Assembly (NCBI RefSeq): GCF_036013525.1 | Contig: NZ_CP107853.1 | Coordinates: 8,556,001-8,620,000 of the forward strand | Source: Nonomuraea sp. NBC_00507 | GTDB lineage: Bacteria; Actinomycetota; Actinomycetes; Streptosporangiales; Streptosporangiaceae | DNA: 64,000 nucleotides | Direction of reading: 5' to 3' | Shown: piece by piece, positions 1 through 64,000 of the stretch | Layout: every line of letters starts with the position of its first letter | Position numbering within the stretch: the stretch's first letter is position 1 | Notes under the pieces: model-generated | What the model saw: the letters and a program-made list of their open reading frames with translations, nothing else | Told to the model about the DNA's origin: nothing | Databases searched by the model: none | Translations under genes and position numbers: made by a program

Positions 1-282
1 TTCGCGCCGCACACGCATCGCGGCCACCCTCAGCACGTCATGCATGAGGCCGATGCCCCGCTGGATCATGAGGAACACGGGGAACACCACGACCACCACG
101 TGACGTCCTGCGAAACCCCCGCCGTCCAGCCTGCCCCCGTGATGGCTCCGTCTCCTGGCACAAGACTCGCCCCCGCCATCCCGCACCGTCCGGACGACTC
201 CGCGGTGTCCCGGCCAGCGGACAGCGCGCCGCCGCTGCCGGGAGCCTCCCTACTCACAGTGGTCTGCGTGTCACGGGTATAG
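1..282 (+). CDS. C-terminal part of a small His-rich DUF6153-like protein (cut by window start)
   Basis: The reading frame is open from base 1 to a TAG at 280-282. It carries a dense run of His and acidic residues (for example HEEHGEHHDHH), one Cys, a Pro/Ala-rich stretch and a short hydrophobic tail ending VVCVSRV. Actinobacterial DUF6153-type proteins have an N-terminal membrane helix, a His-rich middle and a conserved short C-terminal tail, so this may be the last 93 codons of one; the helix would lie outside the window. A clearer family member is at 30860-31258. The function of the family is unknown. The His content suggests metal binding, which is inference. Confidence 0.45.
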   Translation, partial: FAPHTHRGHPQHVMHEADAPLDHEEHGEHHDHHVTSCETPAVQPAPVMAPSPGTRLAPAIPHRPDDSAVSRPADSAPPLPGASLLTVVCVSRV

Positions 283-359
283 CCGCGCCCGGCGCGCGCC
301 GGTCCGGCCGCGCCTGCCGTCCATCCAGGCACCTGTGACAGTGGCGAGGACCCAACATC

Positions 360-1448
360 ATGAACACCACCCATCGGCGTCAGCCTGCCCGCATGTGGGC
401 CGGCCGCTCATCTGCCGCCGCTCTCGTCGGCGGAACGCCCGTCCTGTGGATCGCCGAACTGCGGGGCCAGCGCGGACGCGGCTTCTGGGCCAAGCTCGAA
501 GGCCACAACCCCGGCGGCATCAAAGACCGCCCGGCGCTCCACATGATCCGCCAGGCCCGCTGCCGCGGCGAGCTGCGACCGGGAGCCCCGATCATCGAGT
601 CCACCAGCGGAACGCTCGGCCTCGGTCTCGCACTGGCCGGGATCGTCTACGGGCATCCGGTCACCCTGGTCAGCGACCCAGGCATGGAGCCGCTCATGCA
701 CCGGCTGCTCAGCGCGTACGGGACGCGCATCGAGACGGTGACGTATCCGCACCTCACCGGCGGCTGGCAGGAGGCCAGGCGCGAGCGCGTGCGTGATCTC
801 CTCCGGGACAACCCCGGCGCCTACTGTCCGGACCAGTACCACAACCCGGACAACGTCAGCGCCTACGATGCCCTGGCACGCGAGCTGGCCGAGCAGCTCG
901 GCCACGTCGACGTGCTCGTGTGCAGCGTCGGCACGGGCGGACACAGCGCGGGCGTCTACCGAACGCTTCAGCGGCTCAGCCCGGGCGTGCGACTGGTCGG
1001 CGTGGACACGATCGGCTCCACGATCTTCGGCCAGCCCGCCCGCCCTCGTCTGATGCGCGGCCTGGGCAGCAGCATCTACCCGAGCAACGTCGCTTACGAA
1101 GCTTTCAGCGAGGTCCACTGGGTAGCGCCCGCGGAGGCGGTGTGGGCCTGCCGCCGCCTCGCGGCCGGGCGCTATGCCACGGGCGGCTGGAGCGTGGGCG
1201 CCGTCGCGCTGGTCGCCTCCTGGCTCGCCAGAACGGAACCACCTGACAGCACCATCGTCGCGGTCTTTGCCGATGGGCCGCAGCGCTACTTCGACACGGT
1301 CTTCAACGACGCCTATTGCGCTCGCCACGACCTCCTGGACCGCGAGCCACCGCCCGCCCCTGCCCGGCTGGCCCATCCGGCAGAGGCGGAGGCGCAAGGC
1401 TGGACACGCTGCACCACGGTGACCGCGCCGGCCGAGGCGGGCCGGTGA
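360..1448 (+). CDS. PLP-dependent cysteine synthase-family enzyme
   Basis: Fold-type II PLP enzyme of 362 aa. Family marks are [12 protein letters not shown], with the Schiff-base Lys in the KDR context; [12 protein letters not shown], the substrate loop equivalent to STSGNTG; and a Gly-rich phosphate-binding loop, [18 protein letters not shown] and a cysteine-synthase-like C-terminal core follow. Cysteine synthases are usually about 310 aa; this one has extra N- and C-terminal segments, so another beta-replacement or elimination reaction is possible. The stop overlaps the GTG start of the downstream MFS exporter (GTGA), so enzyme and transporter are translationally coupled. The coupling suggests that the product is exported, which is inference. 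The substrate cannot be read from the sequence. Confidence 0.85.
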
Positions 1449-2689
1449 AGGGGACGGTCGCGCAGGTACGTTCGTTCAACCGGCCGATCCGGCTGTTGAT
1501 GGTGAACCAGCTCACCATCAATATCGGCTTCTACATGCTGATGCCTTACCTCGCGACCTACCTGACCGAGGATCTTGGGCTAGCGGTGTGGGTCACGGGC
1601 CTCGTCCTCGGCGTGCGGAACCTCAGCCAGCAGGGCATGTTCCTGGTGGGCGGGAGCCTGGCCGACAGGGTGGGATACAAGCCCATGATCCTCGCCGGGT
1701 TGGTGCTGCGGACGGTGGGGTTCGCCATGCTCGGGCTGGTCGAGGCCGTGCCCGCGTTGATCGTCGCGTCCGCGCTCACGGGACTGGCGGGGGCGTTGTT
1801 CAACCCGGCCGCGCGCGCCTATCTGGCTCAGGAGGCGGGCGAGCGCAAAGTGGAGGCCTTCGCCGTCTTCAACGTGTTCTACCAGTGTGGCATCCTCGCC
1901 GGGCCGATCATTGGCCTGCTGCTGGTGGAAGCCGCGGCCTTCCAGGTCACTTGTCTGGTGGCCGCAGGGCTGTTCGCGGTGCTGGCCGTCGCGCAGGTGA
2001 AGGCACTGCCCGAGCGGCGGGGCAACGCCGAGGGCGGCCTGATCAAGGATTGGCGGGAGGTTGTGTCCAACAGGCCGTTCCTGCTGTTCGCCATGGTGAT
2101 GACCGGTTCGTACGTGCTCAACTTCCAGATCTACCTGAGCCTGCCGATCGAGGCGCGCCAGGCTGCGGGCGGGGAGCTGGGGGTCGCCCTGCTGTTCGCG
2201 CTCTCTGGCGGCGTGGCGGCGTTCGGGCAGGTGGGCCTTACGCGGTTGGTCAAGGAGCGGTGGGGGCCTGAGCAGGCGATGGAACGCGGCCTGTGGCTCA
2301 TGGGAGCCGGCTTCCTGCCGCTGGCCGTGCCGCTTCCCGAGGGCGCCGCGCTTGCCGCCGTGTTGGTGACCGTGGTCCTTCTGACGCTGGGAACGATGAT
2401 CGTCTATCCGTTCGAGATGACCGCGATTGCCAGGTTCGGCGGAGATCGCCTGGTCGGGACCTACTACGGCTGCTACAACACCATCTCGGGGCTGGGCATC
2501 GCGGCGGGGAACCTGGGCATCGGCGCCGCCCTCGACGCCGCCCGGTCGCTTGCACTGCCCGCCCTGCCCTGGTGGGGGCTGCTCGGCCTGGGCTGGGCCT
2601 GCGCGGCAGCCTTGTACGCGCTGAGGAGAACGGGGAGGTTGCGCGTTCAGGCGGCCGCCTTGGACGGATCCGTTAGAAGCTCTGGATGA
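1445..2689 (+). CDS. MFS transporter
   Basis: A 414-aa major facilitator with about 12 hydrophobic segments. The motif-A-like loop [12 protein letters not shown] follows TM2, and the C-terminal half is well preserved. The frame is open further upstream, but GTG 1445 is chosen because it overlaps the upstream stop by four bases (GTGA) and is followed by a normal cytoplasmic N-terminus and TM1 ([20 protein letters not shown]). It resembles drug-efflux DHA1 MFS proteins. Coupling to the cysteine-synthase-like gene suggests export of that enzyme's product, possibly an amino-acid-derived metabolite. The 3' end overlaps the convergent hydrolase by 17 bp. Confidence 0.85.
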
Positions 2690-3455
2690 GTTCGGCGGCG
2701 AACGCCGACGTGTCGGTGAGGAAGCCGATGTGGCCGCCGGGAAGCTCGACCACGTCGCGGCCCAGGCGCCTCCCCAGTTCCATGGTCGCCTCGTAGCACG
2801 GGTGGCCTCGCGATTCGCGTCCGGCTGCGGGAGTGATGCGGTCGGCGTGCGCGGCAAGCGCGGCGACGTCGATGGGAGCCGGCGGGTATTGGCGTAGTTC
2901 GTGCTCGAACCAATAGGCCGCGTTCGCGTCGTTCCTGGGGGCGTTCGCCATGTGCTGGTGGTCCGAGGACGCGAATGTCCGCTCCCTGAACATCGTCATC
3001 GCCGCCTCGGATCCTGAGCGCCGATAGAGGTCATATATCTCGGAGAAGAAGCCGATCCATTTGTCTCCGTCGGAGAGCAGTCGCATGGCGGGCGGCTCAT
3101 GTGGGATGAGGGTGCGGACGGCGGAGGGGTGGCGGGCGAGGAGTTCCAGGGCGACGGTCGCTCCGGAGCTGGCGCCGAAGACGATCGCCGGCCCGGCATC
3201 CAGGTGCTCGATCAGGCGGTGGGCATCGTCGGCGTCGGTTTCGAGGCGGCGGTCATAGTCCTGCGGACCCTCGAGAAGGCTGCGGGAGAAACCTCGGCGA
3301 TCGTAGATGGCGACGGTGTATCGGGCGGCCAGTTGTTGGGTGACCGCCCGGTAGACGTCGGCCACGCCGGGCGCTCCCGTGATCAGGAGCATAAGCGGGC
3401 CGCGGCCATGGCTCTCGTAGTAGAGACGGGCCCCAGGGACTTCGAGCATGCTCAT
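2673..3455 (-). CDS. alpha/beta hydrolase
   Basis: A 260-aa alpha/beta-hydrolase-fold protein. The nucleophile elbow is GASSGA (Ser). The likely acid is Asp in HADRITPAAG and the catalytic His is in GGHIGF near the C-terminus; an oxyanion region (LLITGAPG) lies near residue 25. There is no signal peptide, so it is cytoplasmic. The start at 3455 has AGGAG about nine bases upstream. It is divergent from a methyltransferase across a 91-bp gap containing a perfect 7-bp inverted repeat. The substrate is unknown; the sequence resembles generic esterase/haloperoxidase-type hydrolases. Confidence 0.85.
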   Translation of the reverse strand: MSMLEVPGARLYYESHGRGPLMLLITGAPGVADVYRAVTQQLAARYTVAIYDRRGFSRSLLEGPQDYDRRLETDADDAHRLIEHLDAGPAIVFGASSGATVALELLARHPSAVRTLIPHEPPAMRLLSDGDKWIGFFSEIYDLYRRSGSEAAMTMFRERTFASSDHQHMANAPRNDANAAYWFEHELRQYPPAPIDVAALAAHADRITPAAGRESRGHPCYEATMELGRRLGRDVVELPGGHIGFLTDTSAFAAELIQSF

Positions 3456-3495
3456 CTGCCTTGCTCTCCTAGCTCACAGGATTTTTACGATACAT

Positions 3496-3516
3496 ACTGT
3501 ATAGATGCGATACAGT
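3496..3516. promoter_or_regulatory. Inverted repeat (putative operator) between hydrolase and methyltransferase
   Basis: ACTGTAT-N7-ATACAGT is a perfect 7-bp inverted repeat in an AT-rich patch, unusual for this GC-rich DNA. It sits between the divergent hydrolase and methyltransferase starts and overlaps -10-like sequence on both strands, so it is placed to act as an operator for both genes. No cognate regulator is adjacent. Confidence 0.5.
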
Positions 3517-3546
3517 GCGTTCAAGACAGAGGCATGGTGCAGCTCT

Positions 3547-4146
3547 ATGACAGCTACTCCGCACGGATCGCGAGATGACCTCTACATCGGCCCGCTGCCC
3601 TGGGACATCGGCCGCCCGCAAACGGCTTTCCTCGACCTCGCTCAGACCGGCGCCCTCCGGGGCCGGGTGCTGGATGTCGGCTGCGGCACCGGCGAGCACA
3701 CGCTCATGTGCGCCGCACTCGGCCTCGATGTCACTAGCGTCGACCTCGCTCCCAGAGCGATCAGCATCGCCCAGGCCAAGGCACGGGAGCGGGGGCTGAC
3801 CGCGCGGTTCCTCCGCCACGACGCGCTGCGGCTGGCCGAGCTCGGGGAGTCGTTCGACACCGTGCTGGACTCTCTGCTGTTCCACATCTTCAGCGACGGC
3901 GACCGGGCCTCCTACGTCGACACCCTGCGCTCGGTGACCAAGCCGGGCAGCAGGCTGTTCCTGCTGTGCTTCAGCGACCGGCAGCCGGGCGCGGGTGAGT
4001 ACGGGCCGCGGCGCGTAACGCGGGAGGAGATCGCGGAAGCGTTCGCCGACGGCTGGAAGGTCGACTCGATCATCGCCGCCGCGATCGACAACACCGTCTT
4101 CCCCGACGGCGTTCTGGCCTGGCTCGCCACGCTCAGCCGAATCTGA
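3547..4146 (+). CDS. Class I SAM-dependent methyltransferase
   Basis: A 199-aa methyltransferase with motif I VLDVGCGTGEHTLM, acidic motif II VTSVDLA, HDALRLAEL as motif III and a motif-IV-like LDSLLFH. The frame is open from ATG 3505, but that start would place the operator dyad inside the coding region. ATG 3547 (MTATPHGSRDDLYIG) matches the usual N-terminus of this family and is preferred. The length is typical of small Methyltransf_25/11 proteins. The DUF2218 gene follows after 16 bp, probably in the same transcript. The substrate is unknown. Confidence 0.8.
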   Translation: MTATPHGSRDDLYIGPLPWDIGRPQTAFLDLAQTGALRGRVLDVGCGTGEHTLMCAALGLDVTSVDLAPRAISIAQAKARERGLTARFLRHDALRLAELGESFDTVLDSLLFHIFSDGDRASYVDTLRSVTKPGSRLFLLCFSDRQPGAGEYGPRRVTREEIAEAFADGWKVDSIIAAAIDNTVFPDGVLAWLATLSRI

Positions 4147-4162
4147 CCCTGGAAGGAAAGCG

Positions 4163-4759
4163 ATGCCAACCACCGCGCACGTCACCACCGAGCGCGCCAG
4201 CCGATACCTCGTCCAGCTCTGCCGGCACGCCGCCCAGATGGGCCACGGCTTCCCTGCTCACCCCGGCCGCGGACCCCACATGGGCGGCGAAAGACCCAAG
4301 AACATCAAGGCCGAGTGGTCGGAAACCGACGGGACTATCACCGTCGACGGGGGAACCTGCGTCCTGCATGCCACCCCGGAGACGTTGACGCTGCGGGTCG
4401 AGGCCGAGGACGAGGAACGGTTGCAGCGCATCCAGGCCCTCGTCACCAGGAACCTCACCAGGATGGGCAGGCGTGATGACCTGACCGTGGACTGGACTCG
4501 GCCCGACCCGGTCCCTGAGCCCGTCACGACGGTGGTGGAGTCCGTGCCGCGCCGAGGAGGACGGCACGCCCTGCTCGGCCTGGTGACGGCCGCCGTCCTG
4601 GCTGTGGCCGTGCACGCCGGTCTGGCCGCGGGCGTGCTCGCGATCCCGCAATGGGCAGCTCTGGGCCTGGACGCCATTCTGCTGATCGTGCTGGTCAAGG
4701 TCGCCCTCATCGCCGCGCCTGTCTGGCGGCGCCGCCGCGCGTCCTCCAGAGCGAGCTGA
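4163..4759 (+). CDS. DUF2218 protein with C-terminal membrane anchor
   Basis: A 198-aa protein. Residues 1-110 match DUF2218: a YLVQLCRHAAQMGHG segment, a small beta-domain holding GGTCVLHA, and a helix with LVTRNLTRMG followed by LTVDW. Standard DUF2218 proteins end there, at about 100 aa. This one continues through a Pro-rich linker into two hydrophobic helices (about 133-153 and 160-183) and a basic tail, so it is membrane anchored. The start is supported by AAGGAAAG eight bases upstream. DUF2218 proteins are often found near metal or siderophore genes, but the role is unproven. Confidence 0.75.
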   Translation: MPTTAHVTTERASRYLVQLCRHAAQMGHGFPAHPGRGPHMGGERPKNIKAEWSETDGTITVDGGTCVLHATPETLTLRVEAEDEERLQRIQALVTRNLTRMGRRDDLTVDWTRPDPVPEPVTTVVESVPRRGGRHALLGLVTAAVLAVAVHAGLAAGVLAIPQWAALGLDAILLIVLVKVALIAAPVWRRRRASSRAS

Positions 4760-4886
4760 AACCGGCTCAGCCGACCCGCAGCCGGCCAGCGTGAGCGCGC
4801 CCTGCGCTCCTGCGCCGTCCCTGCCGGACCACCCGAACGACCTCTCCGCCGTCGGCAAGCCGGTCGAATGACCTTCTGGCAATGAT

Positions 4887-4918
4887 GAAGGCGGGAACCG
4901 CACCCGGTTCCCGCCTTC
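4887..4918. terminator. Bidirectional intrinsic terminator
   Basis: A perfect 14-bp stem (GAAGGCGGGAACCG / CGGTTCCCGCCTTC) with a 4-nt loop lies between the convergent DUF2218 and cupin genes, seven bases beyond the cupin stop. Flanking T-rich or A-rich tracts are short, as is common in actinomycetes. Confidence 0.8.
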
Positions 4919-4925
4919 TTCACCG

Positions 4926-5252
4926 TCAGCGTGCGGTGCTGAACAGGAACGCGCAGTCCTGCACGGCCTCCATACGATGCCGGCGTTCGGGCATGACCAG
5001 CAGATCGCCCGGCAGCCCGTCCCACGTGTCAGGCCCGGCGACCAGCCGCACCCGCCCGCGCAGCACGTGCACCGTGACCTCGCCAGGATGCTCGTGTTCG
5101 TGCATGTGCTCGCCCTGCCGCAACGCCATCACGGTCTGCCGCAGCGAACGATCGTGTCCACCATGGACAGTGGTGGCACTGCGACCACTGCCCGCCTCAC
5201 GGGCACGCGTGAGCTGGTCGCGAACGAGCTCAGTCAACGAGACCTTGGTCAT
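4926..5252 (-). CDS. Small cupin-domain protein
   Basis: A 108-aa single cupin. The metal-binding signature is visible as GEHMHEHEHPGEVTVHVLRG (His/His/Glu type) with a second motif LPGDLLVMPERRHRM. It is probably a cytoplasmic small-molecule-binding or dioxygenase-like protein. Its ATG overlaps the stop of the upstream cupin (ATGA), so the two cupins form a coupled operon transcribed leftwards into the terminator at 4887-4918. The substrate is not deducible. Confidence 0.8.
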   Translation of the reverse strand: MTKVSLTELVRDQLTRAREAGSGRSATTVHGGHDRSLRQTVMALRQGEHMHEHEHPGEVTVHVLRGRVRLVAGPDTWDGLPGDLLVMPERRHRMEAVQDCAFLFSTAR

Positions 5253-5689
5253 GACTGCGGTGCGCGACGGTCTCGCCGAGCCTCCAACTCCTCCGGGCTG
5301 ACCGGGATCAACATCGGCTGCCCAGGCGCGCAGAACATCGTCACCACGAACGCCGACTCCTCATCAGCGAGGTGGTTGCCGTCCTGGTAGTGGATCACGT
5401 CCCCACCGGGCTCCCAGAACGCGTCACCAGGCCGGAGAACCCGCGCGGGTTCGCCTTCGAGCTCGAAGTTGACGGCGCCCTTGATCACGTACCCGTAAGC
5501 GGGCCCCGAGTGCCGGTGCGGCGGCGCACCAGGGCTGTTCGGCGGCAACGTGACCAGGAGCGTCATCGCCTCGGCCCCCTCCGGCGCAGGCGGCGCCCCC
5601 GGCACGGTGCCGACGACGTCGATCTTCGGCGGTGGCCCGCTCTTGTCGGGGTTCTCCAGGTGGTGAGCGTGCGCTTGATCGGTGCTCAT
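5249..5689 (-). CDS. Cupin-domain protein
   Basis: A 146-aa cupin with motif 1 GAPPHRHSGPAYGYVIKG and motif 2 RPGDAFWEPGGDVIHYQ. The frame continues upstream, but ATG 5689 is chosen because GGAAGGAA precedes it at SD distance and the protein then begins with a normal soluble N-terminus. It is first in a two-cupin operon (four-base overlap with the 108-aa cupin). The family includes quercetinase-like and polyketide-cyclase-like cupins; no specific activity can be assigned. Confidence 0.8.
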   Translation of the reverse strand: MSTDQAHAHHLENPDKSGPPPKIDVVGTVPGAPPAPEGAEAMTLLVTLPPNSPGAPPHRHSGPAYGYVIKGAVNFELEGEPARVLRPGDAFWEPGGDVIHYQDGNHLADEESAFVVTMFCAPGQPMLIPVSPEELEARRDRRAPQS

Positions 5690-5835
5690 CAGGATTCCTT
5701 CCGGAAAGTGGCCGGCTCGATCCGGCGTGCACCAGCTCAGACCAGACAGCGCCCCGATATGTGACAACGCCCTGAACAGTGCGCCTGCCGGAACCCTCAC
5801 CCGCACAGTTCAAGCGGCATGTTGGCTATTCGTGG

Positions 5836-6162
5836 TCAGTAGGCACCGTCTTCGGCGTCGAATGCGGCGCGAAGGTCCGTCGCGTCCCCCACCGCGAGAC
5901 GCACCCGCCCGGCGTAGCGCACCAGCCGCTGCCGGGCCCGCCGGATCATCGCGGGGTCCAGATCGACCGCGTCCACGTGAGCGGCACCGAACTGGTCAAG
6001 GATGAGCTTGGTGCCGTAGCCGCTTCCACAGCCAATCTCCGCTACCCGCCCACCCGGAGTACGACCGCCCAGCCGGATCAGAAGCGGCGTTTCGTACCAC
6101 CGCTGCAGGGCTCGTCGGATTGGGTTGTTGACCATTAAGGTTTCAACCTGATTCATGAGCAT
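5836..6162 (-). pseudogene. 3'-truncated SAM methyltransferase
   Basis: The frame starts well, with AAGGAGGTG upstream of ATG 6162 or 6156. It encodes a methyltransferase N-terminus (GGRVAEIGCGSGYG for motif I, HVDAVDLDPAMI for motif II, VGDATDL) but stops after 108 aa right behind DAEDGAY, where the family normally continues with motif IV and about 80 more residues. No continuation is visible in other frames downstream. The SAM-binding half alone is unlikely to be catalytic, so I call it a truncated gene, although the good ribosome-binding site means it may still be translated. Confidence 0.7.
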
Positions 6163-6271
6163 ACGCACCTCCTTACCTCCCGCGCCCGGTCTAGGCGGCC
6201 AGCAGATGTTCCGCCTTGACTCCAAGTGGGCAAGAATGATTCTTGTACTATCCGACGTAGGAGGTACGGCC

Positions 6272-7735
6272 ATGCGCGGTCTCGCCTTGGTTGCGGCCGG
6301 CATTGCCGCGTTGATTCTCTCCTTCTCCGATCCCGCCCTGGCGCATGATCATCCGAGCGGCATCAGTGACCTGGTGACCCCTGCGGTGGTCCGGATCGAA
6401 GCCACCGCTCGCATAGAGATCGCATTGATCGACGAGTCCAGCGGAGCGCGTCAAGTCGAGCGCAGCTACGACGTGGAGATCGGCTCGGGCAGTGGCATAG
6501 TGGTCAATCCCGATGGTGCGATCGTGACGCTCACGAGAGTGGTCAAGAGTGACCGGAACCTCGCCGTCTACGCAGCCAATAGGATCTTCGCCGAGTTTTA
6601 CAAGCTGAACATTCCTGCCGACTTCGCCAAGCACACCGTAACGAACGATCGGCTCAATCGGCAGCTCCAGCGGTGTTATTCGTTGGACAGCGAGTCGGCG
6701 ACGTGCGACCTCGACTTAGCAACCTCTGCGACCGTATTTCTGAACACGGTGCCACCGGATACGCAGGGGGTCAGGGCCAAGATCGTCCTGGCCACAACGC
6801 CCGACAGCCCTGCGGTTCTCGTGCCAGTCGGCGGGACCGGAGGCGGCGAGCTCCCCACGGCGCCGCTGGCGGCCCAGGTTCCACGCCAGGAAGGCTCGCC
6901 CGTGAGCGTCGCCGGTCTCCTGGGCCGTCCATCCACGAGCAGCGGCGACCATGTCGAAATCGCGCACCTCGGCAAGCCCGGCACCGGCGAGACGGGACGA
7001 GGCTTCGCTGACCCGCAGCAGAAGGTCGACGAGCCGTCCAAGCTGGGCGAGCTGGTCGACAGGGGCCTCCTCGGCGGACCAGTGATCGGCGACAAGAACG
7101 GACACGTCATCGGCCTCCTGACCGGAGGCGACGGGGACGCGAGAATGATCGGCGTCCGTGAGATCACCTCCGCTCTCCAGAAGGCGGAGATCATCCCACG
7201 CCGAGGTCCCGTCGACGCAGCCTTCGAAGCGGCGTTGACACGCTTCCACACTCAGTACTACGGCTTGGCGGTACCGGGATTCCAGCGTGTCCTGTCCCTC
7301 TCGCCGGGGCACGTCATGGCAGCCGAGCACCTCAAAACAGCGCTGGCCAAGCGGGGTGGCGTCGAAGACAGGGGTGCAGCAGGGAGCGAACCAGCAAGGG
7401 GAACGCCATTGTGGCCGTCGGTCGCGGCGGCCGCGCTCGTCGCCGTGGCACTGGGTGGTGCGGTGCTTCTATGGGCCCGCCGCACAAGAAACTTGCGGGG
7501 GCAGGCCCCGCCGTCTCTGCCGTTGCCCTCAACGCAGCCGCCTTTGGACGAGGGCCCGAGCGCGACGGTCTCCGTTCCGCGACCGCACGCGCTTCCCTTC
7601 CCCGCGCCGATAGAGATGATTCGAGACCACAGCGGGGGCGATAGGTCCTCGGCGAAGTATTGCACCGCCTGTGGCATGCAGATTGATCAGAGCCACAGAT
7701 TCTGCGGCCATTGCGGTCATCGGCGCGAGGCCTGA
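6272..7735 (+). CDS. Membrane-anchored trypsin-like protein lacking catalytic residues, with C-terminal zinc ribbon
   Basis: A 487-aa protein with an N-terminal signal or anchor (residues 1-25), a trypsin/DegP-like domain (about 30-300), a TPR-like helical segment (about 315-360), one membrane helix (about 385-410, AALVAVALGGAVLLWA) and a cytoplasmic CxxC...CxxC zinc ribbon (YCTACGMQID..FCGHCGHRR). In the protease fold GSGSGIVVNPDGAIVT is clear, but the expected catalytic His is Arg (TLTRVV, about residue 89) and the GDSGGP serine is Leu267 (RGLLGGPV). It is probably a pseudoprotease with a binding or signalling role across the membrane. The start ATG has TAGGAGGT upstream; the frame is open further upstream. 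Confidence 0.7.
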   Translation: MRGLALVAAGIAALILSFSDPALAHDHPSGISDLVTPAVVRIEATARIEIALIDESSGARQVERSYDVEIGSGSGIVVNPDGAIVTLTRVVKSDRNLAVYAANRIFAEFYKLNIPADFAKHTVTNDRLNRQLQRCYSLDSESATCDLDLATSATVFLNTVPPDTQGVRAKIVLATTPDSPAVLVPVGGTGGGELPTAPLAAQVPRQEGSPVSVAGLLGRPSTSSGDHVEIAHLGKPGTGETGRGFADPQQKVDEPSKLGELVDRGLLGGPVIGDKNGHVIGLLTGGDGDARMIGVREITSALQKAEIIPRRGPVDAAFEAALTRFHTQYYGLAVPGFQRVLSLSPGHVMAAEHLKTALAKRGGVEDRGAAGSEPARGTPLWPSVAAAALVAVALGGAVLLWARRTRNLRGQAPPSLPLPSTQPPLDEGPSATVSVPRPHALPFPAPIEMIRDHSGGDRSSAKYCTACGMQIDQSHRFCGHCGHRREA

Positions 7736-7764
7736 CCTAGGCGAAGGGTTGGACACCGAGCATG

Positions 7765-8613
7765 TCACGGGCCAGTGTCCATCGACGGTCGGCCACCGGG
7801 CTCTTGTGCGAGGGGGCTCTCTGAACGTGTGTGCCTTCGCCGCCACAACCAGATCCCCATGGTCTGCCCAAGGAGGACCGCGACGACGGTGAACATGAGC
7901 ACGAGCGTGAACGGGGATGTCATCCGCAACAGCGCCCCGTAGAAGAACGCGTGCAAGACGACCAACGCGAACAACGCATAGTTCAGGCGCTGCAGGTTCT
8001 TCCAACGTCTGGCTTTCAGTTCCCGCAGGGAGCGGTCGTTGGACAGCGTGAGCAGCCCCACCACGATCACCAGCGCGGCCAGCCCGACCCAGTTTCCCAG
8101 GCCGAAACTATTGGTCTTCGGCGTGCCGGTGGCAGAGAAGAAGTAGTTGACGAAGTTGAAGAAATTGTCGGCGTTGCCGTGAGCCTTGAGCCCCACGATC
8201 ACGTGGGCGAGGCTGGCGATCACCGCCCATATCCCTGTGTCGCGCGCCAGCGAGGTGGAAACGGGAGTCCGCCTGCGGAGCAGGAGGTTGGCCGGACCGA
8301 CGAGGAGCGTGAGCCCGAGGAACACGGTGGCGACATAGCCGGTGGCAAGGGTGAACTGCGCTTCGAACGTGCGACCGCCACCGCCGCCCCCGTGCGCCCC
8401 GTACGGGGCGACCGCCGGCAACGGGGACGGGGACCCCATGTCCAGCAACGCGAAACCCCCGTTGGTGAAGGGCGGGACGCCCATGAACAGAACAAAGAGC
8501 ACGGTGCCCACGAGAGCGAGTGGCACGTGGTGGAAGAGGAGGCGACGATGCCAGTCGCGGCCGGTGCCCAGCGGGGGGCCTAGCTGGTGCGGTGATCGGG
8601 TGGCAGGTTGCAT
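7765..8613 (-). CDS. Ferric reductase-like transmembrane protein
   Basis: A 282-aa integral membrane protein with about six to seven helices. Helices carry candidate heme-ligand His residues (SLAHVIVGLKAHG and VVLHAFFYGALL), as in ferric-reductase-like transmembrane domains (MsrQ/YedZ-like). No FAD/NAD reductase domain follows, so an external electron donor would be needed. A Gly-rich loop (HGGGGGGRTF) lies between TM1 and TM2. ATG 8613 is preferred over an in-frame TTG at 8634; GAGAGGAG lies upstream. It is downstream of a small membrane protein and divergent from a two-component system. Confidence 0.7.
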   Translation of the reverse strand: MQPATRSPHQLGPPLGTGRDWHRRLLFHHVPLALVGTVLFVLFMGVPPFTNGGFALLDMGSPSPLPAVAPYGAHGGGGGGRTFEAQFTLATGYVATVFLGLTLLVGPANLLLRRRTPVSTSLARDTGIWAVIASLAHVIVGLKAHGNADNFFNFVNYFFSATGTPKTNSFGLGNWVGLAALVIVVGLLTLSNDRSLRELKARRWKNLQRLNYALFALVVLHAFFYGALLRMTSPFTLVLMFTVVAVLLGQTMGIWLWRRRHTRSESPLAQEPGGRPSMDTGP

Positions 8614-8630
8614 GCTCGGCCTCACTCCTC

Positions 8631-8849
8631 TCAATGGGCGCCCGCGGGCGGCCGATGCCCGGCCCCGGGCCCGGGCTGTTCCTGGTTCTGGCGCTGTACC
8701 GGTGCGTGTTTGTCCGGCCCTGCCCCACCGCCGATCCCCGCGGCGCCCGCGAGCACCGCGCTGACGACCACCCCGATCAGGACAAGGACGATGGTCCCGG
8801 GCGCCCGTACCCAGATTGGTACGCCGGTTGTCGAACCGCGCTCAGCCAT
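8631..8849 (-). CDS. Small single-pass membrane protein
   Basis: A 72-aa protein: a short N-terminus, one hydrophobic helix (APGTIVLVLIGVVVSAVLAG) and a Pro/Gln/His-rich hydrophilic tail. The ATG at 8849 has AAAGGGG upstream. The stop lies 18 bp before the ferric-reductase-like ATG and overlaps that gene's alternative TTG start, so the two are cotranscribed. No family is recognised; it may be an accessory subunit of the membrane reductase (inference). Confidence 0.6.
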   Translation of the reverse strand: MAERGSTTGVPIWVRAPGTIVLVLIGVVVSAVLAGAAGIGGGAGPDKHAPVQRQNQEQPGPGAGHRPPAGAH

Positions 8850-8894
8850 GTGCACGCCCCTTTCTCGGTCGGCGCCAGTCCAGCAAGAGGGGCG

Positions 8895-8933
8895 TTAGGG
8901 CGGTGCTAGGGGATTCCCTAACCGGCTCCTAAC
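8895..8933. promoter_or_regulatory. Four hexamers at 11-bp intervals: probable OmpR-type regulator binding region
   Basis: TTAGGG (8895), CTAGGG (8906), CCTAAC (8917) and CCTAAC (8928) start exactly 11 bp apart. They make two direct repeats in opposite orientation, with a TAGGG-N4-CCCTA dyad in the centre. OmpR-family regulators bind direct repeats spaced one helical turn apart. The element sits between the divergent membrane-reductase operon and the response regulator, so autoregulation plus control of the reductase is the natural reading. Confidence 0.7.
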
Positions 8934-8956
8934 ACGGTGGGCGGGACGATGGCGGC

Positions 8957-9613
8957 GTGCGCGTACTGGTGGTGGAAGACGAACGACTGCTGGCCGACGC
9001 GATCGCCGCTGGGCTTCGCAACCACGCCATGGCCGTCGACGTGGCTTACAACGGCGACGCCGCGCTGGAGCGCCTGGCGGTCAACGACTACGACGTCGTC
9101 GTGCTGGACCGTGATCTGCCCCGCCTCTCTGGCGATCAGGTGTGCACTACTCTCGTGGACTCGGGGACCGATGCCCGGATCCTGATGCTCACCGCCGCCA
9201 CCGCCGTCAGCGAACGGGTGCGCGGGCTCGGCCTGGGCGCCGACGACTATCTCACCAAACCGTTCGACTTCACCGAGCTGCTCGCCCGCATCCACGCCCT
9301 CGGCAGGCGGGCCCGACCTCCTGCCCCGCCGGTGCTCGAACGCGCCGGCATCCGCCTCGACTGGCACCGCCGCACCGTGACCCGCGACGGCAAGCCCGTC
9401 ACACTGTCCCGCAAGGAGTTCGCCGTCCTGGCCGAACTGCTGCGCGCCGACGGCGGCGTGGTCTCCGCCGAGCAATTGCTGGAGAAGGCATGGGACGAGC
9501 ACACCGATCCATTCACCGGCGTGGTCAGGTTCACCATCATGATGGTGCGCCGCAAACTGGCCGACCCGCCGATCATCGACACCGTCCCCGGGGCCGGATA
9601 CCGCATCCCATGA
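8957..9613 (+). CDS. OmpR-family response regulator
   Basis: A 218-aa regulator. The receiver domain (1-115) has acidic pocket E7/D8, phospho-acceptor D51 in VVVLDRDLP and the Lys of LTKPFD. The winged-helix effector domain (about 125-218) has the typical LSRKEFAVLAELLRADGGVVS and VDTVPGAGYRI-like features. It starts at GTG 8957. The stop overlaps the histidine-kinase ATG (ATGA). It probably binds the 11-bp-spaced hexamers just upstream; related dyads occur before the LVIVD and tyrosinase genes. Confidence 0.92.
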   Translation: MRVLVVEDERLLADAIAAGLRNHAMAVDVAYNGDAALERLAVNDYDVVVLDRDLPRLSGDQVCTTLVDSGTDARILMLTAATAVSERVRGLGLGADDYLTKPFDFTELLARIHALGRRARPPAPPVLERAGIRLDWHRRTVTRDGKPVTLSRKEFAVLAELLRADGGVVSAEQLLEKAWDEHTDPFTGVVRFTIMMVRRKLADPPIIDTVPGAGYRIP

Positions 9614-10833
9614 CCACGGTCCGGACCCGGCTCACCCTGCTGTACGCCGGCGCCTTCGTCCTCGCCGGCGTGGTGCTCATCGCCCTGATGTACGTCTACT
9701 TCGGGCACGCGCTCGGCCAGCATGCGGCCACCCGAGCCGCCATCGCCGAAAGGCTCACCACAGACTTCCTGAACCAACCCACCGCCCACGCCGGCACCGG
9801 GCAACTGCACGAAGCGCTCAAAGCCCAGTTCCAGCAGGACCGCAACGACACGCTGCGATCGCTGCTCATCTGGGCGATGGCCTCGCTCGGCATCGTCGGC
9901 CTCGGCGCGGGCGGACTCGGCTGGCTACTGGCCGGCCGGGCGCTGCACCCCCTGCAGCAGATCACCGCAACCGCCCGCCGCGTCGCCGACCGCAGCCTGC
10001 ACGAACGCATCGCCCTCCAAGGGCCCGAGGACGAGATCAAGAACCTCGCCGACACCTTCGACGCCATGCTCGAACGGCTGGACCGCTCCTTCGACGGTCA
10101 GCGGAGCTTCGTCGCCAACGCCTCCCACGAGCTGCGCACCCCGCTGACGATCAACCGCACCCTGATCCAGGTCGCCCTCGACAACCCCGACGCTCCGCGG
10201 GCCACCCGCGAACTCGGCACCGCGTTGCTCGAGGTCAACCAGCGCCACGAACGCCTCATCGACGGACTCCTCATCCTGGCCACCAGCGACCAGCAGCTCA
10301 CCGAGCACCAGCCCGTCGACCTCGCCGACGTCGCCCGTCGCGTCGCCGCCGTCTCCGGCGACGCGGCACGCAGCGCCGGGGTCGAGATCCGCACCACCAC
10401 CACAACGCCCGCCCTCACGGCCGGCGATCCTGTGCTGCTGGAGCGGCTCGTGCAGAACCTGCTCGACAACGCCATCCGCTACAACCTCGACCGGCACGGC
10501 TGGGTCTCCGTCACCACCGGCATCAGCGACGGGCACGCCTGCCTCACCGTCGACAACACCGGCCCTACTGTGCCCGGCGACGAGATCGGCGGGCTGTTCG
10601 AGCCATTTCGCCGGCTGGCCTCGACCGACCGGCTCACCGACTCGGCCTCGGCCGTGCCCGGCCGCGGCGCCGGCCTGGGCCTGTCCATCGTGCGCTCAGT
10701 CGCCCACGCCCACCACGGCAACGTCCACGCCCGCCCCCGCGCGGACGGCGGCCTCACCGTCCATGTCCGTATCCCTGCCAGCGACCACACCACCGTGGCA
10801 GGCCAGGGCGGCTATCCGATCCAGGCGATGTAG
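9610..10833 (+). CDS. Sensor histidine kinase
   Basis: A 407-aa kinase with TM1 (about 7-30), a short extracytoplasmic loop of about 55 aa, TM2 (about 80-103), a HAMP domain, a HisKA domain with H173 in ASHELRTPL, and a HATPase domain with NLLDNAIRYN (N box), VDNTGP and GRGAGLGLSIV (G boxes). It is coupled to the response regulator by ATGA. The sensor loop is short, so it may sense membrane or near-membrane signals, perhaps through the adjacent reductase-like protein (inference). Confidence 0.92.
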   Translation: MTTVRTRLTLLYAGAFVLAGVVLIALMYVYFGHALGQHAATRAAIAERLTTDFLNQPTAHAGTGQLHEALKAQFQQDRNDTLRSLLIWAMASLGIVGLGAGGLGWLLAGRALHPLQQITATARRVADRSLHERIALQGPEDEIKNLADTFDAMLERLDRSFDGQRSFVANASHELRTPLTINRTLIQVALDNPDAPRATRELGTALLEVNQRHERLIDGLLILATSDQQLTEHQPVDLADVARRVAAVSGDAARSAGVEIRTTTTTPALTAGDPVLLERLVQNLLDNAIRYNLDRHGWVSVTTGISDGHACLTVDNTGPTVPGDEIGGLFEPFRRLASTDRLTDSASAVPGRGAGLGLSIVRSVAHAHHGNVHARPRADGGLTVHVRIPASDHTTVAGQGGYPIQAM

Positions 10834-11060
10834 AGCGCGTCCAGCACGAGGACCGCGCCGGTCAGCAAGGCAACCAGCGAGCCGTCCAGGGAGGGCCGAC
10901 CTGGTTCGGCAGCGCAGCATCGCCTGTCTGATCAACACGTACAGCGCAACCGAGGTAATGCAACGCGCCATCGAGGGGACCGATCGGGAGCACCACCCAG
11001 AGCATGCCCATCCCGGCGAGCAGCGCGAGCGCGGACTCCATCAGTTGAGGGCGCGCGGCC
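10813..11060 (-). pseudogene. Possible remnant of a small membrane protein
   Basis: On the minus strand, hydrophobic segments are spread over more than one frame: SALALLAGMGMLWVVLPIG near 10990-11045, and a second segment ending VLVLDALYIAWIG before a TAG at 10813-10815. Together they look like a frameshifted membrane protein. Weak evidence: the region is short, has no clear start, and its 3' end overlaps the histidine kinase. The family is not recognised. Confidence 0.3.
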
Positions 11061-11086
11061 GCCAGCCGTCTATCCGACGGCTGCAT

Positions 11087-11121
11087 ACAAAAAGGGCCAC
11101 GGCGGGATCCCGCCGTGGCCC
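11087..11121 (-). terminator. Intrinsic terminator of the 636-aa LVIVD gene
   Basis: A 28-bp perfect palindrome (GGGCCACGGCGGGATC and its complement, 11094-11121) begins seven bases past the gene's stop. On the minus strand it is followed by TTTTT. A textbook rho-independent terminator. Confidence 0.85.
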
Positions 11122-11127
11122 ATGCGC

Positions 11128-13038
11128 TCATCCTCCTGTGTAGCGGAAGATCCAGAGCCCGCTGTCCCTGTCACTGCCGAAGATGTACATCTTGTTCTTG
11201 ATCTTCGCGGCTTCGACGCCCCAGAAGTTGTTGCCGTTGGCGTCGATGTATCTGCCGACTTCCTTGATCCCCCACGGGCCCACCTTGATCACGCGGATGC
11301 CTCCGGCGTAGTAGGACAGGTAGGCCAGATCGCTACGCTCCGGGTCGGTGGCGACCTCGTGCACACTCAGGTCGCCGAAGCCGGTGGCGTACGCGGGATC
11401 GATGCCCTCCTTGATCGCATAGTTGTCGATCTCCCTGAGAGTGCGCGCGTCGAGCAGGTGCACGGTCCCCCAGCCGTCGAACGTGGTCGTCGCCTTGACG
11501 CCCGCGCCGATCGTGCCGAGGGCCGGCATGTCGGAGCCTTCCGGCGCGGAGGCGTACTCCGGCGAGTCGTCGAAGAGCAGGTGACCGGCCCGGTGGCCGA
11601 TGCACACGGCGGACGCGGTGATCGTGAAGTCATGCCCCTGGGCACCACAGAAGTAGCCGTCCGCGAACCGCCCGGCACTGGTGGCGACGTGACTCTGGAT
11701 GACGATCACCTTGTCGTAGCCCGCCAACTGCCCGGACTCGACCTTGATGGAGAAGAAGCAGGCCCCGCGGGTGAAGACCACGACGTCCGCTCCCGTGCTG
11801 GCCTTGCTCGGCACCTCGGCCCGGTCACTGACGCCGTTGCCGTCGACGTCCTCCACGCAGCCGGTCCCGCCCCAGACGGTCTTGGCCCCTTCGAAGGTCT
11901 TGGTGGGCAGGCTGCTGATGGGCACGGTCCAGTCGAACTCCCCTGCGCCGTACGTCCCGGCGTTGGCACCAGAGGTGACCTGGAAGGAGGTCCTGCTGGG
12001 GCTGAAGTCCTCGTCCGTGCCGACGATGAACCTGTTGTCCCTCGTCCACTCGGCCTGGTGCCCGTTACCCTCGGGCGGGCTGAAACCAAGCAAGTTCTCC
12101 GGGTCCGGGTAGCGGGAGTCGGTGACGTAGACGGGGTTGGCCGGATCGTCCAGGTTGAGGATGACCCATCCGGCGTCCCAGTAGGAGATCAGGCCGTACC
12201 AGTGCCCGCGGATCTGCTTGACCTGGAAGTCGTGGTTGAAGACTGTCTGGCCGTTGCCGCCCACCTCGGCGTTGGGCCAGTCGGCGATGCTGGTCTCGGC
12301 GATCAGTACCGGGTTCGCCGGGTCGGTGATCTCCATGATGTCCACATCGCCAACCGACTGCTCCAGGTCGTCGGACATCATCGCGAACGCCCGCTCGCCC
12401 GCCTGCCAGGCGAAGACGCTGTGCTCGTCGTTCGCCACCGTCTGCGTGCCGTCGTTGAAGTCGCCCTTGCCGATGGCCAGCGGGACGATGTTCTTCGGAT
12501 CCGTCACGTTGTAAATCGACATGCCGCCGACGGCTTCGGGCGCGTCCGAGCAGATCTCATTGTTGGTGACCAGGATGTCGCCCTTGAACTTCGCCGTCTT
12601 CACCTTGATGACCTGCATTCCCTCACCGGGGTACGACCCGTTGGGGAAGGCGGTGAAGGACAGTTCCTTGGGCGCGTTGGGGTTGGAGACGTCCACCGTG
12701 TAGAAGCCGCCGCTGCCGCAGGGGTCGGTGTTCAACCGGCGGGCGGCCAGATAGGCGTAGTTTCCGAAGACGGCGACATCCGCGATGTGACCGGGACGGT
12801 TCTCGCCAGTGGCGCCGCTCACGTCGAGCTTGCCCACGAGTTGCACGTTCTTCTTCGTACCGGGGAGATGCCCCTCAGTACCGCCGTGCTGGTGATCATT
12901 GCCGGCGATCTCGGGATCCGTGGCTTCAGCTCTCAGGCTGGGGCTCGGGGTAGGGGGTTGAGGGCTCGCGATCCCGACGCCGCTCATGGCTAAGGTCAGG
13001 GTCATGACGGCCGGGACTACCAATAAGCCTCTTCGCAT
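11128..13038 (-). CDS. Secreted LVIVD-repeat protein with protease-associated-like insert
   Basis: A 636-aa protein with a signal peptide (MRRGLLVVPAVMTLTLAMSG). Multiple LVIVD-type beta-propeller blades are visible, such as YTVDVSNPNAPKEL, MSIYNVTDPKN, DIMEITDPANPVLIAE and WVILNLDDPANPVYV, ending GSDRDSGLWIFRYTGG. Around residues 415-450 an inserted region (DVVVFTRGACFFSIKV..YDKVIVIQ) resembles a PA domain. ATG 13038 is preferred over an upstream GTG (13083) because AAGAGG lies about ten bases away and the signal peptide follows. It is divergent from another LVIVD gene across a gap with a TAGGG..CCCTA dyad. Function unknown; extracellular binding or structural roles are plausible. Confidence 0.8.
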   Translation of the reverse strand: MRRGLLVVPAVMTLTLAMSGVGIASPQPPTPSPSLRAEATDPEIAGNDHQHGGTEGHLPGTKKNVQLVGKLDVSGATGENRPGHIADVAVFGNYAYLAARRLNTDPCGSGGFYTVDVSNPNAPKELSFTAFPNGSYPGEGMQVIKVKTAKFKGDILVTNNEICSDAPEAVGGMSIYNVTDPKNIVPLAIGKGDFNDGTQTVANDEHSVFAWQAGERAFAMMSDDLEQSVGDVDIMEITDPANPVLIAETSIADWPNAEVGGNGQTVFNHDFQVKQIRGHWYGLISYWDAGWVILNLDDPANPVYVTDSRYPDPENLLGFSPPEGNGHQAEWTRDNRFIVGTDEDFSPSRTSFQVTSGANAGTYGAGEFDWTVPISSLPTKTFEGAKTVWGGTGCVEDVDGNGVSDRAEVPSKASTGADVVVFTRGACFFSIKVESGQLAGYDKVIVIQSHVATSAGRFADGYFCGAQGHDFTITASAVCIGHRAGHLLFDDSPEYASAPEGSDMPALGTIGAGVKATTTFDGWGTVHLLDARTLREIDNYAIKEGIDPAYATGFGDLSVHEVATDPERSDLAYLSYYAGGIRVIKVGPWGIKEVGRYIDANGNNFWGVEAAKIKNKMYIFGSDRDSGLWIFRYTGG

Positions 13039-13108
13039 GCTGCTGGACCTCTTCGTCTCGTCTGCAGGGGACACGAGTGGCATGTGCGCACACTGATCGG
13101 ACGGTACG

Positions 13109-13125
13109 TCCTACAACATGTAGGA
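13109..13125. repeat. Inverted repeat in LVIVD divergent promoter
   Basis: TCCTACA-ACA-TGTAGGA is a perfect 7-bp inverted repeat with a 3-nt spacer, 70-90 bp upstream of the leftward LVIVD gene. It could be an operator or a small mRNA hairpin. No regulator is identified. Confidence 0.4.
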
Positions 13126-13178
13126 GGAAGAGGCGTGCCCGGATCTGGCCAGATCATTTCATGACAGCCAATACCGCA

Positions 13179-13197
13179 TAGGGGTCCGGTCCCTAAC
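13179..13197. promoter_or_regulatory. TAGGG..CCCTA dyad between divergent LVIVD genes
   Basis: TAGGG-N7-CCCTA followed by AC lies about 140 bp from both divergent LVIVD starts (13038 and 13333). It shares its half-sites with the element upstream of the response regulator at 8957, though the spacer is seven rather than four bases. Candidate binding site for that regulator. Confidence 0.45.
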
Positions 13198-13332
13198 AGG
13201 ACAGTTGCCCGATCACGGCGGCCCATGGCGGTAAACGTCGAATATTGACATCTCCTACAGCGCGTCGGACACTTTGCAGGTTTCACCGACGAAGGGCGTA
13301 TCCCAGGCGTTGACTCCCACAGGAGCGTGCCC

Positions 13333-14697
13333 ATGCGAATCCCGTCCCGATTACCGCTGCTCCTCGCCATCACCGCAGGTTTGGTCCTCCTGCTGCCGCA
13401 GGCCGCCGTGGCCGATCACATCGACGCCGCGAGCACGTTCACCACCAGCAAGAACATGCACGCCATCGGCCTCTCCTCGAGGGCGAACACGATCAACCCG
13501 TTCACCGCCAACTCCGACCTCGCCTTCTGGCGGAACCGCGCCTACCAGGGGCATTACGGCGGCTTCCGCACCCTCGACATCAGCAACCCGACCCGCCCCA
13601 AAGAGGTCGTCTTCCAGGAATGCCGCGGCGACCAAGGCGACATCGTCGTCTGGGACAAGATCCTGATCCGCTCATGGAACTCCCCGGCGCCCGCAGGAGC
13701 GACCTGTGACGGCCAACCGGTGGCCGAGGGCTTCGAGGGTGTCCACGTCTTCGATCTCACCAACGAAAAGGATCCGGCGCTCGTCGGCTCGGTGGAGACC
13801 GAGTGCGGCTCGCACACCGCCACCATCGCGCCAGACCTCCGCAGCCGCCGCCTGATCGTCTACAGCAATGTCTCCAGCGGCTGCGACGCGATCGACGTCA
13901 TCGAGGTACCGCTCGCCAACCCGGCCGGCGCCCGCCTGCTGCGCACCGAACCGCTCGATGGCCCGTTCACGACCGGCGTCGCACCAGGCTGTCACGACAT
14001 GGGCGTGATCCAGGGCTCAGCAAACCTGGCCGCCTGCGCCAGCGCCGATGGGACCAACGTGTTCGACATCGGCGACAACGCCTGGCCCGGCGGCAGCGTG
14101 GAAGACCCGGCATTCCTCTACACGATCAGGGAGCCGGGAGTCGGCGATCTGACGCAGGGCTCCGGCCGATGGCACTCAGCCTCCTTCACCTGGGACGGCA
14201 AGGTGATCATCCTTGGCTGGGAGCCCGCCGGTGGAGGTGGTCCAAGATGCACGGCGACAGGCACCGTGCTGCCCGGTGGCGTCCTCCAGACCGACACACA
14301 CAAGTCGCTGTTCTTCTACGACGCGGCAAATGGCGCCAAGCTCGGCCAGTGGGTGCTGCCGCGTGCCCAGACCGTGGAGGAGAACTGCACGCTGCACAAC
14401 TACAACGTGATCCCGCTGAACCACCGGTACGTCCTTGTCAGCGGTAACTACCAGTCCGGGATCAGCGTCCTGGACTTCACCGACCCGGCCAAGGCCAAGG
14501 AGATCGCCTACGCCGACCCGGCGCCGCTCGTGCCGACGCAGCTCGCCGGCGACTGGTCGACGTACTGGTACAACGGGTTGATCTACGAGTCTGACATCAC
14601 GCGGGGCCTGCTGGTCTGGTCGTTGTTCGACGTACGTGCGCTCGGGCGCCCGCAGCACCACCTCAACCCGCAGACCCAGGAGACGACCCTCCGTTGA
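13333..14697 (+). CDS. Secreted LVIVD-repeat protein
   Basis: A 454-aa protein with a signal peptide (LPLLLAITAGLVLLLPQAAVA, cleavage before DHIDAAS). Propeller-like repeats are FRTLDISNPTRPKEVVF, VHVFDLTNEKDPALVG, and a last blade ISVLDFTDPAKAKEIAYAD followed by WYNGLIYESDITRGLLVWSL. Six or more Cys fit an oxidising extracellular location. ATG 13333 has ACAGGAG upstream; an in-frame GTG lies two codons earlier. It is followed by a third LVIVD gene in the same direction. Binding partner unknown. Confidence 0.8.
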   Translation: MRIPSRLPLLLAITAGLVLLLPQAAVADHIDAASTFTTSKNMHAIGLSSRANTINPFTANSDLAFWRNRAYQGHYGGFRTLDISNPTRPKEVVFQECRGDQGDIVVWDKILIRSWNSPAPAGATCDGQPVAEGFEGVHVFDLTNEKDPALVGSVETECGSHTATIAPDLRSRRLIVYSNVSSGCDAIDVIEVPLANPAGARLLRTEPLDGPFTTGVAPGCHDMGVIQGSANLAACASADGTNVFDIGDNAWPGGSVEDPAFLYTIREPGVGDLTQGSGRWHSASFTWDGKVIILGWEPAGGGGPRCTATGTVLPGGVLQTDTHKSLFFYDAANGAKLGQWVLPRAQTVEENCTLHNYNVIPLNHRYVLVSGNYQSGISVLDFTDPAKAKEIAYADPAPLVPTQLAGDWSTYWYNGLIYESDITRGLLVWSLFDVRALGRPQHHLNPQTQETTLR

Positions 14698-14709
14698 CCG
14701 CGCCGCGCC

Positions 14710-14741
14710 CGGCCGTAGCTGCTAGGGATCTGATACGGCCG
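14710..14741 (+). terminator. Stem-loop between two LVIVD genes
   Basis: CGGCCGTA and TACGGCCG form an 8-bp stem, extendable with one bulge into the flanking GC, around a 16-nt loop that itself contains CTAGGGAT. Placed 13 bp after the stop, it may be a terminator or attenuator. The TAGGG half-site in the loop may be coincidental. Confidence 0.45.
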
Positions 14742-14784
14742 GCGCGACGCTCCCCACTGACCCACCCTTGTCATGGGAGCCACC

Positions 14785-16590
14785 ATGCGCCCGAGAACCC
14801 GCATCCTCCCCCTGCTCGCCTGCCTCCTCATCGCCTCACCAGGCTGGACGGTTGCCGACCCCGATCCGCATGACGGCAAGAGCCACGGCTGGCAACCGGC
14901 GGCACCACAGCAAGCACAGGCCCTTGCCGCCACCCCCTGCGTCGGCGGCTCAGCGGCCGGCTACCCCTGCAACAAAGTCGACCTGATGGCCCAGCTGCCG
15001 CTGAACACGATCGGCGGCGGCAGCGGCAACGACATCTGGGGCTGGACCGACCCTCAGACCGGCCGCGAGTACGCGCTGGTCGGCAGGTCCAGTGGCACGT
15101 CCTTCGTCGACGTCACCAACCCTGCCGCGCCCGTCTACCTGGGCAACCTGCCCACCGCCACGGTCAACTCCAGCTGGCGCGACATCGAGGTCCACAACAA
15201 CCACGCCTACATCGTCTCCGAGGCGTCCGGCCACGGGCTCCAGGTCTTCAACCTCACCCGGCTGCGCAACGTCACCAGCCCTCCGGTCACGTTCACCGCC
15301 GACGCCCGCAACACCTCCTTCAGCACCGCCCACACCATCACGATCAACACCCAGACCGGCTTCGCCTACGTCAACGGCTCCAACACCTGCTCGGGCGGGC
15401 CGCGCATGTTCAATCTCGCCACCCCAGCCAATCCGGTCTTCGCCGGCTGCGTCAGCGCCGACGGCTACACCCACGACTCACAGGCCGTGATCTACAACGG
15501 GCCCGACACCCGCTACACCGGCAGGGAAATCCTCCTGAACTCCAACGAGGACACTCTGACGATCTTCGACGTGACCACCAAGTCGGCCCCCGTCCAGCTC
15601 TCCCGCACGACCTACAGCGGCCGCGGCTACACCCACCAGGGCTGGCTCACTGAAGACCACCGCTACTTCTTCCTCAACGACGAGACCGACGAGCAGAACT
15701 TCGGCCACAACACCCGCACCCGCGTCTTCAGCATGGCCAACCTGACCAGCGTCTCGCTGCTCGGCTTCTACTCCGGCCCGACCGCCGCCATCGACCACAA
15801 CCTCTACATCAAGGGCAAGTACGTCTACGAGTCCAACTACACCGCCGGCCTGCGCATCCTCGACAGCACCAACGCCGCCAACCCCGCCACGATCACCGAG
15901 GCCGCGTTCTTCGACGTGCACCCGGCCAACAACAACGCCACGTTCAACGGCACCTGGGCGAACTACCCGTTCTTCAACAGCGGCACCGTGATCGTCAACA
16001 GCATCGAACGCGGCCTGTTCGTCCTCAAGCCGAACCTCGACGGCCCGCCTCCCGTCACCGTCTACTCCGACGACTTCGAGTCGGCGACCGGCTGGACCCC
16101 CAACCCTGCGGGCTCGGACACCGCGACCGCGGGCCAGTGGGAGCGAGGCGACCCCGAGGCGACCAGCTCCGGCGGCACGTCACTGCAGCAAGGCACGACC
16201 GTGAGCGGCGCAAACGACCTCGTGACAGGACGGCTTGCCGGATCGAGCGCGGGCACGGGCGACATCGACGGCGGAACGACCAGCATCCAATCCCCCGCCA
16301 TCACGCTCCCCGCCTCGGGACCGCTCACCCTGTCCTTCTCGTACTCCTTCGCGCATCTGAACAACGCCAGCTCGGCCGACTTCTTCCGCGTCAGGATCGT
16401 CGCAGCCGCCACCAGCACGGTCTTCCAGCAGACGGGCGCGGCGAGTGCCCGCTCAGGCGCATGGACCTCAGGTTCCGCAGATCTGTCGAGCTTCGCCGGT
16501 CAGACGATCAGGATCCTGATCGAGGCGGGTGACGCGGCGGGCGGCAGCCTGGTCGAGGCCGCCGTGGACGATGTAAGGATCACTCAATAG
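14785..16590 (+). CDS. Secreted choice-of-anchor-B/LVIVD protein with C-terminal beta-sandwich
   Basis: A 601-aa protein with a signal peptide (LPLLACLLIASPGWTVA). Residues 50-420 are LVIVD/choice-of-anchor-B type: DIWGWTDPQTGREYALVGR, FVDVTNPAAPVYLGNLP, a His-rich HNNHAYIVSEASGHGLQVF, HQGWLTEDHRYFFLNDE, DHNLYIKGKYVYESNYTAG. The last ~165 residues, from YSDDFESATGWTPNP, form a MAM/jelly-roll-like binding domain ending AAVDDVRITQ. ATG 14785 is chosen for its GGGAG and signal peptide; ATG 14773 is possible. Homologues occur in marine bacteria and eukaryotes; the function is not known. Confidence 0.85.
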   Translation: MRPRTRILPLLACLLIASPGWTVADPDPHDGKSHGWQPAAPQQAQALAATPCVGGSAAGYPCNKVDLMAQLPLNTIGGGSGNDIWGWTDPQTGREYALVGRSSGTSFVDVTNPAAPVYLGNLPTATVNSSWRDIEVHNNHAYIVSEASGHGLQVFNLTRLRNVTSPPVTFTADARNTSFSTAHTITINTQTGFAYVNGSNTCSGGPRMFNLATPANPVFAGCVSADGYTHDSQAVIYNGPDTRYTGREILLNSNEDTLTIFDVTTKSAPVQLSRTTYSGRGYTHQGWLTEDHRYFFLNDETDEQNFGHNTRTRVFSMANLTSVSLLGFYSGPTAAIDHNLYIKGKYVYESNYTAGLRILDSTNAANPATITEAAFFDVHPANNNATFNGTWANYPFFNSGTVIVNSIERGLFVLKPNLDGPPPVTVYSDDFESATGWTPNPAGSDTATAGQWERGDPEATSSGGTSLQQGTTVSGANDLVTGRLAGSSAGTGDIDGGTTSIQSPAITLPASGPLTLSFSYSFAHLNNASSADFFRVRIVAAATSTVFQQTGAASARSGAWTSGSADLSSFAGQTIRILIEAGDAAGGSLVEAAVDDVRITQ

Positions 16591-16597
16591 GAACGCG

Positions 16598-16648
16598 AGG
16601 TGTGCCGGCGCGGGTCCGTGTGCTAGATCATGCCGCGCCAACACACCT
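16598..16648. terminator. Long imperfect hairpin between convergent genes
   Basis: AGGTGTG / CACACCT and GGCGCGG / CCGCGCC pair with small bulges around a ~19-nt loop, eight bases after the stop of the choice-of-anchor-B gene and before the convergent tyrosinase-fusion gene. Likely a terminator. No T-run follows. Confidence 0.55.
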
Positions 16649-16704
16649 ACTACGAAGAATAAGTGCTCCCTTACCAGTCTCAGAACCCAGGGGTGCGCTG
16701 AGAC

Positions 16705-19275
16705 CTACGCACGTTCGTCCCTCGGGATGGATCGGTCGTCCCCGCGGGTCCATACCGCGATCGTGCGGAGCTCTTCGCGGGTGAACGGCTCGCCGCGCAG
16801 CGAGCTGCCCTCTGCCCGTACGAGCACTCGATAGAGGCCGGCCACGGGGGTGGGTACGGTCCCGGCGAACTCGCCGTCCGCCACTTCGGGCAACGGCATC
16901 CGGTGCGGCTTGGCGGCGGGCCCGCTGACCACGGCGCTGACCGAAGCCGTGTGCGCGAGCGGGATCCCGGCCTCCGCCAGCGACACGGTGAGCTGCGCGT
17001 CGCCGCCGGGGCGGCGCGAGGACTGCTTGACGGTGATCGCCATCCGGATGGCCGAGCGAGCCTGGACGGCCAGCGTGTAGGGCAGGCCGTGCGTCTTGAT
17101 CCGGTTGATCGTCTCGAAGTCCCTGCGTTCCTCCAGCTCATTGATGATCCGCTTCAGTTCGTCCGGATCGATGGACAGATGCGCCTTCCACTCCCCGCCG
17201 ACCGGCCCCGGCAGTGCCGGGCTGGGCAGGGCCAGCCGGAGCACGCGGTGGTTGGCCGTGGCGGCGAGCTGGGCGCCGTTGGTGTCGTCGATGCGGGTAC
17301 GGTCGGGCGCTTCGAGCGCCACTTTCAACGCGCGGGCGAACGGGGTGAGCACGATCACGTCGCTGCGGCTGTCGGCCTCGGTGAGCGGGTACGGCTCCAC
17401 GGCCGTCCCGCCGATCGGGACGAAGCCGTCCGGATCGACGATGATCTGGGAGTTCGTCATGCCCGCGATGATCTGGGCGTAGTACTTCTGCAGCCGGATC
17501 TGGTCGTCGGCGCCCGCCTGCCCGGTGAGCAGCAGGTACCCGCCCGTGCTGTCGACCAGGTCACCCAGTGCGGCGGGATTGAGCTGCTCGGCCGTGCCGA
17601 GACCGACGGCGAACACCCGTGCGGTGATCAGCGGCGCGACGTCGGCGATGAACTTCGGCGCCGTCTCGAACCCGTCGGTGAACACCACGGTGGCCTGCGA
17701 GCTGAACCCGGAGGTCACCCCGAGCTGCGTGGCGGCCGCCTCCAGGCCGTCGCCGATCGAGGTGAGACCGTTGGGGTCGGTGACGTGGTTGGAGATCGCG
17801 TTCAATGCGTTCGTCCTGCCCAGGCCGCCGATCGTGCCGCCCGCCACCTCGACGGGCATGGCCTCGGCGGCGTCGGTGTCGAACTGGATCACGCCCACCG
17901 CGTCGTCGTCGCCGAGCAGGTGCACGAACAGCGGCGCGGAGTTGCGCAGCACCTCGATCCGCTTGAGCCCGGCGACGCCGGACGGCGCGTCCATGCTGCC
18001 GGAACGGTCCAAGACCATGGACGAGGCCACGGTCGGCTTGGCGATGACGTTGGCCTCGATCGGGATGCTGAAGGTGTCGCCGGTCTCGGCAACGTTGACC
18101 TCCAGCGTCCCGGACGCGGACGAGCCCGCCGTCCCCGGGTTGAACAGCACCCACACGAAGACGTCGTGCGCCACGTAGGCCTGCGGGTCCGGTGTCACCA
18201 CGGTGGATTGAAGCAGGGTGACGGCCGGGTCACCCTTGACCGCGGCCTGGCAGGTGACCGGGCGGCAGCCGCGTACCCGAAGGCGCAACGCGCGGGCCGT
18301 CTGCTCGCCCTCGGCCACGTCCAGGAACCGCAGCGGAATGCCGGGAGCCGGGGCGATCTGCGTGACGGTCACCGGCAGCGAGTCGTAGCACGGCGGGGCG
18401 ACCACGGAGGCGTGGCGGCAGTTCTTCACCTCGATGTCGGTGGAGCCGCTGGTCCACGGCGGGATCGGCGACCCGAACTCGACCGTGCCGTCCCACGGCT
18501 GCAGGTTGTGCAGGATGCCTTCCGACCCGGTCGAGTTCGTCTCGTTCCCGTAGACCTGTGCCTGATCCAGCCGCCATTCCTGGCCCGGCCGGGTCTGCCA
18601 CATCGCGAACAGCCGGTCGACGTTGGAGTGCAGCAGGAAGACGAACGGGTCCTCGAAGGATGCGTGGGGGTTGAAGATGTTGCTCCCCGGCCCGAAGAAC
18701 GTGTGTGCGGTGTTGTGCGAGCTCTCCAGCGCGGCCCGGAAGCTGGGCCACTGCTGTCCCTGGGGCAGCGTGTCGCTGCCGGTGATGATCGTGGCGTCGG
18801 GACTCACCCCTGGCGCTCCGGGTGCACAGAACCGCTTGATCGCCGGGGGTGGGTCGGCGGGATTGCCCGTCTGGTCGCGGCTCCCCGCGAGCTGGTCACC
18901 GTTGTGGAGCGGCGCCAGCACGCCCTGCACCAGGCCGCTCGCCGTACCGAAGAAGTCGTCTGTCGTCAGGTCCACCGTGCCGCCGTTGCCGTCGTCGGCG
19001 GCGCGCGGGTCCTGGGTCCAGTCCCAGTAGTGCAGCGCCACGTCCGGGTCCACCTGTTGCAGGAGGCGTTCGTAGCGATTGCACAGCTCCCGGTGCCACG
19101 GGATGAACGACGGCCCTCCGTGGTTGTGGGTGCCCTGATGGATCTGGTCCTGCTTGTCCCAGTACGACACGCCGTCGGCATACGAAAGGAGATCCGCCTT
19201 CCGCACCGCCGCCACGAAGGCGTCGCGCTCGGCCTTGGTGAGATGCGCGATGTTGCGCCGCATCGGTCTGGCCAT
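16705..19275 (-). CDS. Tyrosinase-domain / von Willebrand factor A fusion protein
   Basis: An 856-aa protein. Residues 1-260 form a type-3 copper (tyrosinase) domain. Candidate CuA ligands are H46, H52 and H61 (HNHGGPSFIPWHRE); CuB ligands are H187, H191 (SSHNTAH) and H216 (LLHSNVDR). Residues ~410-610 form a VWA domain with an intact MIDAS: D423-S425-S427 in LDRSGSM, T505 in GLTSIGDG, D534 in FTDG. A beta-rich C-terminus (~690-840) follows. No signal peptide is seen, and the start at 19275 is not far upstream of the first copper motif, so the export route is unclear. A TAGGG-N4-CCCTA dyad lies 80-100 bp upstream. The enzyme could oxidise phenolic or protein substrates; the VWA part suggests adhesion (inference). 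Confidence 0.85.
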   Translation of the reverse strand: MARPMRRNIAHLTKAERDAFVAAVRKADLLSYADGVSYWDKQDQIHQGTHNHGGPSFIPWHRELCNRYERLLQQVDPDVALHYWDWTQDPRAADDGNGGTVDLTTDDFFGTASGLVQGVLAPLHNGDQLAGSRDQTGNPADPPPAIKRFCAPGAPGVSPDATIITGSDTLPQGQQWPSFRAALESSHNTAHTFFGPGSNIFNPHASFEDPFVFLLHSNVDRLFAMWQTRPGQEWRLDQAQVYGNETNSTGSEGILHNLQPWDGTVEFGSPIPPWTSGSTDIEVKNCRHASVVAPPCYDSLPVTVTQIAPAPGIPLRFLDVAEGEQTARALRLRVRGCRPVTCQAAVKGDPAVTLLQSTVVTPDPQAYVAHDVFVWVLFNPGTAGSSASGTLEVNVAETGDTFSIPIEANVIAKPTVASSMVLDRSGSMDAPSGVAGLKRIEVLRNSAPLFVHLLGDDDAVGVIQFDTDAAEAMPVEVAGGTIGGLGRTNALNAISNHVTDPNGLTSIGDGLEAAATQLGVTSGFSSQATVVFTDGFETAPKFIADVAPLITARVFAVGLGTAEQLNPAALGDLVDSTGGYLLLTGQAGADDQIRLQKYYAQIIAGMTNSQIIVDPDGFVPIGGTAVEPYPLTEADSRSDVIVLTPFARALKVALEAPDRTRIDDTNGAQLAATANHRVLRLALPSPALPGPVGGEWKAHLSIDPDELKRIINELEERRDFETINRIKTHGLPYTLAVQARSAIRMAITVKQSSRRPGGDAQLTVSLAEAGIPLAHTASVSAVVSGPAAKPHRMPLPEVADGEFAGTVPTPVAGLYRVLVRAEGSSLRGEPFTREELRTIAVWTRGDDRSIPRDERA

Positions 19276-19356
19276 GATGGTCCCCCCACCCGGGTTCGGA
19301 CACTGCTAACAGACCGACGCTACGGGGCAACGCCCTGTTCGGCCCCGGGGCACGAC

Positions 19357-19372
19357 CTAGGGATGTCCCTAG
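19357..19372. promoter_or_regulatory. Perfect CTAGGGATGTCCCTAG-type dyad upstream of the tyrosinase fusion
   Basis: TAGGG-N4-CCCTA with the same spacing as the central dyad upstream of the response regulator at 8957. It is embedded in a longer inverted repeat (GGGCACGA..TCGTGCCC, about 19348-19380) and lies 82-97 bp upstream of the tyrosinase-fusion start. It could be an operator, a hairpin terminator for the LVIVD remnant at 19394, or both. Confidence 0.55.
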
Positions 19373-19393
19373 TCGTGCCCGCGAGCCGTACCG

Positions 19394-19486
19394 CTAGAAG
19401 CCGCGCAAGCCGCGCGGTTTGACGATCCACAGGCCGGTGGTCATGTCACTGCCGAGGATCAACCCGTGCCTCCTGTCGACGAACAC
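19394..19486 (-). pseudogene. C-terminal remnant of an LVIVD-repeat gene (minus strand)
   Basis: The last ~30 codons of a minus-strand frame read RHGLILGSDMTTGLWIVKP, a typical last blade of LVIVD proteins (compare GSDRDSGLWIFRYTG in the gene at 11128). Homology stops near 19486, exactly where the opposite-strand LVIVD remnant begins. No N-terminal part exists nearby. Confidence 0.65.
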
Positions 19487-19840
19487 GCCCACACCTGCGG
19501 CGGGACGTCCCCTTCCGCGGGCGGAACGAACTGGCCAAGCTGGCGGGAGACGTCCTGGTCGTTCCGCGACCTGGCCCTGACCGCCTGGCACTCCGGCGGC
19601 CTGCAGGCCATCGACATCGCCGACCCCCGCCGTCCGGCCCAGGCTGGCTGGTACTCCCCTACGCCCCTACCGTCCGTCGCCATCGAGGACCCGGCGCTCA
19701 ACCGCGGCCCCAACAAGGTCACCATGTGGAGTTTCCCGATCGTCCGCAACGGCCTGATCTACGTCGTGGACATCCGCAATGGTCTGTACGTGCTGTCCTA
19801 CACCGGCCGGCACACCAAGCAGGTCCGTGCCACCCACTAG
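19487..19840 (+). pseudogene. C-terminal remnant of an LVIVD-repeat gene (plus strand)
   Basis: About 115 codons, ending with a TAG at 19838-19840, contain LTAWHSGGLQAIDIADPRRP, ALNRGPNKVTMWSFPIV and GLIYVVDIRNGLYVLSYTG, the closing blades of an LVIVD protein. The N-terminal two thirds, the signal peptide and a convincing start are missing; only an in-frame GTG at 19466, inside the neighbouring opposite-strand remnant, could start it. A fragment, probably not functional. Confidence 0.7.
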
Positions 19841-19857
19841 TACGCTCCTGAGCGAGG

Positions 19858-20979
19858 TCAGTTCCCGCCGGTCACCCTGACGACGCCCGCGAGATTTCGG
19901 GTGTGCACGGGCACGATCTTGACCACGTCCCCCGTCCTGGGAGCCTGGATCATCTTCCCGTCACCCCAGTAGATCGCCGCATGGGAAATGTAACCAGGGT
20001 TGGTCGGATCCAGCCGCCAGAAGATCAGGTCTCCTGGCCGTATCTGTGCGAAGGGGACCTGGGGACCGCTGGCGAACTGCTGGTGCGTCACCCTGGGCAG
20101 GAGGATCCCGGCGCGTCCGAACGCCCACTGGATCAGCCCGGAGCAGTCGAACGCGTCGGGTCCCTCGGCGCCCCATACATAGGGAGCACCGAGCTTGCTC
20201 GCGGCTGCCGCCAGGACCGCGCGGATCCGCTCGTCGGGAAGCGAACTCGGCAACCTCCTAGTTCGCGCAGGCGTGAAAGCGGGCTTGAGGACGACGACTT
20301 GAACACCCCGCGGCAGTTTGCGCGACAGGGCATCCTTGAGTCGGGCCGAATCGGCCCGGGGCGCGCTCACCAGCAGGGCGTTCTTCTGCGGGAGCCCCAA
20401 GCGCAGAGCCGTGCGCCTAGACACAACCGCGTCGACAATGCCCAGCCCCATGGTGGCCACGGCCCCAATTCGCAGGTTCTGGCCTGCGGCCTGTATCGAG
20501 CTGCCGAGCGCGAGCCCGCCATCGGTTTCCAACCCGAAGGAAACCGCGGCGTCGCCGGCGGCGATGCTCTGCCACAGCGAATCCGAACGCGCGGTGGGGC
20601 CGGGCGTGTACGAGCGGAACGACGACGGATCGACGCCCATGGTGGCCACATTCCGGCCCGCGATCGTCAATCTCGCAGCGTCGACCTGCTCGACCGCCGT
20701 CACTCCCGTCCGCCCGCGAACGCGCGCGACCACCTCGTCGGACAACGTACGTTCCCCGAGCACGAGAAGATGCGCCTCCCGCCGTCGCTTCAGCGGCGCG
20801 ACCGGTTCGACCACCGGTGCCGCGGTAGGAAGACTCCTGCTCATGGCGGATGGCCGCTTGACCGGTTTCGTGGCGTCGGGAATGGGCTCCATCCCGACGA
20901 GGACCACCACACCTGTTGCCAGGACGACGACGATCACTGCCGACAGCAGGTAGATCACCGAGAAGCTACTACGATTCAT
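19858..20979 (-). CDS. Membrane-anchored NlpC/P60 peptidoglycan hydrolase
   Basis: A 373-aa protein with N-terminal membrane helix (about 8-30, IYLLSAVIVVVLATGVVVLV), an extracytoplasmic domain (about 65-245) that looks like the periplasmic part of FtsX/MacB-type permeases, then an NlpC/P60 domain (about 255-373). The catalytic Cys is in DAFDCSGLIQWAF and the catalytic His in YISHAAIYWG, followed by QAPRTGDVV. A likely D,L-endopeptidase acting on wall peptides. A CTAC-N8-ATAG element 64-79 bp upstream resembles the BlaI-type boxes near 33 kb. Confidence 0.85.
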   Translation of the reverse strand: MNRSSFSVIYLLSAVIVVVLATGVVVLVGMEPIPDATKPVKRPSAMSRSLPTAAPVVEPVAPLKRRREAHLLVLGERTLSDEVVARVRGRTGVTAVEQVDAARLTIAGRNVATMGVDPSSFRSYTPGPTARSDSLWQSIAAGDAAVSFGLETDGGLALGSSIQAAGQNLRIGAVATMGLGIVDAVVSRRTALRLGLPQKNALLVSAPRADSARLKDALSRKLPRGVQVVVLKPAFTPARTRRLPSSLPDERIRAVLAAAASKLGAPYVWGAEGPDAFDCSGLIQWAFGRAGILLPRVTHQQFASGPQVPFAQIRPGDLIFWRLDPTNPGYISHAAIYWGDGKMIQAPRTGDVVKIVPVHTRNLAGVVRVTGGN

Positions 20980-21042
20980 CGTCTCATCAAGCCGTGCCGA
21001 CCCTGGTGCGTAGAGCCGAGATGATGTCCCCCTTATCCATTG

Positions 21043-21058
21043 CTACTACGCAATATAG
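21043..21058. promoter_or_regulatory. BlaI-like box (one mismatch) upstream of the NlpC/P60 gene
   Basis: CTAC-N8-ATAG differs by one base from the CTAC-N8-GTAG dyads found before the BlaI-family gene (32993) and the BNR lipoprotein (34372). It lies 64-79 bp upstream of the NlpC/P60 start. BlaI regulators often control wall-related genes, so the link is plausible but weak. Confidence 0.35.
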
Positions 21059-21073
21059 TGATGATGACCGATA

Positions 21074-22228
21074 TTAGTGGAGGCGCAGGTGTTTGCGCAT
21101 CCAGCGAGTGACCGGCGGAAGGGCGGCCAGACGAAGTGGCAGATCGCGCTTCAGCAGGTCCAGCCGGTTGGCGGGCGCATGGGAGCCGGTGTTGCGGCGG
21201 CCCATGGCCTGTCGTTCTTCGGCTTCGGGGCGCAGTTCGGCCTCCCATTCGCGGAGCGCGGCGGGAACATCGTCGGGGTGGCGGAGCAGCGCCGTGCCCA
21301 GGAGTTCGGCGCCTCCGACGGCCAGTGAGGAACCGTAACCGGCGAACAGCGTGACGCACCAGGCGGCGTCGCCGAGCAGCACCACCCGGCCGTCGCTCCA
21401 CCGGTCGGCGACGATCTGACTGACGCTATCGAAATAGACGCTGTCGGCGGACATGCCCCTGATCAGGTCTGGAGCAGCCCAGGTGACGTCGCGGTAGGCC
21501 TCGGTCAGCGCCCGTCGTGGCCCCTTGGCCAGTTCCGCGGCCGGATCCACGACGCCGTAGGTGAAGAAGGCCGCCGTCCGGCCCGGCCCAAGGTTGGCGA
21601 TCATGAAGATGTGACCGACGCGGGTGACCGTGGTGAAGGCGCGTTCACGTGCCCCGTCGGGCAGGTGGTCCAGCCTCATGGCGGCAACCACATGTCCGAG
21701 GTCGCGGCGGAAGCCCTCTTCGGGACCGAAAACGAGCTTGCGTACCGTCGAGTGCAATCCGTCCGCTCCCACCAGCAGGTCGGCATCGAGTACGGTGCCG
21801 TCGTCGAGCTCGACGCACACGCTGTCTTGGTTCTGCTTCACCGCGGTGAGCGTGGTGCCGAACCTGATCGCCACCTTGCCCTCCACCGCCTCATAGAGCG
21901 CTTCCTCGACGTCGCCCCGCATGAGCGTCAGCCCGCGGTCCCCGAGCAGGGCTTGCACGGCACGGTGCGGGACAGTGAACCGGTGCCGACCGTCGGCCTT
22001 CTTGTAGATCATGTCCACGGCGCCGAAATGGCGGTCGCGCAGCGCGGGCAGGACGCCCATGCGCTCGGCGGCGTCGTAGCCGCGGCCGAAGAACGCGACC
22101 GCGTATCCACCGCTCCGGCGGGCCGGGGCCCGCTCGATGACCACCGGCTCCCAGCCGATGCGGTAAAGCCGCAGCGCGGCGGCCAGCCCGGCGATACCCG
22201 CCCCGACGATGACGGCTCTGTAGGTCAT
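21074..22228 (-). CDS. FAD-dependent monooxygenase
   Basis: A 384-aa group-A flavoprotein monooxygenase. The Rossmann motif is VIVGAGIAGLAAALRLYRIG, the DG motif LLVGADGLHSTVRKLVFG, and the GD motif VVLLGDAAWCVTLFAGYG, where the usual GDAAH..P is altered to GDAAWC. It is similar to TetX-like and aromatic hydroxylase-like proteins. It overlaps the upstream DHA2 exporter by four bases (ATGA), so exporter and monooxygenase are coupled. This suggests joint detoxification of a small molecule sensed by the divergent TetR protein. Confidence 0.85.
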   Translation of the reverse strand: MTYRAVIVGAGIAGLAAALRLYRIGWEPVVIERAPARRSGGYAVAFFGRGYDAAERMGVLPALRDRHFGAVDMIYKKADGRHRFTVPHRAVQALLGDRGLTLMRGDVEEALYEAVEGKVAIRFGTTLTAVKQNQDSVCVELDDGTVLDADLLVGADGLHSTVRKLVFGPEEGFRRDLGHVVAAMRLDHLPDGARERAFTTVTRVGHIFMIANLGPGRTAAFFTYGVVDPAAELAKGPRRALTEAYRDVTWAAPDLIRGMSADSVYFDSVSQIVADRWSDGRVVLLGDAAWCVTLFAGYGSSLAVGGAELLGTALLRHPDDVPAALREWEAELRPEAEERQAMGRRNTGSHAPANRLDLLKRDLPLRLAALPPVTRWMRKHLRLH

Positions 22229-23637
22229 GATCCTTCCCTTCTGTTGTGCAGGACAACGAGTGCAATGACGACGACCACCGCCATGAGCCCGGCGGCGACG
22301 CCGAAGCCGAGGCGGTAGCCGGCGACGAGCGCCGTGGCGGACCCCACAGGCCCGTCAGCGGAGGCGCCGACCGCGACGGCGGACAAGACCGCGAGCCCCA
22401 GCGCCCCGCCAAGCTGGGCGCTGACGTTGAGCAGCGACGAGGCCACGCCGCTGGAAGAGGGCGGCACCCCCGTCAGCGCGGCCGTGGTGAGCGGGACCAC
22501 GATCACGCCGAGACCGAGCCCGACGACCAGCAGCGGCGGCATGACGTCCGCCAGAAGCGTGCCGTCGGGCGACAATCGGGTGAACAGCGCCAATCCGAGC
22601 GCCGTGACGAGTGCTGCACCGGCGATCACCAGGCGGGTGCCGAAGCGCCTGACCAGCCGTGGGCCGAGTGCAGACGCGGCGATGAGGATCACTGTCAGCG
22701 GTACGTAGGCCAGCCCGGTCACCAGCGCGGAGTAGCCCAGCACGCGCTGCATGTAGAGGGTGGCGAAGTAGAACACGGCGAACATCGCGGCGCCCCGCAG
22801 GGCCTGGATGATGTTCGCCCCAAGCAGCGATCGGTTGCCGAACAGCCGGAGCGCGACCAGTGGTTCCCTGGCGATGCGCGCCTCCTGGAGCACGAACCAG
22901 GCCAGCAGCGCGGCGGCGACGCCGAGCAGGACAAGAGTGCGCGGCGAGGACCAGCCGTTGACGTCGGTCTGCAGGACGGCATAGGCCAGCAGCCCCACAC
23001 CCGCCGTGGAGGTCAGCGCGCCGAGAAGGTCGAAGCCGCGAGAGGTGCGGGCGGGCTGTTCGCCGTCGCCGAGCAGCCGCCCGGCGACCAGTAGGAGCAG
23101 GCCGACCGGCAGGTTGACGAAGAAGATCCACCGCCAGCCCGGCCCGTCGGCGAACAGCCCGCCCGCGATGAGTCCCACGGTGCTCGCGGCCCCGGTCGCG
23201 GCGCCCCAGACGGCGAACGCTCGATTCCTGGGCGGCCCTTCGGGAAAGATCAGGGCGATCAGTGCCAGCGTCATCGGGGCGATGAACGCCGCGCCCATGC
23301 CTTGGACGGCCCGGGCCGCCACCAGCGCCCATTCGCTCTGCGCGAACCCGGCTGCGGCGGAGGCCGCGGTGAACAGCGCGACCCCGCCGAGCAGCACGCG
23401 CCGGTGGCCGTACAGGTCCCCGAGCCGGCCGCCGAGCAGGAGGAACCCGCCGAACACCACCATGTACGCGTTGATCACCCAGGACAGGGCGGCGGCGGAG
23501 AATCCGAGGTCGTTCTGGATCGCCGGCAGCGCCACGTTGACGATCGTGACGTCCACGCTGTCCAGCACCTGGGCCAGGCATAACACGCCCAGCGACCACA
23601 CGTGTCTGCGGGTCCAGACGAATTCGCGCGTCTCCAT
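22225..23637 (-). CDS. DHA2-family MFS drug exporter
   Basis: A 470-aa transporter with 14 predicted helices. Typical DHA2 features are LDSVDVTIVNVALPAIQNDLG in TM1 and GGRLGDLYGHRRVLLGG in the TM2-3 loop. ATG 23637 follows GAGGAG; the longer frame to 23673 would run through the operator. Divergent from a TetR regulator across a region with two adjacent palindromes, so probably repressed by that regulator. Confidence 0.9.
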   Translation of the reverse strand: METREFVWTRRHVWSLGVLCLAQVLDSVDVTIVNVALPAIQNDLGFSAAALSWVINAYMVVFGGFLLLGGRLGDLYGHRRVLLGGVALFTAASAAAGFAQSEWALVAARAVQGMGAAFIAPMTLALIALIFPEGPPRNRAFAVWGAATGAASTVGLIAGGLFADGPGWRWIFFVNLPVGLLLLVAGRLLGDGEQPARTSRGFDLLGALTSTAGVGLLAYAVLQTDVNGWSSPRTLVLLGVAAALLAWFVLQEARIAREPLVALRLFGNRSLLGANIIQALRGAAMFAVFYFATLYMQRVLGYSALVTGLAYVPLTVILIAASALGPRLVRRFGTRLVIAGAALVTALGLALFTRLSPDGTLLADVMPPLLVVGLGLGVIVVPLTTAALTGVPPSSSGVASSLLNVSAQLGGALGLAVLSAVAVGASADGPVGSATALVAGYRLGFGVAAGLMAVVVVIALVVLHNRREGS

Positions 23638-23655
23638 GGGGCTCCTCACAGCAGA

Positions 23656-23694
23656 GAATGAGCATATGCTCATTCAGTATGAGCATGTGCTCAT
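23656..23694. promoter_or_regulatory. Tandem palindromic TetR operator
   Basis: GAATGAGCATATGCTCATTC (23656-23675) is a perfect 20-bp palindrome. Three bases later ATGAGCATGTGCTCAT (23679-23694) repeats the same half-sites with an imperfect centre. Both lie in the divergent promoter of the exporter and the TetR gene. The pair suggests cooperative binding of two dimers. Confidence 0.85.
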
Positions 23695-23729
23695 TCTCTG
23701 TAAATGCTGTTCGGGTAGATTGGCTGGTC

Positions 23730-24329
23730 ATGTCACCGCGTGGCGTTGCGATCCCGGACGTACGACAGCAGCTCTTCGAGGCCGCCGAGCGGGTGCTCAT
23801 GAGCAAGGGACCTTCGGGTCTGACCGGGCGCGCGATCACCAAGGAGGCCGGGTGCGCCACCGGCCTGCTCTACAAGCACTTCGCGGACCTGGACACGTTC
23901 CTGGCCGCGCTCTTCCTGGACCGGGCCGGCCGGGCGAGCGCCGGAATGGCCAGCCTGCCCGGCCTGGCGGGCAGCGGTGACATGGTCGACAACCTTATGA
24001 GCGCCATCGAGACGCTGTTCGCCGGCAACCTGCTCGCCCTCGCCGGTCTCGCCATGGCCAGACCGTCCATCATCAGCCACCTGGGCGACGCGCTCGCCGA
24101 TGGCACACTAGAGATGGACGCCAGCGAACGCGCCTTCGCCGCCTACCTCCGCGCCGAGCAGGAACACGGCCGCGTCCACGCCGACGCCGACGCCGAATCG
24201 CTCGCCCTTGCCCTAGTGGGCGCCGCACACCAGCTCCTGCTCACCCGCGGGCCCCATGCACCCGACCTGCGCGACCGCATGCGCCGGACGGCAACAACCT
24301 TGATCGCCGGTGTCAGACCAAAGGCGTAG
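23730..24329 (+). CDS. TetR-family transcriptional regulator
   Basis: A 199-aa regulator. The N-terminal HTH is QQLFEAAERVLMSKGPSGLTG..ITKEAGCATGLLYKHFADLDTF; the C-terminal helical ligand domain is of ordinary length. Translation could extend upstream to 23658, but that would put the operator inside the gene, so ATG 23730 is chosen. No clear SD is visible. It probably represses itself and the divergent exporter/monooxygenase operon through the palindromes at 23656-23694. Confidence 0.88.
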   Translation: MSPRGVAIPDVRQQLFEAAERVLMSKGPSGLTGRAITKEAGCATGLLYKHFADLDTFLAALFLDRAGRASAGMASLPGLAGSGDMVDNLMSAIETLFAGNLLALAGLAMARPSIISHLGDALADGTLEMDASERAFAAYLRAEQEHGRVHADADAESLALALVGAAHQLLLTRGPHAPDLRDRMRRTATTLIAGVRPKA

Positions 24330-24884
24330 CAGGGAATTGCGACCGAGCCTCCTGAGCGGCCTGGCCAACCTGGCGCCCCCGCGGCACTGATGCTGAACGA
24401 GCACCGCGCAGACCACATGCGGCACGCACCGCCTAGGGCTGCCGGCTGCACGGCCATACGAGCCGGTGTACAAATCGGCGTGCTCGAAGACCTCCGCTCG
24501 CGCCAGTGACGTGGCCTACCTCCACACTTAACTCGTACAATACTGTTCAGCTTTCCAGTCGGCTTCGCGCCGGGCACGCCAGCCTTCATGCACGGCGTCC
24601 TCAGCGATGCTCCAGGCGGCGATGGCCGCCCACCACTAGATACAGACAGGCATGGTCATCGCCGAGGTACCGCGCCGGGGAGGCCTGCGCGTCCCGCCCT
24701 GACCTAGGGGTATGTGCATGAAGAACGTGACGCCTGCTTTGGCGGAGCGGACTCGCGTGGCGTGCAAGTCCCGCGCAAATCAGCTGTCGATCATTCGAGG
24801 CCCGCGCCCCGTCGCGGCGCGACCGCGAGTGAGGGGCGCGCCTTTGCAACTCCGTCGAAACCTCTACATCAGGAAGAGCGGCCC
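24330..24884. other. Intergenic stretch without a recognisable gene
   Basis: About 555 bp between the TetR gene and the amidohydrolase remnant. Both strands carry only short Arg/Pro/Ser-rich frames typical of GC-rich noise. A TACAAT hexamer at 24536 could be a -10 box, and CCTAGGGGTATGTGCATGA (24705-24723) resembles sequence beside the CsoR boxes at 31.7 kb, but nothing firmer is seen. Confidence 0.5.
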
Positions 24885-25889
24885 GTGAGAGTCATCGCCA
24901 TCGAAGAGCATTTCGCCTTCGCAGACCTGCACGACCCCGGATACCTTGGCACGGCCAGCCAACATCCGCATCTCGCTGACGTTGGCGCCAAGCTCCTCGA
25001 TGTCGGTGTAGACGGCTCGCCGAGATGGACGCTGCCGGGATTGACCTCCAGGTCCTCTCGCACACCGTTCCCGGCCCCGGGATTCTGGACGCCACGCGCG
25101 CCGTGCCCGCTGCGAGGGCGGCCAACGACGCTCTCGCCGAGGCCGTGGCCGCATACCCGCATCGATTCGCCGGTTTCGCAGCGCTCCCCACTCCGGACCC
25201 GCGTGCCGCCGCCCGGGAACTCGAGCGTGCCGTGTCCGAGTTGGGCATGCGCGGCGCGCTGCTCAACGGCCTGACCCATGGCCAATTCCTCGATCACCCC
25301 TGCTACGCTCCGCTCCTCGAATGCGCGGCAGCACTCGGCGTCCCTCTCTACCTGCATCCTTCGCGGCCACCCGAGGCCGTCACCCGCGCTTACTACGACG
25401 GGTTGTCGCCGTTGATGGCCGATCATCTCGCCACCGCCGCCTGGGGCTGGCACTCAGAGACCGCTCTGCACCTGCTGCGGATCATCGTGAGCGGCGTGTT
25501 CGACCGCTTTCCCGACCTGCAGGTGATCGTCGGGCACATGGGGGAAATGATCCCGTTCGCACTGGCGCGCATCAACACAGTGCTGACTCCCGTGGCCGAC
25601 CACCTCAGGCAACCTGTCGCCGACTATTTTCAGACCAACATCTGGCTCACGACCAGCGGGTACACCACATTTCCGCCCCTGCAGTGCGCACTGTCGGTGG
25701 TGGGGGGCCGACCGGCTCCTCTTTGCCGTCGACTATCCCTACACACCCAACGCACCGGCGCGTGCCCTGCTCGACACAGGGCCCATCAGCCCGGCCGACC
25801 GCGAGAAGATCGCTCACGGCAACGCCGAACACCTCCTCGGACTCGACGCCGCCGGCCAATCGACCAATCGAACCCCAGAGGCTTCATGA
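24885..25889 (+). pseudogene. Amidohydrolase (PF04909-like) broken by two frameshifts
   Basis: It begins at GTG 24885 behind AGGAAG with VRVIAIEEHFAFADL, a normal start for amidohydrolase-2/ACMSD-like metal-dependent hydrolases. Homology then moves frame near 25010 (continuing LAEMDAAGIDLQVLS, FAGFAALPTPDP, LYLHPSRPP) and again at a run of six G near 25700 (continuing LLFAVDYPYTPNAPA..GNAEHLLGLD), stopping at 25887-25889. All family blocks are present in order across three frames, so the damage is recent or is sequencing error. Intact, it would be a hydrolase or decarboxylase of about 330 aa. Confidence 0.75.
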
Positions 25890-25935
25890 ACCCCGCAGCA
25901 ACCTCGGCAGACCACGTGTGCGCCGCGCCTCATCG

Positions 25936-26213
25936 GTGACGTGCTGGAGTCTGTTCGTCACGCGCAGCCGAGCCGGCGCGGCGATCGATTACGTGCCCGT
26001 ACGCTCGCGCGAGGAGCACGTCGTCGCCGTGATGCTGGACGCGCTGTCGGACCTTCCTGATCGCGGCCCCGTCCTGGCCAGATTCGTCGAGATCGTTGAC
26101 TCCGAGGACGCCCAGAGGCTCCTAGACGCGCTGGCCGACCGGAGCACGAGCGCCCCGGCACGGAGCGGCGCGAGGGGCAGCAATGCTCAACGGACGCCAC
26201 TGTCGCACCCAGC
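25936..26213 (+). other. Unrecognised open frame (possible remnant)
   Basis: From GTG 25936 a frame gives SREEHVVAVMLDALSDLPDR and FVEIVDSEDAQRLLDALADR, which read like protein, with acidic/hydrophobic alternation unlike random GC-rich translation. The frame then dissolves into Ser/Ala/Arg-rich sequence and overlaps the next gene's promoter. I do not recognise a family. Otherwise the 400 bp between the amidohydrolase remnant and the oxidoreductase holds only the operator-like repeat at 26256. Confidence 0.25.
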
Positions 26214-26255
26214 CGTCCGCTTCATACATCCAAGGGGTATGGTGGTGCCGATAAG

Positions 26256-26273
26256 TCGTACACACATGTACGA
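26256..26273. promoter_or_regulatory. Inverted repeat upstream of the aldehyde oxidoreductase operon
   Basis: TCGTAC-N6-GTACGA is a perfect 6-bp inverted repeat ending 14 bp before the ATG of the iron-sulfur subunit. The position suits a repressor operator or a leader hairpin near the SD (GGAGG). No adjacent regulator. Confidence 0.5.
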
Positions 26274-26287
26274 AATCGGAGGCGTCG

Positions 26288-26800
26288 ATGAACGGCCATA
26301 TCCCGATCTGTCTGCGCGTGAACGGGCAGGCGTACGAGCTATCGCTGGATCCCCGCGTCAGCCTGCTCGACTGCCTGCGCGAGCATCTGGATCTAACCGG
26401 CACCAAGAAGGGCTGCGACCAGGGAGCCTGCGGGGCCTGCACGGTTCTGGTCGACGGTGAGCGGATCAACGCGTGCCTGACGCCCGCCGTGCAGTGCGAC
26501 GGCGTGGAGATCATCACCATCGAAGCCATGGCGGGTCATGAGCTGGGCACCAAGGTGCAACAGGCGTTCCTGTCGCACGACGGATTCCAATGCGGCTACT
26601 GCACCTCCGGTCAGATCTGCTCGACCGTCGCCATGCTGGCCGAACACCGCCACGGCCGCCCGAGCGCGGTAACCGAGGACCTGACCGAGCCCGCAGCGCT
26701 CACCGACACCGAGATCAGGGAGCGGATGGCGGGAAACCTGTGCAGGTGCGGCGCCTACAACGGCATCGTGGCCGCCATCAGGGAGGTGGCCGAGGCATGA
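26288..26800 (+). CDS. paoA: Aldehyde oxidoreductase / xanthine dehydrogenase-type 2Fe-2S subunit
   Basis: A 170-aa ferredoxin-like small subunit with two [2Fe-2S] centres. Plant-type cluster: GCDQGACGACTVL plus a later Cys (INACL). Helical-domain cluster: CGYCTSGQI and GNLCRCGAY. The N-terminus has no Tat signal, unlike E. coli PaoA, so the enzyme is probably cytoplasmic. SD GGAGG lies five bases before ATG. Its stop overlaps the next ATG (ATGA). The paoA name is by analogy with the PaoABC architecture and the 4Fe-4S-type FAD subunit that follows. Confidence 0.85.
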   Translation: MNGHIPICLRVNGQAYELSLDPRVSLLDCLREHLDLTGTKKGCDQGACGACTVLVDGERINACLTPAVQCDGVEIITIEAMAGHELGTKVQQAFLSHDGFQCGYCTSGQICSTVAMLAEHRHGRPSAVTEDLTEPAALTDTEIRERMAGNLCRCGAYNGIVAAIREVAEA

Positions 26801-27774
26801 GGGAGTTCGCCTACGTACGAGCAGAAGATGTGGCCGAGGCAGTTGAACTAGCGGGCCCGCAGGTGAGATACCTGGCCGGCGGGACGAACCTGTTCGACCT
26901 CATGCGCGAGGAGGTGGAGCGGCCCGAGCGGGTCGTCGACATCTCACGCCTACCCCTGGCTGCCGTCGACGACCTGCCGGACAGCGGGCTGCGCCTGGGC
27001 GCGCTGGCCCGCAACGCGCACGTCGCCGCCGACGACCGAGTCCGCCACCGCTACCCCGTGCTCGCTCGCGCCCTCCTCAAAGGCGCCTCACCGCAGCTCC
27101 GAAACCGCGCGACCATCGGCGGCAACCTGCTCCAGCGGACACGCTGCCGCTACTTCTACGACCTCACCGCCGCCTGCAACAAGCGGACGCCCGGCGCAGG
27201 ATGCGACGCCCTCGCCGGGTTCAACCGCGGGCACGCCATCCTGGGCGCGAGCTCGAGCTGCGTCGCCGTGCATCCCTCCGACATGTGCGTGGCCCTCGCC
27301 GCCCTGGACGCGACCGTCAACCTCACCGGCCCCGAAGGCGAGCGCAGCGTGCCGGTCACCGACTTCCACCTCCTGCCGGGCGAGACACCTCATGTCGAGA
27401 CCGTGCTGCGGAGCGGAGAGCTGGTCACGAGCGTGGACCTGCCGCCCTGGCCACCGGTCTCCGGTGACTACGTCAAGGTGCGCGACCGGGCCAGTTACGC
27501 GTTCGCGCTGATCAGCGCCGCTGTGCTGCTGCGCGTCGAGGAGGGCCGGGTCGCGGTGGCGCGCATCGCGCTGGGCGGTGTGGCGCACAAGCCGTGGCGC
27601 GCGTACGCAGCCGAGGAGCTCCTGATCGGAGCGGCGGCCGACGAGGCGGCTTTCGCCCGGGCCGCGGAGGAGGCGGTCGCTGGGGCACGCCCGCTGGAGC
27701 ACAACGCGTTCAAGGCCGAGATGGCCCGGCGGCTGGTCCGGCGTACGCTCATGGACCTGGCGAGGTCGTCATGA
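26797..27774 (+). CDS. paoB: FAD-binding subunit of the molybdenum oxidoreductase (PaoB-like)
   Basis: A 325-aa CO-dehydrogenase-flavoprotein-type subunit. YLAGGTNLFDLM binds FAD phosphate and the TIGGNLLQRTRC region is conserved. It carries the extra Cys-rich loop QRTRCRYFYDLTAACNKR..GAGCDAL..SSSCVAVHPSDM, which in E. coli PaoB and 4-hydroxybenzoyl-CoA reductase binds an additional [4Fe-4S] cluster. This places the enzyme in that branch rather than classical xanthine dehydrogenase. Coupled by ATGA overlaps to both neighbours. Confidence 0.88.
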   Translation: MREFAYVRAEDVAEAVELAGPQVRYLAGGTNLFDLMREEVERPERVVDISRLPLAAVDDLPDSGLRLGALARNAHVAADDRVRHRYPVLARALLKGASPQLRNRATIGGNLLQRTRCRYFYDLTAACNKRTPGAGCDALAGFNRGHAILGASSSCVAVHPSDMCVALAALDATVNLTGPEGERSVPVTDFHLLPGETPHVETVLRSGELVTSVDLPPWPPVSGDYVKVRDRASYAFALISAAVLLRVEEGRVAVARIALGGVAHKPWRAYAAEELLIGAAADEAAFARAAEEAVAGARPLEHNAFKAEMARRLVRRTLMDLARSS

Positions 27775-30062
27775 ACATTGCCGCACGCGGTTTCAGCCTC
27801 GCCACGCGCGCCTTGGGCAAGGTATCCAAGCTCCTGCCCGACGGCCGCCACGACCCGCTGTCAGTCCAAACCGGCGACATCGGCCGCCACGTTGAGCGGC
27901 TCGACGGGCCGGCGAAGGTGTCCGGCGGCATCCGCTACACCGCCGACCACCTCCCCGTGCGGCTCGCCTACGCCGTCGCCGTGCCCAGCACGATCGCCAA
28001 GGGCCGCATCACCGCCGTCGACTCCTCCCGAGCGCTCGCGGCGCCCGGGGTGGTGCTGGTGATGACGCACGAGAACGCGCCACCGATGAAGCCCACCGGC
28101 GCGTACGCCACGCTCAAGGGCGTGGTGGCGGCCGCCGCCATGACGCTACCGATCATGAACACGGACCGGGTCTTCTGGCACGGCCAGCCGGTCGCGGTCG
28201 TCGTGGCCGAGACCCAAGAGCAGGCCGAGCACGCCGCCCGGCTCGTCGAGGTGCGCTACGAGGTAGAGCCGGCCACGCTGGCGATGACGGACGAGGGCGC
28301 CTACACCCCGGCCCACTCGGTGCTGGAGGAGTCGAAGACCGTAGTCGGCGACGCGCGCGCCGGGCTGGCCGCCGCGGCGGCCAGCGTGCGTGGGGTCTAC
28401 ACCACGCCGCTCGAATATCACAACGCGCTGGAACCCCACGCCACCGTGGCGATGTGGGACGGCGACGATCTCACCGTGCACGACACCTCGCAGTACCCGT
28501 ACGGGGTGAAGGAGATGCTCGCCAAGAAGTTCGGCCTGCCGCCGGACCGGGTGCACGTGCTGGCGCCGTACATCGGCGGCGGGTTCGGCGGCAAGACCAC
28601 GGCCTGGCCGCACGTGGCGCTCACCGTGGCCGCCGCCAAACTGGCAGGCCGGCCGGTCAAGCTCGTGCTGTCACGCGCGCACACCTTCCACATGACCGGC
28701 GGCCGAGCGCCCACCCGGAGCAGGATCGCACTGGGCGCCGACGCCGACGGGCGGCTGACCGCCATCGTCCACGACGCCCTGTCCACCTGCACGATCGACG
28801 AGTTCGCCGAGGCCGCCATCGCGCCCTCCCGCCACCTGTACGCCTGCCCGAGCATCGCCGCCCACCAGCGGGTCGTGCGGGTGGACCGGATCCAGAACGC
28901 CTTTTTCCGCGGGCCCGGCGTCACCCCGGGATCGTTCGCGCTGGAGTCGGCCATGGACGAACTCGCCTACCAGCTCGGCATGGACCCGCTCGAGCTGCGC
29001 CTGCGCAACGAACCCGGCCGCGACCCCATCTCCGGCCACCGCTTCACCAGCCGCCACCTGCGCGAGGCCTACACGCTCGGCGCGGAAGCGTTCCGCTGGA
29101 GCGAGCGCGCCCCGGCACCGCGCAGCACCCGGGACGGGCACTGGCTCATCGGACAGGGCATGGCCGCCGCGCTCAACCCCGACGCCATGCTCATCGCCGC
29201 CGTCCGGCTCCAGCTCTCCGCCGACGGCACCATCACCATCCACAGCAGCACGAACGAGCTCGGCGCCGGCACCTCGACCGCCCAAACCCAGGCGGCCGCC
29301 CAGCGCCTCGGCGTGCCGATGCACAAGATCCGCTTCCTGCAGGGCGACTCGGACGTGGCCAAGACCCGCATCCCCGGCGCCTCGGCGGCCACCACGACCC
29401 TCGCCTCGGCCATCTGGAACGCCCGCGACCGCCTGGTCCGCGAGCTCCTCACCCTCGCCGAGGGCAGCCCACTAGCCGGACGCAGAGCCGAGGACGTGGA
29501 GACGCGTGACGAGGGGCTCTTCACGAGGGACGGCCGTGGGGAGACGTACCGGCGCATCCTGGAACGGGCCGGACGCGACCACGTCGAGGTGACCGGCAGG
29601 TCGGCGGTGCCGTACCAGACCATCAAACGGGGCACCAGCACCTACGGCGCGCACTTCGCGGAGGTGCGAGTCGATGAGGACACCGGCGAGGTACGCGTCT
29701 CACGCTGGGTCGGCGCGTTCGACGGCGGCCGCATCGTCTCGCCCAAGCAGGCCACCAGCCAGATGCGCGGTGGCATCATCCAGGGCATCGGCATGGCGCT
29801 GATGGAGGAGACACTGCTCGAGGAGCGCTCCGGCCGGATCGTCAACGCCAGCCTGGCCGAATACCACATCCCCACCCACACCGACGTGCCCGACATCGAG
29901 GTCCGCTTCGTGAACCTGCCTGACCCGCAAACCCCGCTCGGCGCCAAGGGCATCGGCGAGCTGGGCATCGTTGGCGTGGCCGCGGCCGTCGCCAACGCCG
30001 TCTACCACGCGACCGGCACCCGCATCCGCGCTCTCCCCATCACGCCCGACAAGCTGCTTTAG
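27771..30062 (+). CDS. paoC: Molybdenum cofactor-binding catalytic subunit (PaoC-like)
   Basis: A 763-aa large subunit. The N-terminal domain has GRHVERLDGPAKVSGGIRYTADH. Moco-binding regions include GGGFGGKTTAWPHVAL, a FFRGPG stretch and GAGTSTAQTQAAAQRLGV, and the catalytic Glu is in GAKGIGELGIVG near the C-terminus. Length and order match PaoC/YagR. ATG 27771 overlaps the FAD-subunit stop. It would oxidise aldehydes or N-heterocycles; the substrate is unknown. No cofactor maturation gene (PaoD/XdhC) is seen nearby. Confidence 0.9.
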   Translation: MNIAARGFSLATRALGKVSKLLPDGRHDPLSVQTGDIGRHVERLDGPAKVSGGIRYTADHLPVRLAYAVAVPSTIAKGRITAVDSSRALAAPGVVLVMTHENAPPMKPTGAYATLKGVVAAAAMTLPIMNTDRVFWHGQPVAVVVAETQEQAEHAARLVEVRYEVEPATLAMTDEGAYTPAHSVLEESKTVVGDARAGLAAAAASVRGVYTTPLEYHNALEPHATVAMWDGDDLTVHDTSQYPYGVKEMLAKKFGLPPDRVHVLAPYIGGGFGGKTTAWPHVALTVAAAKLAGRPVKLVLSRAHTFHMTGGRAPTRSRIALGADADGRLTAIVHDALSTCTIDEFAEAAIAPSRHLYACPSIAAHQRVVRVDRIQNAFFRGPGVTPGSFALESAMDELAYQLGMDPLELRLRNEPGRDPISGHRFTSRHLREAYTLGAEAFRWSERAPAPRSTRDGHWLIGQGMAAALNPDAMLIAAVRLQLSADGTITIHSSTNELGAGTSTAQTQAAAQRLGVPMHKIRFLQGDSDVAKTRIPGASAATTTLASAIWNARDRLVRELLTLAEGSPLAGRRAEDVETRDEGLFTRDGRGETYRRILERAGRDHVEVTGRSAVPYQTIKRGTSTYGAHFAEVRVDEDTGEVRVSRWVGAFDGGRIVSPKQATSQMRGGIIQGIGMALMEETLLEERSGRIVNASLAEYHIPTHTDVPDIEVRFVNLPDPQTPLGAKGIGELGIVGVAAAVANAVYHATGTRIRALPITPDKLL

Positions 30063-30114
30063 AACGATGCCGCGGGCCCTGGGAGCCGCGGGCCGCATCC
30101 CCCGACCGGTGAGG

Positions 30115-30154
30115 CATGACTGGCCCGGGTGCGATCGTACCCGGGCCAGTCATG
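30115..30154. terminator. Bidirectional terminator between paoC and the DUF305 gene
   Basis: A perfect 16-bp stem (CATGACTGGCCCGGGT and complement) with an 8-nt loop, four bases past the DUF305 stop and 53 bases past the paoC stop. Strong hairpin; no long T-run. Confidence 0.85.
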
Positions 30155-30157
30155 GCA

Positions 30158-30778
30158 TCAGAGCCGGTCGAGGATCTTCTGCAGTTGCTCCACCTCGGCT
30201 TGCTGAGTGGTCTCGATGGTCTTGGCCAGTTCCTTGGCCTTGGGGTTCGAGCCATTGGCCTGCTCGGTCTTGGCCATCTCGATCGCCCCGTTGTGATGAG
30301 CGATCATCTGCTGAACGAACAGCTTGTCGAACGCTTTGCCCTTGGCGGCCTCGAGCTTCTTCATGTCCTCCTCGGACATGACACCCGGCATGCTGTGCCC
30401 CATCCCGCCGGAGTCCGGGTGGATGCTCCAGTCGGTGAGCCAGTCCTTCATGGTCTGGATCTCCGGGTCCTGAGCAGCCTTGATCTTGACGGCGAGCTCC
30501 TTGATCTCCGGGTCGCTCGCGCGCGTCGCCGCGAGGTCGGCCATCTCGACGGCCTGCTCGTGGTGCGGGATCATCATCTGCGCGAACATGACGTCGCCGT
30601 CGTTGAAGGTGGCCGACGGCGACGTGCTGGCGGTGGTGGCGGTGGTGGCGGCAGGCGCGCTGCTGCTGCTCATCCCCTCGTGTCCGGCCATGGAGTCGCC
30701 GTTGCCCCCGCCACAGGCGGTCAGCAGGGCGAGCGCACCCGTAGCGGCAGTGAGGGAGATCTTGCGGTTGATACGCAT
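30158..30778 (-). CDS. DUF305 lipoprotein
   Basis: A 206-aa protein. The lipoprotein signal ends in LALLTACGGG (lipobox LTAC). After a Ser/Thr/Ala linker, two DUF305 repeats follow: MFAQMMIPHHEQAVEMADLA and FVQQMIAHHNGAIEMAKTEQ, each with paired His, plus Met-rich stretches (GGMGHSMPGVMSEEDMKK). DUF305 proteins are four-helix bundles commonly found in copper and silver resistance loci. Downstream of a DUF6153 gene (82-bp gap), probably one operon. A BlaI-type box lies upstream of that operon. Confidence 0.9.
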   Translation of the reverse strand: MRINRKISLTAATGALALLTACGGGNGDSMAGHEGMSSSSAPAATTATTASTSPSATFNDGDVMFAQMMIPHHEQAVEMADLAATRASDPEIKELAVKIKAAQDPEIQTMKDWLTDWSIHPDSGGMGHSMPGVMSEEDMKKLEAAKGKAFDKLFVQQMIAHHNGAIEMAKTEQANGSNPKAKELAKTIETTQQAEVEQLQKILDRL

Positions 30779-30859
30779 GGTTGTTTGGTCTCTCGAATGG
30801 TCGGAACGGTCGGCCTGTTCGCGGACAGCCTCGAAGGCCCGTCCGCACGGGTCATCGGC

Positions 30860-31258
30860 CTATATCCGCAATATCGAGAGACTCGCCAGCCGCAGCGCCG
30901 TAGGCTTCGGCGGAGGCCGGGCGACCCGCGGGACGGCTGCCGGCGCCCCACCGCCATCATCAGATTGTTGCCCCGCTCTGGCCGAGGCCGCGATCAGCAA
31001 CACGACCATGAACGAGGTCAGAATGGCCAGGCAGACACTGGTCGGATCGAAACCGGGCATCTCACGCTCGGGGACGAAAGCCCGTAGCGCCGCTGGACTG
31101 GCCACAAGGGGCTCTTGAGCGACGCCCATGCCGTGCGCATCCGATGGAGAGCCAGCATGCCGGTCATGGACATGCCCCAGGGTGTGCATGCCGCATACTC
31201 CCAGGGCGAGGAGGACGAGCAGAAGGCCGCGCGCGAGGCGGCGCCGCACCACTCCCAT
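30860..31258 (-). CDS. DUF6153 family membrane protein
   Basis: A 132-aa protein: an N-terminal helix (LLLVLLALGVCGMHTLGHVHD) with a trailing His-rich loop, a second helix (SVCLAILTSFMVVLLIAASA), a Pro-rich tail and the family C-terminus LASLSILRI. SD AAGGAGGG precedes ATG. DUF6153 proteins often sit just upstream of DUF305 genes, as here; the His/Met loop may bind metal. Function otherwise unknown. Confidence 0.75.
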   Translation of the reverse strand: MGVVRRRLARGLLLVLLALGVCGMHTLGHVHDRHAGSPSDAHGMGVAQEPLVASPAALRAFVPEREMPGFDPTSVCLAILTSFMVVLLIAASARAGQQSDDGGGAPAAVPRVARPPPKPTALRLASLSILRI

Positions 31259-31302
31259 CGGCCCTCCTTGGCGATCGGCATGCCACGAGACCCATCAGTG
31301 TA

Positions 31303-31318
31303 CTAAGGGAACTAGTAG
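31303..31318. promoter_or_regulatory. BlaI-like box upstream of the DUF6153-DUF305 operon
   Basis: On the minus strand CTAC-N8-TTAG, one mismatch from CTAC-N8-GTAG, in the context ACTAG..TTAGT, 45-60 bp upstream of the DUF6153 start. It matches the spacing of the boxes at 32993 and 34372. Confidence 0.5.
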
Positions 31319-31425
31319 CACCCGCCCAAGCCGGCCGGGTGCCCCCATGGAGGGGTACGGCACCCGGCCCGTGGCGGTTCACCCAAGAAGCCGGTTTCTC
31401 GCGCCTTTCTCGCCGGGCGCTCGGG

Positions 31426-31641
31426 TCAGACGGCGGTCAGCTCGTAGCCCGCCTCCTCCACGGCCTCGCGCACGAGCGTCTCGCCGATGGGCTCGTCGCC
31501 GGTCACGGTCACCTTGCCGGTGGCCAGGTCCACGTCGACAGCCGTCACGCCGGCGATCTTGCCGACCTCGGACTTCACGGTGCCCACGCAGTGGCCGCAG
31601 GTCATCCCGCTCACGGTGTACGTAGCGCTCGCGCTGGTCAT
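31426..31641 (-). CDS. copZ: Small HMA-domain copper chaperone
   Basis: A 71-aa single HMA domain. GMTCGHCVGTV gives the CxxC metal site; the ferredoxin-like fold continues with VDLATGKVTVTG and VEEAGYEL. ATG 31641 is preferred (GAGGGGG about eight bases upstream). A CsoR-type box (31661-31677) lies immediately upstream, so expression is likely copper-induced. It would carry Cu(I) to the CopA-type ATPase encoded at 44215. Divergent from a flavin reductase that has its own CsoR box. Confidence 0.9.
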   Translation of the reverse strand: MTSASATYTVSGMTCGHCVGTVKSEVGKIAGVTAVDVDLATGKVTVTGDEPIGETLVREAVEEAGYELTAV

Positions 31642-31660
31642 CTCGACCCCCTCGTCGCCA

Positions 31661-31677
31661 ATACCCCCAACAGGTAT
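31661..31677. promoter_or_regulatory. CsoR-type operator upstream of copZ
   Basis: ATACCCCCAACAGGTAT matches the actinobacterial CsoR pattern ATACCC-N5-GGGTAT with limited mismatches, 20 bp upstream of the chaperone ATG. Four other copies occur in the window. An ACCCCTAGGGGT palindrome lies further up at 31723-31734. Confidence 0.7.
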
Positions 31678-31762
31678 CAGCCGCTTGCACAATACGCCCG
31701 AACGGTCCCACCGACAACCCCAACCCCTAGGGGTATATGAGACCTATCTCACGTCGTGTCCT

Positions 31763-31779
31763 ATACCCCTGCCGGGTAT
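31763..31779. promoter_or_regulatory. CsoR-type operator at the flavin reductase promoter
   Basis: ATACCCCTGCCGGGTAT is a near-perfect dyad. The hexamer TATTGT (31777-31782) overlaps its end and would be the -10 box. The ATG at 31791 then falls at the expected transcription start, so the mRNA is probably leaderless and directly blocked by CsoR. Confidence 0.75.
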
Positions 31780-31790
31780 TGTCCATTTGC

Positions 31791-32969
31791 ATGAGACAGC
31801 TGAACGCAATCGCGGTCGTCGGAGCGTCGCTGGCCGGTCTCCGGGCAGTCCAGGCGCTACGACGAGAAGGTTTCGACGGCACGATCACGCTGATCGGTGC
31901 GGAGCGGCATCTCCCCTACAACCGTCCGCCGCTGTCGAAGAGCATGCTGAAGGGGGACGACGAGGTCACGCTCCCCGGCGCCGAAGAGCTCGGCGACCAA
32001 TGGCTGAAGGGTCGCCACGCGATACGGCTGAACGCCTCGGAGCGGCGTCTCACCCTGGACGACGGCTCAGAGGTCCACTACGACGGCCTCGTCATCGCCA
32101 CTGGCGCCAGCCCTCGACGACTGCCTGAGCACCCCGAGGGCGTGCACACCCTGCGCACGGTCGAGGACTCCCGTGCCTTGCGCGCCGAGCTGGCCGCCGG
32201 ACCCAGCAGCGTGGTGGTCATCGGCGGCGGGTTCATCGGCGGCGAGGTCGCCTCAACCGCCCGCTCCCTCGGCCTGCCGGTCATCCTCGTCGACGCCTCC
32301 CCTTACCCGATGAAGAACGTCCTGGGCACCGAGGCGGCGCGGTGGCTCGCCCGCCACCACGAAGACAACGGCGTGGAACTGGTCAGCGAGACCCGCGTGA
32401 CTGGATTCGAAGGGACCGGCCGTGTGACCGGCGTACGGCTGAGCAACGGACGCACGCTGCCCGCCGACCTCGTGATCGCAGGCATGGGCGTAGTGCCGAA
32501 TACCGAATGGCTGGAGGGCAGCGGGCTGATGGTGAGCGACGGCGTGGTCTGCGACAACAGGCTGTTCGCCATGGGCACGGCGGACGTGGTGGCCGCCGGC
32601 GACGTCGCCCGCTGGCCGCACAGCTTGTACGGCGGCGCGCTCATCCGCGTCGAGCACTGGTCGAACGCCAACGACCAGGGTGGCATCGCCGCACTCAACC
32701 TGCTCGCCGGGCCGGAGAACGCCAAGCCGTTCGCCGACCTCCCGTCCTTCGCCACCCACGTGCACGGCGCCCGCATCCAGACCGCCGGCCTGCCGCACCT
32801 CGCTGACACCAGCCGCGTCGTCGCCGGATCGCCGGAGGAGGACCGCTTCGCGGTCGCCTTCGCCAAAGACGGGGTGCTCGTCGGCGCGGTCGCAGTGAAC
32901 GCCCCCAAAGAGCTGATCCGCGTCAAGCGCGCCATCGTGGCCGGCGACCGCCTGGACGCCCTGGCGTGA
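31791..32969 (+). CDS. FAD-dependent pyridine nucleotide-disulphide (ferredoxin reductase-type) oxidoreductase
   Basis: A 392-aa protein of the BphA4/putidaredoxin-reductase type. FAD motif AIAVVGASLAGLRAVQALR, PYNRPPLSK near residue 45, NAD-binding VVVIGGGFIGGEVASTA, and the second FAD motif with VVAAGDVARWPH. The reductase C-terminal domain (RIQTAGLPHLAD) is present. ATG 31791 has no SD and coincides with a predicted transcription start, indicating a leaderless message. A CsoR box overlaps the promoter. A CsoR-controlled reductase could rebalance redox state under copper stress. No ferredoxin partner is adjacent. Confidence 0.88.
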   Translation: MRQLNAIAVVGASLAGLRAVQALRREGFDGTITLIGAERHLPYNRPPLSKSMLKGDDEVTLPGAEELGDQWLKGRHAIRLNASERRLTLDDGSEVHYDGLVIATGASPRRLPEHPEGVHTLRTVEDSRALRAELAAGPSSVVVIGGGFIGGEVASTARSLGLPVILVDASPYPMKNVLGTEAARWLARHHEDNGVELVSETRVTGFEGTGRVTGVRLSNGRTLPADLVIAGMGVVPNTEWLEGSGLMVSDGVVCDNRLFAMGTADVVAAGDVARWPHSLYGGALIRVEHWSNANDQGGIAALNLLAGPENAKPFADLPSFATHVHGARIQTAGLPHLADTSRVVAGSPEEDRFAVAFAKDGVLVGAVAVNAPKELIRVKRAIVAGDRLDALA

Positions 32970-32992
32970 CGTAAAGAACCCCTCCCCGTACT

Positions 32993-33008
32993 CTACGACC
33001 GCCGGTAG
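32993..33008. promoter_or_regulatory. BlaI-type operator (autoregulatory)
   Basis: CTAC-N8-GTAG (CTACGACCGCCGGTAG) 35-50 bp upstream of the BlaI-family gene. BlaI/MecI/CopY repressors bind TACA/TGTA-type or CTAC/GTAG-type dyads and usually repress themselves. Confidence 0.65.
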
Positions 33009-33042
33009 CATTGAACGAACTGCGGGCAGAGGAGACTGGTAA

Positions 33043-33417
33043 ATGGTGCGTGGCCTGGGGGAGCTCGAGTCCGCGATCATGGATCGCATGTGGGCCACCA
33101 ACGCACCCGCCTCTGTCAGGGACGTCCTCGAACATATCCGCAAGGACCGCCCCCTGGCTTACACGACGGTGATGACCGTGATGGACAACCTCCACACCAA
33201 AGGCCTGCTCAAGCGCAAGCCGGTCGGCCGGGCATACATCTACGAGGCGGTGTCGTCGAAAGAGGCCTACACCGCCGACGTGATGCGCGAGTCCCTGGCC
33301 AGGAGCGGCAACAGGGCGGCCACGCTGGTGCACTTCCTCGAACGGCTCACCCCCGAGGAGGCCAGCGCCTTGGAGGCGGCGCTCCAGGTGTGCCCGCCGA
33401 GGGGACGTAGCCAGTGA
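33043..33417 (+). CDS. BlaI/MecI/CopY-family transcriptional regulator
   Basis: A 124-aa winged-helix repressor: GLGELESAIMDRMWATNAPA, VRDVLEHIRKDRPLAYTTVM, TVMDNLHTKGLLKRKPVGRA, and a C-terminal dimerisation helix (MRESLARSGNRAATLVHFLERL). SD GAGGAG lies about eight bases upstream. Coupled (GTGA overlap) to an M56 peptidase, the usual BlaI-BlaR-like pairing in actinobacteria, where the peptidase relieves repression. No beta-lactamase gene is nearby; candidate targets share a CTAC-N8-GTAG box. Confidence 0.92.
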   Translation: MVRGLGELESAIMDRMWATNAPASVRDVLEHIRKDRPLAYTTVMTVMDNLHTKGLLKRKPVGRAYIYEAVSSKEAYTADVMRESLARSGNRAATLVHFLERLTPEEASALEAALQVCPPRGRSQ

Positions 33418-34367
33418 CGGTGGCGATCATCCTCGCGGTGTACAGCGCGTTCGCGGCCTTGGTGCTGCCGAGGATGCTGAGGCGGGCCACCTGGGCCGAC
33501 CGTGCGCCCAGGTTGGCCATCGCCATGTGGCAGGCGGCGAGTGCGTCGGTGGTCGCCTCGGCGCTGCTGTCGGCGTTCGCCGTCGCCGTGCCCGCCTCCG
33601 TGGTGGGGCACGGCCTGGCGGGGCTGTTCGAGGCCTGCGCCGCCCTGCTGGGCGATGAGGCGATATTGAGCTCGACGAGCACCCGGATCGGCCTCGCCGT
33701 CGGCGGGCTCGTCCTGGCACGGCTGGCCTACACCGGTGGAGCCGTCATGCTGGGCGCGCGCCGCGCACGCCGGCGGCATGCCGAGGCACTCGCCCTGCTG
33801 GGCGAGCACGATCACGACCTCGACGCACTCGTGGTGGACTACGAGGAGCGCCTGGTGTACTGCCTGCCCGGCCGGAAGGGACACGCCGTCATCACCACCG
33901 GCGCGCTGCGCTCGCTGGCGCCAGAGCAGGTCGCCGCCGTGCTCGCCCATGAGCAGGCACACCTGCGCGAGCGCCATCACCTGGTGCTGGCCGCCGCCGA
34001 GACTCTGGCTCAGGCGTTCCCTCGTGTGCCGATGTTCGACCAAGCGCGAGTCGAGATCGCCCGCCTGGTCGAGTTGCAGGCCGACGATGTGGCCGCACGC
34101 CATCACCAGCGCGTCCACATCGCGGCGGCCCTGATAAGGCTGGCGACCGGACGGGTTCCCGCTTTCGCGCTCGGCGCGGGCGGGGAAACGGCTCTCACCC
34201 GCGTCCGCCGGATGCTGAACCCGCAGGCGCCGCTCGACCGGCGCGAACGCCTCGCGGGACTCTCGGCGGTGGCGGCGCTGCTCGCCGGTCCGGCCGTCCT
34301 GGCCGCGGCCCCAGGCGTGGGCGCGTTTCTCGCCCACCATTGCCATTCCTTCCTCATCACGCTCTGA
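33414..34367 (+). CDS. M56-family membrane metallopeptidase (BlaR1-like)
   Basis: A 317-aa protein starting at GTG overlapping the regulator's stop. Helices near residues 1-22, 35-60 and 80-105 precede a zinc peptidase site HEQAH (179-183) in VLAHEQAHLRERHH, with a downstream Glu in LVELQADDVAA. The last helix is near residues 285-305. There is no penicillin-binding sensor domain, so it is the short actinobacterial type. Presumed to cleave or inactivate the partner BlaI-family repressor. Confidence 0.88.
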   Translation: MTVAIILAVYSAFAALVLPRMLRRATWADRAPRLAIAMWQAASASVVASALLSAFAVAVPASVVGHGLAGLFEACAALLGDEAILSSTSTRIGLAVGGLVLARLAYTGGAVMLGARRARRRHAEALALLGEHDHDLDALVVDYEERLVYCLPGRKGHAVITTGALRSLAPEQVAAVLAHEQAHLRERHHLVLAAAETLAQAFPRVPMFDQARVEIARLVELQADDVAARHHQRVHIAAALIRLATGRVPAFALGAGGETALTRVRRMLNPQAPLDRRERLAGLSAVAALLAGPAVLAAAPGVGAFLAHHCHSFLITL

Positions 34368-34371
34368 TCTT

Positions 34372-34387
34372 CTACGAAGAGTGGTAG
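34372..34387. promoter_or_regulatory. BlaI-type operator upstream of the BNR lipoprotein
   Basis: CTAC-N8-GTAG (CTACGAAGAGTGGTAG), the same spacing and the same CTACGA start as the box before the BlaI-family gene, 23-38 bp upstream of the lipoprotein ATG. A second GTAG follows immediately. Confidence 0.65.
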
Positions 34388-34409
34388 TAGCCGACTGTAG
34401 ACTCGCGCC

Positions 34410-35288
34410 ATGAGGTATGTGGGTCGGCGGCTGCGTACGGGCGCCGCAGGAGTCGTGCTGGCTGTAGCCCTGGCAGCCTGTGGCCAGGCGTCGCCGGAGC
34501 CCGGCGGAGCGGCTGAGCCGGACCTGGGCGTAGGACACGTTCACGGACTCGGCGTCGATTCCGCCGACGGCGCCCTCTACGTCGCGGGGCATTACGGGCT
34601 GTTCAAGGTCACGTCTCCGACCACCATGGCCCGGGTAGCCGACCGCAACCAGGACCACATGGGCTTCACGATCGCCGGCCCGAAGACCTTCCTGGCCAGC
34701 GGGCACCCCTCGGCCGAGGACGTCTCACCCGGGGTCCCGCCGCACCTCGGCCTCATCAAGTCGACGGACTCAGGGGTCACCTGGAAGTCGATCTCGGAGC
34801 ACGGCTCCGCCGATTTCCACTCCATCCAGCCCGCCGGCGACAGCCTCTACGCATTCGACAGCCAGACGTCGAAGGTCTGGCGAAGCCTCGACGGCGGTGC
34901 CACCTGGACGCAGGGCACCGAGGAGAGGGTGATCGACCTCGGGGCGGGCGCTGACGAGCCCTCGCGCGTGTATGTGACGACGCCGGATGGGCTGAAGGTC
35001 AGCGAAGACGGAGGGGTGAACTTCACCGACGTGGCGAAAGCGCCCCTGCTCAGCCATGTGGACGCCCTCGCCGGCGGGTGGCTGGTGGGGCCGGGAGCCG
35101 ACGGCAAGATTCACACCAGTCAGGACGGCGGCAAGACCTGGTCGGCCGCCGGCGCACTTCCCACCCAGGCGGTCGCGTTCACGGCCGTGGACCGGCAGCG
35201 CCTGCTGGTCGCCCTGGAGGACGGGACGGTGCTGGAGTCAAAGGATGGCGGCAAGACCTTCGCCACCGCATTCCGCGCCGCAAGCTGA
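34410..35288 (+). CDS. BNR/sialidase-repeat lipoprotein (F510_1955-like)
   Basis: A 292-aa protein with a lipoprotein signal (VVLAVALAACGQA; lipobox LAAC). The body is a beta-propeller with BNR-type Asp boxes: STDSGVTWKS, SLDGGATWTQ, SEDGGVNFTD, SQDGGKTWSA, SKDGGKTFAT. An N-terminal GVGHVHGLGVD holds two His. It matches the family named F510_1955 glycosylhydrolase, often found with copper or BlaI genes; enzymatic activity is unproven. Immediately downstream of BlaI/M56 with its own BlaI-type box. Confidence 0.8.
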   Translation: MRYVGRRLRTGAAGVVLAVALAACGQASPEPGGAAEPDLGVGHVHGLGVDSADGALYVAGHYGLFKVTSPTTMARVADRNQDHMGFTIAGPKTFLASGHPSAEDVSPGVPPHLGLIKSTDSGVTWKSISEHGSADFHSIQPAGDSLYAFDSQTSKVWRSLDGGATWTQGTEERVIDLGAGADEPSRVYVTTPDGLKVSEDGGVNFTDVAKAPLLSHVDALAGGWLVGPGADGKIHTSQDGGKTWSAAGALPTQAVAFTAVDRQRLLVALEDGTVLESKDGGKTFATAFRAAS

Positions 35289-35300
35289 GCCGCCGCCCGG

Positions 35301-36068
35301 CTAGGCGGCCAAACTCCGATGCCTGTCGCTCGTCCTTCGATGCCGCCCACCCGTCGAGGAGGATTGCGCGGATGGCCGCATCCTCGACCGCTTGATGATC
35401 AGGACGGCGCCGAGCAGCGCGGCGAGGGCGCCTGCCGGGACGGCCATCGTGTCTACGAGGGACATGGCCTCTGCTGGATTCGGCGCGATGACCGCCGCCG
35501 CGGCTTTCGGCGGCACGGCTTTCCCGAACGCGGCAGGCTGCTCCGGAGGTGAGTCCAGTTCGCCTTCGAGCATGAACACTTCCCTATCGTTGTCTCCCGC
35601 CTTCTCCTGCACCTTTCTCGGCAGCCCGTACCCTACGACCTTGCTCTGGTCGCGCTGCTTGCGCTTCAGCCATAGCTTGTCGACGTTGCCCTCGATCGTG
35701 GAGATCCGTTCGCCGTCGGCCCTCTCAACGATGCCCGCGTGATCGATGCCCTCGACGTTCTTGGAGCCGCTCCAGTCGTAGAAGACGATCGCACCCGGCT
35801 CCGGCGTGTCACTCCAGGCCCTTTGAGCCTTGAACCACTTCGCATGGTCGACGGTGTAGGCGAACTCGCCGACGTACTTCTCCACGCCCGCCTGGGTGGC
35901 AGCCCACGTGATGAACATGTCGCACCATGGAGCGGTCTTGAAATAGGGATCGCTTTGATCCACGTTGGCGTAATACCAGTCGCCGAACTTGGTGTAGCCG
36001 TTGCTCTGTTCCTGGTAGCCGAGATACTTCTGGGCAGCCTCAAGCAGGCCCTCAGCAATGGACGCCAT
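35301..36068 (-). CDS. CHAP-domain amidase with C-terminal membrane anchor
   Basis: A 255-aa protein. The CHAP domain (about 1-150) has catalytic Cys in TAPWCDMFITWAA and catalytic His in GIDHAGIVERADG. A linker rich in Ala/Pro follows, then a membrane helix (about 212-232, VPAGALAALLGAVLIIKR) and a basic, Ser/His-rich tail. No N-terminal signal peptide is visible, which is odd for a wall hydrolase. The nearest SD (AAGGAG) is about 24 bases before ATG 36068, so the start is uncertain. A ydaO-type c-di-AMP riboswitch lies in the 5' leader. Confidence 0.75.
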   Translation of the reverse strand: MASIAEGLLEAAQKYLGYQEQSNGYTKFGDWYYANVDQSDPYFKTAPWCDMFITWAATQAGVEKYVGEFAYTVDHAKWFKAQRAWSDTPEPGAIVFYDWSGSKNVEGIDHAGIVERADGERISTIEGNVDKLWLKRKQRDQSKVVGYGLPRKVQEKAGDNDREVFMLEGELDSPPEQPAAFGKAVPPKAAAAVIAPNPAEAMSLVDTMAVPAGALAALLGAVLIIKRSRMRPSAQSSSTGGRHRRTSDRHRSLAA

Positions 36069-36084
36069 GGGTCGGGGGAATGGC

Positions 36085-36260
36085 CCTTTCTCCTTGACCG
36101 CCTACCGGGTTAGCTGACGGATTCGGGCCAGGAGACGCCCTACCACCGCGTATGCGGCCGATTCACCCCGTGCGTGGATCGCTCCACGCGATTGGTTCCC
36201 CGGTTCCCGCCACGGCGGGATTGAGCGGCTGACCGGTCGCCTTCGGGAGAAGGCAGGTCA
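36085..36260 (-). promoter_or_regulatory. ydaO/yuaA-type c-di-AMP riboswitch
   Basis: Read on the minus strand the leader contains the conserved blocks in order: GGGAACCGGGGAACCA, a small hairpin (GCGTGGA-N4-TCCACGC, 36172-36189), GGGGTGAATC, GGTAGGGCG, CCGAATCCGTCAGCTAAC and CCGGTAGGCGG, followed by AAGGAGAAAGG. These are the hallmarks of the ydaO-yuaA motif that binds cyclic di-AMP and controls cell-wall hydrolases in actinobacteria. It precedes the CHAP-domain gene, where the element is commonly found. Confidence 0.88.
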
Positions 36261-36268
36261 CCCAGCCA

Positions 36269-36284
36269 GTACGACCCAGGGTAG
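36269..36284. promoter_or_regulatory. Possible BlaI-like box upstream of the riboswitch
   Basis: GTAC-N8-GTAG (one mismatch from CTAC-N8-GTAG), in the promoter region expected for the riboswitch-CHAP transcript. Weak by itself. Confidence 0.3.
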
Positions 36285-36365
36285 TAGAGAACTTGACCTG
36301 ATCGTGACGTAATGCCCAAAAGATCTGCCTGGAGGAGAACATTGGGCACCGCCCACCCACCGCGT

Positions 36366-36899
36366 CTATGCCGTGGTTACCGTGGGCTTCTCGCTCTTCT
36401 TACGGCGTTGCTCCTGCTGCTTGCGCCACCCGTACCGGGTCAGCCCCGACGGCTTGACCACGGAGAGGGTAGTGATCAAGAGCAACACCACGAGGCCGCC
36501 GAGGGAGTGCAGCAGTGTGCCGGGCGTGGCGCGGGGATCGGCGCCGGAGGCGGCGAACTCCGCCATAGCGCCGACCGTCTGCGTCTCCTTCAGCAACACA
36601 GCGGTGGCAACGACCGTGAGCAGGAACTTCACCAGTACCCAATAGTGCCGCAGCAGGCCCCACGGCGTTCCAAGCGACTGGAGGAGGCCAGTGGCCAGCG
36701 ACGAGAGGGCCAGGGGGACGATGACGTACGAGACTGTCAGCTCCATCGCGAGGTATCCGCCTCGGACGGTCGCGACGTCCTGGCTGGTCACTGCAGCGAC
36801 ATCGAGTGCCGTGTACGCGGCGACCGCGCCGAGCCAGCCGACCGAGGAGGTGACATGGGCGATGAGGGCGGCCTTGCGGACGCCGGGGGACATGGTCAT
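36366..36899 (-). CDS. Four-helix membrane protein (DUF2269-like), copy 1
   Basis: A 177-aa protein with four hydrophobic helices: LIAHVTSSVGWLGAVAAYTA, a second near residues 45-70, FLLTVVATAVLLK, and LHSLGGLVVLLLITTLSVVK. The conserved SLGTPWGLLRHYWVLVK is shared with copy 2 at 43186. A His (AHVTSS) and other polar residues in helices could bind heme or metal (inference). Coupled by ATGA to the upstream 70-aa protein. The DUF2269 label is tentative. Confidence 0.7.
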   Translation of the reverse strand: MTMSPGVRKAALIAHVTSSVGWLGAVAAYTALDVAAVTSQDVATVRGGYLAMELTVSYVIVPLALSSLATGLLQSLGTPWGLLRHYWVLVKFLLTVVATAVLLKETQTVGAMAEFAASGADPRATPGTLLHSLGGLVVLLLITTLSVVKPSGLTRYGWRKQQEQRRKKSEKPTVTTA

Positions 36900-37108
36900 T
36901 TGTTGCCGCTCCCGGCCGGGGCCTGCTGATCTGTGACGCCGCTTCCCGCGGGCATGTGGCGTCCAGGTCCGTGCTCCCCGCCGAGGCCGGTGAGCAGCGT
37001 GATGGTGAAGCCCAGAACCAGGATGCCGATGACGATCCCGGCCGCTTTCACCCAGCGAGGCATGCGTGGGGGCGTCCTGCGCTCGGGAACGGGGAACAGG
37101 TCAGCCAT
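36896..37108 (-). CDS. Small single-pass membrane protein, copy 1
   Basis: A 70-aa protein with MPRWVKAAGIVIGILVLGFTI as its helix, then GGEHGPGRHMPAG. The paralogue at 43010 shares MPRWVKVAG.., GGHGPGRH and the same downstream partner. SD AAGGAG lies upstream of ATG 37108. Always paired with the four-helix membrane protein here, so probably a complex or functional pair. Confidence 0.75.
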   Translation of the reverse strand: MADLFPVPERRTPPRMPRWVKAAGIVIGILVLGFTITLLTGLGGEHGPGRHMPAGSGVTDQQAPAGSGNK

Positions 37109-37314
37109 GTTCGCGGTCCTTTCTCCTTGGGCCCACAGGTTTCGGGCGTCACGACGCCATGTGCGGGGCGTCGAGCGCCATGGCCACCAGTCCACAACGA
37201 ACGGCCGAACCGCGAATCCCCTCAAGAGGAGATCCTTCGCGTCCCCACGGTGTGGACGAGGGTCACCCTTTGGGGGGATTCTCGGCTGATCCCGCGCGAG
37301 TAACCTCTAGGTTT

Positions 37315-38550
37315 GTGTCCTCGAAGACCATCGCATACCGGCTCTTCGCGGTCCGGCCAGTCTGGGGAGTGCTGTTCGACATCACGCTGACGATCGTCGT
37401 GTTCGTCGGTTCCCTGGCTCTGCTGGCGCATGGACTCGGGCTCCTTCCGCATCGCGGCATGGACGTCCCTCACGTTGGATCCGAAAGCATCGATGTGATG
37501 GGCCTGGCGCTCGTGGGATGCTCCGCGCTGCCGCTGCTCGCCTGGCGGCGCTTCCCTCTCGGCGTGTTCGCCGTGACCGCGGCTTCCAGCACGCTGCTGG
37601 CCGGCCTCGGATACGGAGGCGCCCCGATGCTCGGCCCCGTCGCCGCGCTCTACCTGCTCACCGCCAGCCGCGAACAGCGCCACCCCTGGACGCGGCGGAC
37701 CACAGCCACCGTAAGCGGCCTGGGCGTGACCTATCTGGGGATTTACCTGGGTTCGACCGCCGCGGCGACCGGCACCTTCCCAAGGATCGAGGTACTTTCC
37801 CTTACCCCCGCCGCCTGGGCCTTGGCCTGGTTCGCCGGCGAGCGAACACGCCTGCGGCGTGAGCAGATCGCCGAACTCCAAGCACGTGCCATGCGCGCCG
37901 AGCGCGAGGCCGAGCGCGAGCGGCTGCTCGCCACCGTGGAGGAACGCGCCCGCATCGGCCGCGATCTGCATGACTCGGCCGGCCACGCCATCAGCGTGAT
38001 AGCCGTCCGCGCCGGCGCGGCCCGGCTGCGGCACCATAAGGATCCTGATCGCTCGCTCCAGGCGCTGGAGGCCATCGAAGAACTGGCACGGCAGACGGTT
38101 GAGGAAATCGACCAGATCGTCGGCAGTCTGCGCAAGAGAGCCCCCAATGCAGCCGTCGAGGCCCCGCCCGGACTCGCGTCACTCGACACCTTGATCGCGC
38201 ACCACTCGGCAGCGGGGTTGCACGTGACAGTCGCCACCTCCGGCTCGCCGCACGTCCTCAGCGGCCCCGCCGACCAGGCCGCGTACCGGATCCTGCAGGA
38301 GGCGCTCACGAACGCGGCCCGCCACGGAACGGGCACGGCCGGGATCGAGTTGACCTTCGGCGAGACGGCCGTCAACGTCAGCGTCACCAACCCCGTACGG
38401 GTCAACAGCATCCCCCGCAGGAGCGGAGGGCATGGGCTGATCGGCATGCGGGAACGCGCCACCCTGCTCAACGGTAGCCTTGCCGTCGAGCACGCCGACG
38501 ACAAGTTTCGCGTACGCGCGTGCATCCCCTACGGAGGCCACCGCCCATGA
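37315..38550 (+). CDS. NarL-type sensor histidine kinase
   Basis: A 411-aa kinase. The N-terminal membrane domain has about five helices (residues 15-170). A coiled linker (RAMRAEREAERERLLATVEE) leads to a HisKA_3 domain with H219 in IGRDLHDSAGHA. The HATPase end has EALTNAARHGTG and GGHGLIGMRERA. GTG 37315 is chosen: TAACCT lies 8-13 bases upstream as a possible -10 box, so the message may be leaderless. Coupled to the response regulator by ATGA. Signal unknown. Confidence 0.9.
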   Translation: MSSKTIAYRLFAVRPVWGVLFDITLTIVVFVGSLALLAHGLGLLPHRGMDVPHVGSESIDVMGLALVGCSALPLLAWRRFPLGVFAVTAASSTLLAGLGYGGAPMLGPVAALYLLTASREQRHPWTRRTTATVSGLGVTYLGIYLGSTAAATGTFPRIEVLSLTPAAWALAWFAGERTRLRREQIAELQARAMRAEREAERERLLATVEERARIGRDLHDSAGHAISVIAVRAGAARLRHHKDPDRSLQALEAIEELARQTVEEIDQIVGSLRKRAPNAAVEAPPGLASLDTLIAHHSAAGLHVTVATSGSPHVLSGPADQAAYRILQEALTNAARHGTGTAGIELTFGETAVNVSVTNPVRVNSIPRRSGGHGLIGMRERATLLNGSLAVEHADDKFRVRACIPYGGHRP

Positions 38551-39203
38551 CGCGGGTGCTGATCAGCGACGACGACGACCTGATGCGCGCCGGACTCATC
38601 GAATTGCTGTCCAACGATCCGACGATTCAGATCATCGGCCAGGCCTCGACCGGGCGGGAGGCGATCGAGCGTGCCTGCCGACTCAGGCCCGATGTCGTGC
38701 TCATGGATATTCGCATGCCCGACCTCGACGGGATCGCGACAACCCGCGAGCTGTCACGTATGGCCCCGGACGTGAAGGTGCTGATCCTCACTACCTTCGA
38801 CCAGGACGACTACATCTTCGGCGCGCTGCGCGCCGGCGCTTCCGGCTTCCTGCTCAAACGCACCCGACCCGAAGAGCTCATCACCGCGGTGCATGTGATC
38901 GCCGCCGGCGATTCGCTCCTGTCGCCGCCGGTCACCCGGCGCGTCATCGACCGCATGGCGCAGCAACCCACCCCCGACCTCACCGATCAAGCCCGGGTGG
39001 CCGGGCTGACCCCGCGCGAGAGGGAAGTTCTCCAGCTCATCGCCCGGGGCCTGTCCAACCGCGAGATCGCGGCCGCCTTTGTTGTCGAGGAATCGACGAT
39101 CAGGACCCATGTCAAACGACTCCTCATGAAGCTCGATCTACGCGACCGCGTCCAAGCCGTGATCTTCGCGTACGAGAGCGGCCTGAACCAGCTACAACGG
39201 TGA
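38547..39203 (+). CDS. NarL/FixJ-family response regulator
   Basis: A 218-aa regulator. Receiver: acidic DDDD near residues 8-11, phospho-acceptor D54 in VVLMDIRMPDLDG, conserved Lys in GFLLKRTRPEEL. The LuxR-type HTH at about 153-215 has LTPREREVLQLIARGLSNRE and VEESTIRTHVKRLLMKL. Partner of the kinase just upstream. Targets unknown; the flanking genes are membrane and copper-storage proteins. Confidence 0.92.
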   Translation: MTRVLISDDDDLMRAGLIELLSNDPTIQIIGQASTGREAIERACRLRPDVVLMDIRMPDLDGIATTRELSRMAPDVKVLILTTFDQDDYIFGALRAGASGFLLKRTRPEELITAVHVIAAGDSLLSPPVTRRVIDRMAQQPTPDLTDQARVAGLTPREREVLQLIARGLSNREIAAAFVVEESTIRTHVKRLLMKLDLRDRVQAVIFAYESGLNQLQR

Positions 39204-39356
39204 GCTAGCCTCCATATCTACGACAGCCCCGCGTTGAGCCTGGGCACGCTCGTACCGCGTGAGATCTCCTCCGCGCCCAGGCGAATGTCCCCCGGGCCTT
39301 AACCGGGACTCCCCACGTCTCCCCGGAAGGCCGCTGGCAGGCAGGCGAGCACCTGC

Positions 39357-39764
39357 TCAGCCGAGAGTTGCCATGAGATCCCGGCAGGCACGCTCGCAGT
39401 CGCGGCATGCCTGAGCGCACACGGCGCAGTGGGCGTGCATGCTGTGCCGCTCGCACTCGTCGCCGCAGGCCCTACATGCTTGAGCGCATGCTTCGAGGAC
39501 GGCACGGGTGAGGTTTGCATCATAGCCGGTGTGCCGTGCCAGCACTCGTGCGGTCGCCTCGCAGATGTCCGCGCAGTCGAGGTCGGTGCGGATGCACTTG
39601 GCCAGTTCCTTGACGTTTTCCTCGCTCAGGCAGGCGTCCGCGCACGCAGTACACGCCTCGGCGCACCGGAGGCATTCCTCGATGCACTTGGTGAGCTTCT
39701 CCCGGTCAACGCGGCCGAGATCCCGAGGGTAGGCGGAGAGCATCTCCGCGACTTGCAGTGTCAT
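39357..39764 (-). CDS. Four-helix-bundle Cys-rich copper-storage-like protein
   Basis: A 135-aa protein with 18 Cys arranged as CxxxC/CxxC along amphipathic helices: KCIEECLRCAEACTACADAC, KCIRTDLDCADIC, EACAQACRACGDEC, HCAVCAQACRDCERAC. This pattern fits the Csp/DUF326 family, whose tetrameric bundles hold many Cu(I) ions. No signal peptide, so a cytosolic (Csp3-like) store. ATG 39764 has GGAGG upstream. Divergent from a P1B ATPase across a 190-bp gap with two GATCTAC-type elements. Confidence 0.88.
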   Translation of the reverse strand: MTLQVAEMLSAYPRDLGRVDREKLTKCIEECLRCAEACTACADACLSEENVKELAKCIRTDLDCADICEATARVLARHTGYDANLTRAVLEACAQACRACGDECERHSMHAHCAVCAQACRDCERACRDLMATLG

Positions 39765-39822
39765 GTGTTCCTCCTGGTTCTGTGTGACCGCGCCTACCCA
39801 GGAGCCGGAGCGACCTAACGCG

Positions 39823-39923
39823 GATCTACTATGTCTATCCGTAGGAGCAATCTTTCCGGTACTCACCATGTCGAAGGGGTAGAAGGGCCTAGCCAATACG
39901 AGATCTACGATGAACCATCGTGA
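39823..39923. promoter_or_regulatory. Two related elements in the Csp/ATPase divergent promoter
   Basis: GGATCTAC-N11-GTAG (39823-39844) and AGATCTAC-N11-GTGA (39902-39923) share the GATCTAC start and spacing. The first contains CGGAT..ATCCG, the second CGATG..CATCG, as internal dyads. Candidate operators shared by the copper-storage-like gene and the CPD-type ATPase; the regulator is unknown. Confidence 0.4.
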
Positions 39924-39955
39924 AGCAGGCAGCTTCGTGTGGAGGGGGACAGTCC

Positions 39956-42334
39956 ATGAGCGACCACGCCCAGGCCCAGCATGACGACGGCAAGACACGC
40001 AGCACCGCGGTCCTCGACGTCAGTGGGCTGCAGTGGGCCTCCGAACAGAACGTCGTCGTGGCCACGCTGAGCCGCCGCCCTGGTGTGCTGCACGTGGAAG
40101 CCAACCCCGTTGCCCAGACGGCGACGGTGAGCTTCGACCCGCGCCGGACCTCTCTTGCCGAGTTGCGCACGTGGGTGATCGAGTGCGGGTACCACTGCGC
40201 CGGGCAGTCGGTGCCCTCCCACATCTGCGATCCGATGGCCGAACCCGACCCGCCGGGTACGGCTCCGGTGGAGGCTCCGCACGCCGGTCACCCGGCTCAC
40301 ACCGAAGAAGCGACCTCCCCCCACGACATGATGGGGCACGGCGGGCATGCCGGGATGTCCATGGCCTCGATGGTGGCCGACATGCGGAACCGCTTCCTGG
40401 TCGCCGCGCTCTTCTCCATCCCGATCGTGTTGTGGTCGCCGATCGGGACCGAGGTGTTCGGGCTGGACCTGCCAGTCCCGTTCGGGCTTCGCCAAGACGT
40501 GTGGGCGCTGCTGCTCAGCCTGCCCGTGATCTTCTACTCGTGCTGGATCTTCTTCGACGGAGCCGTACGCGCGCTTCGAGCACGGACGCTGGACATGATG
40601 GTGCTGGTGGCCGTCGCGGTCGGCGCGGGCTGGCTGTACTCGCTGATCGTGACCCTCACCGGTGGTGGCGAGGTGTTCTACGAGGCCGCGACCGTGCTGG
40701 CCGCTTTCGTGCTGCTGGGCCACTGGTTCGAGATGCGGGCGCGGGGTGGCGCCAACGACGCCATTCGCGCCCTGCTCGATCTGGCGCCCCCGAAGGCGAC
40801 GGTCATTCGCGGCGGCCAGACCGTAGAGGTGCCGACGGCCGAGGTGATGGTCGGCGACCTGCTCCTGGTACGTCCCGGCTCCAAGATCCCCGTCGACGGA
40901 ACGGTCGAGGAGGGTCAGAGCGAGGTGGACGAGTCGATGGTCACCGGCGAGAGCCTGCCGGTGCACAAAGAGGTCGGCTCGGCGGTCGTCGGCGCGACCA
41001 TCAACCGCAACGGCACCCTGCGAGTACGCGCCACCAAGGTAGGGGCGGACACTGCCCTGGCGCAGATCGTCAAGCTGGTCCAGCAGGCCCAGAACTCCAA
41101 GGCGCCGGGACAGCGGCTGGCCGACCGGGCGGCGTTCTGGCTGGTCCTGGTCGCCTTGATCGGGGGCGGTCTCACGTTCGCGGTCTGGCTTCTCCTGGCG
41201 GGTCAGCCGTTCGGCGTCGCGATCCTGTTCGCCATCACGGTTGTCGTCATCACCTGCCCGGACGCGCTTGGGCTGGCGACCCCCACGGCCATCATGGTCG
41301 GCACCGGCCTTGGAGCCAAGCGCGGGGTGCTGTTCAAGAACGCGATGGCGCTGGAGACGTCCGCCCGCATTCAGGTCGTGGTGATGGACAAAACCGGCAC
41401 GTTGACGAAGGGCGAGCCGGAGGTCACCGATGTCGTGGTCGGCGACATCGTGGCGGAGGATGAGCTGCTGCGCCTGGTCGCGGCCGTGGAGCGAGAGTCG
41501 GAGCATCCGCTGGCGGAGGCGATCGTCCGGCATGCCGACGGTCTGGGCCTGGATGCGGTGAGAGCCGAGCGGTTCGAGAACGTTCCTGGCCATGGCGCCA
41601 TCGCGGAGGTGAGTGGGCACAAGGTGGTGGTCGGCAACCGGCGGCTGCTGGAGCGCGAAAGCGTGGCGCTCGGGAAGATGGCGAGCAGGAGACAGGAGCT
41701 GGCGGAGGGCGGCCGTACGGCTGTGATGGTCGCCGTCGACGGCATAGCGGCTGGCGTCATCGGCATCGCGGACGCGGCTCGCGAGTCCTCCCCGGCAGCG
41801 GTGGCCGCCATGCACGAGCTCGGCGTCGAGGTCGTCATGCTCACGGGGGACAACGCCGCTACCGCGGAACGCATCGCCCAACAGCTCGGCATCGACACTG
41901 TGATTGCCGAGGTGCTGCCGGGAGACAAGGCGGCCAAGGTCGCCGAGCTTCAGAAAGGCGGACGCAGGGTCGCCATGGTGGGAGATGGCGTCAACGACGC
42001 CCCGGCCCTCGCCCAGGCCGATCTGGGCATCGCCATCGGGGCCGGCACGGATGTGGCCATCGAGACGGCGGACGTCGTGCTGATGCGGTCGGATCCTCTG
42101 GACGTGCCCACGGCACTGCAGATCGGCCGTGGCACCCTGCGCAAGATGCGGCAGAACCTCGCCTGGGCGATCGGCTACAACACGCTCGCCCTGCCCATCG
42201 CCGCCGGGGTGTTCGAGCCGGCGTTCGGGCTCGTACTCCGGCCTGAGATCGCCGCGCTGTCGATGTCAGGCTCCAGCGTCATCGTCGCCGTCAACGCCCT
42301 GGCGCTCAAACGACTGCGTCTGCCCGCTACGTGA
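39956..42334 (+). CDS. P1B-type metal-transporting ATPase with CPD motif
   Basis: A 792-aa pump. The N-terminal ~75 aa have an HMA-like fold ([17 protein letters not shown]..) without the CxxC metal motif. A His/Met-rich linker follows ([24 protein letters not shown]). Core motifs are TGES, DKTGT (D478), SEHPLAEAI and GDGVNDAP. The membrane metal motif is C434-P435-D436, not CPC, so the metal specificity may differ from CopA. GGAGGGGGA precedes ATG 39956. Convergent with the TetR gene (8-bp overlap). Confidence 0.88.
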
Positions 42335-42917
42335 GAAGTCCGGGCAGGATGACCGTGACGAGACGGCGGGCGGCGTCCTCGGAGGGCAGTTCGCCGGCCG
42401 CGGAAACGGCGTGCAGGCAGAAGGTGGCGAGTTCTTCCGGTGCGACGTCGTTGCGGAAAGCGCCGGCTCGCGCGCCTTCTGCCAGGAGGTCCCGGATCAT
42501 GTCGTGGAGCTGTCGCTGGGCTTGGGCGACCTGCTCGTCGCGGTGCAGGAACGACACGAGCGCGTTGTCGCCGTGTCCGCGGGACCGCTGGGTGATGAGG
42601 GCGTAGGCCTCCAGCACGGCTCGAAGCCGCGATTCGGCGTCGCCGGCCCTATCGCGGACTCCGGCGAGGTGTTCGAGGTGGGTGGCGATCTGCCGTTCGT
42701 GCCAGGCGAGCAGGATCGTTTCCACGTCCGGGAAGTATTTGTACAGGGTCGCGCGCCCGATGCCGGTCTTCTCCGCGATCTGGGACATGGTGACCGATCG
42801 CAGCCCGTGCTCGGCCACGAGCGCCGACGTGTGGTTGAGGATCGCGTCGCGTACGTCACGGCGATGCGCCTCGATCGTCTCGTTCCACAGTCTCGGCACG
42901 ACATGAGCATACGGCAT
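42327..42917 (-). CDS. TetR-family transcriptional regulator
   Basis: A 196-aa regulator. [44 protein letters not shown]. The C-terminal ligand domain includes [20 protein letters not shown] and ends near [13 protein letters not shown] 42917 is chosen because residues encoded further upstream are not TetR-like. Divergent from the small-membrane-protein pair at 43010-43764, whose promoter it probably controls. A ligand cannot be inferred. Confidence 0.85.
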
Positions 42918-42939
42918 GACATGGTCGATACGCGATGCA

Positions 42940-42967
42940 TTGACGAAGACATAGTGTTTCGTAAAGT
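42940..42967 (+). promoter_or_regulatory. Promoter of the second small-membrane-protein pair
   Basis: TTGACG, a 16-bp spacer and TAAAGT lie upstream of the gene at 43010. The spacer and -10 box include an imperfect dyad (ACATAG..AAAGTATG), suiting TetR control from the divergent gene. Confidence 0.5.
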
Positions 42968-43009
42968 ATGGGGCCGCGCCCGCTCCCGCCGACCATGGAG
43001 GACAGTCAC

Positions 43010-43189
43010 ATGGCAGACGCACACGACCGAACCGACGGCGATGTCGGCATGCCACGCTGGGTGAAGGTAGCGGGGATCATCGCCGCCGTTCTGGTTGTGC
43101 TCTTCGTCGTCCTGCTGCTCACCGGCGGCCATGGACCCGGCCGCCACTTCGCTGCGAACTCGGCCATTGCCGTCCTCATGCCCTCATGA
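43010..43189 (+). CDS. Small single-pass membrane protein, copy 2
   Basis: A 59-aa protein: an acidic N-terminus with His (ADAHDRTDGD), MPRWVKVAGIIAAVLVVLFV as helix, then GGHGPGRH. Clearly paralogous to the 70-aa protein at 36896. SD TGGAGGA precedes ATG 43010. Its TGA overlaps the ATG of the four-helix partner. Confidence 0.75.
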   Translation: MADAHDRTDGDVGMPRWVKVAGIIAAVLVVLFVVLLLTGGHGPGRHFAANSAIAVLMPS

Positions 43190-43764
43190 GGACGATGGCG
43201 CCTGCGCTCCGCAAGCTGGTTCTCACCACCCACATCACCTCGTCCATGGGCTGGCTGGGCGCGGTCCTCGTCTTCATGGCTCTCGCCATCATCGGACTCA
43301 CCAGCCGGGACGCTCAGACAGTCCGGGCCGTCTACCTGGTGATGGAGCCGGCCGCCTGGTACACCCTCATCCCGCTGGCCGTCGCCTCGCTGCTCACCGG
43401 GCTCGTCCAGTCCCTGGGAACCACGTGGGGTCTGTTCCGTCACTACTGGGTCTTGTTCAAGCTCCTGATCAACGTCGGGGCTATCATCGTCCTCCTGATG
43501 TACACCGAGACGCTCGCCTATCTGGCAGGGGTCGCAGCAGTACCGGACTCCGCATCGGGCATGCTGAAGAGCCCCTCCGTCCTGATCCACGCCGTTCTCG
43601 CACTGGTGTTGCTGCTGTTGGCCACCGTGCTGGCGGTGTACAAGCCACGCGGCCGCACTCGATACGCGATCAGGACACGCCCCGGTTCGGCGGCCGGCGG
43701 ACTGCCCTCACAGGACGCGCGCATGTCGGCAGGTGACCGGAGTGCGGACCTTGACGCTAGGTGA
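43186..43764 (+). CDS. Four-helix membrane protein (DUF2269-like), copy 2
   Basis: A 192-aa protein with four helices and the same landmarks as copy 1: [60 protein letters not shown] Ser/Asp-rich C-terminal tail is extra. Together with the 59-aa protein it forms a duplicated two-gene module. This copy sits next to a TetR regulator, the other next to a two-component system. Confidence 0.7.
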
Positions 43765-44090
43765 GCGGGATGGGCAGGCTCTGTTCGCTGTCCTGACGGG
43801 GCCGAATATGCGGCGTAGCGCCGCGGTGATCGCCAGGTCGTTGATGCCGGCTTCCCGCCGTCGCATCAGCCCGCCTGCGTCGAACTCCCAGAGCGCGTTG
43901 CCGTAGCTGCGCCGCCATTGCCCGTCGGTGTCGTGCCATTCGTACTGGAAGCGGACGGCGATCCGGTCATCGGTGAAGGTCCGGAGCTCTTTGCGGAGCG
44001 CGTAGTCGAGTTCCTTGGCCCACTTGCGGGCCCAGGAAGGCGATGATCTCCTCGTCAAGGTGGACCTGCTCCACCTGCCCGGCACCGGCG
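43757..44090 (-). pseudogene. DUF1348 (NTF2-like) remnant
   Basis: Recognisable pieces run in order across different frames: LDEEIIAFL, then [50 protein letters not shown] and, after another shift, [13 protein letters not shown] with a TAG at 43757-43759. Those blocks belong to DUF1348/SnoaL-like proteins. The first ~45 residues are missing and at least two frameshifts are needed, so the gene is dead. Confidence 0.75.
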
Positions 44091-44214
44091 GCGGTGATGA
44101 CGCGGCACAGCCGGGGATTCTCATGATCAAGTAGCGTCCCCGGCGATGGCGAAGGCCGCCACGATTCGTCGATGGCTCCGAGCCGGTGTTCGCTCGGAGC
44201 CATCGACGGACCTC

Positions 44215-46431
44215 CTACTTGAATCGGCGTAGCCGCAGGCTGTTGCTGACCACGAACACGCTGGAGAACGCCATCGCCGCCCCCGCGATCATGGGGTTGA
44301 GCAGGCCGAGGGCCGCCAGCGGCAGGGCGGCCACGTTGTAGGCGAAGGCCCAGAACAGGTTGCCCTTGATCGTGCTGAGGGTGCGGCGCGACAGCCGGAT
44401 GGCGTCGGCGGCCACCCGCAGGTCGCCGCGGACCAGGGTCAGGTCGGAGGCCTCGATGGCGGCGTCGGTGCCGGTGCCCATCGCCAGCCCGAGGTCGGCC
44501 TGGGCGAGCGCGGCGGCGTCGTTGACGCCGTCGCCCACCATGGCCACGACCTTGCCCTCGTTCTGCAGTTCCTTGACCACGTCGACCTTGTCGGCGGGCA
44601 GCACCTCGGCGATCACCTCGTCGATGCCGACCTCGGCGGCCACGGTCTTGGCCACGGCCTCGTTGTCGCCGGTCAGCAGCACCGGGGTGAGACCGAGGGC
44701 ACGCAGCTGCGTGATCGCCTCCTTGCTCGTCGGCTTCACCACGTCGGCCACCACCAGCACCGCCCGGGCCTGGCCGTCCCAGCCCACCGCGACCGCGGTA
44801 CGCCCTGCGGCCTGCGCCGTGAGCAGGGCCCGCTCCAGGTCGGGGGTGAGGTGCTGCGACCACTCCTCCAGCAGCCGAGGCCGGCCGACCAGGACCGCGT
44901 GGCCGTCGACGATGCCCTGCACGCCGAGTCCTTCGATGTTGGCGAAGTCTTCGACGGTGGCGTCGGAGCCGGCGGCGCGGGCGATGGCCTGGGCGATCGG
45001 GTGCTCGGAGGCGTGCTCCAACGCGCCCGCCAGGCGCAGCACCTCCTCCCGGCTCTCACCCTCGGCCACGACGTCGACGAGGGTCATCTTGCCCTCAGTG
45101 ACCGTGCCGGTCTTGTCCAGCACCACGGTGTCGATCCGGCGGGTGGACTCCAGCACCTCCGGCCCCTTGATCAGGATGCCGAGCTGAGCTCCCCTGCCAG
45201 TGCCGACCAGCAACGCCGTCGGGGTGGCCAGGCCGAGCGCGCACGGGCAGGCGATGATCAGCACCGCGACTGCGGCCGTAAAGGCGGCGCCCACGCCGTC
45301 GCCGGTGCCGAGCCAGAAGCCGAGCGTGCCGAGAGCCAGCGCGATCACGATCGGGACGAAGATGCCCGAGATGCGGTCGGCCAGGCGCTGCACCTGGGCC
45401 TTTCCGGTCTGGGCGTCCTCGACCAGCTTGGCCATCTGGGCGAGCTGGGTGTCGGCGCCGACGCGGGTGGCGCGGACGATCAGTCGGCCGCCCGCGTTCA
45501 CCGTCGCACCGGTCACCCCATCGCCGGGCTTGACCTCGACGGGCACGGACTCGCCGGTCAGCATCGAGGCGTCGACCGCCGAGGTGCCTTCCTCGATCAC
45601 CCCGTCGGTGGCGATCTTCTCGCCAGGGCGGACGATGAACCGGTCCCCGGCTGAAAGCTCCTCGACCGGCACCCGCCGGCCGTCGGCCAGTTCCACGTCT
45701 TTGGCGCCCAGTTCCAGTAGGGCTCGCAACGCGGCCCCGGCCCGCCGCTTGGAGCGGGCCTCGAAGTAGCGTCCGGCCAGGATGAAGGCCGTCACCCCCG
45801 CCGCGGCCTCCAGGTAGATGTTGCCGGAGCCGTCGGTGCGCTCGATGGTGAACGCGAACGGGTGCGTCATCCCGGGGGTGCCTGCCGTGCCGAAGAACAG
45901 CGCCCACAGCGACCAGCCCAGAGCGGCGATGGTGCCGATCGAGATCAGCGTGTCCATCGTCGCGGCGCCGTGCCGCAGGTTGGTCCAGGCGGCCTTGTGG
46001 AACGGCCAGCCGGCGTACACCACCACAGGCGCCGCCAAGGTCAGCGACAGCCACTGCCAGTTGGTGAACTGCAACGGCGGGATCATCGCCATCGCGATGA
46101 CCGGCACGGCCAGCACCACAGAGGTGATCAGGCGGTTGCGCAGGGGGCGGAGTTCGTCCTCGGGCTCCCGCTCGGCCGCCTCCGCCTCAGTCTTGGGCGG
46201 TGCAGGTAGGGCGGCGGTGTAGCCGGCCTTCTCCACCTCGGCGATGAGCTGCTGTGGGTCGACCCCTTCGGGGAAGGTGACCTTCGCCTTCTCGGTGGCG
46301 TAGTTGACCGTCGCGGTCACGCCGTCCATCTTGTTGAGCTTGCGTTCGATGCGGTTGGCGCAGGACGCGCAGGTCATGCCGCCGATCGAGAGCTCGACCG
46401 CGTTGGTCCGGTCATCGGTGAGGGAGGACAT
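44215..46431 (-). CDS. copA: Copper-exporting P1B-type ATPase
   Basis: A 738-aa pump. One N-terminal HMA domain with [12 protein letters not shown], eight membrane helices, TGESVPVEV, membrane motif C395-P396-C397 in [42 protein letters not shown], and conserved YN (FAYNVAALP) and MxxSS (MAFSS) motifs, all diagnostic of Cu(I) ATPases. ATG 46431 with AAAGGAG. Probably last gene of an operon csoR - copZ - secreted metal-binding protein - copA read leftwards from the CsoR box at 47974. Confidence 0.93.
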
Positions 46432-46452
46432 CACCGTTCTCCTTTCTCTCGC

Positions 46453-47421
46453 TCAGTGGCTGTGGTCGCCGTGCCCGCTGGCACTGGGCGTGGGGGTGGC
46501 GTCCGGGATCGCCGGCCGCTCGCCCGCACCGAGGGTGAAGTCGGCGGTGCGGACCTTGCCGTCGTGCTGGAAGTCGAGGAAGAGCCGGTAGTCGCCGACG
46601 CTGGGCACCTCGGCGAAGAAGACGATCTCGGGGCCGGCCATGGTCTTGCCGTCGCCGGGCTCGCCGTCCGGGTGGACGTGCAGGTAGGCGAGGTCTCTGG
46701 CGCGCAGGGCCACCAGGTGGCCGTAGGCGCCGAGGTAGGGCTGCAGGTCGGTGACCGGCTTGCCATCCTTGCTGACCTTGAGGGTGAGCTTGCTCGCCTG
46801 CCCTGGCGCCAGCTCGCCGTCGAGGGTGACCTCGTATCCGTCGACGCTGGCCGTACGGCCGGTCTCGGGAAGCGCCTTGGGCTCGTAGTCGCCGGCGACG
46901 AGCAGGTCAGTGCCCAGGGTCAGAGCGCTGCCGCCAGTGGGGGCGAAATCGGCGAATGCACGATACGTTCCCGCGTCGGGAAGGGTGAGCTTGACCGACC
47001 AGACGCCGTCGGACGTCATCTCGGGGTGGAGGTGCTGGAAGGTAGTCAGGTCGCGGGAGACGACGATGAAGTGCAGCTTTTTGTCGTGCTCGACCTGGTA
47101 GTCGGTGACCGGCTTGCCGTCCGGACCGGCCACGGTGAAACGGTAGTCGGTGGGCTCATCTGGCTTGATCGCCGCGGTGAGCGGGGTGAGGGTGTAGCCG
47201 TTCTCGGACACTTGGAGCCCTCCGGGGGTATCGCTCTTCGCCGGCTCGGTGGCGTGCTCCCCATGTCCCGCGCTCGCCGTCGGCGTCGCCATGGCCATCG
47301 TGGCGTGGTCCTCGGCCTGAGGCGTCCCGACCGGTCCCACCACCGTGCCCACGCCCAGAGCGCCGCCGAAGACGACCGCCAGCCCCAGGACGTAGGAGCC
47401 GAGCTTGGCCGCGGTGTTCAC
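46453..47421 (-). CDS. Secreted/anchored copper-locus protein with two beta-sandwich repeats
   Basis: A 322-aa protein: an N-terminal signal or anchor (YVLGLAVVFGGALGVGTVVG), a His/Met/Ala/Thr linker (HATMAMATPTASAGHGEHA), then two similar ~110-aa Ig-like domains (YRFTVAGPDGKPVTDYQVEH.. and LTLKVSKDGKPVTDLQPYLG..), each with a His cluster (FQHLHPEM, YLHVHPDG), and a His tail (GHGDHSH). Commonly encoded between copZ and copA in actinobacteria; probably an extracellular copper-binding protein. It starts at GTG overlapping the copZ stop. Confidence 0.8.
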   Translation of the reverse strand: MNTAAKLGSYVLGLAVVFGGALGVGTVVGPVGTPQAEDHATMAMATPTASAGHGEHATEPAKSDTPGGLQVSENGYTLTPLTAAIKPDEPTDYRFTVAGPDGKPVTDYQVEHDKKLHFIVVSRDLTTFQHLHPEMTSDGVWSVKLTLPDAGTYRAFADFAPTGGSALTLGTDLLVAGDYEPKALPETGRTASVDGYEVTLDGELAPGQASKLTLKVSKDGKPVTDLQPYLGAYGHLVALRARDLAYLHVHPDGEPGDGKTMAGPEIVFFAEVPSVGDYRLFLDFQHDGKVRTADFTLGAGERPAIPDATPTPSASGHGDHSH

Positions 47422-47627
47422 GGGTTCGCCACCTCATATCCAGCCTCCTCGACCGCGGCGACGATCTTCGCCGTGTCGATGGGGGCGTCGCTGTCCACGG
47501 TCAGCAGGCCGGTGGCCAGGTCCACCTCGACGTTGGTCACGCCGGCCACTTCGCTGACCTCTTCCTTGACCGAGCTGACGCAGTGGCCGCAGGTCATGCC
47601 CTTGACGGTGTAGGTGGCGGTGCTCAT
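47418..47627 (-). CDS. copZ: Small HMA-domain copper chaperone
   Basis: A 69-aa HMA domain with VKGMTCGHCVSSV and VEEAGYEV. Very similar in layout to the chaperone at 31426. ATG 47627 has AAGGAG nine bases upstream; the upstream in-frame extension is not conserved. The stop overlaps the next gene's GTG. Second gene of the csoR operon; delivers Cu(I) to CopA or to CsoR. Confidence 0.9.
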   Translation of the reverse strand: MSTATYTVKGMTCGHCVSSVKEEVSEVAGVTNVEVDLATGLLTVDSDAPIDTAKIVAAVEEAGYEVANP

Positions 47628-47653
47628 GGCGATCTCTCCTTCGATCAATGCGG

Positions 47654-47935
47654 TCAGGAACGGACAAGTCTGGCGATGGCGTCGGAGGCTTCCTTGACCT
47701 TTGCGTCGGCCTCCGGGCCGCCCTTCTTCGTGGCCTCGGCCACGCAGTGGGCCAGATGCTCTTCGAGCAACGACAGGGAGAACGACTTCAGCGCGCTTGT
47801 GGCCGCCGACACCTGAGTCAGGATGTCGATGCAGTACTTGTCCTCGTCGACCATGCGCTGCAGGCCACGGATCTGACCTTCAATGCGGCGCAGTCTCACC
47901 GCATGGTCCTGCTTGGTGTTGGCATATCCGGGCAT
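47654..47935 (-). CDS. csoR: Copper-sensing repressor CsoR
   Basis: A 93-aa CsoR/RcnR-family protein, all helical. Cu(I) ligands are in canonical places: C35 (DKYCIDILTQ), H60 and C64 (EEHLAHCV). RLRRIEGQIRGLQRMV is the DNA-binding signature. GGGAGG precedes ATG. A CsoR box lies 39-55 bp upstream, so it is autoregulated. It leads an operon with copZ, the secreted protein and copA, and probably controls the other boxed promoters. Confidence 0.95.
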   Translation of the reverse strand: MPGYANTKQDHAVRLRRIEGQIRGLQRMVDEDKYCIDILTQVSAATSALKSFSLSLLEEHLAHCVAEATKKGGPEADAKVKEASDAIARLVRS

Positions 47936-47973
47936 GTCGGTCCTCCCTCGGGTTCGTCACCCAGGACAACACT

Positions 47974-47990
47974 ATACCCCCCTATGGTAT
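47974..47990. promoter_or_regulatory. CsoR operator of the csoR-copZ-copA operon
   Basis: ATACCCCCCTATGGTAT, in the context TATACC..GGTATT, lies between the divergent csoR and MFS genes, 39 bp from csoR and 93 bp from the MFS start. It could serve both. Confidence 0.8.
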
Positions 47991-48082
47991 TTCTAGAAAG
48001 CCCGGTGAGTTTTCAGGGCAGCTTGCCCGTCCCCGCCGGCACCCAGAACGCAGCCATCCATCGCGAAACCGAGGAGATCGAC

Positions 48083-49276
48083 ATGCCACACGTGATCCGC
48101 AGGCCAGGCGTTCTCGGCGGGACATCGCTCGCCGTCTTTCTCGCCACTGTTCACTTCGTCAACGACGCGATCACCGCGATGCTGGGCGCCTTGCTGCCCA
48201 CGTTGCAAGCACGATTCCAGCTCGGGCCGACCTTGCTGGCCCTGATCGTCGCCGTCTATTCGATCTCGTCATCGTTCACCCAGCCCTTCTTCGGCGCGGT
48301 AGCGGAAGATCGCAGCTTGCGCCTGGTGGGGGCCACGGGCGTGCTGCTGGCCTCGTTGTTCCTCAGCCTGATCGGCGTCGCGCCCACACTCGTGGCGGTC
48401 TTCGCCCTGCTGATCGTCGGTGGCATGGGCTCGGCCGCGCTGCATCCCGTGGGTACGGCGATCGCGGGCGGCCCGACCGTGCCGAACCGGGTGCTCGGCG
48501 TGGGGTTGTTCACCGCCGGCGGGATGATCGGGTTCGCCCTGGGCCCGGTGCTGATCCTTTTCATCGTTTCGGCGTTCGGTATCGCTGTCACCCCGTGGCT
48601 GATGGTCCCGGGCGTTGTCCTCGCCCTACTGGTCTTCGTGCTCCTGCCCGACTGGGAGCCGCATGGCCACCGGCCTCTGCGGACGCTTCTTCAGCCCCGG
48701 TTGCTACGCGGGCCCATCGGCGGGCTCACGCTCGCATCCAGCCTGGCGAGCGTCGCCTTCGTCACCTTCACCAGTTCGGTCCCCATCTGGCTGGTCCGCG
48801 AACACGGCCTGGCCACCGACGACGCACTGATCGGATGGACGCTGGCCGCCTTTTCGCTGGCGGCAGGGGCGGGTTCGCTACTGGGCGGCGTGCTCGCGCC
48901 GCATCTCGGCCGCCGGACGACGTTGGTGGGCTCGCTGCTCGCCGCCGCCGTGCCGCTGATCGCCATCGTGTGGCTCGAACCGGGCGGCGTCCCATACTTC
49001 GTCGCCGCCATCCTGGCGGGCGCACTCCTGTATGTGAGCAGCCCGATCAACGTCGTGATCGCACAGGACCTCGCGCCCGATGCGCCGGCGAGCGCAGCGG
49101 GCATGGTGCTCGGGGTGTCGGTCGCCGTGGCGGGAGCCCTGTATGTGGCTCTCGGCTGGCTCCAGGAGCTCGCGGGGCTCGGCATCGGGATGGTCGTCGG
49201 GTTCGCGCTGGTCATCCCAGCTGCGGCGATCGCCCTGGCGGTTCTGTGGCGGCACCCGGAGGCCAATCGCACTTGA
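48083..49276 (+). CDS. MFS transporter (fosmidomycin-resistance-like)
   Basis: A 397-aa, 12-helix protein of the Fsr type: FLATVHFVNDAITAMLGALL, ALIVAVYSISSSFTQPFFG, and GSAALHPVGTAIAGG. ATG 48083 is chosen because GAGGAG lies six bases upstream; the much longer open frame to 47648 is antisense to csoR and not coding-like. The start lies 93 bp from the CsoR box. Co-location with csoR suggests stress-related export; the substrate is unknown. Confidence 0.82.
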   Translation: MPHVIRRPGVLGGTSLAVFLATVHFVNDAITAMLGALLPTLQARFQLGPTLLALIVAVYSISSSFTQPFFGAVAEDRSLRLVGATGVLLASLFLSLIGVAPTLVAVFALLIVGGMGSAALHPVGTAIAGGPTVPNRVLGVGLFTAGGMIGFALGPVLILFIVSAFGIAVTPWLMVPGVVLALLVFVLLPDWEPHGHRPLRTLLQPRLLRGPIGGLTLASSLASVAFVTFTSSVPIWLVREHGLATDDALIGWTLAAFSLAAGAGSLLGGVLAPHLGRRTTLVGSLLAAAVPLIAIVWLEPGGVPYFVAAILAGALLYVSSPINVVIAQDLAPDAPASAAGMVLGVSVAVAGALYVALGWLQELAGLGIGMVVGFALVIPAAAIALAVLWRHPEANRT

Positions 49277-49331
49277 CATATACCCCCGGGTGGTATTGAT
49301 TAGCCGTCGTTCTCATACCCCTTGCGGGTAT
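49273..49331. promoter_or_regulatory. TTGACA promoter with two CsoR boxes
   Basis: A consensus -35 TTGACA (49273-49278) is followed by ATACCCCCGGGTGGTAT (49280-49296) filling the -35/-10 spacer, then ATACCCCTTGCGGGTAT (49315-49331). Binding of CsoR to the first would block polymerase. This drives the DHA2 exporter at 49387. Confidence 0.75.
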
Positions 49332-49367
49332 AGCGAATCTCATTCGCTATACCCTACCCCGGTAGGG
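49330..49367 (+). repeat. Two consecutive small hairpins in the 5' leader
   Basis: ATAGCGAAT-CTC-ATTCGCTAT (49330-49350) and CCCTACC-CC-GGTAGGG (49352-49367) are perfect inverted repeats between the CsoR boxes and the SD of the DHA2 exporter. They may be an additional operator or form mRNA structure near the ribosome-binding site. Confidence 0.55.
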
Positions 49368-49386
49368 ATGATCGAGGAGAATGCTC

Positions 49387-50808
49387 ATGTCCGCACCATC
49401 CCCCCGGCGATGGGCCGCCCTGGCCCTGATCGCCACCGCTCAGTTCATCGTCATCATGGACACGTCGATCATCGGCGTTGCCCTCCCCCGCATCCAGGAA
49501 GACCTCGGCTTCTCCCAGGAGAACCTGTCCTGGGTCTTCAACGCCTACGTCGTCGCGTTCGGCGGCCTCCTGCTGCTCGGCGGACGCCTGTCGGATCTGT
49601 TCGGCGCCCGCAGACTGTTCGGGGCCGGCTGGCTCATCCTGCTCATCGGCTCACTCATCGCGGGCATCGCCCCCGAGGTGTGGGTCGAGCTGACCGGCCG
49701 CGCCGTTCAAGGGGTTGGCGCCGCGCTGATCGCGCCATCGGCCCTGACCCTGCTCATGATGCTCTTCGGCCACGACCCCAAGGAGCTCACCAAGGCTCTG
49801 GCCCTGTACGGCGCCGCCGCGCCCGCAGGCGGCACCGCCGGAGTCTTCCTCGGCGGCGTCATCACCGAATACCTCAGCTGGCCCTGGGTCTTCTACATCA
49901 ACATCCCCATCGCACTCGTCGCGCTGCTGGCCACCGGCCCGCTGATGCCCGCCGCCCGGCCCCAGCGCGGCTCCGTCGACATCACGGGCGCACTGACCGT
50001 CACCCTCGGCCTCGGCGCCGCCGTCTACGCCATCGTCCGCGCACCGGAGATCGGCTGGGGCTCCGCGCAGACCTGGCTCGCACTGGCCGGCGCCGTGGTG
50101 CTGCTCGGGGCGTTCATCGCCATCCAAGCCCGCCGCCGCCAGCCACTCATGCGCCTGTCCATCTTCCGCACCCCGAACCTCGCCGCCGCCAACCTCACCC
50201 AGCTGCTGCTCGGGGGCGCATGGATCCCGATGTGGTTCTTCCTCAACCTCTACCTGCAGCAGGTCCTCGGCTACAGCGCCTTCCCCAGCGGCGCCGCTCT
50301 GCTGCCGATGACCGTCCTCATCATGATCGGCATGATCGTCCTGGCGCCCCGGGCCATCAACCGGTTCGGCCCCCAGGCCACGACCGTCACCGGCCTGGCC
50401 CTGCTCGCCGCCGGCATGGCCTGGCTCGCACTGATCAGCCCGGACGGCAGCTTCGCCGCCGACGTCCTGCCCGCCAGCCTGGTGGCCGCCCTCGGCATGT
50501 CGCTGGCCTTCATCCCCTCCCTCGGCACCGCCATCTCCTCCGCCCGGCCCGAGGAAGGCGGCCTGGCCTCCGGCATCGTCAACACCAGCTACCAGGTCGG
50601 CTCCGCGCTCGGCCTGGCCGCCATGACCGCGGTCGCCGCCGCCAACGGCGCCGCACAACTCGGCAACCTGCCCGCCCTGACCAGCGGATTCTCCGCCGCG
50701 TTCATCGGAGCCGCCGGCATCGCCCTCGTGGGTGCCCTGCTCGCCGCGGGAACCCTGCGCTCGCACACATCCGTGCCCGCTGACGAGGTCGCCACCTCCC
50801 ACAGCTGA
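49387..50808 (+). CDS. DHA2-family MFS exporter under CsoR-type boxes
   Basis: A 473-aa, 14-helix transporter: FIVIMDTSIIGVALPRIQED, GGRLSDLFGARRLFGAG, RAVQGVGAALIAPSALTLLM. ATG 49387 has GAGGAG seven bases away; ATG 49381 is too close to it. Two CsoR boxes and a TTGACA promoter lie upstream, so it should be copper-induced. DHA2 pumps normally export organic cations or drugs, so this may export a copper-binding small molecule or a compound made toxic by copper (inference). A universal stress gene follows after 27 bp. Confidence 0.85.
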   Translation: MSAPSPRRWAALALIATAQFIVIMDTSIIGVALPRIQEDLGFSQENLSWVFNAYVVAFGGLLLLGGRLSDLFGARRLFGAGWLILLIGSLIAGIAPEVWVELTGRAVQGVGAALIAPSALTLLMMLFGHDPKELTKALALYGAAAPAGGTAGVFLGGVITEYLSWPWVFYINIPIALVALLATGPLMPAARPQRGSVDITGALTVTLGLGAAVYAIVRAPEIGWGSAQTWLALAGAVVLLGAFIAIQARRRQPLMRLSIFRTPNLAAANLTQLLLGGAWIPMWFFLNLYLQQVLGYSAFPSGAALLPMTVLIMIGMIVLAPRAINRFGPQATTVTGLALLAAGMAWLALISPDGSFAADVLPASLVAALGMSLAFIPSLGTAISSARPEEGGLASGIVNTSYQVGSALGLAAMTAVAAANGAAQLGNLPALTSGFSAAFIGAAGIALVGALLAAGTLRSHTSVPADEVATSHS

Positions 50809-50835
50809 CACCCCATACGCGAAAGGAGAATCCCC

Positions 50836-51315
50836 ATGTCCACGCCCATTCTCATCGCCTACGACGGCTCACCCGACGCGAGGCACGCCATCGAGGAGAC
50901 CGCACGGCTCTTCCCGGGCGCCTCTGCCGTCGTGCTCTACGCCCGCCAGCCGTTGGAGAGCCTGGCAGCCCACCTCGAGGGCCATCCCGCCCTGGAAGAC
51001 CTGCGTGACATCGACGCCAAGACCTTCGACGCCTCCGAACGGCTCGCAGCCGAAGGCGCCGAGCGCGCCCGGGCTCTCGGGCTCAAGGCCGAACCTCGCG
51101 TCGCCTCCATCCCGGAGGAGATCGTCGCCGACGCCATCGTCGACGTCGCCGAGGAGCTCGACGCCTCACTGATCGTCCTTGGCTCCCGCGGGCGGCACGG
51201 GGTGCGGGCGGTGCTGTCCGGCAGCACCTCCACCCGCGTTGTGCACTCCACCGGCCGACCCACGCTGGTCATCCCGTCCACACCACTCGCGGCTGCCCGC
51301 CGCGCCGATCGCTGA
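50836..51315 (+). CDS. Universal stress protein (UspA)
   Basis: A 159-aa single Usp domain. PILIAYDGSPDARHAIEE gives the N-terminal Asp. The ATP-binding loop GSRGRHGVRAVLSGSTSTRVV matches G-x2-G-x9-G-S/T. SD AAAGGAG. Downstream of the CsoR-boxed exporter and ended by a strong terminator, so the two form a short operon. Confidence 0.9.
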   Translation: MSTPILIAYDGSPDARHAIEETARLFPGASAVVLYARQPLESLAAHLEGHPALEDLRDIDAKTFDASERLAAEGAERARALGLKAEPRVASIPEEIVADAIVDVAEELDASLIVLGSRGRHGVRAVLSGSTSTRVVHSTGRPTLVIPSTPLAAARRADR

Positions 51316-51317
51316 GG

Positions 51318-51360
51318 CAGCGTGCCCCCGGCTCCGGTACTGTCGCGGAACCGGGGGCAC
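51318..51360. terminator. Terminator between the usp and HMA genes
   Basis: A 16-bp stem (GCGTGCCCCCGGCTCC / GGAACCGGGGGCACGC, one G-U type mismatch) around an 11-nt loop, three bases after the usp stop; also downstream of the convergent HMA gene. Confidence 0.8.
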
Positions 51361-51387
51361 GCCACTGAACGTCGTGTTCCCCCTGCG

Positions 51388-51621
51388 TCACGGATCCTGC
51401 ACGCCGCAACCGGCGGCCTCGAACGCCGCCTCGACGAGCCCCTGGTCTACGGGACCGTCGGTGAGCACGCTCACACGCGAGCGCTCCGGGGTGACGTCCA
51501 CGCCCACGACGCCTGGGACCTGGATGAGCTCGGACCTCAAGGCCGATAGGCAGTGCTCGCACGTCGCCACCGACAGGCCACTGACCTCGTAGGTGACCAG
51601 GCTGTACGCAATCGTGATCAA
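51388..51621 (-). CDS. Divergent HMA-domain protein
   Basis: A 77-aa HMA-like protein: VSGLSVATCEHCLSAL carries CxxC (CEHC) but in place of the usual GMTC. The fold continues through VTPERSRVSVL and FEAAGCGVQDP. There is no ATG; TTG 51621 with AGGAGG eight bases upstream is the best start. A third small metal chaperone in the window, the most diverged, with an extra Cys near the end. Metal specificity is uncertain. Confidence 0.7.
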   Translation of the reverse strand: MITIAYSLVTYEVSGLSVATCEHCLSALRSELIQVPGVVGVDVTPERSRVSVLTDGPVDQGLVEAAFEAAGCGVQDP

Positions 51622-51811
51622 CCGGATTCCTCCTTCGCGCCGGGGCGGTGATCGGATCTCGCGCCCTCCAGACGGATCGTGCATCAAAACGGGAGGCCCG
51701 GGAGCCATCGGAGGCTTCCGGCATACGCCATGGCGGAAACCGGAAGCGGCTTTGCCGGAGCAACGCCAGATATGTCATGGTTCGGCGGGAATCATTCTGG
51801 AAGGGAGTGCG

Positions 51812-52777
51812 GTGGACGATTCAACGGACGATGACGTCGCGCAGGCCCTGTACGCACGCATGCACGGCCGCGGCGAATCGCTGCCCGAGGCCGCGCGGGG
51901 ACTGAATCTGGCCGTCGCGGAGGTTGAGCGGGCGCGTGACCAACTCACCCGGCTCAACCTGCTGACCCCCGATACACAGACCGCCGTCAACGCGACCGCC
52001 GCGCTCGCCCGTACCCTCCAAAGCAGCCATCGCACGCTCGACCGCCTGGTCGAGCAGCACGTCAGGACGGCGGCGCTGGCCCAGCACTACCTCGACCTGC
52101 CCCGGCAGGCAGGCGGCGACGCACACGTCGAGTTCTTCCCCCGCGCCGACCTCGCCCGCCTGAACCAGCGCATCAACGAGCTGGCGGAACTGAGCAGCCA
52201 CGAGGTCCTCGGCCTGCACCCACCGGCCGACTGGACGCGCGAGAACCTGGAGGCGGGCCTGGCGCGCACCAAAGTCACCACGGGCAACGGGGCGCGGACC
52301 CGGGCTCTGTACGCGCAGATCTCCCTGTCCAACCCGCTGATCCGCGAATACATGGGCCACTGGCGACAGCACGGCGTCGAGGTGCGTGTCGCACCGGTGA
52401 TCCCCACCCGCGTGCTCGTCTACGACCGGCGAACCGCGATCATGCAGGCCGACCCGGACGACCTGGAGGCCGGCGCGGTCCTGATCAGCGGCTCGAGCGT
52501 GGTCAGTTCGATCGCGGCGATCTACGACTACTGCTGGATGACAGCCTCGGAGCCAGAAGAGGTGCCGGGGTCGCCGGACGGCTCGGCACTCACCGACCAG
52601 CAGCGCGCCGTGCTTCGCCTGCTGGCCACCGGCGCCAAAGACTCGGCCATTGCGCGCAGCCTGGGCGTCTCGACACGCACGGTCACGCGCCTGGTGAGCG
52701 AACTGACGGCGGCTCTCGGGGCGAGCAGCCGGTTTCAGGCGGGGGTGCGGGCGGCCCGGCTCGGCTGGCTCGACTGA
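51812..52777 (+). CDS. LuxR-type HTH regulator with TrmB-like N-terminus
   Basis: A 321-aa protein. The N-terminal ~70 aa look like a winged-helix (LPEAARGLNLAVAEVERARDQLTRLNLLTP), the middle is a PLD/TrmB-sensor-like region, and the C-terminal LuxR HTH (about 265-320) has LTDQQRAVLRLLATGAKDSA, LGVSTRTVTRLVSELTAALG. GTG 51812 follows GGAAGGGAG. Such regulators often sit in biosynthetic or peptide-related loci. Target unknown; the next gene is a wall hydrolase. Confidence 0.75.
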   Translation: MDDSTDDDVAQALYARMHGRGESLPEAARGLNLAVAEVERARDQLTRLNLLTPDTQTAVNATAALARTLQSSHRTLDRLVEQHVRTAALAQHYLDLPRQAGGDAHVEFFPRADLARLNQRINELAELSSHEVLGLHPPADWTRENLEAGLARTKVTTGNGARTRALYAQISLSNPLIREYMGHWRQHGVEVRVAPVIPTRVLVYDRRTAIMQADPDDLEAGAVLISGSSVVSSIAAIYDYCWMTASEPEEVPGSPDGSALTDQQRAVLRLLATGAKDSAIARSLGVSTRTVTRLVSELTAALGASSRFQAGVRAARLGWLD

Positions 52778-53003
52778 CCGCCCGGCCCACCGCCGCTGGC
52801 GAGCACGGACACCTTCTCTCGTGAAGCTAGGGGGTTACGTCGCTGAACGCCACGCAGCCAGCACGCGTATCTCCCTATAGCCGGTGCTATCGCGGCTAGT
52901 AGATATCGGCCTCCCTGCAGCGAATTACTGCGATCGGGCCAATCACCCGTTGCACTTCTGTACCATTTCGCCCAGGTTTGGAGACTTACGAGGAGGCATC
53001 GTA

Positions 53004-53975
53004 GTGGTCGTGCTGGCAAGGCTTGGTCGAACAGCGTTGGCCGCAGCGTTCGCCTTGATCGCACTGACCACGAACGCCCATGCGGAGCCATCACCCGTCA
53101 AGGCCAGGGCAAAGCTGGTGAAGCTGAACGAGAAGGCTGACCAGCTCGTCGAGCGGTACAACCAGGCCACGGAGGCGTACAAGAAGGCCAAGAAGAAGTA
53201 CGACACCGTCAACACCGAGTACGGCCGCAAGGGGGCGCAGGCCGACGCCCTGCGCAGGGACCTCGTCACGGTGGTGGTCAACGATTACCAGTTCGGCCCT
53301 TCGACGGGCTGGCAGCGCTTCGTCGCCCAGGGCAGCCCCGAGCAGATCCTCGCCGGCATCGCCACCGTCCAGCAGATCGCCCAGGCCAGGGCGGAGAAGG
53401 TGCGGGCCTTCGAGGCGGCGACCATGGAGCTGCGCGACCGGCGGGAAGAAGCTCAGAAGGCCCTGGCAGAGGCCGAAACCGCACGCGCCAAGGTAGGCGA
53501 CGATAAGGCTGAGGTCGACAAGATGGTCAAGGAGCAGATCAAGCTCTTGCGCAGGCTCGGCGCCTTCCAGGCCGGCAACCCCACCAGCCCCGGCATCCAG
53601 TACACCGGCCCGGCCTCCGGCAACGCCCGCTCTGCCCTGGAGTTCGCCTTCGCCCAGATCGGCAAGCCCTACCAGTACGGCGGCACTGGGCCGGGCTCCT
53701 TCGACTGCTCCGGCCTCACCCAGGCCGCCTGGCGCACCGCAGGAGTCGAACTGCCCCGCACGACCTATACGCAATGGGCGTGGGGCGCCAGCCGCCGCGT
53801 CTCGCTGGACGCTCTGGAGCCTGGCGACCTGCTGTTCAGCAAAGGGCTCGGACACATGGGCATGTACGCCGGCAACGGCAAGATGGTGCACGCGCCGCAG
53901 ACCGGCGACGTCATCAAGGTGTCCGAGCTCGACGACTACTGGCGCAACCGCCTCCTCGGCGCAGTCCGCCCATAA
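53004..53975 (+). CDS. Secreted NlpC/P60 endopeptidase with coiled coil (RipA-like)
   Basis: A 323-aa protein: a signal peptide (TALAAAFALIALTTNAHA), a long coiled coil (about 30-190, ARAKLVKLNEKADQLVERYN.., KARAEKVRAFEAATMELRDR-like), and an NlpC/P60 domain (about 208-323). Catalytic Cys in GSFDCSGLTQAAW and His in GLGHMGMYAGNG, with HAPQTGDVIKV. GTG 53004 has GAGGAGG seven bases upstream. The architecture is that of RipA-type D,L-endopeptidases for septal peptidoglycan, regulated by the coiled coil. Confidence 0.9.
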   Translation: MVVLARLGRTALAAAFALIALTTNAHAEPSPVKARAKLVKLNEKADQLVERYNQATEAYKKAKKKYDTVNTEYGRKGAQADALRRDLVTVVVNDYQFGPSTGWQRFVAQGSPEQILAGIATVQQIAQARAEKVRAFEAATMELRDRREEAQKALAEAETARAKVGDDKAEVDKMVKEQIKLLRRLGAFQAGNPTSPGIQYTGPASGNARSALEFAFAQIGKPYQYGGTGPGSFDCSGLTQAAWRTAGVELPRTTYTQWAWGASRRVSLDALEPGDLLFSKGLGHMGMYAGNGKMVHAPQTGDVIKVSELDDYWRNRLLGAVRP

Positions 53976-53992
53976 CAGTGCCGGCCACCCGG

Positions 53993-54982
53993 CTAGCCGT
54001 CCACCTGCAGGTCGAGGCGGAGGTCGACTGTGCCAGAGGCGAGTTCGGTCAGGAAGGCGACCGGGTCCACCAGTTGCTCGATGTGCCGGACGCCCGGCGG
54101 CATGGCGGGCAGGTCGCGGATGAGCAGTGCGGCGGCGCGTCCGGTGGCGCGGCTCTGCAGCCGCCCGCTGAAGGATGCCTGCGCCGTGCCTGAGCTGACC
54201 GTCACGGCGAACCCATCGCTGCCGAGGTGGATCTTCTCCAGCGCCTTCAGCAGCAGGTCGCGAACCGCGCGGCGGCGCAGCAGGCGGGCGACGGCGGGCC
54301 GCCCGGCCGCAGCCAGCAGGCCGGTGAACAGGCGGGAGTCCAGGCACAGCCCGGTGCGCGCGGACGGCACGCCGAGTGTGGCAGGCAGCGTGTACTGGTC
54401 GGAGAACGGGAACCGGTGGACGGTACGCGTGCCGTACGGCGCGGGAAAGCTCATTGTCCACGAGCCGTCGAGCGCGCCCAATCCGTCCAGGGTCCAGGCG
54501 ATCGCCGCCGGGCCGTGCTGCTCTCCTGAGCCAAGCAGCACCCCGATGTGTACCTCCGAGGCCGGTGAGCGCTCGGCACAGATGCGGGCCAGCAGATTGG
54601 TCACGCCGGGGACAAGGCCAACGCTGAGGGCCGCGGTCGCGCCGCTATCCCGGGCCACATCGTCGAGGTCCTGAATGCCGGCCAACAGGCCGTGGGAGGC
54701 CGACACGTCCACGTACCCGATGCCGCGTTCCAGGCAGGCGCGGGCGACCCGAGCGTTGTCGATCTCGGCGCACATGAGGACGGTAGTGACGCCATCCAGC
54801 GCCCTGGCCAGGTCGTCGGGGTCGGCGGCATCAACACGCATCGCGGCGGTGGCGGGGCCGGGCCGGGCCCGGCCAGGGTTGCGCCCGGCCACGATCACCC
54901 AGGTGTCGGGGTATCCGGTCAGCGCGGCCGCGGCCTCACGGCCGACCGCCCCGTACCCGCCGAGGATGAGAACGCTGTTCAT
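53993..54982 (-). CDS. Saccharopine dehydrogenase-like NAD(P)-binding protein
   Basis: A 329-aa protein. Rossmann motif VLILGGYGAVGREAAAAL, then VDAADPDDLARALDG and CLERGIGYVDVSASHG, typical of the saccharopine dehydrogenase NADP-binding domain. The GLVPGVTNLLARICA segment leads into the second domain. Such proteins act as reductases or trans-enoyl-reductase-like enzymes, or have no known role. It follows a truncated MFS gene (four-base overlap), likely one transcript repressed by the divergent TetR gene. Confidence 0.8.
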   Translation of the reverse strand: MNSVLILGGYGAVGREAAAALTGYPDTWVIVAGRNPGRARPGPATAAMRVDAADPDDLARALDGVTTVLMCAEIDNARVARACLERGIGYVDVSASHGLLAGIQDLDDVARDSGATAALSVGLVPGVTNLLARICAERSPASEVHIGVLLGSGEQHGPAAIAWTLDGLGALDGSWTMSFPAPYGTRTVHRFPFSDQYTLPATLGVPSARTGLCLDSRLFTGLLAAAGRPAVARLLRRRAVRDLLLKALEKIHLGSDGFAVTVSSGTAQASFSGRLQSRATGRAAALLIRDLPAMPPGVRHIEQLVDPVAFLTELASGTVDLRLDLQVDG

Positions 54983-55482
54983 CGCAGAGGTGCTCCTTCA
55001 CGCTGTACGGGGGAGGCCGCCGGGTCCGTTTGGGGGAGGATCCCGCCGAGCGGCATGGCGCTCCACACGCCGAACACCCGCCGGTAGGAGGCGGGCTCGG
55101 TGAAGATCGCCGCCAGCAGCGCCAGCTCGGCCGGGACGACGAGCGCGACGCCCTGCACCGCGCGGCCCGCCAGGAGCGTCCACTCGTCCGGCGCGCGGCC
55201 GCACGGCAGAGACCCGATGGTGAACAGCGCGATGCCGGCCTGGAACATCCGCCCCCGGCCGAGCACGTCGGCGGCACGCCCGCCTACCAGCTGAAAGCCC
55301 CCGAACGTCAACTGATAGGCGTTGACCAACCAGGCCAGGCCCGCACTGGTTAAAGCCAGGGAGGCGCCGATGGCGGGCAGCGCGACGTTGACGATCGACA
55401 CTTCCAGGAACACCACGAGCTCGACAGAGGTCAGGAGGAGCAGTGCCGCGAAGCCGCCCCGACCCAAAGTTTCTGTAGTCAC
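54979..55482 (-). pseudogene. 3'-truncated MFS transporter
   Basis: 167 codons from GTG 55482 encode the first five helices of a DHA2-type MFS (VVFLEVSIVNVALPAIGASL, GGRAADVLGRGRMFQAG, RAVQGVALVVPAELALLAAI). After RRVFGVWSAM the frame turns into unrelated sequence and stops, overlapping the start of the saccharopine-like gene. About 300 residues are missing, so it cannot transport; a deletion probably joined the two genes. Confidence 0.75.
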
Positions 55483-55515
55483 ACTATAAGAATGTTTTTA
55501 GAGTGGCGCTATAGT
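55483..55515. promoter_or_regulatory. Divergent promoter with ACTATA..TATAGT repeat
   Basis: ACTATA and TATAGT form inverted repeats 21 bp apart. TATAGT (55510-55515) is also a good -10 box located six bases before the TetR GTG, implying a leaderless message. The mirrored hexamer is placed to be the -10 box for the leftward gene. Confidence 0.5.
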
Positions 55516-55521
55516 CAAGTC

Positions 55522-56217
55522 GTGAGCGAAACACCACCACGACGGCACGACCGCGACGGACGGGCTCCCAAGAAGGAAGATGGGCGGGCCGCGCGGGCCC
55601 GATCCACCCGCGCCCGCATCATCACGGCAGCCACCGACCTGTTCACCACCGCCGGGTACACCACCACGAGCATCGCCGCCATCGCGGCCAAAGCGGGGGT
55701 GAGCGAGCAGACCGTCTATTACGCCTTCAGCACCAAACGGGCCATCCTCACCACCGCCCTCGACCTGGCCATCGCCGGCGACGACGAACCCATCCCCACG
55801 CTCCAACGCCCCTGGGCCCGCGAGGCCATCGCCGACGCGGACCCGCTCGGGCAGCTCGGCCGCCAAGTAGCCGGCGCCGCCGACATCTACCTGCGCGCCG
55901 CGCCGCTGCTGGACGTCGTACGCAGCGCCGCCACCACCGACCCCGACCTCGCCGAGGTTTGGGCCACCAACATCCAGCAACGCCTCACCGTCCAACGCGC
56001 CTTCGCCGACGCCCTGGCCCGCAAGACGCCCCTGCGCGACGGGCTCACCGCCGAAGCCGCCGCCGACATCGCCCTGGCCGTCCTGTCCCCCGAGACCTAC
56101 AACCTGCTCGTCCACACGCGAGGATGGAGCCGCACGCGATGGCGGGACTGGACCCTCGACGCCCTCGTCGGCCAGCTCACCTCCCTGCCCCGCCTCACGT
56201 CATCGCCAGATGGATGA
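55522..56217 (+). CDS. TetR-family transcriptional regulator
   Basis: A 231-aa regulator. The basic N-terminal extension (PPRRHDRDGRAPKKEDGRAA) precedes the HTH (RIITAATDLFTTAGYTTTS..IAAKAGVSEQTVYYAFSTKR). The C-terminal domain includes VVRSAATTDPDLAEVWA. GTG 55522 lies six bases after a TATAGT box, so probably leaderless. Divergent from the truncated MFS/saccharopine-like pair, its likely target. The 3' neighbour region is gene debris. Confidence 0.88.
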   Translation: MSETPPRRHDRDGRAPKKEDGRAARARSTRARIITAATDLFTTAGYTTTSIAAIAAKAGVSEQTVYYAFSTKRAILTTALDLAIAGDDEPIPTLQRPWAREAIADADPLGQLGRQVAGAADIYLRAAPLLDVVRSAATTDPDLAEVWATNIQQRLTVQRAFADALARKTPLRDGLTAEAAADIALAVLSPETYNLLVHTRGWSRTRWRDWTLDALVGQLTSLPRLTSSPDG

Positions 56218-56264
56218 TCAGCCGCTCGATGAGAGCCGGCACGTCGACCAGGGATCATTTGCAT

Positions 56265-56495
56265 CGCGCCGAGCGCGTCAGCAAGCCGTGCCAGAGGCAG
56301 CTTCACACCGTGCGGGTCCTGTTGGAGCAGCACCTCCAGCGTTGCCCCGGGCACATCCTCAACCACTGCGATGTCCGCCGGGTAGTGGCTCTTGCTCTGG
56401 TCAGCCAGATGAATTCGCGGGGTGCGGAGGATCCCAAGGGCGTCCAGGCGCCTGTGAGCGGCCTCGAAAAAGTCCATGCCTGAGGCGTGCATCGA
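56265..56495 (-). pseudogene. Phosphotransferase (APH-like) fragment
   Basis: The frame reads HRRLDALGILRTPRIHLADQ, DIAVVEDVPGATLEVLLQQD and LPLARLADALGAMQ, the N-lobe of an aminoglycoside-phosphotransferase/choline-kinase-type enzyme. Both ends, including the catalytic loop, are absent. First of three fragments in this zone. Confidence 0.6.
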
Positions 56496-56592
56496 CCTGC
56501 GTTGGTCGTCAGCGTCTGCGGGCGGCGAACGCCAGCACGTGTAGGCGCCAGGGATACCGGAAGGCGAACCACCGCTGAGGGGCTGATCGCCA

Positions 56593-56910
56593 TCACGCTG
56601 TCCCCCGCTGGCCGGCGGTGGTGAGGGTGAGGAACTGCTGGGAGAGCAGCGGATCGGTAAGGAACCGGCCGCCGACGTGCACGGTGGAAGTGAGGGCCGT
56701 CTCCATCCGAACGCCGCGCATGCTCATGCACAGGTGCACGCCGCGCACCGTGACGGCCACGTCCTCGCTGCCGATGGCGGCGACTACCTCGTCGGCGAGC
56801 TGGCGGGTGAAGCGCTCCTGCATCTGGAGGCGCCCGGCGTGGCGCTGCGCAATCCGGCCGAACTTCGATAGCCCCAGGACAGTGCCGTCGGCGCGGTAGC
56901 CGACGTGCGC
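56593..56910 (-). pseudogene. folE: GTP cyclohydrolase I (FolE) C-terminal fragment
   Basis: About 105 codons encode [56 protein letters not shown] and FLTDPLLSQQFLTL, the C-terminal half of FolE, including the zinc-ligand Cys in HLCMSMRG. The N-terminal half is missing; near 56905 the sequence switches abruptly to an IlvD/Edd fragment in another frame. Not functional by itself. Confidence 0.8.
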
Positions 56911-57472
56911 GTGAGGTCGACGAGCAGCGGCACCCCGGCGCCGGTGCGGTCGAAGTCGTCCAGCGTGAGGTCCACACCGAGCCGGCCGGCGATGGCGAGC
57001 AGGTGCACGACGGCGTTGGTGGAGCCGCCGACGGCGGCCAGCGTCACGATGGCGTTGAGGAACGAGCCATCGTGGAGGCGGTGCCCATGGTGTTGCAGTG
57101 GCCGCGACTGCGGATCACGAACGACTCGGACACGAGGAACGCCTCCCGGGAGAGCGTCCCGGCGCACCTCCCCGCTGAGCCGCCACACGTCGGTGCCGCA
57201 GCCGAGCGGAGTGCCCGGAAGTGGCCGGTCAGCATGGGGCCGCCGGGGACCACGACGGCGGGCAGGTCCACGGAGGCGGCGGCCATGGCGGCCAGGTTGC
57301 GCCAGAGCATCGCGGTCGGGCGCACGTTCGTCTCGCCGAGCGAGACGACGGGCAGGTTGAGCGGTACGCCGCCGGCCTCCCACTCGCCGTGCATGACGCT
57401 CTGCGCCACCTCGTTGAGGTGGGAGTTGCACGGGGTGAGGTCGGAGGCGGTGTGGGCGATATTCGGCACCTT
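56905..57472 (-). pseudogene. ilvD: Dihydroxy-acid dehydratase (IlvD/Edd) fragments
   Basis: A first part from about 57469 reads [43 protein letters not shown] and, with the frame shifting between 57120 and 57230, [12 protein letters not shown] and [13 protein letters not shown]. The next block is [35 protein letters not shown], which in intact enzymes lies after a further segment, so an internal deletion is present. N- and C-terminal parts are lost and the 3' end is fused to the FolE fragment. Confidence 0.75.
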
Positions 57473-57522
57473 ATGGGCGGTTCGGGGGATTCAGCATGTT
57501 CTGTGGAGGAAGCAGCAGGGGC

Positions 57523-59826
57523 ATGGACCATATAGACGCGTACTGGCGGGCGGCCAACTACCTGTCCGTCGGGCAGATCTACCTGCTGGACAATCCGCTG
57601 CTCGCCGAGCCGCTGCGCCCGGAGCACGTCAAGCCGCGCCTGCTCGGCCACTGGGGCACCACGCCGGGGCTCAACTTCTGCTTCGCCCATCTCAACCGGG
57701 TCATCAAGGAGCGGGACCAGGACATGATCTACATCTGCGGTCCGGGGCACGGCGGCCCCGCGGCCGTGGCCCACGCGTGGCTGGAAGGGTCGTACTCCGA
57801 GCGTTATCCGGACGTTTCGCAGGACGTCGAGGGGATGCGGCGGTTGTTCCGGCAGTTCTCCTTCCCTGGCGGGGTGCCGAGCCACGTCGCCCCGGAGACG
57901 CCGGGCTCGATCCACGAGGGCGGCGAGCTGGGGTACGCGCTCGCCCACGCCTACGGCGCCGCGTTCGACAACCCGGACCTGGTGGTGGCGTGCGTCATCG
58001 GGGACGGCGAGGCCGAGACCGGCCCGCTGGCCGCGAGCTGGCATTCCAACAAGTTCATGGACCGCCGCCGCGACGGCGTCGTGCTGCCGATCCTGCACCT
58101 CAACGGCTACAAGATCGCCAACCCGGCCGTGCTCGCCCGCATCCCCGAGCAGGACCTGCTCAAGCTCATGGAGGGGTACGGCTACCGCCCTCACCTGGTC
58201 GGCCCCGACCACCAGGAGATGGCCGGCGCTCTGGACGCCGCGTTCGAGCAGATGGCCGACTACAAGAGCGGCGACGCCGACCGGCTGCCGATGATCATCC
58301 TGCGGACGCCGAAGGGCTGGACCGGCCCGCGTGAGGTGGACGGCAAGCCCGTCGAGGGAACGTGGCGCGCGCACCAGGTGCCGCTGGCCAAGGTCCGCGA
58401 GAATCCGACGCACCTGGCCATGCTCGAGGAGTGGATGCGCTCGTACCGCCCCGAGGAGCTGTTCGACGCCGGCGGCCGACCCAGCCAGGACATTCTCGGC
58501 ACGGTGCCGCGGGGGACGCGCCGGATGAGCGCGAACCCGCACGCCAACGGCGGCGAGCTGCTGGAGCCGCTGCGGCTGCCGGACTTCCACAGGTACGCGA
58601 TCGAGGTCAAGTCGCCCGCCACGCAGACGAGCGAGCCGACCAGGGTGCTCGGCGAGTTCCTGCGCGACGTGATCGCGGCCAATCCGCGCACGTTCCGGCT
58701 GATGGGCCCCGACGAGACGGAATCCAACCGGCTGCAGGCCGTGTTCGAGGCGACGGACCGGGCGTGGGACGCCGAGCTGCTGCCGACCGACGAGCACTTG
58801 GGCGCGGGCGGCCGCGTGATGGAGGTGCTGTCGGAGCACCTGTGTCAGGGCTGGCTGGAGGGCTACCTGCTGACCGGCCGGCACGGGCTGTTCAACTGCT
58901 ATGAGGCGTTCATCCACATCGTGGACGCCATGTTCAACCAGCACGCCAAGTGGCTGGAGTCGTCGCAGAAGATCTCGTGGCGGCGGCCGGTGGCGTCGCT
59001 GACGTACCTGCTGTCATCGCACGTGTGGCGGCAGGACCACAACGGCTTCAGCCACCAGGACCCGGGCTTCCTCGACGTGGTCGTGAACAAGAAGGCGTCC
59101 GTGGTCCGGGTCTACCTGCCACCGGACGCCAACACGCTGCTGTCGGTGGCCGACCACTGCCTGCGCTCCCGCGACTACGTCAACGTGATCGTGGCCGGCA
59201 AGCAGCAGGTGCTGGACCTGTTCACCATGGAGGAGGCCGTCGCGCACAACACGCGCGGCCTCGGCATCCTGCCGTGGGCCTCCACCGACGAGGGCGTGGA
59301 GCCGGACGTGGTGCTGGCCTGCGCGGGCGACGTGCCGACCATGGAGACGCTGGCCGCCGCCGCGCTCATCCGCGAGCACCTGCCCGAGCTGAGGGTCCGG
59401 GTGGTCAACGTGGTCGACCTGATGCGGCTGCAGCCGCGGTCGGAGCATCCGCACGGCATGACGGACGCCGAGTTCGACACGCTGTTCACGACGGACAAGC
59501 CGGTCATCTTCAACTTCCACGGCTATCCATCGCTCATCCACCAGCTCACCTACCGCCGGCACGGGCACGGCAACCTGCACGTGCGCGGTTACAAGGAGGA
59601 GGGCACCACGACGACGCCGTTCGACATGGCCATGCTCAACGACATCGACCGGTACCACCTGGTCATGGACGTCATCGACCGCGTCCCCGGCCTCGGCTCC
59701 AAGGCGGCGCACCTGAGGCAGTGGATGAGCGACGCCCGGCTGCGCGCCCGCGCGCACACCCGTGAGTACGGCGAGGACCCCGTGGAGATCAGCTCGTGGA
59801 CATGGCCGGCCGCATCCTCGTCCTGA
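57523..59826 (+). CDS. xfp: Phosphoketolase
   Basis: A 767-aa thiamine-diphosphate enzyme that splits xylulose-5-P (and perhaps fructose-6-P) to acetyl phosphate. Family marks: [47 protein letters not shown], the ThDP motif [36 protein letters not shown], and the C-terminal [16 protein letters not shown] 57523 fits the family N-terminus and has GGAGGA upstream; ATG 57496 is possible. It overlaps acetate kinase by about 30 bp, so the acetyl-P made is converted to acetate plus ATP. Confidence 0.95.
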
Positions 59827-60977
59827 ACACCGGCTCCTCGTCGATCAAGTACGAGCTGGTGGACGTCCGCACCCGGGACCGGCCGGCCCGAGGGCTGGTG
59901 GAACGCATCGGCGAGGCCGGCCCGGGGCGGCTCACACACCGGGCCGGCGACGGTCCGCCGTACGTGCGCGAGCGGCCGTTCCCCGGGCACGGCGAGGGGC
60001 TGGAGGCGATGATGGAGGCGTTCGCCGTGGCGGGACCCGACCTCGCGCCCGTCGCGGTCGGGCACCGCGTCGTGCACGGCGGCACCCGCTTCACCGAGGC
60101 CGTGCTGATCGACGACGGGGTGATCGCCGCCATCGAGGAGCTGGCACCGCTCGCGCCCCTGCACAATCCGGTCAACCTCACCGGGATCAGGGTCGCGCGC
60201 AAGGCGTTTCCCGGGGTCCCGCAGGTGGCCGTGTTCGACACGGCGTTCCACCGCACGCTGCCGCCGGAGGCGTACACGTACGCCGTGCCGCGCGAGTGGA
60301 GGGTGCGGCGCTTCGGCTTCCACGGCACCTCCTGCGCCTACGTCTCCCGCCGCGCCGCCGCGTTCCTCGGCCGTGACCTGGCGGACCTCGACCTGATCGT
60401 GCTGCACCTGGGCAACGGCGCGAGCGCCACCGCGATCTCCAGCGGACGCAGCGTCGACACCTCCATGGGCATGACGCCGCTGGAGGGCCTGGTCATGGGC
60501 ACCCGCTCGGGCGACGTCGACCCGGCCCTCGCCGGCTACCTCGCCCGGGTGGACGGGCTCGACGCCCAGCAGATCGAGCAGGCGCTCAGCCGCCGCGGCG
60601 GCCTGCTCGCGCTGACCGGGACCGGCGACATGCGCGAGGTACGCGGCCGGGACGACGAGGCGGCCCGGCTCGCGCTGGAGATCTACACCCGGCGGATCCG
60701 CAAGTACGTCGGGGCCTATTACGCGCTGCTCGGCCGGGTGGACGCGATCGTGTTCACCGGCGGGGTGGGCGAGCACGACGCGGCCACCCGCGCCGCGTCC
60801 CTGACCGGGCTCGACCGGCTCGGCATCACCGTTGACCCGGCGCTCAACCTGGCCGGCGCGAGCGGTGAGCGGGCCGTCTCGCCGTCGGGGGCGGAGGTGC
60901 CCGTGCTGGTCATCCCGACCGACGAGGAATGGGAGATCGCCCGCCAGGCCCTCTCCCTCATCCCCGGCTCCCCCTGA
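59796..60977 (+). CDS. ackA: Acetate kinase
   Basis: A 393-aa acetokinase. Motifs: [83 protein letters not shown], and [14 protein letters not shown] 59796 has GGAG eight bases upstream; ATG 59802 is the alternative. It overlaps the phosphoketolase end in another frame, a tight operon. Converts acetyl phosphate and ADP to acetate and ATP in the phosphoketolase bypass. Confidence 0.95.
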
Positions 60978-61043
60978 CGGCCCCCACCCCCTCCGCCAGC
61001 GATGTTCGGGGTGAGGACGGGTCACCGTGGGAGGATGGGGATC

Positions 61044-61589
61044 GTGTCCTCCGCGTCCTCAGCGCTGCGGCTGTCGAGGGCCGTCGTGTTCGCGACGGTC
61101 TGCGGCGCCGTGTCGGCCGGCGGTCATGCGCTGGCGGGCGGCGGGCTGGTGCCGTTCGAGATCTACCTGGCCGGCGTGCTGGCGGTGCTCGCGTCGGCGT
61201 ACGTGATCGACGGCCGCGAGCGCGGGCCGGTCGCCGTGCTCGCCGCGACCGCGGGCGCGCAGACGGTGCTGCACCAGCTGTTCGAGCGGCTCGCCCCGGT
61301 CGCGGGCGGGGAGGCCGGGCACGGGCATCCGGCGCCCGGCATGACGCTGGTCCACCTCACCGTGGCGGCGTTGACGGCGTGGTGGCTGCATCGGGGCGAG
61401 CGCGCCCTGTGGCTGATGATCCGCCTGTACGGCACGCCGCTCCCGCTCATCCGCCTGCTCGTCACCGTCCCGGCCGCCTGCGCCGTGCCGGTGGGGCGGC
61501 CGGTGAGCACTCCAGAGGTCCCCATGCACGCGGGAAGGATCGTGTCCCGCGCGGTCAGCAGGCGAGGCCCGCCGGGGCGCTTCAGCTGA
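61044..61589 (+). CDS. Membrane protein next to CopC
   Basis: A 181-aa protein with about four helices (AVVFATVCGAVSAGGHALAG, FEIYLAGVLAVLASAYVI, VAVLAATAGAQTVLHQLFE, LVHLTVAALTAWWLHRGERA). An extramembrane loop has GHGHPAPGM, and several His lie in or near helices. GTG 61044 is chosen for GGGAGG nine bases away. Such proteins accompany CopC-like genes in actinobacteria; a copper-related role is inferred from context. Confidence 0.65.
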   Translation: MSSASSALRLSRAVVFATVCGAVSAGGHALAGGGLVPFEIYLAGVLAVLASAYVIDGRERGPVAVLAATAGAQTVLHQLFERLAPVAGGEAGHGHPAPGMTLVHLTVAALTAWWLHRGERALWLMIRLYGTPLPLIRLLVTVPAACAVPVGRPVSTPEVPMHAGRIVSRAVSRRGPPGRFS

Positions 61590-61636
61590 AGCACGTCCCA
61601 GCGCGCCGGCTCTTCGGCGCGTGCCTCTGCCCGCAC

Positions 61637-61656
61637 CCCGGACCGTGCGGTCCGGG
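61637..61656. terminator. Perfect hairpin upstream of the CopC gene
   Basis: CCCGGACCG-TG-CGGTCCGGG, a 9-bp perfect inverted repeat 48 bp after the membrane-protein stop and 23 bp before the CopC start. Terminator, attenuator or leader structure. Confidence 0.5.
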
Positions 61657-61679
61657 CGGCCATCTCTGGAGACCGGACC

Positions 61680-62300
61680 ATGACCTTTTCCCTGCACCGT
61701 CACATCCGCACGGCGGCCGCGGCCGGGCTGGCCTGTGCCGCCTTCCTGGCCGCGACCCCGTCGCCGGCGTTCGCCCACGACGCGCTCAAGAGCAGTTCGC
61801 CCGCGAAGAACACGCAGGTCTCCGCGAGCTCGCTGGAGGAGATCGAACTGGAGTACACCGCGCGCGTCAAGTTCCCGTTCGTCGTGCTGCGCGACGCCAA
61901 GGGCGCGCAGGTGCCGCTCGGCAAGCCACGACTCGCCGGACCGAAGGTGGTCGCCGACGTCAACGGCCCGCTCACGGCCGGCGCGTACGTGATCGCGTGG
62001 CGGGTCGTCTCGTCGGACGGCCACCCCATCGAGGGCGAGATCCCCTTCCGTGTGAAGGGATCACCCTCGCCCACGCCGACCGGCGAGAGCACATCCTCTC
62101 CGTCGTCCGCCCCGCCCGCCTCGTCGCCCGCCCAGGCGTTGGCGCCGTCGGCCGCCGATGGCAGCACGCCCGCCGCCTCGTCGGCCGGCGTCCCCGGCTG
62201 GATCTGGGCCGCACTGGCCGCGCTCGTCGCGCTGGGAGCGTTCATCGGGCTCAGGGGTGCGCGCCGTGAGCCCGAGCGGGAGGACGTGAACGCGGATTGA
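61680..62300 (+). CDS. copC: CopC-domain copper-binding protein
   Basis: A 206-aa protein with a signal peptide (ending PSPAFA, cleavage before HDALKSSSPA). This gives the N-terminal His used for Cu(II) binding in CopC. The domain continues with LEYTARVKFPFVVLRD, GAYVIAWRVVSSDGHPIEGE (second His) and FRVKG. A Ser/Pro/Ala linker and a C-terminal helix (WIWAALAALVALGAFIGL) anchor it outside the membrane. No CopD domain follows. GGAGACC precedes ATG. Confidence 0.9.
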   Translation: MTFSLHRHIRTAAAAGLACAAFLAATPSPAFAHDALKSSSPAKNTQVSASSLEEIELEYTARVKFPFVVLRDAKGAQVPLGKPRLAGPKVVADVNGPLTAGAYVIAWRVVSSDGHPIEGEIPFRVKGSPSPTPTGESTSSPSSAPPASSPAQALAPSAADGSTPAASSAGVPGWIWAALAALVALGAFIGLRGARREPEREDVNAD

Positions 62301-62747
62301 CCAGGCCAGACATCTCGCGCGGCGCTGGGTCGCGGAGGAGGGCGTCGCCCTGCCCGGGTTCGGCGGCGCGTTCCTGACCGGGTCCGCACGCGACGTCCTC
62401 TGCGACTACCACCTGGCCTGCAGCTTCCGCCTCCCGTGCGTGCTCGCGGACCCCACGGGGCAGCTCACCGAAGTGCAGCGGGTCGTGGCCCGCGACTTCG
62501 CGGCCCAGCCCTGGATCCTGGCCAGATGCCGCAACGCCATGGACCGGGTACGCACGTGGATCACCGGCATGGACGCCTCCGCGCCCCTGCACGGCGGCTC
62601 GACTATCACGAGGTGCTGCTGGACCTGCTCGGATGCGCGGAGCTGAGCCCGGAGCGCGTGCAGCGGCACCTCGTGGCGCTGGAGAGGGCGTTCGCCGTGC
62701 ATGCGCCCTCCTACCGGTTCGCCTCGGACATCAGCGAGGCGGGCTGA
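62299..62747 (+). pseudogene. Nucleotidyltransferase-family remnant with internal deletions
   Basis: Pieces read in order: ARRWVAEEGVALPGFGGAFL, TGSARDVLCDYHLACSF, CVLADPTGQLTEVQRVVARD, then, after a frame change near 62595, YHEVLLDLLGCAELSPERVQ and SYRFASDISEAG with TGA at 62745-62747. They match actinobacterial nucleotidyltransferase-domain proteins of ~290 aa, but the segment after TGS holding the catalytic Asp pair and a later ~60 aa are missing. Decayed gene. Confidence 0.6.
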
Positions 62748-62751
62748 GGGG

Positions 62752-63738
62752 TCAGCGGCCGTCGAGGCGGTGGATGGCGTCGCCGTACAGGTCCGGGCTG
62801 CGGTCGCAGGCCTCGATGAAGTCACGGGGGAAGCCCAGCTCGAACTCCACCGCCGACTCCAGCCGCCGCACCGCCTCCTCGGGTAGCGCGAGCCCCGCCG
62901 CACCCAGGTTGTCCTTGAGCTGCTCGGCGCTGGAGGCCCCCACGATCGGGTGCACGCCCCGCCCCAGCACCCAGGCCAGCGCCACCTGCGACGCCGTGGC
63001 GCCCACTTCCCCGGCGACCTCCACCACCGCCCGCGCCGCGGCCAGGTCGCGGTCACCGAGCGAGTCAGGCGACACCCGCGACGCCGGCGCCCCGGGGTCG
63101 TTGTACCGGCCGGACAGCACGCCCCGCTCGAGTGTCCCCCACGCCGCCACGCTCATCCCGTACGCCTCCGCCATCGGCAGCAGCTCCCGCTCCACGTCCC
63201 GCCGCAGCAGGCTGTAGGGCGCCTGCAGCCCCGCGAACGGCGTCCACCCCCGGAACTCGGCGACGGTGTTGGCCCGGCTGACCAGCCACGCCGGAGCATC
63301 CGATATGCCGACATAGAGCACTTTCCCGGACCGCACCACGTCGTCGAGCGCCCGCATCGTCTCCTCGACCGGGGTGTGCCGGTCCCACACGTGCACCCAG
63401 TAGAGGTCGATGTAGTCGGTGCGCAGCCGCCGCAGGCTCTGCTCCAGCGTCAGCACCAGGTTCTTGCGGTGGTTGCCTGCCGCGTTGAGATCGGTGCGGT
63501 CACGTGTGCCGGTGTACTTGCTGGCCAGCACGAAACGATCACGCCGCCCCTGCAGCAGCTCGCCGACGACGCTCTCGCTGTCGCCGTACATCGACGCCGT
63601 GTCGATCACGTTGCCCCCCGCGTCGGCGTACGCGTCGACGATGCGCCGCACCTCCGGCGACGCCGAGCGGAAGGTCATCGCGCCCAGGAACAACTCCGAA
63701 ACCCGCAGCCCGGTACGGCCGAGCAATCGGTAACGCAT
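62752..63738 (-). CDS. Aldo/keto reductase
   Basis: A 328-aa (alpha/beta)8 reductase: MRYRLLGRTGLRVSELFLGA, catalytic Asp/Tyr region VIDTASMYGDSESVVGELL, Lys in VLASKYTG, His in DYIDLYWVHVWD, and the NADPH-binding end HPIVGASSAEQLKDNL. ATG 63738 with GGGGAGGAG upstream; a longer frame upstream is not family-like. Cytosolic NADPH-dependent reductase of unknown substrate, similar to YghZ/Tas-type proteins. It is 23 bp from the FMN reductase gene, likely an operon. Confidence 0.92.
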   Translation of the reverse strand: MRYRLLGRTGLRVSELFLGAMTFRSASPEVRRIVDAYADAGGNVIDTASMYGDSESVVGELLQGRRDRFVLASKYTGTRDRTDLNAAGNHRKNLVLTLEQSLRRLRTDYIDLYWVHVWDRHTPVEETMRALDDVVRSGKVLYVGISDAPAWLVSRANTVAEFRGWTPFAGLQAPYSLLRRDVERELLPMAEAYGMSVAAWGTLERGVLSGRYNDPGAPASRVSPDSLGDRDLAAARAVVEVAGEVGATASQVALAWVLGRGVHPIVGASSAEQLKDNLGAAGLALPEEAVRRLESAVEFELGFPRDFIEACDRSPDLYGDAIHRLDGR

Positions 63739-63761
63739 CACGTCAACTCCTCCCCTGCACG

Positions 63762-64000
63762 TCAGGCCTGGTACGGCGTGGCGAGGCGGGCCTCGCGCAG
63801 CACCCTGCTCCACCAGCCGAGCTGGTCCAGCATGGCCTTGGCCGCGCCGTCCGGCCCCTCAGGATCCATCAGCCGGCCCTCGGCGTCGAACCGCGTCCAG
63901 TGCTGGTCGAGACTGATCCAGTTGCGGATGGTGACGGCGTGCATCTCGCAGAAGACCTGCCGCAGGTGCTCGGCCGCGCGCACGCCGCCCCCGTAGCCGC
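63762..64000 (-). CDS. NADPH-dependent FMN reductase, C-terminal part (cut by window end)
   Basis: The frame is open to the window edge. GYGGGVRAAEHLRQVFCEMH, AVTIRNWISLD and AMLDQLGWWSRVLREARLAT match the last ~79 codons of the flavodoxin-like NADPH-dependent FMN reductase family. The FMN-binding N-terminus lies beyond base 64000. The closely spaced downstream aldo/keto reductase suggests cotranscription. Confidence 0.75.
   Translation of the reverse strand, partial: GYGGGVRAAEHLRQVFCEMHAVTIRNWISLDQHWTRFDAEGRLMDPEGPDGAAKAMLDQLGWWSRVLREARLATPYQA

Follow-up and report, generated by a model that had tools for sequence, protein, structure and literature searches.

A predicted two-way autoregulatory operator for an OmpR-type two-component system of Nonomuraea

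Which genes does the OmpR/PhoB-type two-component system of Nonomuraea sp. NBC_00507 control? In the window (the whole stretch of 64,000 nucleotides analysed here, from a 12.9-Mb genome), four hexamers lie upstream of the regulator gene, TTAGGG at 8895, CTAGGG at 8906, CCTAAC at 8917 and CCTAAC at 8928, in exact steps of 11 bp, as an earlier note on this DNA had described. From TAGGG-CCCTA motifs shared with this region, the note had proposed that one regulator governs a membrane reductase, a pair of divergent LVIVD genes and a tyrosinase-VWA gene. The predicted operator, which also faces the membrane reductase and is conserved together with orthologous regulators, held up under analysis; control of the LVIVD and tyrosinase-VWA genes did not.

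Results

The regulator gene (8957–9613, plus strand, GTG start) encodes Response_reg and Trans_reg_C domains, both above the curated Pfam cut-offs, and is followed by a histidine kinase gene (9610–10833, plus strand) with HAMP, HisKA and HATPase_c domains; these were detected in a longer open reading frame (9142–10833), and the start at ATG 9610 was taken from the translation. Assignment of the regulator to the NCBIfam family VanR-O was rejected (252.9 bits against a curated cut-off of 505). The divergent genes on the minus strand encode a 72-residue peptide with one hydrophobic stretch (8631–8849), which by eye resembles divergent peptides in L096 and L102, and a ferric-reductase-like membrane protein (7765–8613), for which we infer a start at ATG 8613 within a listed reading frame starting at 8634. 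This protein is 56% identical to an L102 protein that just passes PF01794 (28.6 bits, cut-off 28); it matches no Pfam family itself, PF01794 included, up to an E value of 10, and its match to MamZ is weak and below the cut-off.

Judged from sequence, a direct-repeat DNA site adjoins the regulator's own promoter region. The array at 8894–8933 (no strand assigned) consists of two back-to-back tandem pairs of CCTARC-N5-NCTAAY, with CCTARC-like half-sites in 11-bp steps, and each pair ends 11 nt (11–12 nt in relatives) before a -10-like hexamer. These hexamers, GACGAT on the plus strand (8945–8950) and TGGACT on the minus strand (8877–8882), would mark the promoters of the regulator gene, whose transcript is probably leaderless, and of the divergent genes. 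Searched genome-wide with up to three mismatches, the four-site pattern occurred at one place, with no mismatch there, while the pattern read backwards occurred at two. The tandem unit CCTARC-N6-CTAAY was found at exactly two places, both inside the array, compared with 2–3 for the backwards control; a lone unit is thus about as frequent as chance would have it, and it is the back-to-back placement alone that stands out. A scan of 341 genomes of the family matched the array in four, one of which (G263) was taken as chance, as none of the eight window proteins tested had a match there. In 396 genomes of the phylum, a near four-site pattern (one mismatch) gave a single match, TTATTTCGGGATAGGCGAAAACCTAAAAATATCTAA in G417, a scan that says little because the letters of the window's own array fail this stricter pattern.

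The orthologs of the regulator form one clade (14 of 60 tree rows, support 100/99). Besides the window's own, five arrays with both pairs were found in four other genomes (G253, G249 twice, L101 and L102), and all six align without gaps, with invariant columns in the four half-sites and none in the three spacers. The right pair, followed after 11–12 nt by a -10-like hexamer (GACGAT, CACGAT, CACCAT, CATGAT or TAAAAT), was present in 12 of the 16 upstream regions tested, including all six of the Nocardia orthologs (80–82% identity), where it reads CYAAC-N6-CYAAC-N12-CACGAT. In six of the 16 the left pair was present as well, at exactly 11 nt from TGGACT, TGAACT, TGAGCT or TAGCCT, and this spacing is identical in all six arrays. 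The other ten regions, those of the six Nocardia orthologs included, lacked the left pair, so that the two-way layout is confined to a subset. Neither pair was seen upstream of four more distant regulators (L109–L112, 74–76%). One half-site of the L101 array reads GCCAAC, and the divergent open reading frame there is, by eye, methyltransferase-like and no reductase. Single tandem units numbered 0–3 per strand in five of the seven genomes searched (G253 and those behind L100–L103, L105 and L108), no more than the 0–4 of the backwards control; three stray tandem matches lie in G341, G253 and G345. Across a broader collection of related regulators, upstream regions with a perfect direct repeat of 6 nt were most frequent at a spacing of 11 bp (30 of 130, against 1–8 at each of 11 other spacings), the sequences being related rather than independent.

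The two arrays of G249 belong to Nonomuraea sp. G32 (G249/G341). FMN_bind-ApbE-NqrB/RnfD-like genes adjoin the operator in G249, and the second array, complete and about 2.4 kb away, precedes a row of small-peptide, ABC and FtsX genes, again with TGGACT at the identical spacing. A tblastn search of the window returned no relative of the FMN_bind, ApbE or NqrB-like proteins of G249, and the NqrF domain (PF00175) was not found in the six G249 open reading frames scanned.

The palindromes that had suggested a wider regulon are real. TAGGG-N4-CCCTA recurs at 8907–8920 and 19358–19371 (two in the window, where shuffled sequence would give 0.02), and TAGGG-N7-CCCTA lies at 13179–13195 (no strand assigned). 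The earlier note had proposed scanning the genome for the palindrome and for the 11-bp array: the former occurred at four places, against 17 for the backwards control, and the latter at one place only. With spacers of 3–9 nt, TAGGG and CCCTA pair at 11 genomic places (backwards control 64), three of them within 10.5 kb in the window. For the other ten sites, 0.016 would be expected within 10.5 kb on either side, and two or more have a probability of about 1.3e-4, or 1.2e-3 for 64 kb, with motif and span both picked after the sites had been seen. One of the eight other palindrome places (L002) adjoins an MFS transporter like that at 22225–23673. A CTAGGG half-site is indeed present at 14722, and G214, a genome lacking the regulator, retains it; as evidence for a regulon it was rejected, since the window holds ten CTAGGG where 14.8 are expected.

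Could these sites nevertheless place the LVIVD pair and the tyrosinase-VWA gene under the regulator at 8957, at least through recent recruitment of 19357 and/or 13179 in this strain? The main result in favour is the clustering of three of the 11 palindromes; moreover, the site at 19358 shares the TAGG-N6-CCTA spacing of the array centre, and G214, without the regulator, has a changed TAGGG arm. However, neither site has a tandem partner within two mismatches, the genome has no tandem unit outside the array, and the hexamer starts at 13179 are 14 apart instead of 11. For PhoP, the isolated DNA-binding domain had a more than 60-fold lower affinity for half a repeat, and shortening the spacer by 1 bp weakened binding about 20-fold (PMC4832192). 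The genes and the regulator also part company among relatives: some have the LVIVD-tyrosinase block but lack the regulator, and others have the regulator but lack the tyrosinase gene. LVIVD and/or tyrosinase genes are present in G214, G218 and G243, where no regulator match exceeds 72% identity, and of the three genomes with the tyrosinase gene among 338, only that of the window has the regulator. Nor are the sites conserved where the genes are. The motif at 13179 is absent from the two relatives that have this LVIVD gene in closely similar form: in G214 some 480 nt of other sequence take its position, and in G243 the 700 nt before the gene contain no TAGGG and no CCCTA. Both relatives with the tyrosinase gene (G214 and G218) have a changed TAGGG arm at 19358. 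Intergenic position is not special either, as five of the eight other palindromes likewise lie outside coding-like reading frames. We therefore consider such control very unlikely; the motifs at 13179 and 19357, which lack the layout of the array, are probably something else than regular members of the 8957 regulon.

For the LVIVD gene at 11128–13083, a better candidate operator is the upstream palindrome TCCTACAACATGTAGGA (13109–13125, no strand assigned), which three relatives retain as TCCTA-N7-TAGGA. Among the papers listed for LVIVD, none concerned, by title and opening of the abstract, regulation of these genes, and a search for the LVIVD repeat in connection with actinobacteria found no paper. 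At the tyrosinase-VWA gene, TAGGG-N4-CCCTA forms the tip of a longer inverted repeat (19347–19380, no strand assigned), which was judged no array site. We lean slightly towards reading this repeat as the gene's own operator, bound by another regulator, or as a hairpin or structured element, its likeness to the array being due to chance. Its fold is more stable than that of shuffled sequence both in the window (-17.6 kcal/mol, z -5.1) and in G214 (-15.5 kcal/mol, z -3.5), where the stem survives with one displaced bulge base although TAGGG is lost, and its outer arms have nothing in common with the array. Nevertheless, the hairpin is not retained in G218 (z -0.2), the comparison rests on three sequences, and folding cannot separate the element from the regulator array, which also folds better than shuffles (-11.1 kcal/mol, z -3.0).

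Discussion

The array at 8894–8933 is best explained, with a probability of roughly three in four, as a dedicated two-way autoregulatory operator of the 8957 regulator that would drive both flanking operons. Each tandem pair would bind one regulator dimer, the two dimers pointing outward on opposite strands; each dimer would replace a -35 element, 11 nt before the -10 hexamer, and recruit RNA polymerase. With recruitment on both sides, one array could drive the regulator-kinase genes rightward and the membrane-peptide and ferric-reductase-like genes leftward. The weak plus-strand -10 hexamer of the window (GACGAT) counts against this explanation, as does the clustering of the palindromes, which it leaves unexplained. 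The same array might instead serve as a repressor operator, with the regulator blocking both promoters, and occlusion would also fit a site that covers the two presumed -35 regions. CutR is reported to act as repressor or activator according to the position of its site (PMC12802291). Apart from the half-sites, no -35-like hexamer is conserved. A fixed distance of 11–12 nt to the -10 hexamer is what activating members of the family, such as PhoB, typically show, and repression is an unlikely alternative.

More tentatively, at somewhat less than even odds, the regulator may be one of a group of paralogs that mark their own promoters with 11-bp arrays in private half-sites following the recognition helix, the arrays being movable two-way promoter cassettes. 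The helix GVVR[F/Y]TIM would go with CTAAC, NTVR with half-sites of the GTTAT or GCGTTA type, NVVR with those of the CTTAC or TTACCG type, and G[A/V]VRLTILK with GTTTCC, in one perfect row. An actinomycete genome would have up to about a dozen such paralogs. In strain G32 the array would have been duplicated and would now serve a flavin electron-transfer row and an exporter gene row. If so, the family's DNA-recognition code could be read from genomes, and if the link between helix and half-site holds among paralogs, sequence would allow targets to be predicted for many regulators not yet studied. What emerges for the present locus is a precise candidate operator of an uncharacterised two-component system, linked across distant bacteria to membrane redox genes. 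It also illustrates that a motif recurring within a single window can be misleading if one disregards how the half-sites are arranged.

The regulator of the CutRS system of Streptomyces is of the OmpR type. CutRS is likewise an actinomycete two-component system, with an extracellular domain in its sensor kinase; the CutR consensus is TAWATAAA, and the promoter of CutR itself was ChIP-seq-enriched but unbound in vitro (PMC12802291). TAWATAAA was not found on either strand of 8850–8957, and assignment to CutR was therefore rejected. NQR/RNF-like flavinylation clusters (PMC8238504) share with G249 the FMN_bind-ApbE-NqrB/RnfD-like genes, here beside the operator, but differ in that tblastn returned no such relatives in the window and the six G249 reading frames scanned have no PF00175. 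MsrQ-like clusters (PMC8238504) share a PF01794-type membrane protein, which lies beside the operator in L102; in the window the homologous protein, itself without a PF01794 match, may correspond to it. A close parallel is offered by OmpR/PhoB tandem sites such as those of M. tuberculosis PhoP, a member of the same protein family with the same receiver and winged-helix domains, which binds 11-bp (7+4-bp) direct repeats as a tandem dimer; according to the authors, all known sites of the family are direct repeats (PMC4832192). Unlike PhoP-type sites, the array described here sets two tandem pairs back to back in a two-way arrangement, with CCTARC as its half-site.

Structure and conservation of the proposed operator array

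The four hexamers that the earlier note placed upstream of the OmpR/PhoB-type response regulator gene (8957-9613, + strand) lie exactly where it put them (8894-8933). They are arranged as two tandem pairs, CCTAAC-cggct-CCTAAC on the + strand (8917-8933) and CCTAGC-accgc-CCTAAC on the - strand (8910-8894), which diverge outward from a shared centre. A pattern search of the 12.9-Mb genome for the unit CCTARC-N6-CTAAY returned exactly two sites, the two halves of the array; the same pattern read backwards occurs at 2-3 places genome-wide, which puts single units at chance level, and it is the back-to-back placement of two units inside 40 bp that is above it. The genome-wide scan for the 11-bp four-site array, with up to three mismatches allowed, found one place, with 0 mismatches (backwards control, 2). 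Aligned over the whole operator, six arrays from five genomes need no gaps; TTAG, G-TAGG, CTAAC and C-AAC are invariant, and the three spacers contain no invariant column.

Regulator orthologs of 85-90% identity are present in Nonomuraea sp. G32 (G249/G341), the genome G253, a Pseudonocardiales MAG (L101) and a Chloroflexi-labelled MAG (L102), and Nocardia orthologs are 80-82% identical. A tree limited to the 60 closest regulators (of 130 deduplicated) and given a midpoint root for drawing unites these orthologs and the Nocardia and Mycobacterium rows in a single clade of 14 (support 100/99). Among 54 genus genomes, only the window genome and G249 contain a match of full length above 72%; the fragment in G253 was located via its array, so further truncated copies without an array could be missed in this set. 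The G253 match (L096 1073-1543) stops at codon 157, and the stretch after it showed neither a kinase nor a tyrosinase match up to the point where homologs of window 21074-24329 begin. Although G249 is classed as the same species as the window genome, the nearest regulator in it reaches 88% identity and stands in a different gene context.

On the + side, the right pair is followed after 11-12 nt by a -10-like hexamer: GACGAT in the window and G253, and CACGAT, CACCAT, CATGAT or TAAAAT elsewhere. This layout is present in 12 of the 16 upstream regions tested, including all six Nocardia orthologs of 80-82% identity, which carry CYAAC half-sites, and is missing in L109-L112 (regulators 74-76% identical). 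The start codon lies only a few bases past the hexamer, so the regulator transcript is probably leaderless. On the - side, the left pair is followed after exactly 11 nt by TGGACT (window, G253, G249 array 2), TGAGCT (G249 array 1), TGAACT (L101) or TAGCCT (L102); this layout occurs in 6/16 regions, and the Nocardia and more distant loci among them lack the left pair. Both -10 assignments are inferred from spacing and conservation.

Repeat spacing among related regulators

From 143 loci, 141 were usable and 130 remained after duplicate removal. At 11-bp spacing, 30 of the 130 upstream regions carry a perfect 6-mer direct repeat in the interval -85 to -20, versus 1-8 at each of 11 other spacings from 7 to 18, and 69 do so with one mismatch allowed, versus 21-45; because the regulators are related sequences, these counts are not independent. 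Helix and half-site were compared in 60 rows, readable only in those with a perfect repeat, which most do not have. The helices GVVRFTIMM and GVVRYTIMM accompany CTAAC-type half-sites in L005, L067, L102 and L108, with an exception in L110 (CGCACG); NTVR-type helices accompany GTTATG, GCGTTA or GTAACC types, NVVR-type helices TTACCG or CTTAC types, and GVVRLTILK (L079) GTTTCC. A helix-to-half-site code may be read from these rows as a lead, not a result.

Extent of the proposed regulon

The proposal that the same regulator also controls the LVIVD and tyrosinase-VWA genes through TAGGG..CCCTA motifs is doubtful for both. The motif at 13179, between the divergent LVIVD genes (11128-13083, - strand; 13327-14697, + strand), differs in spacing from the array and has no tandem partner. 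Of 338 genomes sampled, two others, G214 (95%) and G243 (92%), have close copies of the + strand gene, and the motif is missing in both: in G214, approximately 480 nt of different sequence replaces this stretch between conserved promoter-proximal parts (86% and 96%), and G243 aligns throughout at 74%, with neither TAGGG nor CCCTA in the 700 nt upstream of the LVIVD gene. A better candidate operator for LVIVD is the palindrome TCCTACAACATGTAGGA that precedes the - strand gene (13109-13125); G214, G243 and G218 retain it as TCCTA-N7-TAGGA. The + strand gene has a promoter-like TTGACA-N17-GACACT, retained in G214 and G243.

The tyrosinase-VWA gene was found in only 3/338 genomes (the window genome, G214 and G218). 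G214 and G218 have no regulator match above 72%, and in both the TAGGG arm of the 19357 site is altered and TCCCTAG on the opposite arm retained. G214 carries an LVIVD-LVIVD-LVIVD-tyrosinase-NlpC row (88-96% identity), with no regulator, kinase or reductase in the 20 kb read at that locus. Conversely, G249 has the regulator and, despite its same-species label, no tyrosinase-VWA match, and G253 has the regulator and no tyrosinase gene on its contig L096 (in the survey it is among 315 unlisted no-match genomes or outside the sample). That this strain recruited one of the 13179 and 19357 sites is unlikely, and is kept as a slim chance since 3 of the 11 genomic TAGGG-N3-9-CCCTA palindromes fall within 10.5 kb in the window, a clustering for which a Poisson count, done with the motif already chosen, gives ~1e-4. 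The 19357 site lies in a longer hairpin-forming inverted repeat (19347-19380) upstream of tyrosinase-VWA, partly kept in G214. Good folding of this element is seen in the window and G214 but not in G218, and since the regulator array likewise outdoes shuffled sequences, folding by itself does not single the element out.

A short ORF (19466-19840), perhaps left over from a former gene, resembles the C-terminus of an LVIVD-type protein; at the equivalent place in G214, 70 of its residues find a match (81%). In G218 (L098 8452-14659), tyrosinase, an LVIVD gene and a homolog of the protease-like gene 6155-7735 adjoin, which may make the 6155 gene part of the variable LVIVD-tyrosinase island.

Genes beside the arrays

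Two proteins are encoded left of the array in the window: a peptide of 72 residues that has a single hydrophobic stretch, and a ferric-reductase-like membrane protein. The pair recurs in L102, whose reductase is 56% identical and barely exceeds the PF01794 cut-off; G253 retains the peptide and a portion of the reductase. In G249, the genes faced by the regulator array are FMN_bind, ApbE and NqrB/RnfD-like; another complete array stands ~2.4 kb further, on the far side of them (both arrays within L095 9960-12500), ahead of a small peptide gene and then ABC-transporter and FtsX genes. Against the L102 peptide this one gives a weak match (E 0.002), and against the window peptide none at E 0.01, so that their kinship is uncertain. 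On its left the second array still looks like a regulator promoter (N12-CATGAT), a hint that duplication of the array accompanied the arrival of the flavin genes between the copies. Clusters of flavin genes that combine PF01794 proteins with ApbE and FMN_bind are of a known kind, described as widely conserved in Actinobacteria (PMC8238504).
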